NCBI GenBank assembly: GCA_015493585.1
Contig: WGCW01000105.1
Coordinates: 1 to 40,477 of the forward strand
Length of the DNA stretch: 40,477 bases
Reading direction: 5' to 3'
From: Acidobacteriota bacterium
GTDB lineage: Bacteria; Acidobacteriota; Thermoanaerobaculia; Thermoanaerobaculales; Sulfomarinibacteraceae
The notes under the pieces were generated by a model, which saw only the letters and a list, made by a program, of their open reading frames with translations, was not told the DNA's origin and searched no databases. The first letter of the stretch is position 1. The number at the start of each line of letters is the position of its first letter. Below are positions 1 to 40,477 of the stretch, one piece after another. The translations under genes and the position numbers were made by a program.

Positions 1-11
1 GGCCGGAGGCA

Positions 12-67
12 AAGCCATCCCCCCTTGTCATCCTGAGTGGTGCGCCAAAGGCGCGCCGCGAAGGATC
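12..67. repeat. Dispersed intergenic repeat, left copy
   Basis: The stretch AGCCATCCC...TTGTCATCCTGAG (12-37) reappears with few changes at about 40352-40378 (AGCCATCCC...CTGTCATTCTGAG), near the other end of the window. In this copy a small GC-rich inverted repeat (GCGCC-aaa-GGCGC, 42-54) and the phrase CGAAGGATCT follow. Neither copy lies in a convincing gene. Short intergenic repeats built around TGTCATTCTGAG are, as I recall, common in several environmental bacterial lineages; that is memory and not a search. Confidence 0.5.
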
Positions 68-492
68 TGGGCGGAGGGCGACCGCGAGAAAAACGCAACT
101 GCGGAGGTGGGGGATATTCGCAGAGGAAGCCTCAGATGAGTTCAACAGTGTCCCCATTTCGCGGAGATCCATCTGGAGCAGCTAACCGGGGAGATCGCGG
201 CAGCGCAGAGCGAAGAGGAGGACAGGGGCACAAGGGGATAGAGAGGGTTTGCCTGGTCGTGCGGGTCGCTGTGCGTGGGGTGCAATCTTGCTATCTCGCC
301 CGCCTTCTGGCGGAGAACGTGCAATTTCGGCCATTTCTTGGGGTGAAGCCGAAGCTGCCGCGTTCGGATCTCTCGATCCTCGTTGGCCTTCCCGACAGCG
401 CAACAACCCCTGTTTGCGATCCGGCCTGGCGCGCCTCATTCCTTTGACGCATGACGTCCATTGGGAGGATGGAAATTTCCTTGAAGATGTAT
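68..492. other. Intergenic region without a convincing gene
   Basis: Open frames run through this stretch on both strands, but none has a ribosome site together with recognisable protein sequence. One frame around 160-240 reads like a short coding fragment (FAEIHLEQLTGEIAAAQ) that ends at a stop with no plausible start. It could be the remnant of a decayed gene. I assign no function. Confidence 0.4.
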
Positions 493-524
493 GGCGTGCC
501 AACGTGTTTTCACGTTGGCACGCC
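493..524. repeat. Perfect 14-bp inverted repeat with TTTT loop
   Basis: The arms at 493-506 (GGCGTGCCAACGTG) and 511-524 are exact reverse complements around the loop TTTT. The element lies 56 nt beyond the stop codon of the minus-strand SLH gene. It could terminate or protect that transcript, but no U-tract follows on either strand, so it is not a standard intrinsic terminator. A protein-binding site is another possibility. Confidence 0.8.
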
Positions 525-579
525 TCCACCTGACATTTCCAAACCTCGTGCGTGTGCTTGCGAGGATCCCGGTACTCGG

Positions 580-1389
580 TCAGTTCATCCAATGCAGCCC
601 GAGCGCCTTGGCCAGATAGATGGCCATTTGAAGACGGGTCACGGGTTGGCTGGGGCAGTAATGGGTTGAGTCGCATCCTGCCGTGATGCCGGAAGCGGCC
701 AGGGCCTCCACCTCGGCAAAACCCGCGCTCCCAACCGGCACGTCGTCGAACGTCGCAGTGGCCGGTGCGGGCGAAACAGTCCGGTGCCACGCAACCATGA
801 CGCCTGCAAAGCGTAACGCATCGGTTGTCCCCGGAAGGTCTATCGTGAGCCGATAGGCGGTTGCGCTGTCGTTGCCGTCACCGTCGAGGTCCGTCCAGTA
901 TCTGATAATGGTGCTGTAATCGGTAAAGGCCAAGTGGGTAAACCCTACGGCTCCACTGCTCGTCACCCGTTTCAATTCAATGTAATGCGGACTGGTCTGG
1001 CTTCCAAAGGGGAGCGAGTAGGCGCCAAACGTAAAGGTGATGTTGTCGGTATCGGAAGAATCATACACGTAGGCGGACATCCACTCGATCTCGGCTCCGG
1101 CTGGCAGCATGAGTGGAGCCCAATAGGTCGAGTTCGATCCGCTTTCCCGGAAGATGTAGCCGCTCCCGGAATAGTGCGAAACGGCATCACCCATCGGGGT
1201 GAAATCCGCTGCGGGGATTGTGTGCTCCTGAAAGCCGTTGCCGAACGCATCCGGGTTGGGGGCCGGGACTGACTCGACCGTCGTGTTTGGGCCTGGTTCA
1301 TCGAGACCCTGGGAAGAGGCCGGCGCGACCCACCAGAGGACAACGGTGGCGACTGCTACGATGACGAATAGACGAGAGCTCCTGAACAT
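580..1389 (-). CDS. Secreted protein with one C-terminal SLH-like repeat
   Basis: The 269-residue product starts with a clear signal peptide (MFRSSRLFVIVAVATVVLWW, cleavage near ASS-QG), so it is exported. The start at 1389 has GGAGG six nucleotides upstream; a longer frame to 1443 lacks a site. The middle part (about residues 45-210) is Ser/Thr/Gly/Tyr-rich and unrecognised, with beta-sandwich character. The last 45 residues contain FAEVEALAASGITAGC and PVTRLQMAIYLAKALGLHW, matching a single S-layer-homology repeat of the kind with a Cys pair (GC...YC) found at the ends of many secreted proteins in Acidobacteriota and relatives. SLH repeats usually bind cell-wall polymers in sets of three; one copy suggests a sorting or structural tag. 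It stands alone, divergent from the AraC-type gene. Function unknown. Confidence 0.8.
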   Translation of the reverse strand: MFRSSRLFVIVAVATVVLWWVAPASSQGLDEPGPNTTVESVPAPNPDAFGNGFQEHTIPAADFTPMGDAVSHYSGSGYIFRESGSNSTYWAPLMLPAGAEIEWMSAYVYDSSDTDNITFTFGAYSLPFGSQTSPHYIELKRVTSSGAVGFTHLAFTDYSTIIRYWTDLDGDGNDSATAYRLTIDLPGTTDALRFAGVMVAWHRTVSPAPATATFDDVPVGSAGFAEVEALAASGITAGCDSTHYCPSQPVTRLQMAIYLAKALGLHWMN

Positions 1390-1574
1390 CTTTTGCCTCC
1401 TTTTGCCGGGCGGGGGGTTGAGTATGCCGCCCGTATGATTCAACGATGCCTGTTTTGGTTGCGCTGCGCCTGCACCGTTACGACAGGCCGGAACATGGGA
1501 GCGACAGACTGTTGCACGAACACGCCATCGGGCCGAGACGATGGCCGTTGCGTCGTGGTAAGCTCGTGACGGAG

Positions 1575-2186
1575 ATGCCGCCAGAAATTCTGATTCTCGT
1601 ATGTGTCGTGGCTGGCGTTTTGGGTGGGCTGGCCGCAGCCGTCGTGTACCACAAACGGCAGCTAGCCAGCATGCGCGCCCTGCTGACCCGCCTTGAGGAG
1701 CTGACGAAGATTGCGTCTGGAAAAGGACCGGATGAGGAGGCTACGGTCAAGGCCTCCCCCGGCCAGGCGTCAGGGGAAGCAGCGTCGCTGAGCGTTATTA
1801 CGGCAGACGTCCTCGCAGGGCGCACGAAGCACGTCAACGACATCCTCAAAGCTGGCAACGTGAAAGGCTTATCGCTGGCAGATCAGGCCATCTTTCAGAT
1901 CTATGCTCACATCGAAGATACGCTCTCACCTTCAGAGTTGGCCAAGAGTTTGAACGTGTCGCTGCGATCTTTGGAGCGCGGTCTCTCTCTCTCGCTCGAG
2001 TGCACGCCGCGGCAACTGATCCTGGCCGTCAAGATGCGCGAAGCCCGCCGGATCCTGGAGGCGGGAGAGCTCAATGTGACCGGTGTTGCGTACCGGCTCG
2101 GATTCTCGAGCCCGTCACATTTCTCCAGGCGGTTCCAGCAGTTCTTTCGGAAGTCACCCTCCGCAGTTGCCCGTCGTGTCGCCTGA
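1575..2186 (+). CDS. Membrane-anchored AraC-type HTH protein
   Basis: The 203-residue product has one N-terminal transmembrane helix (about residues 4-24, ILILVCVVAGVLGGLAAAVV), a short charged stretch that may form a coiled coil (KRQLASMRALLTRLEELTK), a variable linker, and an AraC/XylS-type DNA-binding domain in the last 95 residues. In the latter, LSPSELAKSLNVSLRSLERG is the first helix-turn-helix, and ILEAGELNVTGVAYRLGFSS with HFSRRFQQFF is the classic second one. Such domains normally follow a soluble sensor; here a membrane anchor takes its place. GGAG abuts the ATG at 1575, and GTG at 1566 in the same frame is an alternative start. No sensor domain is visible. Target genes are unknown; the divergent SLH gene and the downstream thioesterase are the nearest candidates. 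Confidence 0.75.
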   Translation: MPPEILILVCVVAGVLGGLAAAVVYHKRQLASMRALLTRLEELTKIASGKGPDEEATVKASPGQASGEAASLSVITADVLAGRTKHVNDILKAGNVKGLSLADQAIFQIYAHIEDTLSPSELAKSLNVSLRSLERGLSLSLECTPRQLILAVKMREARRILEAGELNVTGVAYRLGFSSPSHFSRRFQQFFRKSPSAVARRVA

Positions 2187-2322
2187 GGCCACAATCGGGT
2201 GAGATCTTCGCCTCAGAGAGCCTGACGTGCAGGTCAGACTGGCGCCAATTGGGAAACCTGGTACCGCACGGAGAAACATCTGACGAGTGATTCGGGATAA
2301 GATGCCCGCAAAGGGGATTGTG

Positions 2323-2796
2323 ATGCGCGGGGAAGGACATTTCAGGGCTCTCGAACGGATGTACGATTCGGCGCCGTGCAATGCCGGTCTGCGCCCGCGG
2401 TTGAGGGTCGAACGGGGGAAGGCCGAAGTCCGGATGGAGGCCACACCAGCGATGCATCATGCGGCTCACGCGGTCCATGGGGCGTTTTACTTTAAGATGC
2501 TGGACGATGCAGCTTTCTTTGCCGCGAACTCGCTCGTAACGGATGTGTTTGTATTGACGGTTTCGTTCAACACCGAGTTGATGCGCCCGGTTCAGGATGG
2601 AGAGCTGATCGCGCGCGGCCGGGTCGTCCACGCGGGGCGGAAGTTGATTTTTGCTGAATCCGTTCTCAGCGATGGGAAGGGGCGGCTTCTCGCCAAGGGG
2701 AGCGGCGTTTTTGCCCGGAGCAGTGTCGTGTTGGACGAGCACGTGGGATATGTCATTGAGGGCGGCGAGGGTGCTGCGCTCGACGGTAAGGAATGA
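2323..2796 (+). CDS. PaaI-type hotdog thioesterase family protein
   Basis: The 157-residue product has the features of the hotdog fold acyl-CoA thioesterase (4HBT, PaaI-like) family. It begins with the subfamily signature HFRALERMYDSAP; the central helix segment is AVHGAFYFKMLDDAAFFAAN, with HG and a downstream Asp in the usual catalytic area. VLTVSFNTELMRPV and GELIARGRVVHAGRKLIFAE are typical core strands. The enzyme should hydrolyse a small or aromatic acyl-CoA in the cytoplasm; the substrate cannot be read from the sequence. I chose ATG 2323 because AAGGGG lies six nucleotides upstream; GTG 2287 and ATG 2302 are in frame but have weaker sites. The stop overlaps the start region of the following phosphorylase gene by a few bases of spacing, so the two are probably co-transcribed. 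Confidence 0.8.
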   Translation: MRGEGHFRALERMYDSAPCNAGLRPRLRVERGKAEVRMEATPAMHHAAHAVHGAFYFKMLDDAAFFAANSLVTDVFVLTVSFNTELMRPVQDGELIARGRVVHAGRKLIFAESVLSDGKGRLLAKGSGVFARSSVVLDEHVGYVIEGGEGAALDGKE

Positions 2797-2807
2797 ATGG
2801 AGGCGTC

Positions 2808-4691
2808 ATGGAGCATGAATCTGGAGGAGATCGCCCGGCGGGTGTTCCGGCAGATGCCTTTCGCGGCTTGGGCTACAGGTTGGAGCCGGACTACACGCGT
2901 CCTCTGATCGAGATCCCCCCGGACGCTCAAGAACGAATTCGTGACAAGTTGGCCATTCTTTACGGTTCGGATGCCGCCGATGAAGTCTATGCCGGGGTCG
3001 AACGGCTGATCAAGGTGCATTACGCCCATCACACCCCGGAGCTGATTGAGCTCGAACGGCGGTTCGATCCCACGCAACGTTTTTCAGAAAAGGACATCAT
3101 CCTCATTACCTATGGCGACATGGTCGTCTCCGAGGACCGGCGGCCGCTCCAGACGTTGGCAGATCTCATGGAAACGTTCTTCAGGGGCGTCGTCAACACG
3201 ATTCACATTCTGCCGTTCTTTCCGTATTCGTCGGACCGGGGCTTTTCCGTGATCTCGTACGAGGAAGTCGATTCTAGGTTGGGGTCGTGGGAAGAGATCG
3301 AGGAGCTGGAAGCCGGTTTCAAACTGATGTTCGATGCGGTTTTCAACCATGTTTCGTCAAAGAGTTACTGGTTTCAACAGTTCAGGAACGGAGATCCGGA
3401 CTACGAGCGGTTCTTCACGGTGTTCTCCACGCGAGAGGCGATCGACCCCGACCGGCTCAAGCTGATCTTAAGACCGCGGACGACCGATGTTCTGACGCCG
3501 GTCGATACGATCCATGGGCTCCGGTACGTGTGGACGACGTTCTCGCCCGATCAGATCGATCTGAACTTCAAGAATCCGAAAGTCCTGCTCAAGGTCCTGG
3601 AGATTTTGCTGTACTACGTCAGACGCGGGGCGGATCTGTTGCGGCTCGACGCCGTGACGTACCTGTGGTGCGAGCTCGGAACGAGCTGTGCTCATCTTCT
3701 CCAGACTCACGCGATCGTCAAGCTCTTCAGGGCGGTTCTCGACGTGGTCTCTCCGCACGTTGGGCTGGTCACCGAGACGAACGTGCCTCACAAGGACAAC
3801 ATCAGCTATTTCGGCGACGGGCATGACGAAGCGCAGCTCGTCTATAACTTCGCGTTGCCCCCGTTGGTGCTCCATTCATTCCTGACCGGAAATGCCGAGG
3901 TGCTGACGGGGTGGGCCATGGAGCTCGAGCCCCCTTCGGACACGACGAGCTTCCTGAACTTCCTCGATTCGCACGACGGCATTGGCCTGCTCGGGGCGCG
4001 CGGCATCCTTTCGGATCGTCAGATCATGCATATGTGCGACAGGACCGAAGAACGCGGCGGTTTCGTTTCGATGAGGCTCAACCACGATGGCGGCGAGAGC
4101 CCATACGAGCTCAACATCACGTGGTTCTCGGTGCTCAACCCGCCTGGCGAGGGCGAGGAGCCCGAGCTTCAGATTTCCCGCTTCGTCGCCTCCCGCGCCG
4201 TCGCTCTGGTGCTCCGGGGGGTGGCTGGGATCTACCTGCCGAGCGTGATCGGCGCAAAAAACGACGAGCACGCGGTCCTCAAGGATGGCTCGAAGCGCTC
4301 GGTCAACCGTCCGGTGATCGAGGAGGCGCGGTTCTTCTCCCTGCTGTCCAGGCCCGGTTCACTGCATGCGGAGATCGCCCGCCGGTACATTGCCCTGCTC
4401 GAGATCCGGACGCGGGAGCCGGCCTTTCATCCCAACGCCGGTCAACGGGTTCTCGATCTCGATCGAAGGGTGTTCTCGGTGTTGCGTGATCCCGAGCATC
4501 CGGAACGTGCCATTCTCTCGGTGATCAACGTCTCCCAGATCCCGGTCGAGCTCCAGATTCCGTGCCGTGAGCTTGGTCTTGAGGGAGAGCTGACAGACCT
4601 GGTCGGGGGGGAGGGCTACAGTTGCCCCGGCGGGATGCTGCGCCTCCGGCTCTGGCCGTATCAGGTCATGTGGCTGAGACGGAAGGCTTGA
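2808..4691 (+). CDS. GH13 subfamily 18 sugar phosphorylase (sucrose / glucosylglycerate phosphorylase-like)
   Basis: The 627-residue product is an alpha-amylase-superfamily enzyme. Conserved regions appear in order: DAVFNHVS (residues 176-183), RLDAV with the nucleophile Asp281, TETN with the acid/base Glu323, and SHDG with the stabiliser Asp390. The wording VTETNVPHKDNISYFGDGHD and FLNFLDSHDGIGLLGARGIL is that of GH13_18, which contains sucrose phosphorylase, sucrose-6'-phosphate phosphorylase and glucosylglycerate phosphorylase. These enzymes phosphorolyse a glucoside to glucose 1-phosphate. The length is longer than classic sucrose phosphorylase (about 490-560), with an N-terminal extension of about 100 residues (FDPTQRFSEKDIILITYGD begins the barrel). 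The start has GGAGG four nucleotides upstream. Exact substrate is not decidable here; glucosylglycerate, a compatible solute, is one option. Confidence 0.85.
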   Translation: MEHESGGDRPAGVPADAFRGLGYRLEPDYTRPLIEIPPDAQERIRDKLAILYGSDAADEVYAGVERLIKVHYAHHTPELIELERRFDPTQRFSEKDIILITYGDMVVSEDRRPLQTLADLMETFFRGVVNTIHILPFFPYSSDRGFSVISYEEVDSRLGSWEEIEELEAGFKLMFDAVFNHVSSKSYWFQQFRNGDPDYERFFTVFSTREAIDPDRLKLILRPRTTDVLTPVDTIHGLRYVWTTFSPDQIDLNFKNPKVLLKVLEILLYYVRRGADLLRLDAVTYLWCELGTSCAHLLQTHAIVKLFRAVLDVVSPHVGLVTETNVPHKDNISYFGDGHDEAQLVYNFALPPLVLHSFLTGNAEVLTGWAMELEPPSDTTSFLNFLDSHDGIGLLGARGILSDRQIMHMCDRTEERGGFVSMRLNHDGGESPYELNITWFSVLNPPGEGEEPELQISRFVASRAVALVLRGVAGIYLPSVIGAKNDEHAVLKDGSKRSVNRPVIEEARFFSLLSRPGSLHAEIARRYIALLEIRTREPAFHPNAGQRVLDLDRRVFSVLRDPEHPERAILSVINVSQIPVELQIPCRELGLEGELTDLVGGEGYSCPGGMLRLRLWPYQVMWLRRKA

Positions 4692-4704
4692 ACTGGTCGG
4701 GAAT

Positions 4705-4729
4705 GTCGCCTCCCGGCCGGAGGGGCGAC
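4705..4729. terminator. GC-rich hairpin between convergent genes
   Basis: GTCGCC (4705-4710) pairs with GGCGAC (4724-4729), with TCC/GGA extending the stem around a CGGCCG core. It sits between the stop of the phosphorylase gene (4691) and the stop of the convergent RelA/SpoT-domain gene (4733). No T-run follows on either side, so terminator activity is inferred from position only. Confidence 0.4.
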
Positions 4730-4732
4730 GGG

Positions 4733-5824
4733 TTATGGAGATTCATCCGTTTCCGTCGTCGGTTCAGAACGAATGGCATCCCATGCCCAGCGATAGGCGA
4801 TCTGTGACTTGATTCGTTCAATCTCTTCGTCCTCGGCCTTGGCGCCAACGAGAGCGGCCAAAGTGGCAATCACTTCGAGACTCGTGGGAAGCTGACCCGT
4901 GACAGAAAGATAGGTATGCCGGATGATTTCGAGCCTCCGAGGTGTCGCTAGAGTCCCGAGATCTCCAACCGTCTCCAGGCCGCGGCTGTAGAGAAGCTTG
5001 AGGATGTTGTTGAGATCCCTCTGAGCGCAGGTCAGGCCGATTTCAGCAAGAACCGAAGGGAGATTCTCCACACAGAGTGGATCCTCTGCGCTGTAACTGA
5101 CGGTTTGCTGGAACCTGTTGAGCTCTTCGTACAGGAAATTGAAGTGCTCATCGATCGCGGCGATGTGTTTGGCGAGGATGCGGAGTTGCCTCCGGGCCGA
5201 GACGTTCGACCGCCGGCCGGGCTTGTAGCCAAGGTGGTGCTCGATCTCGCTCCAAAGCTCCTGAGCGAGTGTCCGCACTTGCAGCTCGAACCAAGGCCGC
5301 TGGCTCTTTGGCACGGAGGTGTGGCGCAGACGTATCGTGTAATGGACTGAGGAGTAGCCGCTTTCCTTTTCCCGTTGGACGAGGTGATCGAGCCCAAGCA
5401 TGCGCGCCTGATCGGCGCTCGCGTAGATCATCGGTGGTTCCTTCTTGGAAATCTCGATGTCTTTGGAGGACCGGATCTCCCGGTCGATCAGGGCGAGGTG
5501 TGAGAGGACGAAGACGATGACACGAACGCCCAGCGCATCGTTCATGCTCCGGAAGCTGACCGGCTGAAGACCGGCTGGAAAGCGTTTCGGCTTCCGTAAG
5601 ATCTTGTCGACGACTTGCTCAGGACGTTTGATCCTGGAAAAACTCGTTCGAATCGGTGAGGGCAGGGCGACCCGCTGACCGGAGGTATGCCGGCTCCAAT
5701 AGGCGGGATTCTGACGCTCCTTGAGGAGCTTCATGACCTCCGCCTGCGTCGGGCGCAGGACCTGACGGACGTACTCCTGGTACGCCGCCAGGAACCGTTC
5801 AAGACGTTTCGGGGCAACGGCCAT
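4733..5824 (-). CDS. RelA/SpoT-domain protein (alarmone synthetase-like)
   Basis: The 363-residue product contains a RelA_SpoT nucleotidyltransferase domain at about residues 55-205: a basic entry segment (SRIKRPEQVVDKILRKPKR), MNDALGVRVIVFV in place of the usual D-x-x-G-x-R-V motif, GYSSVHYTIRLRH, and FELQVRTLAQELWSEIEHHL followed by GYK. There is no HD hydrolase domain before it and no TGS/ACT domain after it, so it resembles a small synthetase and not a bifunctional Rel. About 150 further residues follow: helical, with a segment (LNNILKLLYSRGLETVGDLG) that I do not recognise. It may make (p)ppGpp-type alarmones, or act as a toxin-like pyrophosphokinase. GGAGG lies seven nucleotides before the ATG. 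It is transcribed alone, divergent from phnD. Confidence 0.8.
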   Translation of the reverse strand: MAVAPKRLERFLAAYQEYVRQVLRPTQAEVMKLLKERQNPAYWSRHTSGQRVALPSPIRTSFSRIKRPEQVVDKILRKPKRFPAGLQPVSFRSMNDALGVRVIVFVLSHLALIDREIRSSKDIEISKKEPPMIYASADQARMLGLDHLVQREKESGYSSVHYTIRLRHTSVPKSQRPWFELQVRTLAQELWSEIEHHLGYKPGRRSNVSARRQLRILAKHIAAIDEHFNFLYEELNRFQQTVSYSAEDPLCVENLPSVLAEIGLTCAQRDLNNILKLLYSRGLETVGDLGTLATPRRLEIIRHTYLSVTGQLPTSLEVIATLAALVGAKAEDEEIERIKSQIAYRWAWDAIRSEPTTETDESP

Positions 5825-5845
5825 CTGTCATCCTCCAATGCCTAC

Positions 5846-5874
5846 ACTATACGATGGTACGCCGTTTGGACGAA
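5846..5874 (-). promoter_or_regulatory. Possible promoter of the RelA/SpoT-domain gene
   Basis: On the minus strand TATAGT (5846-5851) is a good -10 hexamer 21 nt before the start codon; TTCGTC at 5869-5874 is a poor -35 at a 17-nt spacing. On the plus strand TATCCT at 5893-5898 could be the -10 of the divergent phnD gene, with no good -35. Confidence 0.4.
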
Positions 5875-5943
5875 GGCCGTGGCGGCCTGTGGTATCCTGC
5901 GCGGCGAAGGGCCGGTCGCGGCACCGAACAATCCGAAGGGACG

Positions 5944-7329
5944 ATGAGCGAGCAACGACGATTTGGAACGTGGCTTCCGTGGGCCGGCTGGTTCGTAGTG
6001 CTGGTGTGTTTCGTCGCATTCTTTGCGGCCCTCCACCACAGGCGTGCCGTGGAATCCCGTGGCGAGGGCGTGATTCGTATGCTGTTTGTGCCATCGGTCG
6101 AACAGGGCACGCTGGTCAGGCGCGGGGATCAGCTCGCACGGTTCATTCGTTCCGACTCCGGCCTGAGGCTCCGCAGCGAGGTGCCGACGAGCTATGCGGC
6201 GGTGATCGAAGCCGTTGGAGCCGGGCAGGCCGATGTCGTCTGGGTACCGGCCTTCGCCTACGTGTTGGCACATGCACGGTACGGTGCCGAAGCCAAGTTA
6301 CAGGTCGTTCGTTCGTACGATCTGTTCGGGATCGTCGTTGCACGAGTCGGTCCAGGACAGCCGGCCACGCTGCACGATCTTGCTGCGAGGAGAATCGCAG
6401 TTCCCAAGAACCTCAACCATGATTTGCGCACGATCGTGGTCAGCCGCCTCAACCGGCTCGCGCCGGGATGGATCGAAGTGCCCGCCGAGTCGGACAAGGA
6501 TGCCGTGAAGAAGCTTCTGGATCAGCCGGGGCTGGTCGACGCAGCGGTGTCGAGCCATGTTTTCTCCGGACCGTTCGACCTGACCGGTGACGGCCGCAAG
6601 GAGCTCGAATATGACCGCCCGGGGACCTTGCGGGAAACGCGCGTTATCGATATTACGGAAAATCCGGTTCCCGAGCTGACAACGTCGTACAACGGGTGCA
6701 TCCTGACACGTACGGACTCCGGGATCCGGCGTCTCGAAGATCTCAACGGCCGGTCGTTCGCCTTCTCCGATGAGACGTCGACATCGGGACACATCTTTGC
6801 CAAGGCTCTGCTCAACCGCGCCGGGGTTGTCCTGGGGCACACGTTCTTCGCCGGGGGGCATCCAAACGTCGTTCAGGCCGTGATGGATGGCAAGGTGGCC
6901 GGTGGGGCCGTGTTCTATTCGCCACCGGGAAAGCTTGAAGCCCGGGATCACTCGCTCGTGGGCGATGCGCGCCGGCTCATTATCAAGAATCTGCCGACGG
7001 AGGAGGCGCGGCGCCACCTCCTTGAAGAAGTTCGTATCCTTGCCTTGACCGATCCGATTCCGAATGATGTGTGCTGCGTTAGGCGTGGATTTCCTCCAAA
7101 GACGTGGGAGCGATTCGAACGCTCTCTTCAACGGTTCTTGAAAACCCCAAAGGGACGTGAGGCGTACTACGACCTTGTCGCGGGTGTTGCGGCCGCACCG
7201 TGCTCGGACGCGACCTTCGACGGTTTCCGTGCCGCCTTGAAAGCGGCCGGCGTGTCGGCGAGCCGGCTCCTCAAGGCGGAGGAGGCCAAGCTGAAGCGGC
7301 GGCGGGCGCATGAGAGGCACGGCTCGTGA
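5944..7329 (+). CDS. phnD: PhnD-type phosphate/phosphonate ABC transporter substrate-binding protein
   Basis: The 461-residue product has an N-terminal signal anchor (about residues 12-30, LPWAGWFVVLVCFVAFFAAL) and then the PhnD/PtxB fold. IRMLFVPSVEQGTLVRRGDQ and YAAVIEAVGAGQADVVWVPA match lobe 1; SFAFSDETSTSGHIFAKALL is the family's anion-binding Ser/Thr motif, and GKVAGGAVFYSP follows. It should capture phosphonate, phosphite, hypophosphite or phosphate in the periplasm for the adjacent ATPase and permease. It is about 120-150 residues longer than PhnD of E. coli because the segment around VARVGPGQPATLHDLAARRI looks like a second copy of LTRTDSGIRRLEDLNGRSFA. AAGGGA lies just before ATG 5944. 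The stop overlaps the phnC start. No C-P lyase genes are present, so the substrate is open. Confidence 0.8.
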   Translation: MSEQRRFGTWLPWAGWFVVLVCFVAFFAALHHRRAVESRGEGVIRMLFVPSVEQGTLVRRGDQLARFIRSDSGLRLRSEVPTSYAAVIEAVGAGQADVVWVPAFAYVLAHARYGAEAKLQVVRSYDLFGIVVARVGPGQPATLHDLAARRIAVPKNLNHDLRTIVVSRLNRLAPGWIEVPAESDKDAVKKLLDQPGLVDAAVSSHVFSGPFDLTGDGRKELEYDRPGTLRETRVIDITENPVPELTTSYNGCILTRTDSGIRRLEDLNGRSFAFSDETSTSGHIFAKALLNRAGVVLGHTFFAGGHPNVVQAVMDGKVAGGAVFYSPPGKLEARDHSLVGDARRLIIKNLPTEEARRHLLEEVRILALTDPIPNDVCCVRRGFPPKTWERFERSLQRFLKTPKGREAYYDLVAGVAAAPCSDATFDGFRAALKAAGVSASRLLKAEEAKLKRRRAHERHGS

Positions 7330-8105
7330 GCGAGGGACTGGCGATCCGGATCGAGGGGTTGGGCAAGGTTTTCGATGGCCGGATCCGTGCCTTGTCAGGG
7401 ATTGACCTGGAGGTTCGGGAGCGAGAGTTTCTCGTGGTCCTTGGCCTGTCAGGCTCGGGGAAGTCAACGCTTTTGCGTTGCATCAACCGGTTGATCGATC
7501 CAACGGAGGGCCGGATCTGGATCTTCGGCGAGGAAATTACGGCGGCCAAGGGTGCACAGCTGCGGCGGCTCCGGCGGCAGATTGCGATGATCTTTCAGCA
7601 ATTCAACATCGTCCGGAGGCACTCGGCAGTGACCAACGTTCTCTCGGGCACCCTGGGCCGGGCCTCGCTGCTGCCCAGCCTGTTTCTCAAGTTTCCGCAA
7701 TCCGAGCAGGAACGCGCCGTTGCGGCACTCGAACGCGTCGGGCTGGGAGGACGTGAGCGCCACCGGGCCGACACGCTGTCGGGTGGCCAGCAGCAGCGGG
7801 TTGCGATCGCCCGGGCGCTTTTGCAGGAGCCGAAACTGATTCTGGCGGATGAACCGGTGGCCTCGCTCGATCCGGCGCTGCGCCATTCGGTTATGCGCCA
7901 TATCGAGGCGCTCAATAAAGACGAAGGTCTGACCGTTGTCTGCTCCTTGCACGATGTTGATCTCGTGCGCCGGTACGCGACCCGCGTCGTTGCGCTGCGC
8001 GATGGACACCTCGTGTGGCAGGGGCGTCCGCATGACCTCAACCGCGACACGTATAAAGAGATTTACGGTACGGAAGCCGAACCGGCGACAAATGCGACGA
8101 TCTGA
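7326..8105 (+). CDS. phnC: PhnC-type ABC transporter ATP-binding protein
   Basis: The 259-residue product is a complete ABC ATPase: Walker A GLSGSGKST, Q-loop around FQQFNIVRR, signature LSGGQQQRVAIARAL, Walker B LILADEPVASLDP and the H-loop in CSLHDVDL. The text around the Q-loop (MIFQQFNIVRRHSAVTNVLS, then LGRASLLPSLFLKFP) is the PhnC pattern. It powers the importer formed with the flanking PhnD and PhnE proteins at the inner membrane. The GTG start overlaps the phnD stop (GTGA), indicating translational coupling. Phosphate, phosphite or phosphonate are all possible substrates. Confidence 0.9.
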   Translation: MSEGLAIRIEGLGKVFDGRIRALSGIDLEVREREFLVVLGLSGSGKSTLLRCINRLIDPTEGRIWIFGEEITAAKGAQLRRLRRQIAMIFQQFNIVRRHSAVTNVLSGTLGRASLLPSLFLKFPQSEQERAVAALERVGLGGRERHRADTLSGGQQQRVAIARALLQEPKLILADEPVASLDPALRHSVMRHIEALNKDEGLTVVCSLHDVDLVRRYATRVVALRDGHLVWQGRPHDLNRDTYKEIYGTEAEPATNATI

Positions 8106-8112
8106 GGGTGTG

Positions 8113-9207
8113 ATGCCGAGAGGAAACGAGCTCATCCGGTCATCTCAGCGTTTTGAGAAGAATATCGCCCGCCTGCAGGCGCTGGCGGCCGATGCAATTC
8201 TCATCGGTACCTTCGGCCTGATGATCGAGTTCCTGGTGGTTGTGTTCTCCTGCCGCCGCGGTCCGACGGGGCTGTTGATCACCTCCGAAGAAGCGCTCGG
8301 CGTCCTGCACTACGCGTGGATGGCCGCCGGTGCCGTCATTCTGGCCTTCGCCTGGAACCTGTTTGCCAGTTGGATCGGAGCTTCACCAGGCCGGGCACTG
8401 ATTCGGGGCGTACCCGAATGGGAGCGGGAGATCGACTGGACCCACACGCTGCGCGGGTGGTTCACCGTCCTCTTCATCGAGATGACCTTCTTCTCTGGTT
8501 GGTTGATCACCGAGGTCGACCTGCCGTCGTTCTTTACGAAATTCTCCAAGGCGTCGAATATCGTTCACGGGCTCGTGCATCCCTCCGGCGCCGTGCTGCA
8601 TCAAGGGCTCGTCCTGCTCGTGCAGACCGTGTTTCTCGCCTTCATGGCGACGGCGTTTGCCATTCCGCCCGCCTTTGCGCTCTCGTTCGCGGCTGCCAGA
8701 AACCTGACGCGCTCCAACCGCTTCAGCCGCCTGATGTACACGGCGGTCCGGACGGGGATGAACTTTACGCGGGCGGTCGAGCCGCTGGTCTGGGCGCTGA
8801 TCTTCATCTCCTGGGTCGGCATTGGTCCGTTCGCAGGGGTGCTGGCGTTGTGGGTCCATTCGATCGCGGCGTTGACGAAGCTCTATTCGGAATCGGTCGA
8901 AAGCATCGATCCGGGGCCGGTCGAAGCGATCACGGCGACGGGAGCCGGCACGCTCCAGATTCTGCGCTACGGCGTGGTGCCGCAAATTATCCCGCCGTAC
9001 CTCTCGTTCACCATCTACCGGTGGGACATCAACGTCCGGATGTCGACGATTATCGGCTTCGTCGGTGGCGGTGGCATCGGTTATATCCTCAAACCGCGTG
9101 TGGACCTCGGAGAGTGGGGGCAGGTTGGCACGCTGGTGCTGCTGATCGCGGTCACCGTCTGGCTGATGGATCTCATCTCGGCCAAGATCCGCGAGAGGAT
9201 CGTCTAG
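8113..9207 (+). CDS. phnE: PhnE-type ABC transporter permease
   Basis: The 364-residue product is an inner-membrane permease of the BPD_transp_1 family. The conserved EAA-type loop is AITATGAGTLQILRYGVVPQ (about residues 275-294), followed by PPYLSFTIYRWDINVRMSTI and GFVGGGGIGYIL, which are typical of PhnE. Further helices include FGLMIEFLVVVFSC near the N terminus and AVILAFAWNLFASWIG. It is about 80-100 residues longer than usual PhnE proteins, with an extra N-terminal membrane portion. The ATG at 8113 lies 7 nt after the phnC stop, with GAGGGTGTG immediately upstream. The three genes phnD-phnC-phnE form one operon. Confidence 0.85.
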   Translation: MPRGNELIRSSQRFEKNIARLQALAADAILIGTFGLMIEFLVVVFSCRRGPTGLLITSEEALGVLHYAWMAAGAVILAFAWNLFASWIGASPGRALIRGVPEWEREIDWTHTLRGWFTVLFIEMTFFSGWLITEVDLPSFFTKFSKASNIVHGLVHPSGAVLHQGLVLLVQTVFLAFMATAFAIPPAFALSFAAARNLTRSNRFSRLMYTAVRTGMNFTRAVEPLVWALIFISWVGIGPFAGVLALWVHSIAALTKLYSESVESIDPGPVEAITATGAGTLQILRYGVVPQIIPPYLSFTIYRWDINVRMSTIIGFVGGGGIGYILKPRVDLGEWGQVGTLVLLIAVTVWLMDLISAKIRERIV

Positions 9208-9333
9208 GGAGTGCGGTGGCCCGAGAGGTACATGAAGCGAAAAAATGATATGGTGTCAATCCACGAGGAGACACGCCCCTTCGACATCTGGTCGGTTGAG
9301 ACGCATCTTCCAAAAACAAAGGAGCTTTCAGGT

Positions 9334-10350
9334 ATGAGACGAGAGGTGATCAGTGGAATCGGAATCGTGTTGCTCGCCGCCGGATGTGCGGTGGCTGGCA
9401 CGGCAACGCCAACCAAGAAGAACGTGGTCATGACGGTCAATGGAACGCCGATCACGCAGACGGAGATTGACATGGCCGCCGGCGGGCTCGCCCAACAGAT
9501 GGGTCAGCGTGGTCAGAAGGTTGGGAAGGACCAGCTGCTCAAGATGGCGACCCGCGAGGTCGTCGATGAGACACTGTTGGTTCAAGAGGCGACGAAGCAA
9601 GGGTTCAAGCCGGAGACGGCTGCCGTAGATCAGCGAATGCAGCAGCTCGTCAAACGGGCGGGGAGCCGGCAGAAGCTGGACAGTATGCTGGCGGCGAGCG
9701 GCCTGACGTACGATCAGTACCGGAAAGCAATGCTCGATTCAAGCGTCGTTCAGCAGTTCATCCGCACAAAGATCGCGCCGACGGCGAAGGTCACCGAGGC
9801 GGATGCAAAGGCGTTTTATGACAAGAATCCTCAGTTCTTCAAGCACCCGGCGCAGGTGCGCGCCCGTCACATCCTCTTCACCGTGAAGCCGAATGCGACG
9901 CCTGCGGAAAAGAAAGCGGCAAAGGCAAAGGCCATTGCAGCCCGTCAACGCGCATTGAAGGGTGAAGATTTTGCAAAGCTCGCCAAGGAGCTGTCGCAGG
10001 GTCCGAGCGCCAAGAACGGTGGTGATCTGGGCTACTTCTCAAAGAACCAGATGGTCAAGCCGTTCGCCGATGCTGCGTTTGCCCTCAAGCCCGGTCAGAT
10101 CTCGGACGTCGTCGAGACCCGATTCGGGTACCACGTGATCAAGGTGGAGGATCGCCGGCCCGCTGGGAAGCGCAGCTTCGACGAGGTCAAGGGAAATATC
10201 GAGGGCTTCCTGCAGCAGCAGAAGGTCCAAAAGGCTGTGAGGACCTACGTCGATGGCCTGCGTGCCAAGGCGAAGATCGTCAACCTTCAGCCGAAACCAG
10301 CAACGGCGCCTGCCGTGACGAAAGCCGGATCGCAAAGCCCAAAGAAGTAA
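9334..10350 (+). CDS. Parvulin-type peptidyl-prolyl isomerase, probable lipoprotein
   Basis: The 338-residue product begins with a hydrophobic signal ending in LLAAGC (Cys18), which would be lipidated; Ala at -3 is a little unusual for a lipobox. A SurA/PrsA-like N-terminal chaperone region follows (VVMTVNGTPITQTEIDMAA through about residue 170). The parvulin domain is at about 185-290: VRARHILFTV, then FAKLAKELSQGPSAKNGGDL, GYFSKNQMVKPFADAAFALK and ETRFGYHVIKVEDRRP. It should fold or escort exported proteins in the periplasm. GGAG is nine nucleotides before ATG 9334. The gene is 126 nt beyond phnE and ends at a strong terminator. The tail is Lys/Ala/Pro-rich. Confidence 0.88.
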   Translation: MRREVISGIGIVLLAAGCAVAGTATPTKKNVVMTVNGTPITQTEIDMAAGGLAQQMGQRGQKVGKDQLLKMATREVVDETLLVQEATKQGFKPETAAVDQRMQQLVKRAGSRQKLDSMLAASGLTYDQYRKAMLDSSVVQQFIRTKIAPTAKVTEADAKAFYDKNPQFFKHPAQVRARHILFTVKPNATPAEKKAAKAKAIAARQRALKGEDFAKLAKELSQGPSAKNGGDLGYFSKNQMVKPFADAAFALKPGQISDVVETRFGYHVIKVEDRRPAGKRSFDEVKGNIEGFLQQQKVQKAVRTYVDGLRAKAKIVNLQPKPATAPAVTKAGSQSPKK

Positions 10351-10386
10351 ACGGCCCGACCTGGTTTGAGCCGATGAGTGGAAAAG

Positions 10387-10412
10387 AAAGCCCCGCATGA
10401 GCGGGGCTTTTT
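10387..10412. terminator. Bidirectional intrinsic terminator
   Basis: AAAGCCCCGC (10387-10396) pairs perfectly with GCGGGGCTTT (10401-10410) around ATGA. T-runs follow on both strands (TTTTT on plus; the A-rich GAAAAGAAAG on the left gives U-rich RNA on minus). It can end both the parvulin gene and the convergent RRM gene. Confidence 0.92.
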
Positions 10413-10429
10413 GCGTGCGGGCTGGTGAC

Positions 10430-10708
10430 CTACCAGCGTTCGGAGCGGCGTTGCCGGGGTTCGCGGGGATGTGCCTCGTTGACCCGCAGCGGACGGCCGT
10501 CCACCGGGGAGCCGTCAAGCGCCTTCTGAGCGGCCTCGGCCTCCTCGCCAGATGCCATCTCGACGAAGCCGAACCCCCGGGATCTGCCGGTTTCGCGATC
10601 ACGAATCACGACGGCGCTCTCAACGGACCCGTACGCGCCAAACGTCTGCTCAAGGTCGGCATCCGTCATGCTGTACGGCAGGTTACCAACAAACAACTTC
10701 TTTTCCAC
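10430..10708 (-). CDS. RRM-type RNA-binding protein
   Basis: The 92-residue product is a single RNA recognition motif. RNP2 is LFVGNL (residues 5-10) and RNP1 is RGFGFVEM (about 44-51), with the usual spacing, followed by a basic tail (HPREPRQRRSERW). Single-RRM proteins of this kind in bacteria bind single-stranded RNA and are often cold-inducible. The start codon is GTG with GGAG seven nucleotides upstream. The gene is monocistronic and divergent from the OmpA-like gene, with a long structured leader in front of it. Confidence 0.92.
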   Translation of the reverse strand: MEKKLFVGNLPYSMTDADLEQTFGAYGSVESAVVIRDRETGRSRGFGFVEMASGEEAEAAQKALDGSPVDGRPLRVNEAHPREPRQRRSERW

Positions 10709-10752
10709 CTATACTCTCCTCTTTGCCCGCAGCCTTCTGACACCACCATCGG

Positions 10753-10769
10753 CACGGCACCATGCCGTG
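10753..10769 (-). other. Hairpin in the 5' leader of the RRM gene
   Basis: CACGGCA (10753-10759) and TGCCGTG (10763-10769) form a perfect 7-bp stem with loop CCA, about 45-60 nt upstream of the RRM start codon. It may be a regulatory structure or an autoregulatory binding site for the RRM protein; that role is inferred. Confidence 0.5.
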
Positions 10770-10810
10770 AACGTGATGGGGACAGAATCGATGGCTGCAT
10801 CAGTGAATAA

Positions 10811-10837
10811 CTCCGGGCCCCCGTGAAGGACCCGGAG
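10811..10837 (-). other. Hairpin at the start of the RRM leader
   Basis: CTCCGGG (10811-10817) pairs with CCCGGAG (10831-10837) across a 13-nt loop. If the promoter at 10840-10868 is used, this hairpin would be at or near the 5' end of the RRM mRNA, where it could stabilise the transcript. Confidence 0.5.
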
Positions 10838-10839
10838 CG

Positions 10840-10868
10840 CTTATACCATAGAGCACAACCGCCCGCAA
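10840..10868 (-). promoter_or_regulatory. Probable promoter of the RRM gene
   Basis: Read on the minus strand, TTGCGG (10863-10868) and TATAAG (10840-10845) are separated by 17 nt, a fair sigma-70 promoter. Transcription would begin near 10833 and give a leader of about 125 nt before the GTG at 10708. Confidence 0.55.
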
Positions 10869-10967
10869 ACTCCAGACAGCATGTTTCGAGATTTTGCTGT
10901 GAGAAAACGTTGGGAGATAGGCTGGCGATCCTAGGGCGTTTCGAGTATGATCCGAGCGGTAGAATGC

Positions 10968-10998
10968 GTGAGACGGCGTGTGGTGTGTGTGTTACAAT
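10968..10998 (+). promoter_or_regulatory. Possible promoter of the OmpA-like lipoprotein gene
   Basis: TACAAT (10993-10998) is a good -10 hexamer; GTGAGA at 10968-10973 is a weak -35 at a 19-nt spacing. The start codon follows about 60 nt later. Confidence 0.4.
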
Positions 10999-11058
10999 CG
11001 CGAAGATGCCACGAGGGCATCATGAGGACGAACAGGGTTTCAATCGAGGAGGTGAAAC

Positions 11059-11703
11059 ATGCGGAAGAGTTTGAGTGTGTCGTTGGTGGCGGTCGCAGCG
11101 ATCGCGGGTCTGAGCCTGTCGGGCTGCGCCACAAAACAGTACGTTCAGCAGCAGGTCCAGCAGAGTCAGAAGGTGACCGAGGCGAAGGTCGCCGAGGTTC
11201 AAACGTCGGTCGAGGCAAATCAGGCCGAAATCACGAAGCTGCACCAGACGGATGCTCAGCTTGAGGGGAAGATCAACGATCTGTCCGGGACGGCTAAGGA
11301 AGCGCTCCAGCGTGCCGAAGCGGCGGGCAAGCTCGCCAAGGGCAAGTTCCTCTACGAAGTGACGTTGAGCGATAACGACGTTCATTTCGGCTTCAATAAG
11401 TACAACCTGTCCGACGAGGCCAAGGCAGCTCTCGACCAGTTTGCCAATAAGATTAAGGCTGAGAATGCCAACGTGTACATTGAAATTCAGGGGCACACCG
11501 ACAACATCGGAAGCGAGAAGTATAACTTGAAGCTCGGCTATGAGCGTGCCGAGCAGGTCATGCGGTACCTCAACATGCAGCATGGATTCCCGCTTTTCCG
11601 GATGAGCGTCATCTCCTACGGTGAGTCAAAACCGATCGCCGACAACCACACCAAGGAAGGCCGCGCAAAGAACCGCCGCGTGACCTTGGTCGTGATGCAA
11701 TAA
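11059..11703 (+). CDS. OmpA/Pal-family outer-membrane lipoprotein
   Basis: The 214-residue product has a lipoprotein signal ending in LSLSGC (Cys23), then a Gln/Glu/Val-rich coiled coil (about residues 28-95, YVQQQVQQSQKVTEAKVAEV and onward), and a C-terminal OmpA peptidoglycan-binding domain. The latter shows HFGFNKYNLSDEAKAALDQF, then EIQGHTDNIGSEKYNLKLGY and RAEQV, with the Asp and Arg that hold diaminopimelate, and ends with GRAKNRRVTLVVM. It should tie the outer membrane to the cell wall; the coiled coil suggests oligomerisation, as in Lpp/Pal or YbgF-like proteins. GGAGG lies six nucleotides before the ATG. It has its own terminator and is probably strongly expressed. Confidence 0.92.
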   Translation: MRKSLSVSLVAVAAIAGLSLSGCATKQYVQQQVQQSQKVTEAKVAEVQTSVEANQAEITKLHQTDAQLEGKINDLSGTAKEALQRAEAAGKLAKGKFLYEVTLSDNDVHFGFNKYNLSDEAKAALDQFANKIKAENANVYIEIQGHTDNIGSEKYNLKLGYERAEQVMRYLNMQHGFPLFRMSVISYGESKPIADNHTKEGRAKNRRVTLVVMQ

Positions 11704-11724
11704 CATCGATTTTCGATCGAAGAG

Positions 11725-11751
11725 GCCCGGGCCGTTGGCCCGGGCTTTTTT
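11725..11751 (+). terminator. Intrinsic terminator of the OmpA-like gene
   Basis: GCCCGGGCC (11725-11733) pairs perfectly with GGCCCGGGC (11737-11745) around GTT and is followed by six T residues. Confidence 0.95.
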
Positions 11752-11838
11752 ACGTACAGACCTGTGAGCGGTCGTCACGAGCTGGCGTGAAGAAAGATGT
11801 GGACCCGGTTCACGGATCGGCTGACGTGATGATACCGG

Positions 11839-12555
11839 TCAGTGCGTGCCAAGCTCTGAAGGGCAAAAGACACGGAGCACGTGGCGGATAAACTGACGGG
11901 TTTCCCGGTACGGGGGGATTCCACCGGCCCTCGTGACGGTGGCAGCCCCGGAGTTGTAGGCGGCGAGAGCGAGCGGGAGCGAACCGAAACGGTCGAGGAG
12001 ATGCCTGAGGAAAGCAGCTCCCGCACGCAGGTTCTCAGCCGGGTCCCACACGTCGTGCACGTGTTCATCCGCCGCGGTGACGGGCATCAACTGGGTGAGA
12101 CCGGCTGCGCCAACGGGAGAGCGCGCGTGTGGGTCGAAGCCCGATTCGGCCTGAACGAGGGCGGCCAGGAGCCACGGATGGATGCCCGCTCGTTGAGCAG
12201 CGTCCATGATCTCGTCACGAAACGGTGTCTTTGGTGGAAGCGGCACGGCGCTCCACGCCCAGGAGCAGCTTCCGGGCGGTGGGAGAGTGAGCGGCTTCGG
12301 CCCGGGTTCGATGGTGCCGTCGATAACCCGCTCGATCCGGGTTGCTGGCACGATCAGGGAACCACCGCCTGGGAGCGTCAGTTTGATACGTTGGCCCTCG
12401 ATGGTGGCGTTGGCAACCTCGAGGATCCGTCCGTCGGTGAAGACGGCGAGCTTGCCCCACGCAGTCGAGCTCAACAGGATCATTGACAGTGCGCACATGC
12501 CAAGCCGTGCCGGCCACCCGGCCCACACGCGGTTACGCACGGGGATGCTTCTCAT
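11839..12555 (-). CDS. Lytic transglycosylase (SLT domain), exported
   Basis: The 238-residue product has a signal peptide (ARLGMCALSMILLSSTAWG), a small N-terminal beta region (residues 36-80) and a Slt70-type catalytic domain at about 112-230. AGIHPWLLAALVQAESGF carries the catalytic Glu137, followed by SPVGAAGLTQLMPVTA and LPLALAAYNSGAATVTRAGG, the three standard motifs. It would cleave peptidoglycan glycan strands in the periplasm to give anhydromuropeptides. The start codon lies within the end of xerD (23-nt overlap), and no good ribosome site is visible, so translation is probably coupled to xerD. Confidence 0.88.
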   Translation of the reverse strand: MRSIPVRNRVWAGWPARLGMCALSMILLSSTAWGKLAVFTDGRILEVANATIEGQRIKLTLPGGGSLIVPATRIERVIDGTIEPGPKPLTLPPPGSCSWAWSAVPLPPKTPFRDEIMDAAQRAGIHPWLLAALVQAESGFDPHARSPVGAAGLTQLMPVTAADEHVHDVWDPAENLRAGAAFLRHLLDRFGSLPLALAAYNSGAATVTRAGGIPPYRETRQFIRHVLRVFCPSELGTH

Positions 12556-13438
12556 CGTAGAGTCTGCGGAGGCGCTCGCGGGCGACGTGCGTGTAGATCT
12601 CGGTGGTGGTCAGAGAGCTGTGCCCAAGCATCATTTGAACGGCCCGGAGGTCGGCCCCATGTTCGAGGAGATGGGTTGCGAACGAGTGACGCAACACGTG
12701 CGGGCTGAGGTGAGAGCGAACGCCGGCCTGGATTCCGTATGCGCGCAAGAGTTTCCAGAAGCCTTGTCGTGTCAGTGGATGACCCCGGAAGTTGAGGAAG
12801 AGCTCGGCGCTGCGAAAGCGGTCGAGCACGGGCCGGGCCTCGGACAGGTAGCGTTGAATCCATCCGATCGCGGAATGCCCAAGCGGCACCACGCGTTCCT
12901 TCCGCCGTTTGCCGATGACCCGGACAAAGCCAGGATCCAGCCGGACTTCGTCGGTCAGGAGCCCAATGAGCTCGGAAACACGTAACCCGGTGGCATAGAG
13001 GGTCTCGAGCATCGCCCGGTCGCGCAGTCCGGTTGGCTTGCGTGTGTCCGGCGCGCCGAGGAGCGCCTCGACCTCCTCGGCCGAGAGGACCTCGGGAACC
13101 GTGTGCCAGAGGGCCGGTGAGTGGAGCTCAGCCGTCGGATCGAAGCTGAGCACTTCCTGCCGGAGAAGGAACAGAAAGAATCCGCGAAGGCTCGAGAGCA
13201 ACCTGGCCGCCGAACGTGCCGAAAGCCCAGCGTCACGCCGCGTCCCGATGTATGTTCGCACCGTGGCCCTGTCGACCTTCGCCAGAGGAAGCTTGTGCTG
13301 ATCAAGCCAGCTCTGGAACCCGTGGAGGTCCCGGGCATACGCATCCAACGTTTGAGGAGAGAGATTGCGTTCCACGGCCAGGTGCGCCAGGTATTCGGCG
13401 ATCCAACTGGCAGCGCCGGGCGCTTCCTCGTGCTTCAT
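12533..13438 (-). CDS. xerD: Site-specific tyrosine recombinase XerD
   Basis: The 301-residue product has a SAM-like core-binding domain (residues about 10-95) and a catalytic domain with all expected residues: Arg153 (GLRVSEL), Lys177 (IGKRRKERVVPLG), His247 and Arg250 (HVLRHSFATHLLEHGADL), His273 (MLGHSSLTTTEIYTHV) and the nucleophile Tyr282. Length and motifs fit XerD/XerC, with wording closer to XerD. It resolves chromosome dimers at dif together with XerC under FtsK control. No ribosome site precedes the ATG; a -10-like hexamer lies six nucleotides upstream, which suggests a leaderless message. The 3' end overlaps the lytic transglycosylase gene. Confidence 0.92.
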   Translation of the reverse strand: MKHEEAPGAASWIAEYLAHLAVERNLSPQTLDAYARDLHGFQSWLDQHKLPLAKVDRATVRTYIGTRRDAGLSARSAARLLSSLRGFFLFLLRQEVLSFDPTAELHSPALWHTVPEVLSAEEVEALLGAPDTRKPTGLRDRAMLETLYATGLRVSELIGLLTDEVRLDPGFVRVIGKRRKERVVPLGHSAIGWIQRYLSEARPVLDRFRSAELFLNFRGHPLTRQGFWKLLRAYGIQAGVRSHLSPHVLRHSFATHLLEHGADLRAVQMMLGHSSLTTTEIYTHVARERLRRLYDEKHPRA

Positions 13439-13444
13439 AGACGT

Positions 13445-13450
13445 ATGGTA
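13445..13450 (-). promoter_or_regulatory. -10 element immediately before xerD
   Basis: On the minus strand TACCAT (13445-13450) ends six nucleotides before the xerD start codon, so transcription should begin at or next to the ATG. The same hexamer serves as -10 in the fadL-like promoter. No convincing -35 is visible. Confidence 0.45.
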
Positions 13451-13477
13451 CCTCAGTGGCCGTCGCGTCTGGCGTTG

Positions 13478-13503
13478 AAAAAACCCGGGCCGAAGCCCGG
13501 GTT
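13478..13503 (-). terminator. Intrinsic terminator of the FadL-esterase operon
   Basis: Read on the minus strand, AACCCGGGC and GCCCGGGTT (13495-13503 and 13482-13490) form a perfect stem with a TTCG tetraloop, followed by a T-run (the A-run at 13478-13483 on plus). It lies 25 nt after the esterase stop. Confidence 0.93.
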
Positions 13504-13527
13504 GTCAGTTCCTCACACAAAGAGCGT

Positions 13528-14976
13528 CTAATTGTCGAGAGGCGGCAGCGGCGCCAGCTGGACACCCTTGCGAAGCTGATGTCTCGACTCGGGGATCACC
13601 CGTCGGTCGACGTGGTGGCCTGATCCGCTGGCATTGTGACGGATCTGCTGGAGCCGGGGCCCGAAGACCTGGAGCAACCGGTCTCCGGTTTGCTGGGTGA
13701 AGGCGCGCTCGGCCTCTTGAGCCGAGACTGGGGCCGGCTGATCGTGCGGGCTGCCCGTCATGATGTCGTACATGTTTGGCAGAGGGATGTTCATACCGTA
13801 GGTCTTGTTGATCCAACGGATCATGTTCATTGCGAGCATGCCATATCCGATCGCCTGGGGATGCACGCCATCGTACCCAAAGATGCCACCCGTCAGGTAT
13901 GCGGTGCTCAGCTCGATGGCGCCAACCGTGGGCTTGTAGCCGGCGGCGATCCGGTTGAAGTACGCATTGACGTCATAGAGCCTGGCGCCAACCGCCTTGG
14001 CCGTGTCCGCGATAATCTGGTTGAAGGCGGCGACACGATCGTTGATGATTTGCACTTCTTCCGGCCTCAGTACGACACCAGGAATGACCTGATCGCCGGC
14101 GATCTGGAGGTCCTCCGGTAACGGCTGTCCCGTCCCGCCGAGTGCAGTCGGGATGCCGATGCCTTTGGCGAGGAGCGGTGCCGCAAGGAGCGTGACATAC
14201 GCGTCTTCAGGCAGCGGACCGTTCGAGCCGATCAGTGGAACATGGGTGCCATCCGGCAGGGTAATGTACGGCTTGATCGTTGTCACGAACGGGATGGCGG
14301 TCACGTCCGGGATGTTGATGACCATGATGTCAGCGTTCGTGTTCGTTGCGAGCGCTCCCAAAGCGGTTTCGTACATCTGTTTGAAGTTGGCCACGGGGGT
14401 CATCGTGACCCCCTCGATCGGCGTGGCCGCCGTCGCAGCGCTCAAGACATCGTTGTTACCGATCCACACGCTGACAAACGTCGGATTGAGCGCAATCGCC
14501 TGCTCGAGGGCGGTGTGCTGCCCGTCGCGCAGGATCAGGTCATGCATCACGTTGTCGAAATGACCGGCCAACAGGTTTTGAATGTTGCCCGTCGTAAAGA
14601 GCATGTCGTACAGCGTTGCGCCGGGGACGCCGAGGTTGTTGTACGGCGCTGGATACGTCGCGTTAATTGGTTGGCCGGGAACGGCGGCCGACGGAACAAG
14701 GACCGGGGACGGAACCAGATGCTGCAACATCAGCAGCGGTGGAATGCCCGGAGCCGAGACCAGAGGTTGCTCGAAGACCGGGGAACCGGCCTGCTTCGCA
14801 ATAATCGCCGGATACGAGTGTTCCTGGTAGTACTCTTCCAACCCTCCCTGGGAATATCCGGCCGTCAGGCTATCTCCCAGAGCCACGTAGGTTGTGAAGT
14901 CCGCCGCGGCCGCCGGCAGCGCGGCCAGCACGGCCACAACGGCAAAGGCGGTAAGAACCTTCTTGATTGGTTTCAT
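13528..14976 (-). CDS. Exported SGNH/GDSL hydrolase (esterase/lipase)
   Basis: The 482-residue product has a signal peptide (KVLTAFAVVAVLAALPAAAA) and the SGNH-hydrolase blocks: YVALGDSLTAGYS with the nucleophile Ser36, SVWIGNNDVLSAA (block III Asn), and DGVHPQAIGYGMLA near residue 370, which supplies the catalytic Asp and His. It is larger than most GDSL enzymes (200-350 residues), with long insertions and a C-terminal tail of about 80 residues. It should hydrolyse an ester, probably a lipid, outside the inner membrane. The GGGGGA site is close to the ATG, and the gene starts 11 nt after the FadL-like gene, so the two are one operon: ester hydrolysis followed by fatty-acid uptake is the natural reading. 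Confidence 0.88.
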   Translation of the reverse strand: MKPIKKVLTAFAVVAVLAALPAAAADFTTYVALGDSLTAGYSQGGLEEYYQEHSYPAIIAKQAGSPVFEQPLVSAPGIPPLLMLQHLVPSPVLVPSAAVPGQPINATYPAPYNNLGVPGATLYDMLFTTGNIQNLLAGHFDNVMHDLILRDGQHTALEQAIALNPTFVSVWIGNNDVLSAATAATPIEGVTMTPVANFKQMYETALGALATNTNADIMVINIPDVTAIPFVTTIKPYITLPDGTHVPLIGSNGPLPEDAYVTLLAAPLLAKGIGIPTALGGTGQPLPEDLQIAGDQVIPGVVLRPEEVQIINDRVAAFNQIIADTAKAVGARLYDVNAYFNRIAAGYKPTVGAIELSTAYLTGGIFGYDGVHPQAIGYGMLAMNMIRWINKTYGMNIPLPNMYDIMTGSPHDQPAPVSAQEAERAFTQQTGDRLLQVFGPRLQQIRHNASGSGHHVDRRVIPESRHQLRKGVQLAPLPPLDN

Positions 14977-14987
14977 GGTATTCCCCC

Positions 14988-16295
14988 TTAGAAGCTCATT
15001 GTGATGCTCGCGCCGATCAAATTGGCGGAGGTGGTTTTGTAGCGGCCGTCATATCCGTCGTACGACTGTCCGTTCGTCGCACGTTGATCGACGAACAGGT
15101 AGAGGTCGCCAATATCGAGGCGCCAGTTCGGATGGACCCAGCTGAGGCCCAGTGAGATCCCGGTGCGGTCGCCGTCGCCGAGCAGTGGGGACATCGATGC
15201 GGCGGGTTGTGGTGTCTCGTCGTAGAGCGCACCGGCCTGGAATGCCCAGCGCGCGTTGGGGCGGTACTCGATGCCGAAGCGGTACTGGCTGACGTCGTCG
15301 TACCCTTCCTTGACGCTTTCGCTGAGATCTGGACGGGTTGGGAAATTGATGTCCAGACTGTTGAAGCTGGACCATCCCTGCTCGTTGTACTGGATGGAGA
15401 CCGTCCACTTTTCACCGTTCCAGGCAAATCCGACGCTCCACATGTCTGGGAAGTCGATCTCGGTCTTCATCGGGATTCTGTGGCCGAACGGCAGAAGCTG
15501 GGCAACTGCCGCGTCGTATTCCGGATACCCGGTTGCGAACTGGCTAAACGAACCGTAGCCGTCATAGTTGAGGTCGACTTCGGAGCGGTAACTCAAACCG
15601 AACGTCCAGTTGAGCGGGAGCCTGACGAACAGGCCAGCGTTCCAGCCCCAGTCATCGTTACCCATGCCGTCGGTGTACATGTGAACCTGGCCGATGTCGG
15701 TGAGTTTCTGAGTAAATGGGTTGATCGCGCCAATCCCACTTGTCAGGTCGATCTGGCCGACGTAGTAGTCAACGCCAACCGAAACAGCGACCTTGTCCGA
15801 GAGCTTGATCGCCAGGTTCGGATTGAGGTCGAACGTTCTGAGATCGATCCGTTTGCCGATGAAACGGCCAGCGAAGTTCTCAGGCCACCACGTGCCCAGG
15901 CCGAACGGTGTGAACAGCCCGGTACCAAGCGTCATCTTGTCATTGATGTGCCACACGAAGTAGGTATGGGGCGGGTAGAAGACCTGATCTTTTTGGCTGG
16001 TGAAGTACCCTGAGCCGGGATACGGATCTTCGCCGTAGAAATCCTGACTGACCGTAATGAACGTCGCACCGGCCATCAGCTCGAACTTCTTCCCATGGTT
16101 GTCCTGGAACGCGAGCCCGGCCGGGTTCCAGAAGATTGCCGATGGATCATTGGCAACCGCGGTGAACGCACCCCCCATCGCCATCGCACGGTTGCCGTGC
16201 TCAAAGATGGCGAATCCCGCCCCCCACGTCAGGGCCGGGACCAGGAGCAGCACCACGGTGGCGGCGAACAGCTGCTTTCGGTTCAAAGATGACAC
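14988..16295 (-). CDS. FadL/OmpP1-family outer-membrane transport protein
   Basis: The 435-residue product has a signal peptide (LFAATVVLLLVPALTWG) followed directly by the FadL N-terminal hatch signature (GAGFAIFEHGNRAMAMGGAF, then DPSAIFWNPAGLAF). The remainder is an aromatic-rich, alternating beta-barrel sequence ending in a terminal Phe (IGASITMSF), as expected for BamA recognition. FadL-family porins bring long-chain fatty acids or other hydrophobic compounds across the outer membrane. The start is GTG with GGAGG six nucleotides upstream; an overlapping ATG is out of frame. It is the first gene of a two-gene operon with the GDSL esterase. Confidence 0.92.
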   Translation of the reverse strand: MSSLNRKQLFAATVVLLLVPALTWGAGFAIFEHGNRAMAMGGAFTAVANDPSAIFWNPAGLAFQDNHGKKFELMAGATFITVSQDFYGEDPYPGSGYFTSQKDQVFYPPHTYFVWHINDKMTLGTGLFTPFGLGTWWPENFAGRFIGKRIDLRTFDLNPNLAIKLSDKVAVSVGVDYYVGQIDLTSGIGAINPFTQKLTDIGQVHMYTDGMGNDDWGWNAGLFVRLPLNWTFGLSYRSEVDLNYDGYGSFSQFATGYPEYDAAVAQLLPFGHRIPMKTEIDFPDMWSVGFAWNGEKWTVSIQYNEQGWSSFNSLDINFPTRPDLSESVKEGYDDVSQYRFGIEYRPNARWAFQAGALYDETPQPAASMSPLLGDGDRTGISLGLSWVHPNWRLDIGDLYLFVDQRATNGQSYDGYDGRYKTTSANLIGASITMSF

Positions 16296-16336
16296 ATCAA
16301 GCCTCCTTCCCTCGATCGTTTTTCATAGCTGAGATG

Positions 16337-16365
16337 ATGGTAGCCCGGAACACCCCAATCGTCAA
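16337..16365 (-). promoter_or_regulatory. Promoter of the FadL-esterase operon
   Basis: On the minus strand TTGACG (16360-16365) and TACCAT (16337-16342) are separated by 17 nt. The start codon follows about 40 nt later, leaving room for a short leader with its ribosome site. Confidence 0.65.
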
Positions 16366-16444
16366 TGTCAAGTTACCTCACGGCTGTGTGTGGAGCTGGC
16401 CTGGATCATGAAACACAGGAACCATCAAAAGCGACAGCTCCTGG

Positions 16445-16450
16445 TAGACT
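16445..16450 (+). promoter_or_regulatory. -10 element immediately before the LolC/E-type gene
   Basis: TAGACT (16445-16450) ends eight nucleotides before ATG 16459. With no ribosome site in front of the gene, a leaderless or near-leaderless message is likely. No good -35 is visible. Confidence 0.4.
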
Positions 16451-16458
16451 CATCGCCG

Positions 16459-17652
16459 ATGAGTCTGGAGCTTGAGCTTGCCGTTCGTTTTCTCCGCCGC
16501 CGTTCACGGGGGCTATTGCGGGGGACGGCGCTCGCGGCTCTCGCGGGCGTGGCTCTTGCGACGGCGTCCTTGGTGATCACGCTGGCGGTGATGACGGGCT
16601 ACCGGCAAGCAATTGCAACGGCTTTGCAACGCGGGAACGCACAGATGATTGCCTTTGCTCCCCGGCCGTTGTCTCTCAGCGCCGCAGCGAAGCTGGTGGA
16701 TGCGGTCACTCGGGTTCCGGGCGTTAAGACCGCCGGCCCGGTGATGTACGTCTCGGGCCTCCTGCAGGATCCACGGGATCCGTCAAACCCGCTGGTCGTC
16801 GTTCTCAAGGCGGTTACTCATCCTCCCGCCTACACGCATCTGGCCCAGTGGCCGTCCGGGGGCCCGGAGATCCCGGCCGTGTTGGGATACCGCCTGGCCG
16901 AAAAGGCAGGGGCGCAGAAGGGAGGTAACGTCCAGGTCTTGGTCGCGCCGAAGGCGGGGAGCCTCATCCTTCCATCGATCTCGTGCCGTGTCGCGGGCAT
17001 ATTTCATCTTCAGTTTTCAGAGTTCGACGAGCAGTGGATGATCGTGCCGCTCGATCGTGTGCTCGCCGTGCTTCCAGGAGCGGGCGCGACCGGTCTGGAG
17101 ATCACCCTCGACGATCCAATGGCGGCCCGGAAGCTCCGCCCGGCCGTGGAACGAGCGCTCCCAAGCATGATCGTGACCGACTGGTTCGACATGAACCCCG
17201 CGCTCTTCGCGGCGCTCAAGTGGCAAACGCTGTCGCTCTTCATTGTGTTGAGCCTCGTGGCGGCCGTCGCCTCCTTCCAGGTGAGCTCCGCACTGGTGAT
17301 CGTATCGGTTGAGAAGCGGAAGACATCGGGTGCCTTGCAGGCGATGGGCGCCTCTCCGCGTCTCGTGCAACGCGTTCTGACACGTGTTGGGTTCCTCCTC
17401 GGTGGAGCGGGGGCCTTGACCGGCATTGGATTCGGCTGGTTGGTCAGCGCCGTCATGACCCATTTCCGGATTTTGAGCTTCCCGCCCGGCCTGGCCAAGG
17501 TCTACATGGTGGAGTTCATCCCGCTGCGGGTCACCCCCGTCCATCTGGCCGCCGTGGCCGCCGTTTCTGCCCTCATCATCGCCATCGCCTCGTGGTGGCC
17601 GGCCCGTCAGGCGGCACGCATGGATCCGGTGACAGCTCTCAGGTCCGTCTGA
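16459..17652 (+). CDS. LolC/LolE-type lipoprotein-releasing permease (FtsX/MacB family)
   Basis: The 397-residue product begins with LELAVRFLRRRSRG and a first transmembrane helix (LAALAGVALATASLVITLAV), then a periplasmic MacB_PCD domain of about 210 residues. Three C-terminal helices follow: QTLSLFIVLSLVAAVASFQV with SALVIVSVEKRKTSGALQAM, LLGGAGALTGIGFGWLVSAV, and VHLAAVAAVSALIIAIASWW with PARQAARMDPVTALRSV. This is the LolC/LolE layout; the protein would extract lipoproteins from the inner membrane for LolA. A LolD ATPase gene is not next to it and must be encoded elsewhere. The start is chosen because the family begins at this point and an upstream in-frame extension to 16390 lacks a site. 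Confidence 0.85.
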   Translation: MSLELELAVRFLRRRSRGLLRGTALAALAGVALATASLVITLAVMTGYRQAIATALQRGNAQMIAFAPRPLSLSAAAKLVDAVTRVPGVKTAGPVMYVSGLLQDPRDPSNPLVVVLKAVTHPPAYTHLAQWPSGGPEIPAVLGYRLAEKAGAQKGGNVQVLVAPKAGSLILPSISCRVAGIFHLQFSEFDEQWMIVPLDRVLAVLPGAGATGLEITLDDPMAARKLRPAVERALPSMIVTDWFDMNPALFAALKWQTLSLFIVLSLVAAVASFQVSSALVIVSVEKRKTSGALQAMGASPRLVQRVLTRVGFLLGGAGALTGIGFGWLVSAVMTHFRILSFPPGLAKVYMVEFIPLRVTPVHLAAVAAVSALIIAIASWWPARQAARMDPVTALRSV

Positions 17653-17757
17653 CCCGCACGTTTCACTCGTGATTGCCTCCAACGCAACGATGACTGATGC
17701 ATCATACGGGCTGAGACCGGCTGGCCGCGGCCCAACAACCTCATGATCATGCGGTTT

Positions 17758-17787
17758 TTGACACGAGCTTCCTCATACCTCCAACAT
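17758..17787 (+). promoter_or_regulatory. Weak promoter candidate upstream of the kinase-like gene
   Basis: TTGACA (17758-17763) is a perfect -35 match, but the best hexamer at an 18-nt spacing is CAACAT (17782-17787), a poor -10. The rest of the 17653-17899 gap holds no gene I can support. Confidence 0.25.
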
Positions 17788-17899
17788 GGGACCAGATGAA
17801 GTGGTCTTATGAGCCGCGTCATGCGGAGCGCAGCCTTCGCGACCTTTGCGCTCATGCGGCGTTTGTGCATGAGTTGGGACAAGACGGGGGGGAGAGCCA

Positions 17900-18721
17900 A
17901 TGCCGATTATTACCATCTCACGGGGATCGCTCTCGGGCGGGACGAAGCTCGCCGCGTGTCTGGGGAAGACGCTTGGATACGAGGTTATTTCCCGGGAGGA
18001 TCTGGTCACCAGAGCCGCCGAGCTCTATGGCATTGAGGAAAGGAGACTGTTCGAAGGTTTGAGCCGTGGTCCAAAACTTTTGGAACGGTTCAAAACCAAC
18101 CGGCAGACGTACCTTGCCGTGGCCCAGGCTACGCTCGCCCGCATGGTGCGTGGAGACAAGGTCGTGTACCACGGCCATGCCGGCCACCTGCTCCTCGAAG
18201 GGATCCGGCACGTGTTTCGGCTCAGGATGATCGCCCCTCTCAAGCTCCGGATCCGTGTGGCCATGCGTGAGTACGGCCTTGATGAGGCCGAAGCCACGTC
18301 GTTGATCGAAGCGCGCGACGCAGAGCGAAGATCATGGACACGATTTCTCTACGGCATTGAGTGGGGTGATCCTGAGCTCTACGATCTCACGATCAACTAT
18401 GACAAGATCGGTTTTGAGACGGCGTGTGCGATCGTGGAGGCCACGGTGAGCGGCCCCGAATTCCTCCCCGCTGATCAAGACGCTCAGAAGCTTGATGATC
18501 TTTACCTCAAAGCTCATGTCAAGGCGAGCCTGTTCCTCGATTCCAAGATTGGCGCTGTCGCCGCGGCGATCGAGGTTAGCGCGGCGCAGGGGAACATCAC
18601 ACTGAAGGGGATCCTCCCTGGATCACAGTTCGTCGAGAGGGCGGTCGCCCTGTGTCAAGACTTGCCGGAGGTCAAGGGCGTCGATGCATCGTGGCTGGGA
18701 GGCCGCCAGAATCGTGTCTAG
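17900..18721 (+). CDS. Cytidylate-kinase-like protein with C-terminal BON-like domain
   Basis: The 273-residue product resembles the cytidylate kinase-like family (Cytidylate_kin2 type). The N terminus ITISRGSLSGGTKLAACLGK has the S-R-G-x(n)-G-x-K layout in place of a standard P-loop, followed by LGYEVISREDLVTRAA. VVYHGHAGHLLLEGIRHVFR and RMIAPLKLRIRVAMREYGL are typical of this family, as is the closing LYDLTINYDKIGFETACAIV. A second module at about residues 205-265 (DSKIGAVAAAIEVSAAQGNI, then TLKGILPGSQFVERAVALCQ) looks like a BON domain, usually a lipid- or ligand-binding fold. The true substrate is unknown; these proteins are often linked to energy-metabolism genes in anaerobes. GGGGGGAG lies five nucleotides before the ATG. 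Confidence 0.75.
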   Translation: MPIITISRGSLSGGTKLAACLGKTLGYEVISREDLVTRAAELYGIEERRLFEGLSRGPKLLERFKTNRQTYLAVAQATLARMVRGDKVVYHGHAGHLLLEGIRHVFRLRMIAPLKLRIRVAMREYGLDEAEATSLIEARDAERRSWTRFLYGIEWGDPELYDLTINYDKIGFETACAIVEATVSGPEFLPADQDAQKLDDLYLKAHVKASLFLDSKIGAVAAAIEVSAAQGNITLKGILPGSQFVERAVALCQDLPEVKGVDASWLGGRQNRV

Positions 18722-19030
18722 CACTTCTGAAATCACCGTTTCCCCGGTGTCAAGATCATCCCCATGTGGGCGATTCTCTCAGGCGATCTGCACACGCCCA
18801 CGCCTCCTCCTGCGGAGGCAGAGCCTGAAGGCTCAGCCGGCCTGCGGCCAGGGCGTCGGTTCCGGTCTCTTGCGCTCTTTGCACGTGCGCCGATGCTCGA
18901 CATACCTCCAGGTATGCCTCCGCTCGTCGCACGCGCCAGGCATCAAGATCTTGGCACATCTCATCCGTCAGGATCGCTCACCTGAGGATCATGCCGATTC
19001 AAGGTACCGTTACGTAGAGGTAACGGTTCC
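18722..19030. repeat. Structured intergenic element
   Basis: This stretch is dense in short perfect hairpins: CCTCC-tgc-GGAGG (18806-18818), GAGCC-tgaa-GGCTC (18821-18834), the near-palindrome CATACCT-cc-AGGTATG (18901-18916) and ACCGTTAC-gtagag-GTAACGGT (19006-19027). Two diverged direct repeats bracket it: one starting TCAAGATCATCCCCA near 18749, and one starting TCAAGATCTTGGCAC near 18943, each followed by AGG with GATC. An open frame on the minus strand (18756-18959) is probably a by-product. It may be a mobile REP/MITE-like element or a structured RNA. Confidence 0.5.
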
Positions 19031-19272
19031 GCGGCTGTAACCTTACCGTATCTACCTTATATCATACATATTTTACTTATACTTAGGTAAAAACCGGTTC
19101 AAGCTACGGGCGACGGATCCATGGCTCTCCCTGGATTCAAGACGATCGATATTCCTTCTCGATTCCTCTAACATCCTGTAGAATAATGAGTTCCACTGCA
19201 TGTGAACGATGGTACAGCTCTTGCTTTCCTCGGAGATGAGGCGTGTGGAAGGAGTGCCATGACGAGGAGGTG
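19031..19272. other. AT-rich island and possible promoter region upstream of aprBA
   Basis: The segment 19040-19095 is much more AT-rich than its surroundings and contains several -10-like hexamers on both strands (for example TATACT at 19078-19083). TAGAAT at 19179-19184 is another, nearer the apr genes. None has a convincing -35, so I cannot say which is used. A minus-strand open frame (19073-19438) shows no protein-like features. Confidence 0.35.
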
Positions 19273-19332
19273 ATGCCTGAGAGAGAGTCAATCGGGAAAA
19301 GGGTGCCAGTCGTTTCGGATGTGGAAGCATGA
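19273..19332 (+). CDS. Possible 19-residue leader ORF upstream of aprB
   Basis: ATG 19273 is preceded by GAGGAGGTG, one of the best ribosome sites in the window, and encodes MPERESIGKRVPVVSDVEA. Its stop overlaps (ATGA) an ATG at 19329 that opens a frame running without a stop into aprB. It could be a leader peptide or the residue of an older gene. No protein family is recognisable. Confidence 0.3.
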   Translation: MPERESIGKRVPVVSDVEA

Positions 19333-19475
19333 CGCCGCCACCACCTGTTTCAAGCGCTGCAAGACAAAGGCGTACGAAACTGCCGTTTGCCATCAGTTTC
19401 AACGTGGCGGCACGCAACCGGAGCGGCTCGGGCGTCATTCATGAGTGGCCCAATGAACAGGGTTTGGAGGTGTGC

Positions 19476-19916
19476 ATGCCTAGTTTTGTCAACCCAGAAA
19501 AATGTGACGGGTGTAAGGCTCTCGATAAAACCGCCTGCCAGTACATCTGTCCCAACGACCTCATGGTGCTCGATAAGGACACGATGAAGGCCTACAACCG
19601 TGAGCCCGAAATGTGTTGGGAGTGCTACAACTGCGTCAAGATCTGTCCGAACCAGGCTATCGATGTGCGCGGGTACGCTGACTTCGTCCCAATGGGAGCC
19701 TCGGTGGTCCCCCTTCGTTCAACCGATGCGATCATGTGGACGGTCAAATTCCGTGACGGCAAGGTGAAACGTTTCAAGTTCCCGGTCCGCACCACTCCCG
19801 AGGGACAGGCACAGCCGGCGGGTGGTTTCGACACCGCCCCCGATCTGGATGGTCCGGTCCTCTTCACCGAGCCCGATTCGCTTGGGCTTTCTGCCATCTG
19901 GGTCAAGAAGAGTTAG
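19476..19916 (+). CDS. aprB: Adenylylsulfate (APS) reductase, beta subunit
   Basis: The 146-residue product is the ferredoxin-like subunit of APS reductase and carries two [4Fe-4S] clusters. Ligands are Cys10, 13, 21 and 25 (CDGC...CQYIC) and Cys47, 50, 53 and 57 (CWECYNCVKIC). Trp48 matches the conserved Trp that lies between the cluster and the FAD in characterised AprB. The tail (VPLRSTDAIMWTVKFRDGKV and onward) is the part that wraps around AprA. The enzyme interconverts APS and sulfite plus AMP in the cytoplasm. GGAGG five nucleotides upstream and family length favour ATG 19476, although the frame is open back to 19329. The gene is followed after nine nucleotides by aprA. Confidence 0.97.
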   Translation: MPSFVNPEKCDGCKALDKTACQYICPNDLMVLDKDTMKAYNREPEMCWECYNCVKICPNQAIDVRGYADFVPMGASVVPLRSTDAIMWTVKFRDGKVKRFKFPVRTTPEGQAQPAGGFDTAPDLDGPVLFTEPDSLGLSAIWVKKS

Positions 19917-19925
19917 GAGGCGGAC

Positions 19926-21839
19926 ATGGAGGAAATCAAAACCGTCAGTGTTGATACGGATCTGTTGATTCTCGGCGGTGGTATGGCGGCGTGCGGCGCC
20001 GCCACGGAAGCCGCCTACTGGGCCAAAAAGAACGGCCTCAAGGTGACCATGGTTGACAAGGCCGTCGTGGACCGCTCGGGTGCGGTCGCCATGGGCCTTT
20101 CCGCGATCAACCAGTACGTGGGCCTCAAGGACGGGTGCAATACCGTCCGGGACTACGTCAACTACGTCCGGAACGATTTGATGGGGGTCACTCGCGAGGA
20201 TCTCGTCGCCAACATCGCCCGCCACGTCGATTCCACGGTGCACCTGTTCGAAAAGTGGGGTCTGCCGATCTGGAAAGATGAGGAGGGGAACTACGTTCAT
20301 GAGGGCCGCTGGCAGCTCATGATCAACGGTGAATCGTACAAGGTCATCGTGGCGGAGGCTGCCAAGAACGCCATCGGACCGGAAAACGTCTATGAGCGCG
20401 TGTTCATCACTGGACCGATCATGGATGGCAATAGGTGTGCGGGCGCATACGGCTTTTCCGTTCGCGACAATACGTTCTACGTCTTCCGCGCAAAGGCCGT
20501 CGTTGTGGCGATGGGCGGAGCGGTTCACGTATTCAAGCCAAGGTCCTCCGGCGAGGGCCAAGGGCGTGCGTGGTATCCGCCCTGGAATGCCGGTGCCTCA
20601 ACCTACTTCACCCTCAAGGCCGGTGCCGAGCTGACCTGTCAGGAGGTCCGGTTCATTCCCGTCCGCTTCAAGGATGCCTACGGTCCCGTAGGTGCCTGGT
20701 TCCTGCTCTTCAAGTCTCGGGCGACCAATGCCTTCGGCGGCGAGTACATGCAGGAACGGCGGGACGAGCTGTGCAACTGGGAACCGTACGGCCACGTGAA
20801 GCCGGTCCCGGCGAATCTCAGGAACTACCTGATGATGCTTGACGTCATGGAGGGAAAGGGGCCGATCTACATGCGTACCGAGGAGGCGATCGGCAAGCTT
20901 GCGGAGAAGTACAAGGACGATCCGAAGGCGTACAAGAAGAAGATGAAGGAGCTCGAAGGTGAAGCGTGGGAGGACTTCCTCGACATGACGATCTCCCAGG
21001 CTATCCTGTGGGCTGCCACGAACACCGCCCCTGAGGAAAAGCCATCGGAGATCGCGGCTGCGGAGCCCTACTTCATCGGCTCGCACTCAGGTGCCTCGGG
21101 TGCATGGGTCAGCGGTCCCGCCGACCTCGCGCCGCCTGAGTATTTCTGGGGCTACGAGAACATGTCGACGGTCAAGGGGCTCTTCTGCGCCGGTGACGCC
21201 TCTGGCGCCTCGTCTCATAAGTTCTCGTCCGGATCGCACACCGAGGGGAGGATCGCCGGTAAGTCGGCGATCCGGTACATCGTTGAGGAGCATCCCGATC
21301 TTCCCGAAGTCAGCGACCAGTTGATCACGCAGCTCAAGGAAGAGGTGTACAAGCCGCTGGTAACCTTCGAGGAGAACAAGCCGTTGACGACGCAGCCGGA
21401 TGTCAATCCGGCCTACATCAGGCCGAAGATGTTCATGCTGCGTCTGCAGAAGATCATGGACGAGTACGCCGGCGGGGTGACAGCCCAGTTCACGACCTCG
21501 AAACCATCGCTGGAGAAAGGACTTGAACTACTGACCTTCCTCAAGGAAGATGCGGACAAGCTTGGTGCCGAGAATCTGCATGAACTGATGCGGTGCTGGG
21601 AGAACATCCACCGCATGTACCAGGCGGAGGCGCACGTCCGATCTGTTCTGTTCCGGGAAGAGACCCGCTGGCCCGGCTACTACTTCAGGGCCGATGTCCC
21701 CAATATGGACGAGGAGAACTGGCACTGCTTTGTCAACTGCCGCGTCGATCCAGAGACCGGCGAGTGGGAGATGATGAAAAAGCCAATCGTTCCTCTGTTC
21801 ACACCGAGCTCGGATTTCGAAAGCACGATTGGAGGCTGA
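19926..21839 (+). CDS. aprA: Adenylylsulfate (APS) reductase, alpha subunit
   Basis: The 637-residue product is the FAD-binding catalytic subunit. The Rossmann motif LILGGGMAACGAATEAAYWA is at residues 14-33, followed by DRSGAVAMGLSAINQYVG, DDP/KK-rich helical segments and the C-terminal YRADVPNMDEENWHCFVNCR pattern shared by dissimilatory AprA proteins. VSGPADLAPPEYFWGYENMS and GDASGASSHKFSSGSHTEGR are conserved substrate/FAD segments. It forms the AprBA heterodimer that reduces APS to sulfite or runs in reverse, with electrons exchanged through the Qmo complex encoded just downstream. GGAGG is five nucleotides before the ATG. A strong hairpin follows the stop. Confidence 0.98.
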   Translation: MEEIKTVSVDTDLLILGGGMAACGAATEAAYWAKKNGLKVTMVDKAVVDRSGAVAMGLSAINQYVGLKDGCNTVRDYVNYVRNDLMGVTREDLVANIARHVDSTVHLFEKWGLPIWKDEEGNYVHEGRWQLMINGESYKVIVAEAAKNAIGPENVYERVFITGPIMDGNRCAGAYGFSVRDNTFYVFRAKAVVVAMGGAVHVFKPRSSGEGQGRAWYPPWNAGASTYFTLKAGAELTCQEVRFIPVRFKDAYGPVGAWFLLFKSRATNAFGGEYMQERRDELCNWEPYGHVKPVPANLRNYLMMLDVMEGKGPIYMRTEEAIGKLAEKYKDDPKAYKKKMKELEGEAWEDFLDMTISQAILWAATNTAPEEKPSEIAAAEPYFIGSHSGASGAWVSGPADLAPPEYFWGYENMSTVKGLFCAGDASGASSHKFSSGSHTEGRIAGKSAIRYIVEEHPDLPEVSDQLITQLKEEVYKPLVTFEENKPLTTQPDVNPAYIRPKMFMLRLQKIMDEYAGGVTAQFTTSKPSLEKGLELLTFLKEDADKLGAENLHELMRCWENIHRMYQAEAHVRSVLFREETRWPGYYFRADVPNMDEENWHCFVNCRVDPETGEWEMMKKPIVPLFTPSSDFESTIGG

Positions 21840-21851
21840 GGTCTTGAATGT

Positions 21852-21884
21852 GATCCTGGGCGCTCCGGCGCCCGGGATCTTTCT
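21852..21884 (+). terminator. Terminator/attenuator after aprA
   Basis: GATCCTGGGCGC (21852-21863) pairs with GCGCCCGGGATC (21868-21879), 12 bp with a single G-U pair and a four-base loop, and TTTCT follows. It should reduce read-through into the qmo genes, so that aprBA mRNA is more abundant, or stabilise the aprBA 3' end. Confidence 0.75.
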
Positions 21885-21917
21885 CCATGTTTGAACGGAT
21901 CGAGGTGGAGGTGATGC

Positions 21918-22226
21918 ATGGATGATCTGCAATGCCCGCACTGCGGGATGGCGCTCACACCGATTGAGCTTCCCGAGGTCACTGGGTGGAGCTCCCCGTT
22001 CCATCTTGCCTGCATGAATGATGATTGCCCGTATTACCGGGAATCGTGGCGATGGCTCGAACAGCGATTTGGGGTGAAGGCCGGATACCGGTACCGGCTT
22101 GATCCTGAGACGGGGAAGGCCTCACCGCTGCCGGTTTGGTCGCCGACGGCGCTGAAGGATCACATCCTGGATGCCGAGGTCACCCGGCAACGGCTCTCGC
22201 CGGTTCGCGTGAGTACTGCGTCATGA
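21918..22226 (+). CDS. Small zinc-ribbon-like protein
   Basis: The 102-residue product begins MDDLQCPHCGMALTP and has a second Cys set in CMNDDCPYY, giving a four-Cys zinc-ribbon knuckle; the rest includes SWRWLEQRFGVKAGYRYRLD. I do not recognise a named family. Such a protein could bind nucleic acid, or help assemble a metal-containing complex. Its position between aprA and qmoA in an otherwise well-ordered sulfur operon, and its overlap with the next gene (ATGA at 22223-22226), tie it to this pathway. GGAGGTG lies a few bases before ATG 21918. Confidence 0.7.
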   Translation: MDDLQCPHCGMALTPIELPEVTGWSSPFHLACMNDDCPYYRESWRWLEQRFGVKAGYRYRLDPETGKASPLPVWSPTALKDHILDAEVTRQRLSPVRVSTAS

Positions 22227-23023
22227 ACACGGCAGTGGAGACTCCGCACTGCCTGGAGGGGCGGAAAACACTCGGCGAAGACGGTCATTTCCAGTTTCAC
22301 TGCGGACCTGAGCTGGCCTGCTTCAACACCTGTTGCGCTGACATTAACATCATCTTGACACCTCTGGACGTTCTCAGACTGGCGCGTCATCTCCAGATGA
22401 CGACGACACTGTTTCGGGCCCGTCACACGGTCACGCTCCAGACCAAGGATCTCCAGCTTCCCGTTGTGGCCCTGAAGATGGAGGAGTCCGCGGGACATCC
22501 CTGTCCGTTCGTCGGGCCTCATGGGTGCCGCGTGTACGACGAAAGACCCTGGGCGTGCCGGATGTACCCGATCGGGTTGGCGATGCCTCCTGCTCGGGCG
22601 GGCCAGCCACCCGAGCCTCTCTACTTCCTCTTCGAGGACGGCTTCTGCCACGGCCGGGAAGGTGGGACCGATTGGACCGTCGCCCGGTGGCGTCGGGATC
22701 AGGGTGTCATCGAGCGCGATCGCATCGAGAGGGGTTTTCGCAAGCTCGTGACGCACCCCTGGTTCATCGGAGGCCGCAAGCTCGATCCACGCCGGCAAGA
22801 AGTCTTCCTCATGGCGTGTTACGACCTCGACCGGTTCCGGGAGTTCGTCTTTGAATCGTCGTTCTTGAAACGGTTCGAGATCGACCCTGAAGAAGCCGCA
22901 ACCTACGCCAGAGACGACGAGGCCCTCTTGGCCTTTGCATTTCGATGGACCCGTTTTGCGCTGTTTGGAGAACCTACGCTGACGGCACGGCCGATCGGCG
23001 TGGGATCGGGGAGGAAAAGATGA
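22223..23023 (+). CDS. YkgJ-family cysteine-cluster protein
   Basis: The 266-residue product has the metal-chelating layout of the YkgJ/CxxCxxCC family. An N-terminal cluster (FHCGPELACFNTCC) is followed about 75 residues later by HPCPFVGPHGCRVYDERPWA and CRMYPIG. Members are thought to bind zinc or iron; the biochemical role is unknown. It overlaps both neighbours by four nucleotides (ATGA at each junction), so it is translated together with the zinc-ribbon protein and QmoA. The location suggests a job in Fe-S or metal handling for the Apr-Qmo system; this is inference. Confidence 0.8.
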   Translation: MNTAVETPHCLEGRKTLGEDGHFQFHCGPELACFNTCCADINIILTPLDVLRLARHLQMTTTLFRARHTVTLQTKDLQLPVVALKMEESAGHPCPFVGPHGCRVYDERPWACRMYPIGLAMPPARAGQPPEPLYFLFEDGFCHGREGGTDWTVARWRRDQGVIERDRIERGFRKLVTHPWFIGGRKLDPRRQEVFLMACYDLDRFREFVFESSFLKRFEIDPEEAATYARDDEALLAFAFRWTRFALFGEPTLTARPIGVGSGRKR

Positions 23024-24267
23024 GCCAACTTTCCAAGCGGCCGGTGCTCGTGGTTGGCGCCGGAGCCGCAGGGCTGACCGCGGCCCTGGAGATGGCCGAG
23101 ACGGGACGGGAGGTGGTGCTGGTCGAAAAAGAGCCGGTCATCGGTGGGCGTGTCGCCCGTTTCCACCATTATTTTCCCAAGCTCTGCCCGCCGAGCTGTG
23201 GTCTGGAAATCAACACGAGGCGCCTGGAACGGAATCCACGGATTCAGGTGCTGATGAGCACGCGGGTGAAGGCCGCCCGCAGGGACGGAGATCACGGTTG
23301 GACGGTTATGCTCGAGACGGAACCGGAATACGTGACGGACAGATGCACGGCGTGTGGCGCGTGCACGGAGGTCTGCCCCGCCACCTGTTCCGACCGTTTC
23401 AACTTGGGACTGCAGGAGGCGCCGGTCATCCGGCGTCCGTTCCCCCACGCCTGGCCCGAGCGGTTCATTCTCGAGCGGGATGCGTGCGCCCAAGGATGTC
23501 ACGAGTGCGTGGATGCCTGTCCATACGATGCCATCAACCTCGACGCAGCCAGCTCTCTGCAAGAGATGCAGGTGGCGTCCGTTGTCATCGCAACGGGGTG
23601 GCATCCGTATCCGGTCGAGAAACTGCCGGAGCTGGGAGGCGGGCGATTTCCGGACGTCATCAGCAACGTCGAGTTGGAACGGTTCGCCTCGGCGGACGGC
23701 CCGACCGGCGGGGTCATCCTTCGTCCATCGACGGGAACACCCCCGGAAAAAGTCGCCTTCGTCCAGTGTGCCGGCTCGCGCGACATCAAGCATCTGCCGT
23801 ACTGCTCGGGAGTCTGTTGCCTGGCATCGATGAAGCATGCCTTCTACGTCAAGGAGCAGCTTCCGGAGGCCGAGGTGACGATCTTCTACATCGATCGCCG
23901 TGCTCCAGGGCGGAACGAGGACTTTCTCGTTCGCGTGGCCGAGACGAAGGGCGTCCGGTTCGTCAAGGGCAAGGTTGGCAAAGTCGAGGAGCGGGACGGC
24001 ACGCTCGAGGTGACGGCGGAGGACGCTGAGGAGGGGAAGCTCCTGCATGAAACGGCTGACCTGGTCGTTCTGGCGGTGGGCATGGTTCCGGAAAAGGAGG
24101 AGGATCCTTTTGGTTTGCCCAGAGATGACGACGGGTTTGCCGTGAACGATCCGGATCGTGGTCTTTTCGTGGCCGGCGTGGCCCACAGGCCGGCAGACGT
24201 CGCAACGAGCATTCGGGACGCGACGGGTACGTCTGCACGAGCCCTCGCGGTGGGAAGGAGGTCGTGA
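23020..24267 (+). CDS. qmoA: Quinone-interacting membrane-bound oxidoreductase, subunit QmoA
   Basis: The 415-residue product is an HdrA-like flavoprotein. The FAD motif VLVVGAGAAGLTAALEMAET is at residues 9-28, followed by GGRVARFHHYFPKLCPPSCG. Two ferredoxin-type clusters are visible: Cys109, 112, 115, 119 (CTACGACTEVC) and Cys156, 160, 163, 167 (CAQGCHECVDAC). VAFVQCAGSRDIKHLPYCSG is the HdrA-type Cys motif. QmoA with QmoB forms the cytoplasmic part of the complex that exchanges electrons between AprBA and menaquinone. The start overlaps the YkgJ gene with GGAGG four nucleotides upstream; the stop overlaps qmoB. Confidence 0.96.
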   Translation: MSQLSKRPVLVVGAGAAGLTAALEMAETGREVVLVEKEPVIGGRVARFHHYFPKLCPPSCGLEINTRRLERNPRIQVLMSTRVKAARRDGDHGWTVMLETEPEYVTDRCTACGACTEVCPATCSDRFNLGLQEAPVIRRPFPHAWPERFILERDACAQGCHECVDACPYDAINLDAASSLQEMQVASVVIATGWHPYPVEKLPELGGGRFPDVISNVELERFASADGPTGGVILRPSTGTPPEKVAFVQCAGSRDIKHLPYCSGVCCLASMKHAFYVKEQLPEAEVTIFYIDRRAPGRNEDFLVRVAETKGVRFVKGKVGKVEERDGTLEVTAEDAEEGKLLHETADLVVLAVGMVPEKEEDPFGLPRDDDGFAVNDPDRGLFVAGVAHRPADVATSIRDATGTSARALAVGRRS

Positions 24268-26516
24268 TGGAGCGTATCGGCGTCTTTCTCTGTTCAGGTT
24301 GTGGAATCGGCGAGGCGCTGGATCTCGAGGCCGTCAAGCGGATCGCTGAAGAGCTCGGGGCCACGTGCACAATTCATCCATGTCTCTGCTCGGAAGAGGG
24401 AGTGGCTGCGCTTTGCTCCGTCCTCGATGATGGAACGAACGACTCCCTCGTCATTGCCGCCTGCTCTCCGAGGTCGCAGTGCAGGGTGTTTTCGTTTGAC
24501 GCCGAAAAGACCACCGTCGAGCGCGTAGGTCTTCGTGAGCAGGTTGTGTGGAGCCATCCGGCGGGCGACGAGGATACGCAGGCGATGGCAGAGGATCTGG
24601 TCCGGATGAGCATCGCCAGGATGGGAGAGGAAAAGCTCCCGGTCCGTCTCGAAGAGGAGATCGCCGACCCCGTTCTGGTCGTTGGTGGCGGTCTCACCGG
24701 GATGGAAGCGGCTCTGGCTGCGGCCGGCATGGGCCACCCGGTGTTCCTGATCGAGTCCAGCGATCATCTGGGGGGCGCGTTGTCCGGGCTTCCCGAGGTG
24801 TTGCCCGTTGCGCCTCCGTACGATCGTCCGCACCAGTCGATGATCCCGGCTCTCATCGAGCAGGTTGAAAAGAACGATCGCATCCGGGTTCTCCTTTCAA
24901 CGAAGATCAGTTCGATCAAGGGACAACCGGGCCAGTTCGAAATGGACGTCGAGGGGCCTGCTGGCGCAGAACATCTCCTCGCTGGTGCCATCGTTCAGGC
25001 AACCGGCGCGCATCCGTACGATGTCTCGAAGGTTGTTGGGCTTGGCTATGGCTCGTTGCCGGATGTCATCACAGCGGCCGAGCTTGATGCCATGCTGGCC
25101 TCGGGCCGCTTGGCCAGGCCGTCTGACGGGCAGACGCCGAAGCATGTTGCCTTTGTTCAGTGTGCAGGTTCGCGCAACTCCGATCACCTTCCCTACTGTT
25201 CGGGTGAATGCTGCGCAACGACCATGCGGCAGGTTCTGACATTGGGGCGCGACTTTCCGGGCACCGAGGCTTCGGTGCTGTACAGGGATATCCGGACTCC
25301 GGGACAGTTGGAGCACCTCTACCAGGCCGCGCAAGAACAACCCGGAGCGTTCTTCATCCGGGCCACGGTGCGCAGCATCGAGGGGAGCGGTGACGGACGG
25401 ATGTCTGTGGCTCTCGAACAAACACTGTTGCCGGAGCTCACTTCGATTGAGGCGGATCTCGTCGTGCTGGCCACGGGGATGGTTCCAAATTCGGCTGACG
25501 GTGAGGCGATCCGGATGCTTCACGACGCGCAGAATCGTGTTGAGCACGGCGAATCCGACGTTCAGAAAGAGGAGGCGCAGAAGATCGTTGACGAGCTCCG
25601 GGCTCATGAAGGAACGGAGATCCTGAACCTCGAGTACCGGCAAGGTCCCGATCTGCCCGTGCTGGCGTACTCGTTTCCCGACTCGCACTACATCTGCTTC
25701 CCCTACGAGACACGCCGAACCGGGATCTACGCGGCAGGAGCCGTCAGAGCACCGATGGATCCGGCGCAGGCGATGGAAGATGCGTGGGGCGCCGCGCTCA
25801 AGGCGGTGCAGTGTATCGAAGCGGCAAAACGTGGCGAGGCGGTTCACCCGCGTTCGGGGGACATCGGGGTACCGGAGTTCTTCCTGCAACGGTGCACGCA
25901 GTGCAAGCGCTGTACCGAAGAGTGTCCGTTTGGAACGTTGAACGAGGACGAAAAGGGAACACCCGAGCTCAATCCTTTGCGGTGCCGTCACTGTGGGATC
26001 TGCATGGGTGCGTGCCCGGAAAGGATCATCTCCTTCCCGGATTATTCCGTGACCGCCGTGTCGGCGATGATCAAGGCGATCGAAGTGCCAGAGGAGGACG
26101 AGGAAAAGCCGAGGATTCTCGGCCTCTTGTGCGAAAACGACGCCTACCCGGCATTGGATGCGGCGGCGCAACTCGGGAAGAACTGGAACCCGTGGGTCCG
26201 GATCATCCCGGTCAGATGTCTGGGGTCGGTGAACGTCGTCTGGATAGCCGACGCCCTTTCACGCGGAATCGATGGCGTCATTCTCATCGGGTGTAAACAC
26301 GGGGACGACTACCAGTGTCATTACATCCGTGGCTCAGAGCTGGCGACGACCCGATTGGAGAACGTCCAGGAGACGCTGGACCGGCTCGCGCTCGAATCGG
26401 AGCGAATCCGGATCGTTGAGCTTGCGCACGATGAATTTTCGCGGATTCCAACGATCCTCGATGAGTTTGCAGAGACGATCGACGAGCTCGGCCCGAACCC
26501 GTACAAGGGCTTCTGA
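24267..26516 (+). CDS. qmoB: Quinone-interacting membrane-bound oxidoreductase, subunit QmoB
   Basis: The 749-residue product is a second HdrA-like protein with a longer layout: N-terminal CSGCG segment, FAD motif VLVVGGGLTGMEAALAAAGM (about residues 137-156), the CAGSRNSDHLPYCSGECC motif, a double ferredoxin (CTQCKRCTEECPF and CRHCGICMGACPE, about 545-590) and a C-terminal MvhD-like domain (GLLCENDAYPALDAAAQLGK, then GVILIGCKHGDDYQCHYIRG). This is the full QmoB architecture of sulfate reducers, in which the complex may also bifurcate or confurcate electrons. ATG 24267 overlaps the qmoA stop (TGATG) with GGAGG five nucleotides upstream. Confidence 0.96.
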   Translation: MERIGVFLCSGCGIGEALDLEAVKRIAEELGATCTIHPCLCSEEGVAALCSVLDDGTNDSLVIAACSPRSQCRVFSFDAEKTTVERVGLREQVVWSHPAGDEDTQAMAEDLVRMSIARMGEEKLPVRLEEEIADPVLVVGGGLTGMEAALAAAGMGHPVFLIESSDHLGGALSGLPEVLPVAPPYDRPHQSMIPALIEQVEKNDRIRVLLSTKISSIKGQPGQFEMDVEGPAGAEHLLAGAIVQATGAHPYDVSKVVGLGYGSLPDVITAAELDAMLASGRLARPSDGQTPKHVAFVQCAGSRNSDHLPYCSGECCATTMRQVLTLGRDFPGTEASVLYRDIRTPGQLEHLYQAAQEQPGAFFIRATVRSIEGSGDGRMSVALEQTLLPELTSIEADLVVLATGMVPNSADGEAIRMLHDAQNRVEHGESDVQKEEAQKIVDELRAHEGTEILNLEYRQGPDLPVLAYSFPDSHYICFPYETRRTGIYAAGAVRAPMDPAQAMEDAWGAALKAVQCIEAAKRGEAVHPRSGDIGVPEFFLQRCTQCKRCTEECPFGTLNEDEKGTPELNPLRCRHCGICMGACPERIISFPDYSVTAVSAMIKAIEVPEEDEEKPRILGLLCENDAYPALDAAAQLGKNWNPWVRIIPVRCLGSVNVVWIADALSRGIDGVILIGCKHGDDYQCHYIRGSELATTRLENVQETLDRLALESERIRIVELAHDEFSRIPTILDEFAETIDELGPNPYKGF

Positions 26517-26528
26517 GGGAGGCGAGAG

Positions 26529-27638
26529 ATGGCACGTACCAACGTTCTTGCGCCATCGGCCGAGCTTCGCGAAGAGCTCCGGCGCCGGGGTGGCGCATCG
26601 GCACAACGTTGTTTCCAGTGCGCGACCTGTTCGGCCGTGTGCAACCTGGCGCCCGACGGCCAGCCATTCCCCCGGCGGCAAATGTTGATGGCTCAACTCG
26701 GCCTGATCGAATCACTCGCGGCCGACCCCGCCGTGTGGCTTTGCCATAACTGCAACGATTGCACCGTGCGCTGTCCCCGTGATGCCCGCCCGGGCGACAT
26801 CCTTCAAGCGGTTCGATCGATCGTGATCGAACGGCTCGCGATGCCTCACTGGTTTGGATCGATCGTGGCGCATGCACGCTCGACATGGCCTCTGCTGATC
26901 GGTTTACCGTTGGCATTCTGGGTGGTTCTGCTGGGTGTGACCGGACATCTGACAATGCCCGCCCGGGTGGCCAATTACGGGCAGGTGGTACCGCACGTCC
27001 TGATCTACGCCGTGTTCATTCCGGTGAGCCTCTGGGTTCTCTGTGCAGCCTGGATGAGCGGAGTGCGTTTCTGGCACCTTTTAGGATCGGCAGGCCCGCC
27101 GCGCCGGGGCTCATTCATCGGAGCCACATTCTCTACTCTCGGCGAAATTGCCAGCCACCGCCGTTTCGCACTGTGCGAAGCTGCGCACCCGCGCCGCTGG
27201 GGGCACTTCTTCCTCATGTGGGGCTTCATCGGCGCCGCCGTCACGTCCGGGCTCCTGGTGATTGCCCTGTACGGCTTCCACATGGAGATGCCTCTCCCGC
27301 TCGACCATCCGTTCAAGATCCTTGGCAACCTTTCGGCTGTCTTCCTCCTGACGGGCGGAACCATGTTGAGCTTCCAAAGGATCAGGGGAGGCGATGCAAC
27401 CGGTCAAACGACGGCCTTCGACAGCTTCTTCCTTGGCGTGGTCGTGCTTGTGGCCGTGTCCGGGGCGTTGGTCGAGATCGGGCGGTTCTTCTTTTCGGGA
27501 GAGGTCGCCGGGTGGTTGTACATCATGCATCTGACCGGGATCCTGACACTCTTCGTCACGTTTCCCTACTCGAAGTTCGCACACATGGTGTACCGGACGG
27601 AGGCCATGATTCACCAGAAGATGACGGAGGAGGGCTGA
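26529..27638 (+). CDS. qmoC: Quinone-interacting membrane-bound oxidoreductase, subunit QmoC
   Basis: The 369-residue product joins an HdrC-like iron-sulfur domain to a membrane part. Two clusters are visible (CFQCATCSAVC at about residues 31-41, CHNCNDCTVRC at about 75-85). Six membrane helices follow, beginning with LLIGLPLAFWVVLLGVTG and ending with YIMHLTGILTLFVTFPYSKF, with His residues placed as in heme-b-binding subunits. It anchors the complex and delivers electrons to or from menaquinone. A complete, unsplit QmoC is the form found in Gram-negative sulfate reducers and in some sulfur oxidisers. GGGAGG is six nucleotides upstream of the ATG. Confidence 0.96.
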   Translation: MARTNVLAPSAELREELRRRGGASAQRCFQCATCSAVCNLAPDGQPFPRRQMLMAQLGLIESLAADPAVWLCHNCNDCTVRCPRDARPGDILQAVRSIVIERLAMPHWFGSIVAHARSTWPLLIGLPLAFWVVLLGVTGHLTMPARVANYGQVVPHVLIYAVFIPVSLWVLCAAWMSGVRFWHLLGSAGPPRRGSFIGATFSTLGEIASHRRFALCEAAHPRRWGHFFLMWGFIGAAVTSGLLVIALYGFHMEMPLPLDHPFKILGNLSAVFLLTGGTMLSFQRIRGGDATGQTTAFDSFFLGVVVLVAVSGALVEIGRFFFSGEVAGWLYIMHLTGILTLFVTFPYSKFAHMVYRTEAMIHQKMTEEG

Positions 27639-27662
27639 GACCGGCGGCCCAAGGAAGGATGC

Positions 27663-27938
27663 ATGAATGTTCCTCGCGTCCAGATGATGGTGATGGCGGC
27701 CGGCGTCTGGTCTGGAGGCCCGCCGTGGGCGACGTTTGTTCGCCTCCTGTATTGGGTCGCCGGTCCGTACGGAGGCAGGTGCCGGTCTCTTCGAGCCGTT
27801 CCTCGTATGCCCATCTGTGACGATGTGGCATTCAGGAGCGGAACGCACGGCCGGCCTCATCTTCCGGTGCCTCACCAGGTCGTCGTGGCTTTGCGTGTAC
27901 TGGCCGGATGCGTGTGTTTGGGAGCGCTTTCCGGATGA
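27663..27938 (+). CDS. Doubtful small ORF between qmoC and the cytochrome-TSUP gene
   Basis: The 91-residue frame has AAGGA upstream of its ATG and ends in a TGA that overlaps the start codons of the next gene, which is what a coupled gene would look like. The sequence (MNVPRVQMMVMAAGVWSGGP and onward) is rich in Trp, Arg and Pro and matches no family I know. It may be real, decayed or accidental. Apart from this frame, the 296-nt gap holds nothing I can support. Confidence 0.28.
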   Translation: MNVPRVQMMVMAAGVWSGGPPWATFVRLLYWVAGPYGGRCRSLRAVPRMPICDDVAFRSGTHGRPHLPVPHQVVVALRVLAGCVCLGALSG

Positions 27939-29872
27939 TGAGCGCATTCGTGATCTCGTTGGTGCTTGCGGGACACGCCGTCACAGCAACTGGTGCACCG
28001 GTCAGTGCCGGTCCATTGGCGGCGGCGCATGCCGGGCTGGCGTGTGAGGCGTGTCATCGGCAGGGACGAACGGCGGTCGGGGTGAGCTGCTCGTCAGCAC
28101 AATGCCATCCCGGAATCCAGAGATCGTTTCGGGCGTCAAAGCATGACAGGGTTCACCTGGCTGGAGGTATCCGTTGCGTGGCGTGCCACGGCGGTCATCC
28201 TGTCAGAACCGGTGCAGCCGCCGCCGCGGCGGCAAGCGGTGGCAGCGCCGAGACGAGGTGCCTGTCGTGTCACGCTGCGGAGCGGTTCATCCAGGGGCCG
28301 GGTTTCAAGCCGCCCGTGCTCGCGGCAACGCCGGAACACAACATTCACGCGGCAGCGCGGAGGCGCGAAACCTGTGCGGCTGCCAGCGTCAGCTGTTTTA
28401 CGTGTCACGGCATCCACGGCACAGCTCCGATTGAGAGCCCGGATTCTCCGGTATGCCGGGCCAGGGTTGCAACGACGTGCGGCTCGTGCCATGCCCCCGA
28501 ACGTGAGGCGTACCTCGCCAGTGTGCACGGCCGTGGTGTCCGTATGGGGATGGAGTCCGCACCGACGTGCGTTTCATGTCACGGGGCGCATGGCGTGCAG
28601 GGAGCGCGGGCCTCTCAGGCTCGGACGGCGCCGGAGCATGTCGTGTATTCCTGCGCCGGGTGTCACGAGGACCCGAAGGTCACGCATGCCACGGGACTTT
28701 CCGGTGATGTCGTGATTGGGTATGAGACATCCGTTCATGGTCTCGCGTACCAATGCGGAATCCACGACGTGGCGACCTGTGTGAGCTGCCACGGGAGCCA
28801 TCGCGTTGTGGCGCCTGACGATCCATCCTCACCCGTCAATCCGACTCATATCAGGGAAACCTGTCGTCACTGCCACGGTGCAGTAACGGGGCGCATGATC
28901 CAGCGCATTGACCACGTTTCCAGGCAGGGAGGTGGGAACCCAATTCATGGGCTCAAGATCTATCTTCCCGTGGCTGGGACGGCGATCAATCCATTGCTGG
29001 CCTCTGGAATTGGTACCCTTGTCGGATTTCTCTCCGGGATTTTTGGCGTTGGTGGTGGGTTCCTGATGACCCCTCTGCTCATCTTCATCGGGATTCCTGC
29101 AGCAGTGGCTGCAGCGACGGACTCGGCCCAGATTACGGCCGGCGCCAGCTCCGGAGCACTATCCCATGCGCGTCTTGGCAATGTGGACTTCAGGATGGGG
29201 CTGGCCATGGCCGCTGGGAGTTTACCGGGAGGATTCCTCGGCGTTGATCTCGTTCACCTTCTGAGAGGCATGGGCGATTTCGACTTCATCCTCAAGCTTC
29301 TGTACGTCCTGCTGCTGGCCTTCACGGGCGGAACGATGCTCGTTGAGGGGTTCCGGGCGTTGAGCAGGCGGCCGGGTGGACACGCGCCAGGAGGTCCGCG
29401 AAAGGTGGGCTGGATGCACCGCCTCCCGTTCCGCATGGATTTTCCCGCATCGGGACTTGAGATCTCGGTGGCCGTTCCGATTCTGGCGGGTGTGAGCGTG
29501 GGGATTCTGGCTGCGTTCCTCGGGGTTGGCGGCGGCTTCATCCTCATGCCGATGATGATTTACATGATCGGTATCCCGACACGGGTTGCGGTCGGAACTG
29601 GCCTGTTTCAAATCATGCTGACATGTGCCTACGTAACGGTGGCACAGGCTGTCAGCAACCACACGGTCGATGTCGTGCTGGCCATGGCCCTTTTCATCGG
29701 CTCGACCATCGGCGCCCAGCTTGGCGTGTTGATCAGCCGGCGGCTCCGGGGTGAGCAGATCCGGCTGTTGTTAGGGATCATCGTGCTCGTCGTCATGGGC
29801 GCGCTGGTGTACCAGCTTGCCGCACATCCAGCCCTGCTGATCCAATTCGCGCACTCGGGAGGAGGCTCGTAA
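27935..29872 (+). CDS. Multiheme cytochrome c fused to a TauE/SafE (TSUP) permease
   Basis: The 645-residue product has two parts in one uninterrupted frame. After a signal peptide (MSAFVISLVLAGHAVTATGA), residues 37-314 hold nine CXXCH heme sites (CEACH, CVACH, CLSCH, CFTCH, CGSCH, CVSCH twice, CAGCH, CRHCH) and one CSSAQCH (CX4CH, as in cytochromes c3), so up to ten hemes. From residue 351 a TSUP transporter begins: GFLSGIFGVGGGFLMTPLLI in the first half and AAFLGVGGGFILMPMMIYMI in the second, with about eight helices. TSUP proteins export sulfite, sulfoacetate or take up related anions. I infer a periplasmic redox domain tied to sulfur-anion transport. ATG 27935 (or 27938) is chosen over 27908 for the signal peptide and GGGAG upstream. 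It overlaps the next gene (TAATG). Confidence 0.9.
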   Translation: MMSAFVISLVLAGHAVTATGAPVSAGPLAAAHAGLACEACHRQGRTAVGVSCSSAQCHPGIQRSFRASKHDRVHLAGGIRCVACHGGHPVRTGAAAAAAASGGSAETRCLSCHAAERFIQGPGFKPPVLAATPEHNIHAAARRRETCAAASVSCFTCHGIHGTAPIESPDSPVCRARVATTCGSCHAPEREAYLASVHGRGVRMGMESAPTCVSCHGAHGVQGARASQARTAPEHVVYSCAGCHEDPKVTHATGLSGDVVIGYETSVHGLAYQCGIHDVATCVSCHGSHRVVAPDDPSSPVNPTHIRETCRHCHGAVTGRMIQRIDHVSRQGGGNPIHGLKIYLPVAGTAINPLLASGIGTLVGFLSGIFGVGGGFLMTPLLIFIGIPAAVAAATDSAQITAGASSGALSHARLGNVDFRMGLAMAAGSLPGGFLGVDLVHLLRGMGDFDFILKLLYVLLLAFTGGTMLVEGFRALSRRPGGHAPGGPRKVGWMHRLPFRMDFPASGLEISVAVPILAGVSVGILAAFLGVGGGFILMPMMIYMIGIPTRVAVGTGLFQIMLTCAYVTVAQAVSNHTVDVVLAMALFIGSTIGAQLGVLISRRLRGEQIRLLLGIIVLVVMGALVYQLAAHPALLIQFAHSGGGS

Positions 29873-30699
29873 TGCGGCAGCATCTCAGGAATACCGGTTC
29901 GGCCGTCCTGGCGTTGCTGGCCGTCGTTACGGTATGCACGGCGCAGGAGGCGAACCCCCTGCTGCGGGTCGACGTCCGCCGGGTGCAGATCTCACTCGGC
30001 TTTGCCGGCCAACAGATTCTGATCTGTGGTCAGGTTCCGCCGGGCACCAATCAGGTGGTTACGGTGATCGAAGCTCCCCCCGCCGGAGAAGTCCGGCTGA
30101 TGCGCAAGGGAAGGAGAGGGCCGTTTTGGCTCGGCGTCGCGCAATACGCCGTGGGCAACATTCCGGCGCTTTATAAAGTGAGCATCAGCTGCCCCGGCGG
30201 CAATGTTGTGCGGCCGTGTCCCGATCAAAGCATCCTTGCGTCGGTCAACCGCCGCCTCGCGTTGGATGCGCTCGTCGTGGGACCACAGGCGATCATCAGG
30301 CGGGCGAACGTGAGGGTCCTCCGGGGCACATGGTCTGTGAAGGATCGTGCCCGGCTCTTCGATGGTCTGTGGGAGCTTGAGGCATCCCAAGAGTTGTACT
30401 CGATCGATCCAAACGGAATCCACCTGACCAAAGATGGACGATACTTTTGCAAGTCAGTGATTCCAGCGCATGCACCGGAAGCGAAATACACGATCACGGC
30501 CTATTTTCTCAACTCGCAATCGCTCCTCGATGCGGCACGCGTTGAGCTGTTTGTCAGCCGTTCAGGAATCGTCGCGATGCTCGCACGGCTGGCGAGGCGG
30601 CACGCCTACATCTATGGAGCGGTCACCGTTCTAATCGCCCTAGCAGCAGGGTGGCTGGTTGGGGTGTTGTTCCACAGGAGGAGGCGTTCACCAGCATGA
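29872..30699 (+). CDS. TIGR02186/PF09608-type periplasmic membrane-anchored protein
   Basis: The 275-residue product has an N-terminal signal peptide (about residues 1-24, AVLALLAVVTVCTA), a beta-rich periplasmic domain (VDVRRVQISLGFAGQQILIC, then VVTVIEAPPAGEVRLMRKGR and GPFWLGVAQYAVGNIPALYK) and a C-terminal helix (AYIYGAVTVLIALAAGWLVG) ending in basic residues. The opening strands and the I-x-I-x-x-x-F-x-G-x-x-I/L pattern fit the TIGR02186 family, which in Alphaproteobacteria is encoded beside TauE/SafE sulfite exporters. Its function is unknown. Here too it directly follows a TSUP gene (start and stop overlap, TAATG, GGGAGGAGG upstream), so the two probably form one complex. Confidence 0.75.
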   Translation: MRQHLRNTGSAVLALLAVVTVCTAQEANPLLRVDVRRVQISLGFAGQQILICGQVPPGTNQVVTVIEAPPAGEVRLMRKGRRGPFWLGVAQYAVGNIPALYKVSISCPGGNVVRPCPDQSILASVNRRLALDALVVGPQAIIRRANVRVLRGTWSVKDRARLFDGLWELEASQELYSIDPNGIHLTKDGRYFCKSVIPAHAPEAKYTITAYFLNSQSLLDAARVELFVSRSGIVAMLARLARRHAYIYGAVTVLIALAAGWLVGVLFHRRRRSPA

Positions 30700-30770
30700 T
30701 TGAGTATCAACCGCACGTGGTTCCTTCCGGGCCACGGTACGAAATGGAGAGAAAGGAAAGGAGTTGAAAC

Positions 30771-32039
30771 ATGAGTCGACTGGTACCACCACACGGGAGC
30801 GCAGAGCTCAAACCGTTGCTCCTCAAAGGCGAGGAGCGCGAACAGGAACGCGGGAGGGCCCAAACCCTCAAGAAGGTGCCGATGACCAGCCGGGAAACGT
30901 CGGATCTCATCATGATGGGTATCGGCGGGTTCACACCGCTCGATGGCTTCATGGGATATGACGACTGGAGGGGTGTGTGCGACGAGTATGCGATGCCTTC
31001 CAAGGATGGCCTGTTCTGGCCGATTCCGATCACGCTCTCGGCATCCCGGAGCCTGGCCGATTCTATCGCCACCGGTGAGGATGTGGCGCTGGTCGATCAG
31101 GAGTCCGGTGAGTTGATGGGTGTCCTGACCGTCGAGGAGAAGTACACGATCGACAAGGAACACGAGTGCCAGCACGTCTTCAAAACGACCGACGAAGAGC
31201 ACCCGGGGGTCAAGAAGGTCATGGCTCAGGCCGAGATCAACCTTGCGGGGCCGGTGAAAGTCCTCTCCGAGTCGTTCTATCCGGAGATGTTTGGCTCGCT
31301 GTACCAGACACCGGCCGAGGCGCGGGCGATCTTCGACGAGCGTGGCTGGAGCACGGTGGCGGCCCTTCAGCTGAGGAACCCCATGCACAACTCGCACGCC
31401 TACCTGGCGAAGGTCGCCATCGAGGTGTGCGATGGCGTCTACATTCACCAGCTTCTCGGCAAGCTCAAGCCTGGAGACATCCCCGCCGAGGTCCGGGTCC
31501 AGTGCATCGAGGCTCTCGTCAACAACTACTTCCGCAAGGAGCGCGTTGTCCAGGGCGGCTATCCGCTGGAGATGCGGTACGCCGGTCCGCGCGAAGCGTT
31601 GTTGCATGCGGTTTTCCGGCAGAACTACGGGTGCAGTCACCTGATCGTCGGCCGGGATCATGCCGGCGTCGGGGATTACTACGGCCCGTTTGACGCGCAC
31701 AAGATCTTCGACGAGATTCCTCACGGCGCGTTGAGGCTCCAGCCGCTCAAGATGGACTGGACCTTCTACTGCTACGACTGCGGCGAGATGGCTTCGATGA
31801 AGACCTGTCCGCACGAGTCGAAGGCCGTCATCGACGAACACGGAAACCACGTTTCCGGATCGAGATTGCTCCTCTCGGGAACGATGTTGCGGAAGATGCT
31901 CTCCGAGGGCAAGCCGGTTCCGAAGGAGTTCTCGAAGCCCGAGGTCGTCGCGATCCTACGAGAGTACTACGCGGGTCTCGAAGAGAAGGTGGAGATCAAG
32001 CTCCACGGAGCCGCCACGGGAGACGTTGTCAGGAAGTAA
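30771..32039 (+). CDS. sat: Sulfate adenylyltransferase (ATP sulfurylase), dissimilatory type
   Basis: The 422-residue product catalyses ATP + sulfate = APS + PPi in the cytoplasm. The active-site motif [13 protein letters not shown] (about residues 200-212) carries the Q-x-R-N and H-x-x-H residues. [20 protein letters not shown] is the second nucleotide-binding motif. [15 protein letters not shown] provides a zinc site seen in homo-oligomeric bacterial and archaeal Sat. No APS-kinase domain is attached, as expected for the dissimilatory enzyme. It is 71 nt beyond the TIGR02186-type gene with GGAG seven nucleotides before the ATG. With AprBA and QmoABC it completes the sulfate-APS-sulfite segment. 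Confidence 0.97.
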
Positions 32040-32140
32040 CGTCCCCGGCCGGTCGGTGCTTCCCGAGAACGGCGGGCAGGACGGCAGCGGTGCAGGTCGC
32101 GCCATCGCCGGGGCCAGCTCGTGAGCCGGCCGCCCTTTGG

Positions 32141-32146
32141 TACAAT
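32141..32146 (+). promoter_or_regulatory. -10 element immediately before the GT2 gene
   Basis: TACAAT (32141-32146) ends six nucleotides before GTG 32153, the position expected for transcription starting exactly at the start codon. There is no Shine-Dalgarno site. No good -35 is visible. Confidence 0.5.
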
Positions 32147-32152
32147 GCGCGG

Positions 32153-32896
32153 GTGAGCGAGAACGGCGTTTGGTCTGAGCGGGCGGCCGGGTCCGGGAAG
32201 TTGATTCCCGAACTGTCGGCGGTGATGCCGGCGTACAACGAGGAGGCGATCCTGCCCCTGTCGGTCGGCGAGGCGGTCGAGGCGCTTGAGGAGCTGTGCG
32301 ACCGCTGGGAGCTGATCGTCGTCGACGATGGTTCGACCGACCGGACGCCGCAGATCCTTGCCGGTCTCGCGGCAAAGGAGCCGCGGATCCGGGTCTTGAC
32401 TCAGCGGCCAAATCAGGGGTACACGAAGGCGTTGATCCGCGGGTTCGGAGCAGCGCGGTACGAGGCCGTGTTCTACACCGACGCCGATGCCCAGTTCGAC
32501 CTCAGGGAGATCGCTCGCCTGTATCCGCTGCTTGAAGATGTCGATATGGTGGCCGGCTACCGGGACGGACGGAAAGATCCGTGGGTGCGGCTGCTGACGT
32601 CGGCGGTCTACAACCGGCTGCAATCGTGGGTGCTCGGTGTGGACGCACGGGATGTCAACTGTGCGTTCAAACTCTTCAAGAAGTCGTTCTTCGACCGGAT
32701 CGAGCTCGCCAGCGATGGCTTCCTGATCGATGCGGAGCTGTACGCCAGGGCCAAGCGCGCCGGGATGACGTGGACGCAAACCGGCGTGACGCACCGGCCG
32801 CGCGAAAAGGGCTCGACGACCGTCCACCTGAGCACGATCACGGAAACGTTGCGGGAGCTGTGGCGGCTCCGGCGGGAGCTCGCGTCCTCGTCATGA
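32153..32896 (+). CDS. Family 2 glycosyltransferase (dolichol-phosphate mannosyltransferase-like)
   Basis: The 247-residue product is a GT-A fold enzyme. AVMPAYNEE opens the nucleotide-binding region, ELIVVDDGSTDRT follows, and DADAQFD is the metal-binding DxD motif. QRPNQGYTKALIRGFGAARY and DVNCAFKLFKK are typical of the DPM1/polyprenyl-phosphate group. It should load a sugar onto a polyprenyl phosphate at the inner face of the membrane for the next gene's product. GTG 32153 is the only start that keeps the first beta strand; it lacks a ribosome site and may be leaderless. The gene ends in an ATGA overlap with the GT39-like gene. Confidence 0.88.
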   Translation: MSENGVWSERAAGSGKLIPELSAVMPAYNEEAILPLSVGEAVEALEELCDRWELIVVDDGSTDRTPQILAGLAAKEPRIRVLTQRPNQGYTKALIRGFGAARYEAVFYTDADAQFDLREIARLYPLLEDVDMVAGYRDGRKDPWVRLLTSAVYNRLQSWVLGVDARDVNCAFKLFKKSFFDRIELASDGFLIDAELYARAKRAGMTWTQTGVTHRPREKGSTTVHLSTITETLRELWRLRRELASSS

Positions 32897-34401
32897 GGAT
32901 CAGCCGCAAGTACTGGCTCCTCCTCCTCGGGTTCCTTCTGCTGCATGCCGTCCTTGCCGCCACGTTGCCGGTGTCTGGTGATGAGGCGTACTACTGGGAT
33001 TGCTCGCGCCACGTCGCCTGGAGTTACTTCGATCAGCCGCCGCTGGTCATCTGGGCGATGGTACCTTTCCGGCTCGTGCTCGGTGACACACGCCTCGCGG
33101 TGCGCTCACCGGCCCTCCTTTTCAGTTTCCTGCTGGGGCTCTTTCTCCTCGGTCTGATCCGGCGGCTGGGAGGCGGGGAGCGGGAGGCGTCATGGGCCTA
33201 CATCGTGCTTCACGGGATGCCGCTGTTCTTCCTCGGGGCGTTCTACACCTCGACCGACATCGGAATGACGGCGCTCTGGGTGGCTGCCACGTGGGCGGCC
33301 GTTGCGCTCGCGCAGGGGGAGACAAAGGCGTGGTGGGGTTTCGGTGTGGCGATTGGGCTTGGCTTTCTCGCCAAGTTTCCCATTGTGCTGGTGCTGCCAG
33401 CTTTGCTCCCCGTCCTGCTGACTCGCGAGGGACGCCGCCAGCTCCTGACGCTCAGGCCGTACGCCGCCGCAGCGGTGGCCACCGTTTTGACCGCTCCCGT
33501 GTGGATCTGGGGGGCGCGCCACAACTGGGCGAACATCACCTTCCAGCTGGAGGGAAGGCATTCAGTTCACGCGATCGGGTTGAGGTACCTGCTGGAGTTC
33601 ATCGGCGCCAACCTGCTGCTGGCGACGCCGTTTCTGGCGATCGCCATCGCTGTGGCGTGGTGGCGGGGCTGGCACAGGCGGGATCCGGGATGGTTCGCAG
33701 CGCTTGTTGCAGCAGTCGCTCCGTTGGGCGCCTTCGGCCTGGTCGCCCTCCGGGAACGGGTCGGGGCGCACTGGGGCGGCCCCGGTCTCGTCATCGGCAT
33801 CGCCCTCCTTGCGCTCGTGGCGTTCCGGGGAAGGAAGACGCTGGTCGTACTCGGGATGGCGACCGGGCTGTTGCTCTCGGTGCTGGTCGTTGGGATCGCG
33901 CTGATGCCGGAGCGCGTGTGCACGCTGCACTGGTCGTATCGCGGGAGCCCGCACCACATCAATACATCGAAGCTGGCAGCGGCCATCGGCAACCGCGAAA
34001 TTGTCCGGGACCTCGAGGCGAGGCTTGAGCCCGGCGAGCTCGTGGCGTCGGAGAGCTACACGACCGTCCACCTGCTGGCGTTTCTGTCCCGGGGCGCGCT
34101 CCAGACCCGGCTGGCCGATATCAACCATGGAAAGCATGGGCTGGCGTCGCTGTACTGGTACCCGCCGGAAGCTCTGCGCGGGAGGAACGTTCTCTTCGTC
34201 ACGGAGAAAGAGGGGCTCGACGTACCGTTGAGGCATCTGTTCGCAACGGTGCAGGAAGAGGCGCCGATCGTCATCCGGCGCAACGGAAGGGTCATCCGGA
34301 CGCTGAAGGTCTACGCCTGCACCTCTCTGAAGGACCCGGAAGGAAGCTTCACCCGCCTGGCTTCGACCCGAACGGCGCACCGTTTCGCTCCGGCCGGGTG
34401 A
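32893..34401 (+). CDS. ArnT/PMT-like glycosyltransferase (GT39/GT83 family)
   Basis: The 502-residue product is an integral membrane glycosyltransferase of the C fold. The catalytic loop SGDEAYYWDCSRHVAWSYFD followed by QPPLVIW (about residues 27-53) contains the acidic pair and the family's D-x-P-P signature, here with Gln before PP. About ten or more hydrophobic helices follow to residue 350, then a soluble periplasmic tail (about 355-500). It should transfer a sugar from the polyprenyl-phosphate donor, presumably made by the overlapping GT2 gene, to lipid, glycan or protein outside the inner membrane. The acceptor is not known. Start and stop codons of the pair overlap (ATGA). Confidence 0.88.
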   Translation: MRISRKYWLLLLGFLLLHAVLAATLPVSGDEAYYWDCSRHVAWSYFDQPPLVIWAMVPFRLVLGDTRLAVRSPALLFSFLLGLFLLGLIRRLGGGEREASWAYIVLHGMPLFFLGAFYTSTDIGMTALWVAATWAAVALAQGETKAWWGFGVAIGLGFLAKFPIVLVLPALLPVLLTREGRRQLLTLRPYAAAAVATVLTAPVWIWGARHNWANITFQLEGRHSVHAIGLRYLLEFIGANLLLATPFLAIAIAVAWWRGWHRRDPGWFAALVAAVAPLGAFGLVALRERVGAHWGGPGLVIGIALLALVAFRGRKTLVVLGMATGLLLSVLVVGIALMPERVCTLHWSYRGSPHHINTSKLAAAIGNREIVRDLEARLEPGELVASESYTTVHLLAFLSRGALQTRLADINHGKHGLASLYWYPPEALRGRNVLFVTEKEGLDVPLRHLFATVQEEAPIVIRRNGRVIRTLKVYACTSLKDPEGSFTRLASTRTAHRFAPAG

Positions 34402-34408
34402 GCCGTGG

Positions 34409-34414
34409 TATCTT
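34409..34414 (+). promoter_or_regulatory. -10 element immediately before ccmA
   Basis: TATCTT (34409-34414) ends seven nucleotides before ATG 34422. It would start a ccm transcript at or next to the ccmA start codon, just after the end of the glycosyltransferase gene. No good -35 is visible. Confidence 0.4.
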
Positions 34415-34421
34415 CCCGTTC

Positions 34422-35051
34422 ATGGGCGGGGGGATCACGATCGAGTTCGAGGATCTGGCCAAGCGGTTCGATATGCGGGTCGTCTTCCGGAGTGTGTCCG
34501 GGCGCGTCGCCCCCGGTGAAGTCCTGGCGGTGACAGGTCCGAACGGATCGGGGAAGTCGACGCTGGTGACGATCCTGTGCGGTCTCGTGCGGGCGACCCG
34601 GGGACGGGTCCTGTACCGTGAGGGGAGCGGTGAGATCCCCCGGGAAAGCTGGCGCGATCACCTCGGGATCGTCGCACCGGCGATGAGCCTGTACGAGGAG
34701 CTCGACGCGCTGGAGAACCTGCGCTTCTTCGCGCTGGTCCGTGGTGTGGACGATGCGGAGACACGGTGCCGGGCGTCGTTGGAGCGGGTTGGGCTCGATC
34801 CGGACCGCACGACGCCGGTTCGAGGTTTTTCGACTGGGATGCATCAGCGGTTGAAAATTGCGCAAGCCGTGCTCCACGATCCCCAGGTTCTGTTCCTCGA
34901 CGAGCCGGGTGCCAACCTCGATCCGGCCGGCCAGGACTGGCTGGAGAAGCTGGTGGCCTCCGAGCGGGACGCGGGCAAGACGATCGTGCTGGCGACGAAC
35001 GATCTCCGGGAGATGGAATGGGGGACGAGCCGTGTGGCGCTATCTGGCTGA
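34422..35051 (+). CDS. ccmA: Heme exporter ATPase CcmA
   Basis: The 209-residue product is a compact ABC ATPase: Walker A GPNGSGKST, the signature region FSTGMHQRLKIAQAV (LSGGQ replaced by FSTGM, as in CcmA-like proteins), and Walker B VLFLDEPGANLDP. Size and neighbours fit CcmA, which with CcmB and CcmC drives release of heme-loaded CcmE. ATG 34422 fits the family's start (ITIEFEDLAKRF); an in-frame GTG at 34398 is an alternative. Neither has a ribosome site. The end overlaps ccmB by 20 nt. Confidence 0.9.
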   Translation: MGGGITIEFEDLAKRFDMRVVFRSVSGRVAPGEVLAVTGPNGSGKSTLVTILCGLVRATRGRVLYREGSGEIPRESWRDHLGIVAPAMSLYEELDALENLRFFALVRGVDDAETRCRASLERVGLDPDRTTPVRGFSTGMHQRLKIAQAVLHDPQVLFLDEPGANLDPAGQDWLEKLVASERDAGKTIVLATNDLREMEWGTSRVALSG

Positions 35052-35712
35052 AGCGGGCGCCGTGTTCGCCAAGGATATGCGGACGGAGCTGCGAACGCGC
35101 GTGGCGTTCAACGCGTTGGGGCTTTTCGCGATCACGACGCTTGCAGCGGTTTCCTACACGATCGGGCCGTACCGGATCGCCGAGGCCGACCGGCCGTACC
35201 TGTTGTCCGCGCTGTTGTGGATCGTCATCTTCTTTGCCGCGATGGCGGGTCTCGACCGCTCGTTCGTCAAGGAGGAGGACTCCCACACGGCGGCGCTCCT
35301 GCGGCTCTCGGCGCGGCCGCTCGTCGTCTGGGGCGGCAAGCTCCTGTTCAACGTGGTCGTGCTCGATCTCCTGATGGTCATTCTCGTGCCGTTGTACGTC
35401 GTGCTGATGGGTTTCGAGGTCCGGTCCATTACCGGTCTGGTCTGGATTCTTCTCGCTGGAGGTTATACCCTGGCAGTGACGACAACGATCGTGGCGGCCA
35501 TCATCGCCCGTGCGTCATCGCGCGGCGCGCTGTTTTCGGTCCTGTCGTTGCCGTTGTTGCTTCCGCTGCTGATCTTCGTGATCCAGGGAACGAGGGCAGT
35601 GGCGGAAGGGTCGGCGGGGGGCGTGATCAGCGCCCTGCGGGCCGTGATCTCCCTGGGAGGCGTCATGACACTGGTTTCGATCGTGCTGTTTCCGGCGGTG
35701 TGGAATGAGTAG
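35032..35712 (+). CDS. ccmB: Heme exporter permease CcmB
   Basis: The 226-residue product has six predicted helices and matches CcmB in size and motifs: AGAVFAKDMRTELRTRVAFN at the start, AGLDRSFVKEEDSHTAALLR in the first cytoplasmic loop, and LPLLLPLLIFVIQGTRAVAE. The start GTG 35032 lies inside the end of ccmA. CcmB forms the membrane channel of CcmABCD in the inner membrane. The stop overlaps ccmC by eight nucleotides. Confidence 0.9.
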   Translation: MWRYLAEAGAVFAKDMRTELRTRVAFNALGLFAITTLAAVSYTIGPYRIAEADRPYLLSALLWIVIFFAAMAGLDRSFVKEEDSHTAALLRLSARPLVVWGGKLLFNVVVLDLLMVILVPLYVVLMGFEVRSITGLVWILLAGGYTLAVTTTIVAAIIARASSRGALFSVLSLPLLLPLLIFVIQGTRAVAEGSAGGVISALRAVISLGGVMTLVSIVLFPAVWNE

Positions 35713-36385
35713 CCGGCGGCCGTTTGCTGAGATCCTCAAGTGGATCCTGTTCGTTTGGATCGGTGTGATCATCTGGGCCGCGTTCTTCTATGCGCCAGCG
35801 GCTGCCGGGTTCAAGGGGCAGTCGAGCCGGATCGTGTTCTTCCACGTCCCCGTGGCGTGGGTGGCGACCCTTGCGTTTTTGGTGTCGTGCGTTGCGTCGA
35901 TCCGCTACCTCAAGACACGTTCCGTGGCCGACGACATCCGCGCTGAGGTCGCGAGCTCGCTCGGCCTGCTCTTCGCCGTGCTCGCGACCGTGACCGGATC
36001 AATCTTTGCGCGGATCATGTGGGGCTCGTACTGGAACTGGGATCCTCGGGAAACCTCGATCACGTTTCTCCTGCTGATCTACGCCGCCTATTTCGCCCTC
36101 CGGGCCGCCGTAGCCGATCCGGAGCGCCGGGCCTCGCTGGCCGCAGTCTATTCGATCCTGGCGTTCGTGACGGTGCCGTTCCTGGTCTTCGTCGTGCCAA
36201 GGATCTACTGGTCGCTGCATCCGGATACCATCATCAATGCGCAGGCGAAGATCAAGATGGGCTCGCACATGTTCGAGGTCCTGATGGGCTCGCTGGTGGG
36301 ATTTTCGGGGCTCTTCGTATGGTTGTACACTGTGGCGTGCCGGATTGAGACGATCCGGCGCCGCCGGCAGCAGGAGGTGCTGTAA
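35705..36385 (+). CDS. ccmC: Heme transport protein CcmC
   Basis: The 226-residue product has six helices and the heme-handling tryptophan-rich (WWD) loop MWGSYWNWDPRETSI at about residues 100-115, flanked by the conserved heme-ligand His residues (FFHVPVAW, about residue 47, and MGSHMFEV, about residue 183). CcmC receives heme and loads it onto CcmE at the periplasmic face. In this protein the Asp is followed by PRETS, the form also found in CcsA-like proteins. It overlaps ccmB by eight nucleotides. Confidence 0.93.
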   Translation: MSSRRPFAEILKWILFVWIGVIIWAAFFYAPAAAGFKGQSSRIVFFHVPVAWVATLAFLVSCVASIRYLKTRSVADDIRAEVASSLGLLFAVLATVTGSIFARIMWGSYWNWDPRETSITFLLLIYAAYFALRAAVADPERRASLAAVYSILAFVTVPFLVFVVPRIYWSLHPDTIINAQAKIKMGSHMFEVLMGSLVGFSGLFVWLYTVACRIETIRRRRQQEVL

Positions 36386-36499
36386 ATGAATGACCTGCTG
36401 GGGATCATGTTGGTGACGCTCATTATCTGGGCCGGGCTGTTCAGTTATCTCTACCGGCTCGACCGGAAGGTCAGACGTCTGGAAAGGGAAGATCTGTGA
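36386..36499 (+). CDS. ccmD: CcmD-like small membrane protein
   Basis: The 37-residue product starts MNDLLGIMLVTLIIWAGLFS, a single transmembrane helix, and then has a charged tail (RLDRKVRRLEREDL). Size, topology and place between ccmC and ccmE fit CcmD, which holds holo-CcmE to CcmC and CcmAB. GGAGG lies eight nucleotides before the ATG, and the stop overlaps the ccmE start (GTGA). Sequence similarity among CcmD proteins is weak, so position carries most of the weight. Confidence 0.78.
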   Translation: MNDLLGIMLVTLIIWAGLFSYLYRLDRKVRRLEREDL

Positions 36500-36906
36500 G
36501 CGATCCGAAGAAACAGCGGAAACTGTGGTACGCCATCGGAGGCGTGCTATTGATCGCGTTCATCGCCTTTGGCGCAACCTCGTTCAAGTCCAACCTCACA
36601 CCGTACGTCTCGTTCGATGCTGCGATGTCCGGCCACCAGAAGGTCCAGGTGGCGGGTGAGCTGGTGCAGGGCTCGTCGGCGTACGTCAAGGATGCCAACG
36701 AGCTGAGCTTCATGATGACGAACAAGAAGGGCGAGCAGATGCGCGTCCTCTACAAGGGTGTCAAGCCGGGGAACTTCGAGGACGCGAAGGAGATCGTCGT
36801 CATCGGGAGCTACCACGACGGCGCCTTTCACGCCACGCAGATGCTCGTTAAGTGTCCCTCCAAGTACCAGGGGCTCGAAGAATCGGGTGCCACGAGCGCT
36901 TCATGA
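36496..36906 (+). CDS. ccmE: Heme chaperone CcmE, CxxxY type
   Basis: The 136-residue product has an N-terminal membrane anchor (LWYAIGGVLLIAFIAFGA) and the OB-fold beta barrel of CcmE (KVQVAGELVQGSSAYVKDAN and DAKEIVVIGSYHDGAFHATQ). At the heme-attachment site the usual H-x-x-x-Y is C-P-S-K-Y, with Cys120 and Tyr124. This CxxxY form is known from archaea and from Desulfovibrio, where Cys replaces His as the covalent heme ligand and the system lacks CcmH. The start GTG overlaps the ccmD stop. Confidence 0.92.
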   Translation: MSDPKKQRKLWYAIGGVLLIAFIAFGATSFKSNLTPYVSFDAAMSGHQKVQVAGELVQGSSAYVKDANELSFMMTNKKGEQMRVLYKGVKPGNFEDAKEIVVIGSYHDGAFHATQMLVKCPSKYQGLEESGATSAS

Positions 36907-36946
36907 CGGCCCGTGGTGTGAGACGAGCCGGTCTGCGCCGGGCGGC

Positions 36947-36975
36947 TTGTTCTTGTAAATCAGAATCGTTATCAT
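36947..36975 (+). promoter_or_regulatory. Promoter upstream of ccmF
   Basis: TTGTTC (36947-36952) and TATCAT (36970-36975) are separated by exactly 17 nt in a locally AT-rich stretch. It lies in the 111-nt gap between ccmE and ccmF and would start transcription near 36982. Confidence 0.6.
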
Positions 36976-36983
36976 TGATCCCG

Positions 36984-37007
36984 ATGCGCGCGTCTGCGTG
37001 CCGGTAA
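36984..37007 (+). CDS. Seven-codon ORF upstream of ccmF
   Basis: ATG 36984 begins eight nucleotides after the -10 hexamer and encodes MRASACR before a TAA. The ccmF ribosome site GGGAGG begins right after the stop. It could be translated as a leaderless regulatory peptide (with a Cys codon) or be accidental. Confidence 0.25.
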   Translation: MRASACR

Positions 37008-37017
37008 GGGAGGGTTG

Positions 37018-39561
37018 ATGTACTACCCCGGGTCCATACTGCTCTGGGCCGCGTTTGTCTTCGGCATCTTTTCGACGGTGGCCTACGGGCTCTCCTTGAA
37101 GGACGATCGCTGGAGGCACACCGCCCGCCAGACCTACCTCATCATGACGGTGGCGGCCGTGATTGCCTCCGGTCTCCTGATGTACCTGTTCCTGACGCAC
37201 GATTACCGGCTGTTCTACGTGACGGCGTACTCGGATAACAGCCTGCCCTGGCAATACCTCATTTCAAGCTTCTGGGCGGGACAAGAGGGAAGCTTCCTCC
37301 TGTGGGTCTTCTTTGCCGCCCTCCTCGGTCTGCCGCTGATGCGTTACGCCCGCCACTACGAATCGCGGGCGATGATCTTCTACAACCTGACCGTCCTTTC
37401 GTTGATCCTCCTGCTCGTCAAGCAGGACCCGTTCCGCTTTCACCAGGGGTTGACCGCCGCAAAAATTCCGATGGATGGCGCGGGGCTCAACCCGTTGCTC
37501 CAAAACCCGTGGATGGTCATTCACCCGCCGGTGATGTTTCTCGGGTATGCCGCGATGGCGGTGCCGTTCGCCTTCGCGATGGCGGCACTGTGGATGCGGC
37601 GGTACGACGAGTGGACGAAGGCCTCGATGCCTTGGGTGCTTCTGGCGTTCGTGACCCTCGGGACGGCGATCATGTTGGGAGCGTACTGGTCGTACGAAAC
37701 GCTGGGCTGGGGCGGGTACTGGGGGTGGGATCCCGTCGAGAACGCCTCGCTCGTGCCGTGGCTGATGACGGCGGCGCTCGTGCACGGGCTGGTGCTCCAG
37801 AGGGGACGGAAGCGGTTCCGCCGTCTCAACCTCGTCCTCGCGGTCCTGGCCTACCTCTTCGTCGTGTACGGGACGTTCTTGACGCGTTCCGGCGTACTGG
37901 CCAATTTCTCCGTACACTCCTTCGTCGATCTCGGCATCACGGCGTGGCTCGTGTTCAACCTCGTTTTCTTCCTCACGGTATCCATCGCCTTCCTTGCGTA
38001 CCGCTGGCGGGAGATTCCGGCCGAATCGGGTGACGAGCCGTTCTTCTCGTTGACGATCTTTTCCGTGATCGGGATCATCCTGCTCCTGGCGACCGGGCTG
38101 ATGGTTGCGTTTGGCACGTCGGCGCCGCTGATCACGGAGCTGTTCACCAAGCCTGCCCAGGTTGGCCCCCACTTCTATAACCGGGTGGGCCTGCCACTGG
38201 CGATGGCGCTCGCGCTGATTCTGGGCATCGTGCCGTTCCTCGCGTGGAAAGGACCAGTTCCCTCCGCCCGCCGGCGGCTTGCGGCTGTTCTTGGCATCAC
38301 GATCGTCCTGACGGCTTTGGCCGTATTCCTTGGTGTCCGGCAGCCGCTCTTCATCGCCTATGTGGCGGTGGCGCTCTTCGCCATCGTCGCCAACGTCGAC
38401 GAGTTGATCCGGCGCTCGCACGGAGGGGGCTGGAAGGCCGCCGGTGGACCGCTGACCCACATCGGCGTTGGCGTCATGTTGCTAGCCTTCCTGATCTCCG
38501 GCGTCTACTCGGAGCGCGTCAAGCTCCGGCTCGTCCAAGGACGCCCGGTCAAGGCGCTTGGCTACACGCTGACGTTTGAAGGTGTCGAACGTCCGACGCC
38601 TCAATCGCACAACGCCATGGTGGTCGATGTCACCTCGCCCAACGGCGAGCGTTACGTGCTCAAACCGCACATGTGGATCAACCGCAAGACCAACCAGCTG
38701 GTCGCAAACCCCGACATCAAGAGCTTCTTCGCGAGTGATCTCTACCTCGCACCGGCCCAGTACGACCCGGGGGAAGAGGCACCTGTCAGCGGCACATTGA
38801 CGCTTGGCAAAGATCAGCCGGTTTCGTTCCGGAATTGGCGTGTCGTGTTCAAAGGTTTCGATCTTTCCCGCCAGAACGCCGTTCCCGGAGCCATCACCGT
38901 CGGTTCTGTGATTGAGATCGACCGACCCGGTGAGAAGCCGGTCACGGTCGAACCGACGATCATTTCGACGAACGAAGGTGCACAGGCGATCCCCGTGGCG
39001 ATCCCTGGAACGGCGGCCGGAAAGATTCAGCTCAGCGGCTTGGACGCGAATACGGGCGTCATCAGGGTCCAGCTGCTCGGCCTGGGTGGCGGTGTTGCGC
39101 GCAAGGCGGTGCTCCATCCCGGGGAGAGCCTCAACTATCGCGGGGTGACGGCGGTCTTTGAGGGGTTCGATCTTTCCGGCTTCAAACCCGAGGTGGGGCG
39201 GATCCACATCGGGGTCAAGGTCCGGGTGACGCGGGATGGCAAAACGTACGCGCTGGAACCGAAATACCTGAAGGATGCAAAGACCGCCGAGCAGGTCATC
39301 CCTGCTGAGATCCCGCAAAGCGGCGGGCTCGCGCTGACGCTTGGAAGGATCGATGCTAACGGAGACGCCGTTGAGCTCGAGCTCTACGATCCATCGCTGC
39401 CACCCCAGCCGCCAGCTCCTGCGGCGCTCGTGCTGGACGTTTCGACCAAGCCGGGAATCTCCCTGGTATGGGTTGGAACGCTGATCGTCATCGCGGGGAT
39501 GGTGCTGGCCATGGTCTACCGCCGCAGGGATATCGCCTCGATCCCGCTCCGGGACGATTAG
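37018..39561 (+). CDS. ccmF: Cytochrome c-heme lyase CcmF with long C-terminal extension
   Basis: The 847-residue product is CcmF: the WWD heme-binding loop WGGYWGWDPVENASLVPW starts at Trp231, with HPPVMFLGYAAMAVPFAFAM before it and the expected multi-helix core to about residue 510. CcmF joins heme to apocytochrome c in the periplasm. It is about 200 residues longer than typical CcmF. The added part before the last helix (about 813-836) is periplasmic and holds two similar domains of about 90 residues (roughly 598-689 and 701-792), each containing VF-x-GFDLS, an EP strand, and IP-x-x-IP then L-x-x-x-DANG/T. ATG 37018 has GGGAGG four nucleotides upstream. No ccmG or ccmH follows. Confidence 0.93.
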   Translation: MYYPGSILLWAAFVFGIFSTVAYGLSLKDDRWRHTARQTYLIMTVAAVIASGLLMYLFLTHDYRLFYVTAYSDNSLPWQYLISSFWAGQEGSFLLWVFFAALLGLPLMRYARHYESRAMIFYNLTVLSLILLLVKQDPFRFHQGLTAAKIPMDGAGLNPLLQNPWMVIHPPVMFLGYAAMAVPFAFAMAALWMRRYDEWTKASMPWVLLAFVTLGTAIMLGAYWSYETLGWGGYWGWDPVENASLVPWLMTAALVHGLVLQRGRKRFRRLNLVLAVLAYLFVVYGTFLTRSGVLANFSVHSFVDLGITAWLVFNLVFFLTVSIAFLAYRWREIPAESGDEPFFSLTIFSVIGIILLLATGLMVAFGTSAPLITELFTKPAQVGPHFYNRVGLPLAMALALILGIVPFLAWKGPVPSARRRLAAVLGITIVLTALAVFLGVRQPLFIAYVAVALFAIVANVDELIRRSHGGGWKAAGGPLTHIGVGVMLLAFLISGVYSERVKLRLVQGRPVKALGYTLTFEGVERPTPQSHNAMVVDVTSPNGERYVLKPHMWINRKTNQLVANPDIKSFFASDLYLAPAQYDPGEEAPVSGTLTLGKDQPVSFRNWRVVFKGFDLSRQNAVPGAITVGSVIEIDRPGEKPVTVEPTIISTNEGAQAIPVAIPGTAAGKIQLSGLDANTGVIRVQLLGLGGGVARKAVLHPGESLNYRGVTAVFEGFDLSGFKPEVGRIHIGVKVRVTRDGKTYALEPKYLKDAKTAEQVIPAEIPQSGGLALTLGRIDANGDAVELELYDPSLPPQPPAPAALVLDVSTKPGISLVWVGTLIVIAGMVLAMVYRRRDIASIPLRDD

Positions 39562-39589
39562 CTCCCCGGATGCCAGCAGAAACGCCGTG

Positions 39590-40264
39590 ATGCAGGACGA
39601 GCACCTCGAACGGCCGGGATGCCTTCGGGCGGCCGCCGGCGCCCTCCTGCTGATCCTGCTGGCGCCCTGGGCCGCGCTCGTTCGCCTGTGGCGGGTCCTC
39701 CGGCGAGGCCATGATGGGCGGATCCGCTGGACAATCACCGGCGCACCGGGTCCGGACGGCACGGACGGCTGGTGGCGCCTCGATCTGGAGATCAACGTCC
39801 CATTGGCCGCTGGGACCGGGACCCGGACCGGTCTCATCGACACGTTGATCCGCATCGCCGAGACGTTGCGCCAGCCCGATGATCTTCACAACCTGATCGT
39901 CCAGCAGCGTGGGGACGAGGAGCCCCGCCTGATTGCGGTCGGTCCGAGCCTCCAGCAGCTCGCGGAGCGTCTCGAGCGCTCGTTCTCCCACCGCGACGCT
40001 GAACGGTGCACGCACCTCTGGCTGACCCTGCCCCGTTCCCGGCGGCTCGGACGGCTCGTCGACCCGATGCGCTTCGATCCGGAGGGGGACGGCGCCCTCG
40101 ATCGGCTCGTTGCGGACACGAGCCCCCGCTGGGCCGCCGCGACGTCGTTTGGCCAGACGGGGGCTGCCGTGGTGTACCGCGTCATTCTGGTAGCTGCGGG
40201 GAACCGGGACCGGGTCCGAACGCTCCTCGAACGGCTCAAGACGAAGATCGAAGGCGCGGTCTGA
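39590..40264 (+). CDS. Unknown protein with N-terminal membrane helix
   Basis: The 224-residue product begins with a short polar start, then one hydrophobic helix (LRAAAGALLLILLAPWAALV) and a basic flank (RLWRVLRRGHDGRIRW). The remainder is a mixed alpha/beta domain with paired segments such as LDLEINVPLAAGTGTRTGLI and LIAVGPSLQQLAERLERSF, ending RVRTLLERLKTKIEGAV. I do not recognise the family. It follows ccmF by 28 nt and may share its transcript; GTG 39587 is an alternative start, and no ribosome site is visible. A link to cytochrome maturation or protein quality is possible but not shown. Confidence 0.65.
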   Translation: MQDEHLERPGCLRAAAGALLLILLAPWAALVRLWRVLRRGHDGRIRWTITGAPGPDGTDGWWRLDLEINVPLAAGTGTRTGLIDTLIRIAETLRQPDDLHNLIVQQRGDEEPRLIAVGPSLQQLAERLERSFSHRDAERCTHLWLTLPRSRRLGRLVDPMRFDPEGDGALDRLVADTSPRWAAATSFGQTGAAVVYRVILVAAGNRDRVRTLLERLKTKIEGAV

Positions 40265-40320
40265 GATCAACTGGGCTGTGTCACCGAGGTTGTTGCGCTG
40301 TGCGCCGCTTCTTTGCGGGA

Positions 40321-40378
40321 CAGGTGGGAAGGGGAATGAAACGCAGAGCCGCAGCCATCCCTTCCCTGTCATTCTGAG
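40321..40378. repeat. Dispersed intergenic repeat, right copy
   Basis: AGCCATCCCTTCCCTGTCAT followed by TCTGAG (40352-40378) matches the copy at 12-37. In addition GGTGGGAAGGGGAATG upstream (40323-40338) is an imperfect inverted partner of CATCCCTTCCC (40356-40366), so the copy could fold into a hairpin. The rest of 40265-40477 contains no gene I can support. Confidence 0.45.
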
Positions 40379-40477
40379 CACCCACATGCCCCAGGGCGGG
40401 CACCGAGGCGGTGGACGAACAGGCATGCGGGTACCGTTTGTCCGGTTTCTCGAAGTGGCAAGGTGTCAGTATGTTAC

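Follow-up and report, generated by a model that had tools for sequence, protein, structure and literature searches.

In an Acidobacteriota apr/qmo/sat operon, a single gene encodes a signal peptide, a decaheme cytochrome c domain and a TauE/SafE (TSUP) permease (654 amino acids; positions 27908-29872 of the window, which is the whole 40,477-nucleotide stretch analyzed; the apr, qmo, sat, TIGR02186 and cytochrome c maturation genes given below are, like the fusion, on its forward strand). The fusion is genuine and conserved. We propose, with about even confidence, that it sits in the inner membrane and moves an oxyanion belonging to the APS pathway, works with a TIGR02186 partner and carries a periplasmic ten-heme electron wire. 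Judged from its domains, the protein would be new in how it combines two modules that are each known, and not a new kind of protein. A heme-module-plus-TauE architecture was not found reported in the literature, in agreement with the first-pass annotation, which knew of no characterised protein of this build.

Sulfate reduction begins with the uptake of sulfate, and for most non-model sulfate reducers little is known of the carriers responsible. The gene supplies a candidate carrier with an electron wire and a TIGR02186 partner inside an Acidobacteriota apr/qmo/sat operon. Two questions can be asked together on this fusion, namely what the cargo of the TauE-TIGR02186 pair is and whether an electron carrier controls an anion permease. 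Redox-coupled transport, if true, would make a direct link in sulfate metabolism between the flow of respiratory electrons and the entry or exit of the substrate.

A decaheme cytochrome c and a TSUP permease in one reading frame

The frame first described, 27935-29872, translates into 645 amino acids with zero internal stops. Translation and Pfam searches bore out the earlier reading of one frame in which a signal peptide and ten heme sites (nine CXXCH, one CX4CH) precede a full TSUP permease. Its start is probably farther upstream. An in-frame ATG at 27908 extends the protein to 654 residues with the N-terminus MRVFGSAFRMMSAFVISLVLAG, which places an Arg within the n-region of the signal peptide. 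The n-region needs an Arg and the version starting at 27935 has none, making 27908 the likelier translation start.

The decaheme domain (28013-28924, residues about 27-330 of the protein, P0001) carries the sites CEACH, CSSAQCH (the CX4CH site), CVACH, CLSCH, CFTCH, CGSCH, CVSCH, CAGCH, CVSCH and CRHCH in this order, and the Pfam cytochrome families Cytochrome_C7, Cytochrom_c3_2 and Paired_CXXCH all score above their cut-offs. With ten sites, ten conserved distal-His candidates and a signal-peptide-like N-terminus, it agrees with class III/multiheme cytochromes c. The TSUP permease domain follows at 28949-29854 (residues about 339-640). TauE (PF01925) matches residues 358-622 at E=2.3e-44 with 152.3 bits against a cut-off of 32.6, covering positions 3-235 of the 237 in the profile, and the domain consists of two half-repeats with a GVGGGF motif in each (at 371 and 530), both C-terminal of the heme sites. 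A complete PF01925 domain with two half-repeats is the pattern of the TSUP/TauE-SafE family, which includes Cupriavidus necator TauE and the TSUP-type CysZ of Corynebacterium glutamicum. No TSUP member was found described with a heme domain, whereas the fusion has one.

Among 37 genomes of the host's order, the in-frame fusion occurs in six species of several genera. Four of these, the window's genome (G000), G009, G007 and G005, have ten-heme fusions, and two (G034 and G032) have six-heme fusions. The G009 fusion corresponds to a public record (JAJDNH010000053.1, an Acidobacteria MAG), and a search of public contigs with exact short peptides reached one fusion orthologue. No record in a plasmid collection covered 80% of the fusion protein. 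The assemblies are drafts in many contigs, and a frameshift or assembly join of two genes between 28880 and 28990 had been named as the possible artefact. No such join is supported; since the same in-frame fusion recurs in five other species, the probability of an artefact is negligible.

When 40 TauE domains were placed in a tree, all six permeases from fusions fell into a single clade (support 98/99), for which reason there was probably one fusion event. The six-heme pair is nested inside the ten-heme fusions with moderate support (81/86), and this nesting suggests that the six-heme versions arose by loss of hemes 1-4. In the heme and permease domains alike dN is well under dS, with dS being saturated.

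The fusion gene is followed by a TIGR02186 partner in an apr/qmo/sat operon

Upstream of the fusion gene lie aprB (19329-19916), assigned by its position before aprA and 88-90% identity to the matching frames of related operons and not by a family scan, aprA (19926-21839; TIGR02061, 915 bits), qmoA (22945-24267, an HdrA-like flavoprotein), qmoB (24264-26516, HdrA-like with an FlpD domain) and qmoC (26529-27638; NF038018, 385 bits, cut-off 300). Downstream is the ATP sulfurylase gene sat (30771-32039). The earlier placement of the fusion between qmoABC and sat is right in that qmoABC is upstream and sat downstream, but it overlooked a TIGR02186/PF09608 (Alph_Pro_TM) gene directly between the fusion and sat (29872-30699), whose ATG overlaps the fusion stop codon (TAATG). 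Cytochrome c maturation genes are found farther downstream (34398-39561) in three parts, a CcmA-like ABC ATPase (34398-35051), a CcmC-type gene (35705-36385) and a CcmF-type gene (37015-39561).

In each of the four operons with a ten-heme fusion, the gene between aprA and qmoA (22136-23023 in the window) encodes a CxxCxxCC (PF03692) protein, possibly a Qmo/Apr accessory protein. Ahead of aprB, positions 17900-18721 encode a cytidylate-kinase-like protein (PF13189; weak BON match, PF04972), whose relatives are encoded beside TauE, apr or sat at many loci in Acidobacteriota.

The order aprBA, CxxCxxCC protein, qmoABC and fusion is the same in the four ten-heme operons, which represent four genera. 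TIGR02186 comes next in three of them and then sat in two; the contig of G005 ends after the fusion. Directly 3' of the G005 fusion, at the place expected for TIGR02186, is a second copy of the heme domain (L069:1-645), with seven hemes up to the contig end and 54% identity to the heme domain of the window. In the six-heme genomes TIGR02186 adjoins the fusion and aprA is on a different contig. Co-occurrence with apr, which the first-pass annotation had proposed to look for, holds throughout: aprA is present in all six fusion species (19 of the 37 genomes of the order are aprA-positive), as is dsrA. The fusion or TIGR02186 is found in 10 of the 19 aprA-positive genomes versus none of the 18 others (Fisher p 0.0004, kinship ignored).

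TauE and TIGR02186 also pair without hemes. In other Acidobacteriota families, unfused TauE-TIGR02186 pairs lie near a kinase gene together with sat, apr or qmo, and in Alphaproteobacteria the pair is a two-gene unit away from dissimilatory sulfur genes. The alphaproteobacterial TauE proteins paired with TIGR02186 are 45-50% identical to the fusion permease. These pairs share the gene order of the fusion operon, with the two genes adjoining or overlapping, whereas the heme fusion was met in this clade only, in searches that were not centred on other phyla.

The heme module resembles that of c-b561 membrane cytochromes

The closest relatives of the heme module are mostly proteins of roughly 600-790 amino acids that combine an N-terminal multiheme module with a C-terminal cytochrome b561 domain; PF01292 is present in the eight relatives scanned, the tail-anchored L047 excepted. 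Hemes 2-10 of the fusion are colinear with the last nine hemes of the c-b561 proteins at nearly identical spacing, the 28-30-28-42-28 heme spacing of the c-b561 N-terminal module is present in the fusion, and identity to L050 is 35% over 312 amino acids. The membrane domain also begins at a corresponding distance past the last distal His in both kinds of protein. What differs is the membrane domain itself: the fusion has PF01925 in place of PF01292 and no recognised heme-b domain, so it falls outside the c-b561 membrane cytochromes. The best description is a known c-b561 heme module in which the b561 domain was exchanged for a permease. Geobacter CbcL, laid out as a multiheme cytochrome c followed by a cytochrome b, is a functional parallel to the c-b561 relatives, likened to them by layout and not by a comparison of homology. 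It is an inner-membrane quinol dehydrogenase (PMC7096707, PMC8227773).

P0001 contains ten non-motif His residues (32, 70, 88, 138, 161, 198, 219, 268, 289 and 327). An alignment with 18 relatives shows them conserved in the ten-heme fusions (His-138 in three of the four) and, position by position, in 17-18 of these relatives. Such a module resembles an electron-transfer wire made up wholly of bis-His hemes, and because each heme has a conserved His candidate, electron transfer is favoured over catalysis on the anion. The hemes had earlier been suggested to oxidise or reduce the anion as it passes, which would make the protein a sulfite exporter whose on-board cytochrome converts sulfite (or thiosulfate/tetrathionate) in transit. 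The operon does produce or consume sulfite, and structures of the octaheme HAO family can be superposed on the heme part with a Z of about 8 (VIA), a value that may reflect mere common heme packing. In HAO and the octaheme sulfite or tetrathionate reductases, the catalytic heme lacks a distal His ligand. The sequence of the fusion offers a conserved candidate for all ten hemes, a feature common to the c-b561 heme modules; hence no open catalytic heme is visible in it. Given this, and the homology of the module to an electron-transfer module, it is very unlikely that the hemes convert the anion.

Elsewhere in the window's genome, near dsrAB, a membrane subunit resembling HmcC/NrfD is likewise fused to a class III cytochrome, in this case with six hemes (L098:11478-13304, contig C132). 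Heme modules have been joined to membrane subunits more than once in this genome, in the TauE fusion and in the HmcC/NrfD-like protein.

The permease half is the better conserved part

Identity among the fusions is 64-74% in the permease half versus 35-50% in the heme half, and the GVGGGF pair is retained in all six. This bears on a reading in which the permease domain has become a plain membrane anchor and the decaheme cytochrome works for Qmo or other respiratory complexes. Another membrane domain usually holds the heme module, and the operon includes qmoABC, as an anchor reading would have it, but a spent permease is hard to reconcile with its being the better conserved half and with the retention of both the GVGGGF motifs and the TIGR02186 partner; we regard this reading as distinctly unlikely.

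AlphaFold2 run on a 66-row alignment, which included permease-only and heme-only relatives, gave a model with a pLDDT of 81, a pTM of 0.69 and similar permease halves; from the six fusions alone the pLDDT was 38. In the model each permease half opens with a helix that leads through the GVGGG turn into a short helix, and three long helices follow. If the helix-turn-short helix element is re-entrant, a periplasmic heme domain would make loops 478-512 and 602-605 cytoplasmic, which fits the positive-inside rule because both are positively charged. The best fold match was BacA/UppP, an inverted-repeat membrane protein (VIA, Z 12.7, 230 residues), within the chance range for helical bundles. Foldseek returned nothing at E <= 0.001, and PDB chains searched by sequence with the permease half gave zero matches at E <= 1.

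The preferred reading, a working permease with an attached electron wire, leads to the following scheme. The permease would move an APS-pathway oxyanion, either sulfate inward or sulfite outward, together with its TIGR02186 partner, while the hemes would exchange electrons with periplasmic partners and leave the anion unconverted. In the c-b561 relatives, the cytochrome b presumably ties the heme module to the quinone pool. As the permease lacks a recognised heme-b domain, electron traffic into and out of the fusion would be confined to the periplasmic side, and the wire lacks an evident quinone connection. The likeliest purpose would be to keep an electron carrier beside the site of anion entry or exit and the neighbouring Qmo/Apr system, which the wire perhaps serves or senses.

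A tighter coupling can also be envisaged, in which the permease is gated or powered according to how the decaheme is charged, which would match anion flux to the periplasmic electron supply. The two parts are covalently fused in all six species, a linker of only about 20 residues runs from the last distal His (His-327) to the membrane, and the six-heme versions retain the membrane-proximal hemes. Against this, no precedent for redox-gated or redox-driven transport of this kind was found in the literature and the unfused sister permeases presumably function without hemes; such gating is unlikely.

Sulfate uptake as a candidate function

Substrates of TSUP proteins are not predictable from sequence; the family analyzed by Marietou et al. 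(2018) has a sulfate importer among its members, and some sulfate reducers have no candidate sulfate carriers other than TSUP proteins (PMC5840216). The first-pass annotation had called the permease sulfite-type. Sulfite is the default that comes with the family name, and the distribution of other sulfate permeases fits sulfate uptake at least as well.

SulP is absent from the window's genome (99.6% complete), from G005 and from G032, and from six of the six aprA-negative relatives tested. An uninterrupted SulP is present in seven of the nine aprA-positive genomes that lack the TauE-TIGR02186 pair. Elsewhere SulP is found only with an insertion in G007 and G009 and as fragments in G034, and G006 and G020 have SulP as well as the pair. 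The contrast between SulP and the pair is weak, with a Fisher p of 0.01-0.07 with kinship ignored, from few related genomes and with SulP, out of SulP, CysP and SulT, as the family covered. The pattern gives a hint that sulfate uptake has passed from SulP to the pair. Because several carriers of the pair, the window's genome included, are without SulP, sulfate uptake appears at least as likely as sulfite export. As the cargo assignment, sulfate uptake comes close to an even chance on this evidence and sulfite or another reduced anion is a considerable possibility, with the remainder falling to something else.

DASS symporters were also considered as discriminating sulfate carriers and rejected, as the apr-negative relatives have them too. 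Several of these genomes have SulP-STAS-like permeases (L165, L166 and L173) whose transporter domain is interrupted midway by an insertion of >100 residues.

Published work on other Acidobacteriota with a DsrL-like protein has considered the Dsr pathway in both directions. The window's genome likewise encodes a DsrL-like protein, together with DsrK and DsrJ, and DsrE gave a match below the cut-off only. A search for DsrD returned no match, with the positive control likewise silent. Directly 3' of dsrB is a gene for an 82-residue protein (L098:8621-8869) that does not match DsrD (PF08679); this protein may take the place of DsrD or have nothing to do with it.
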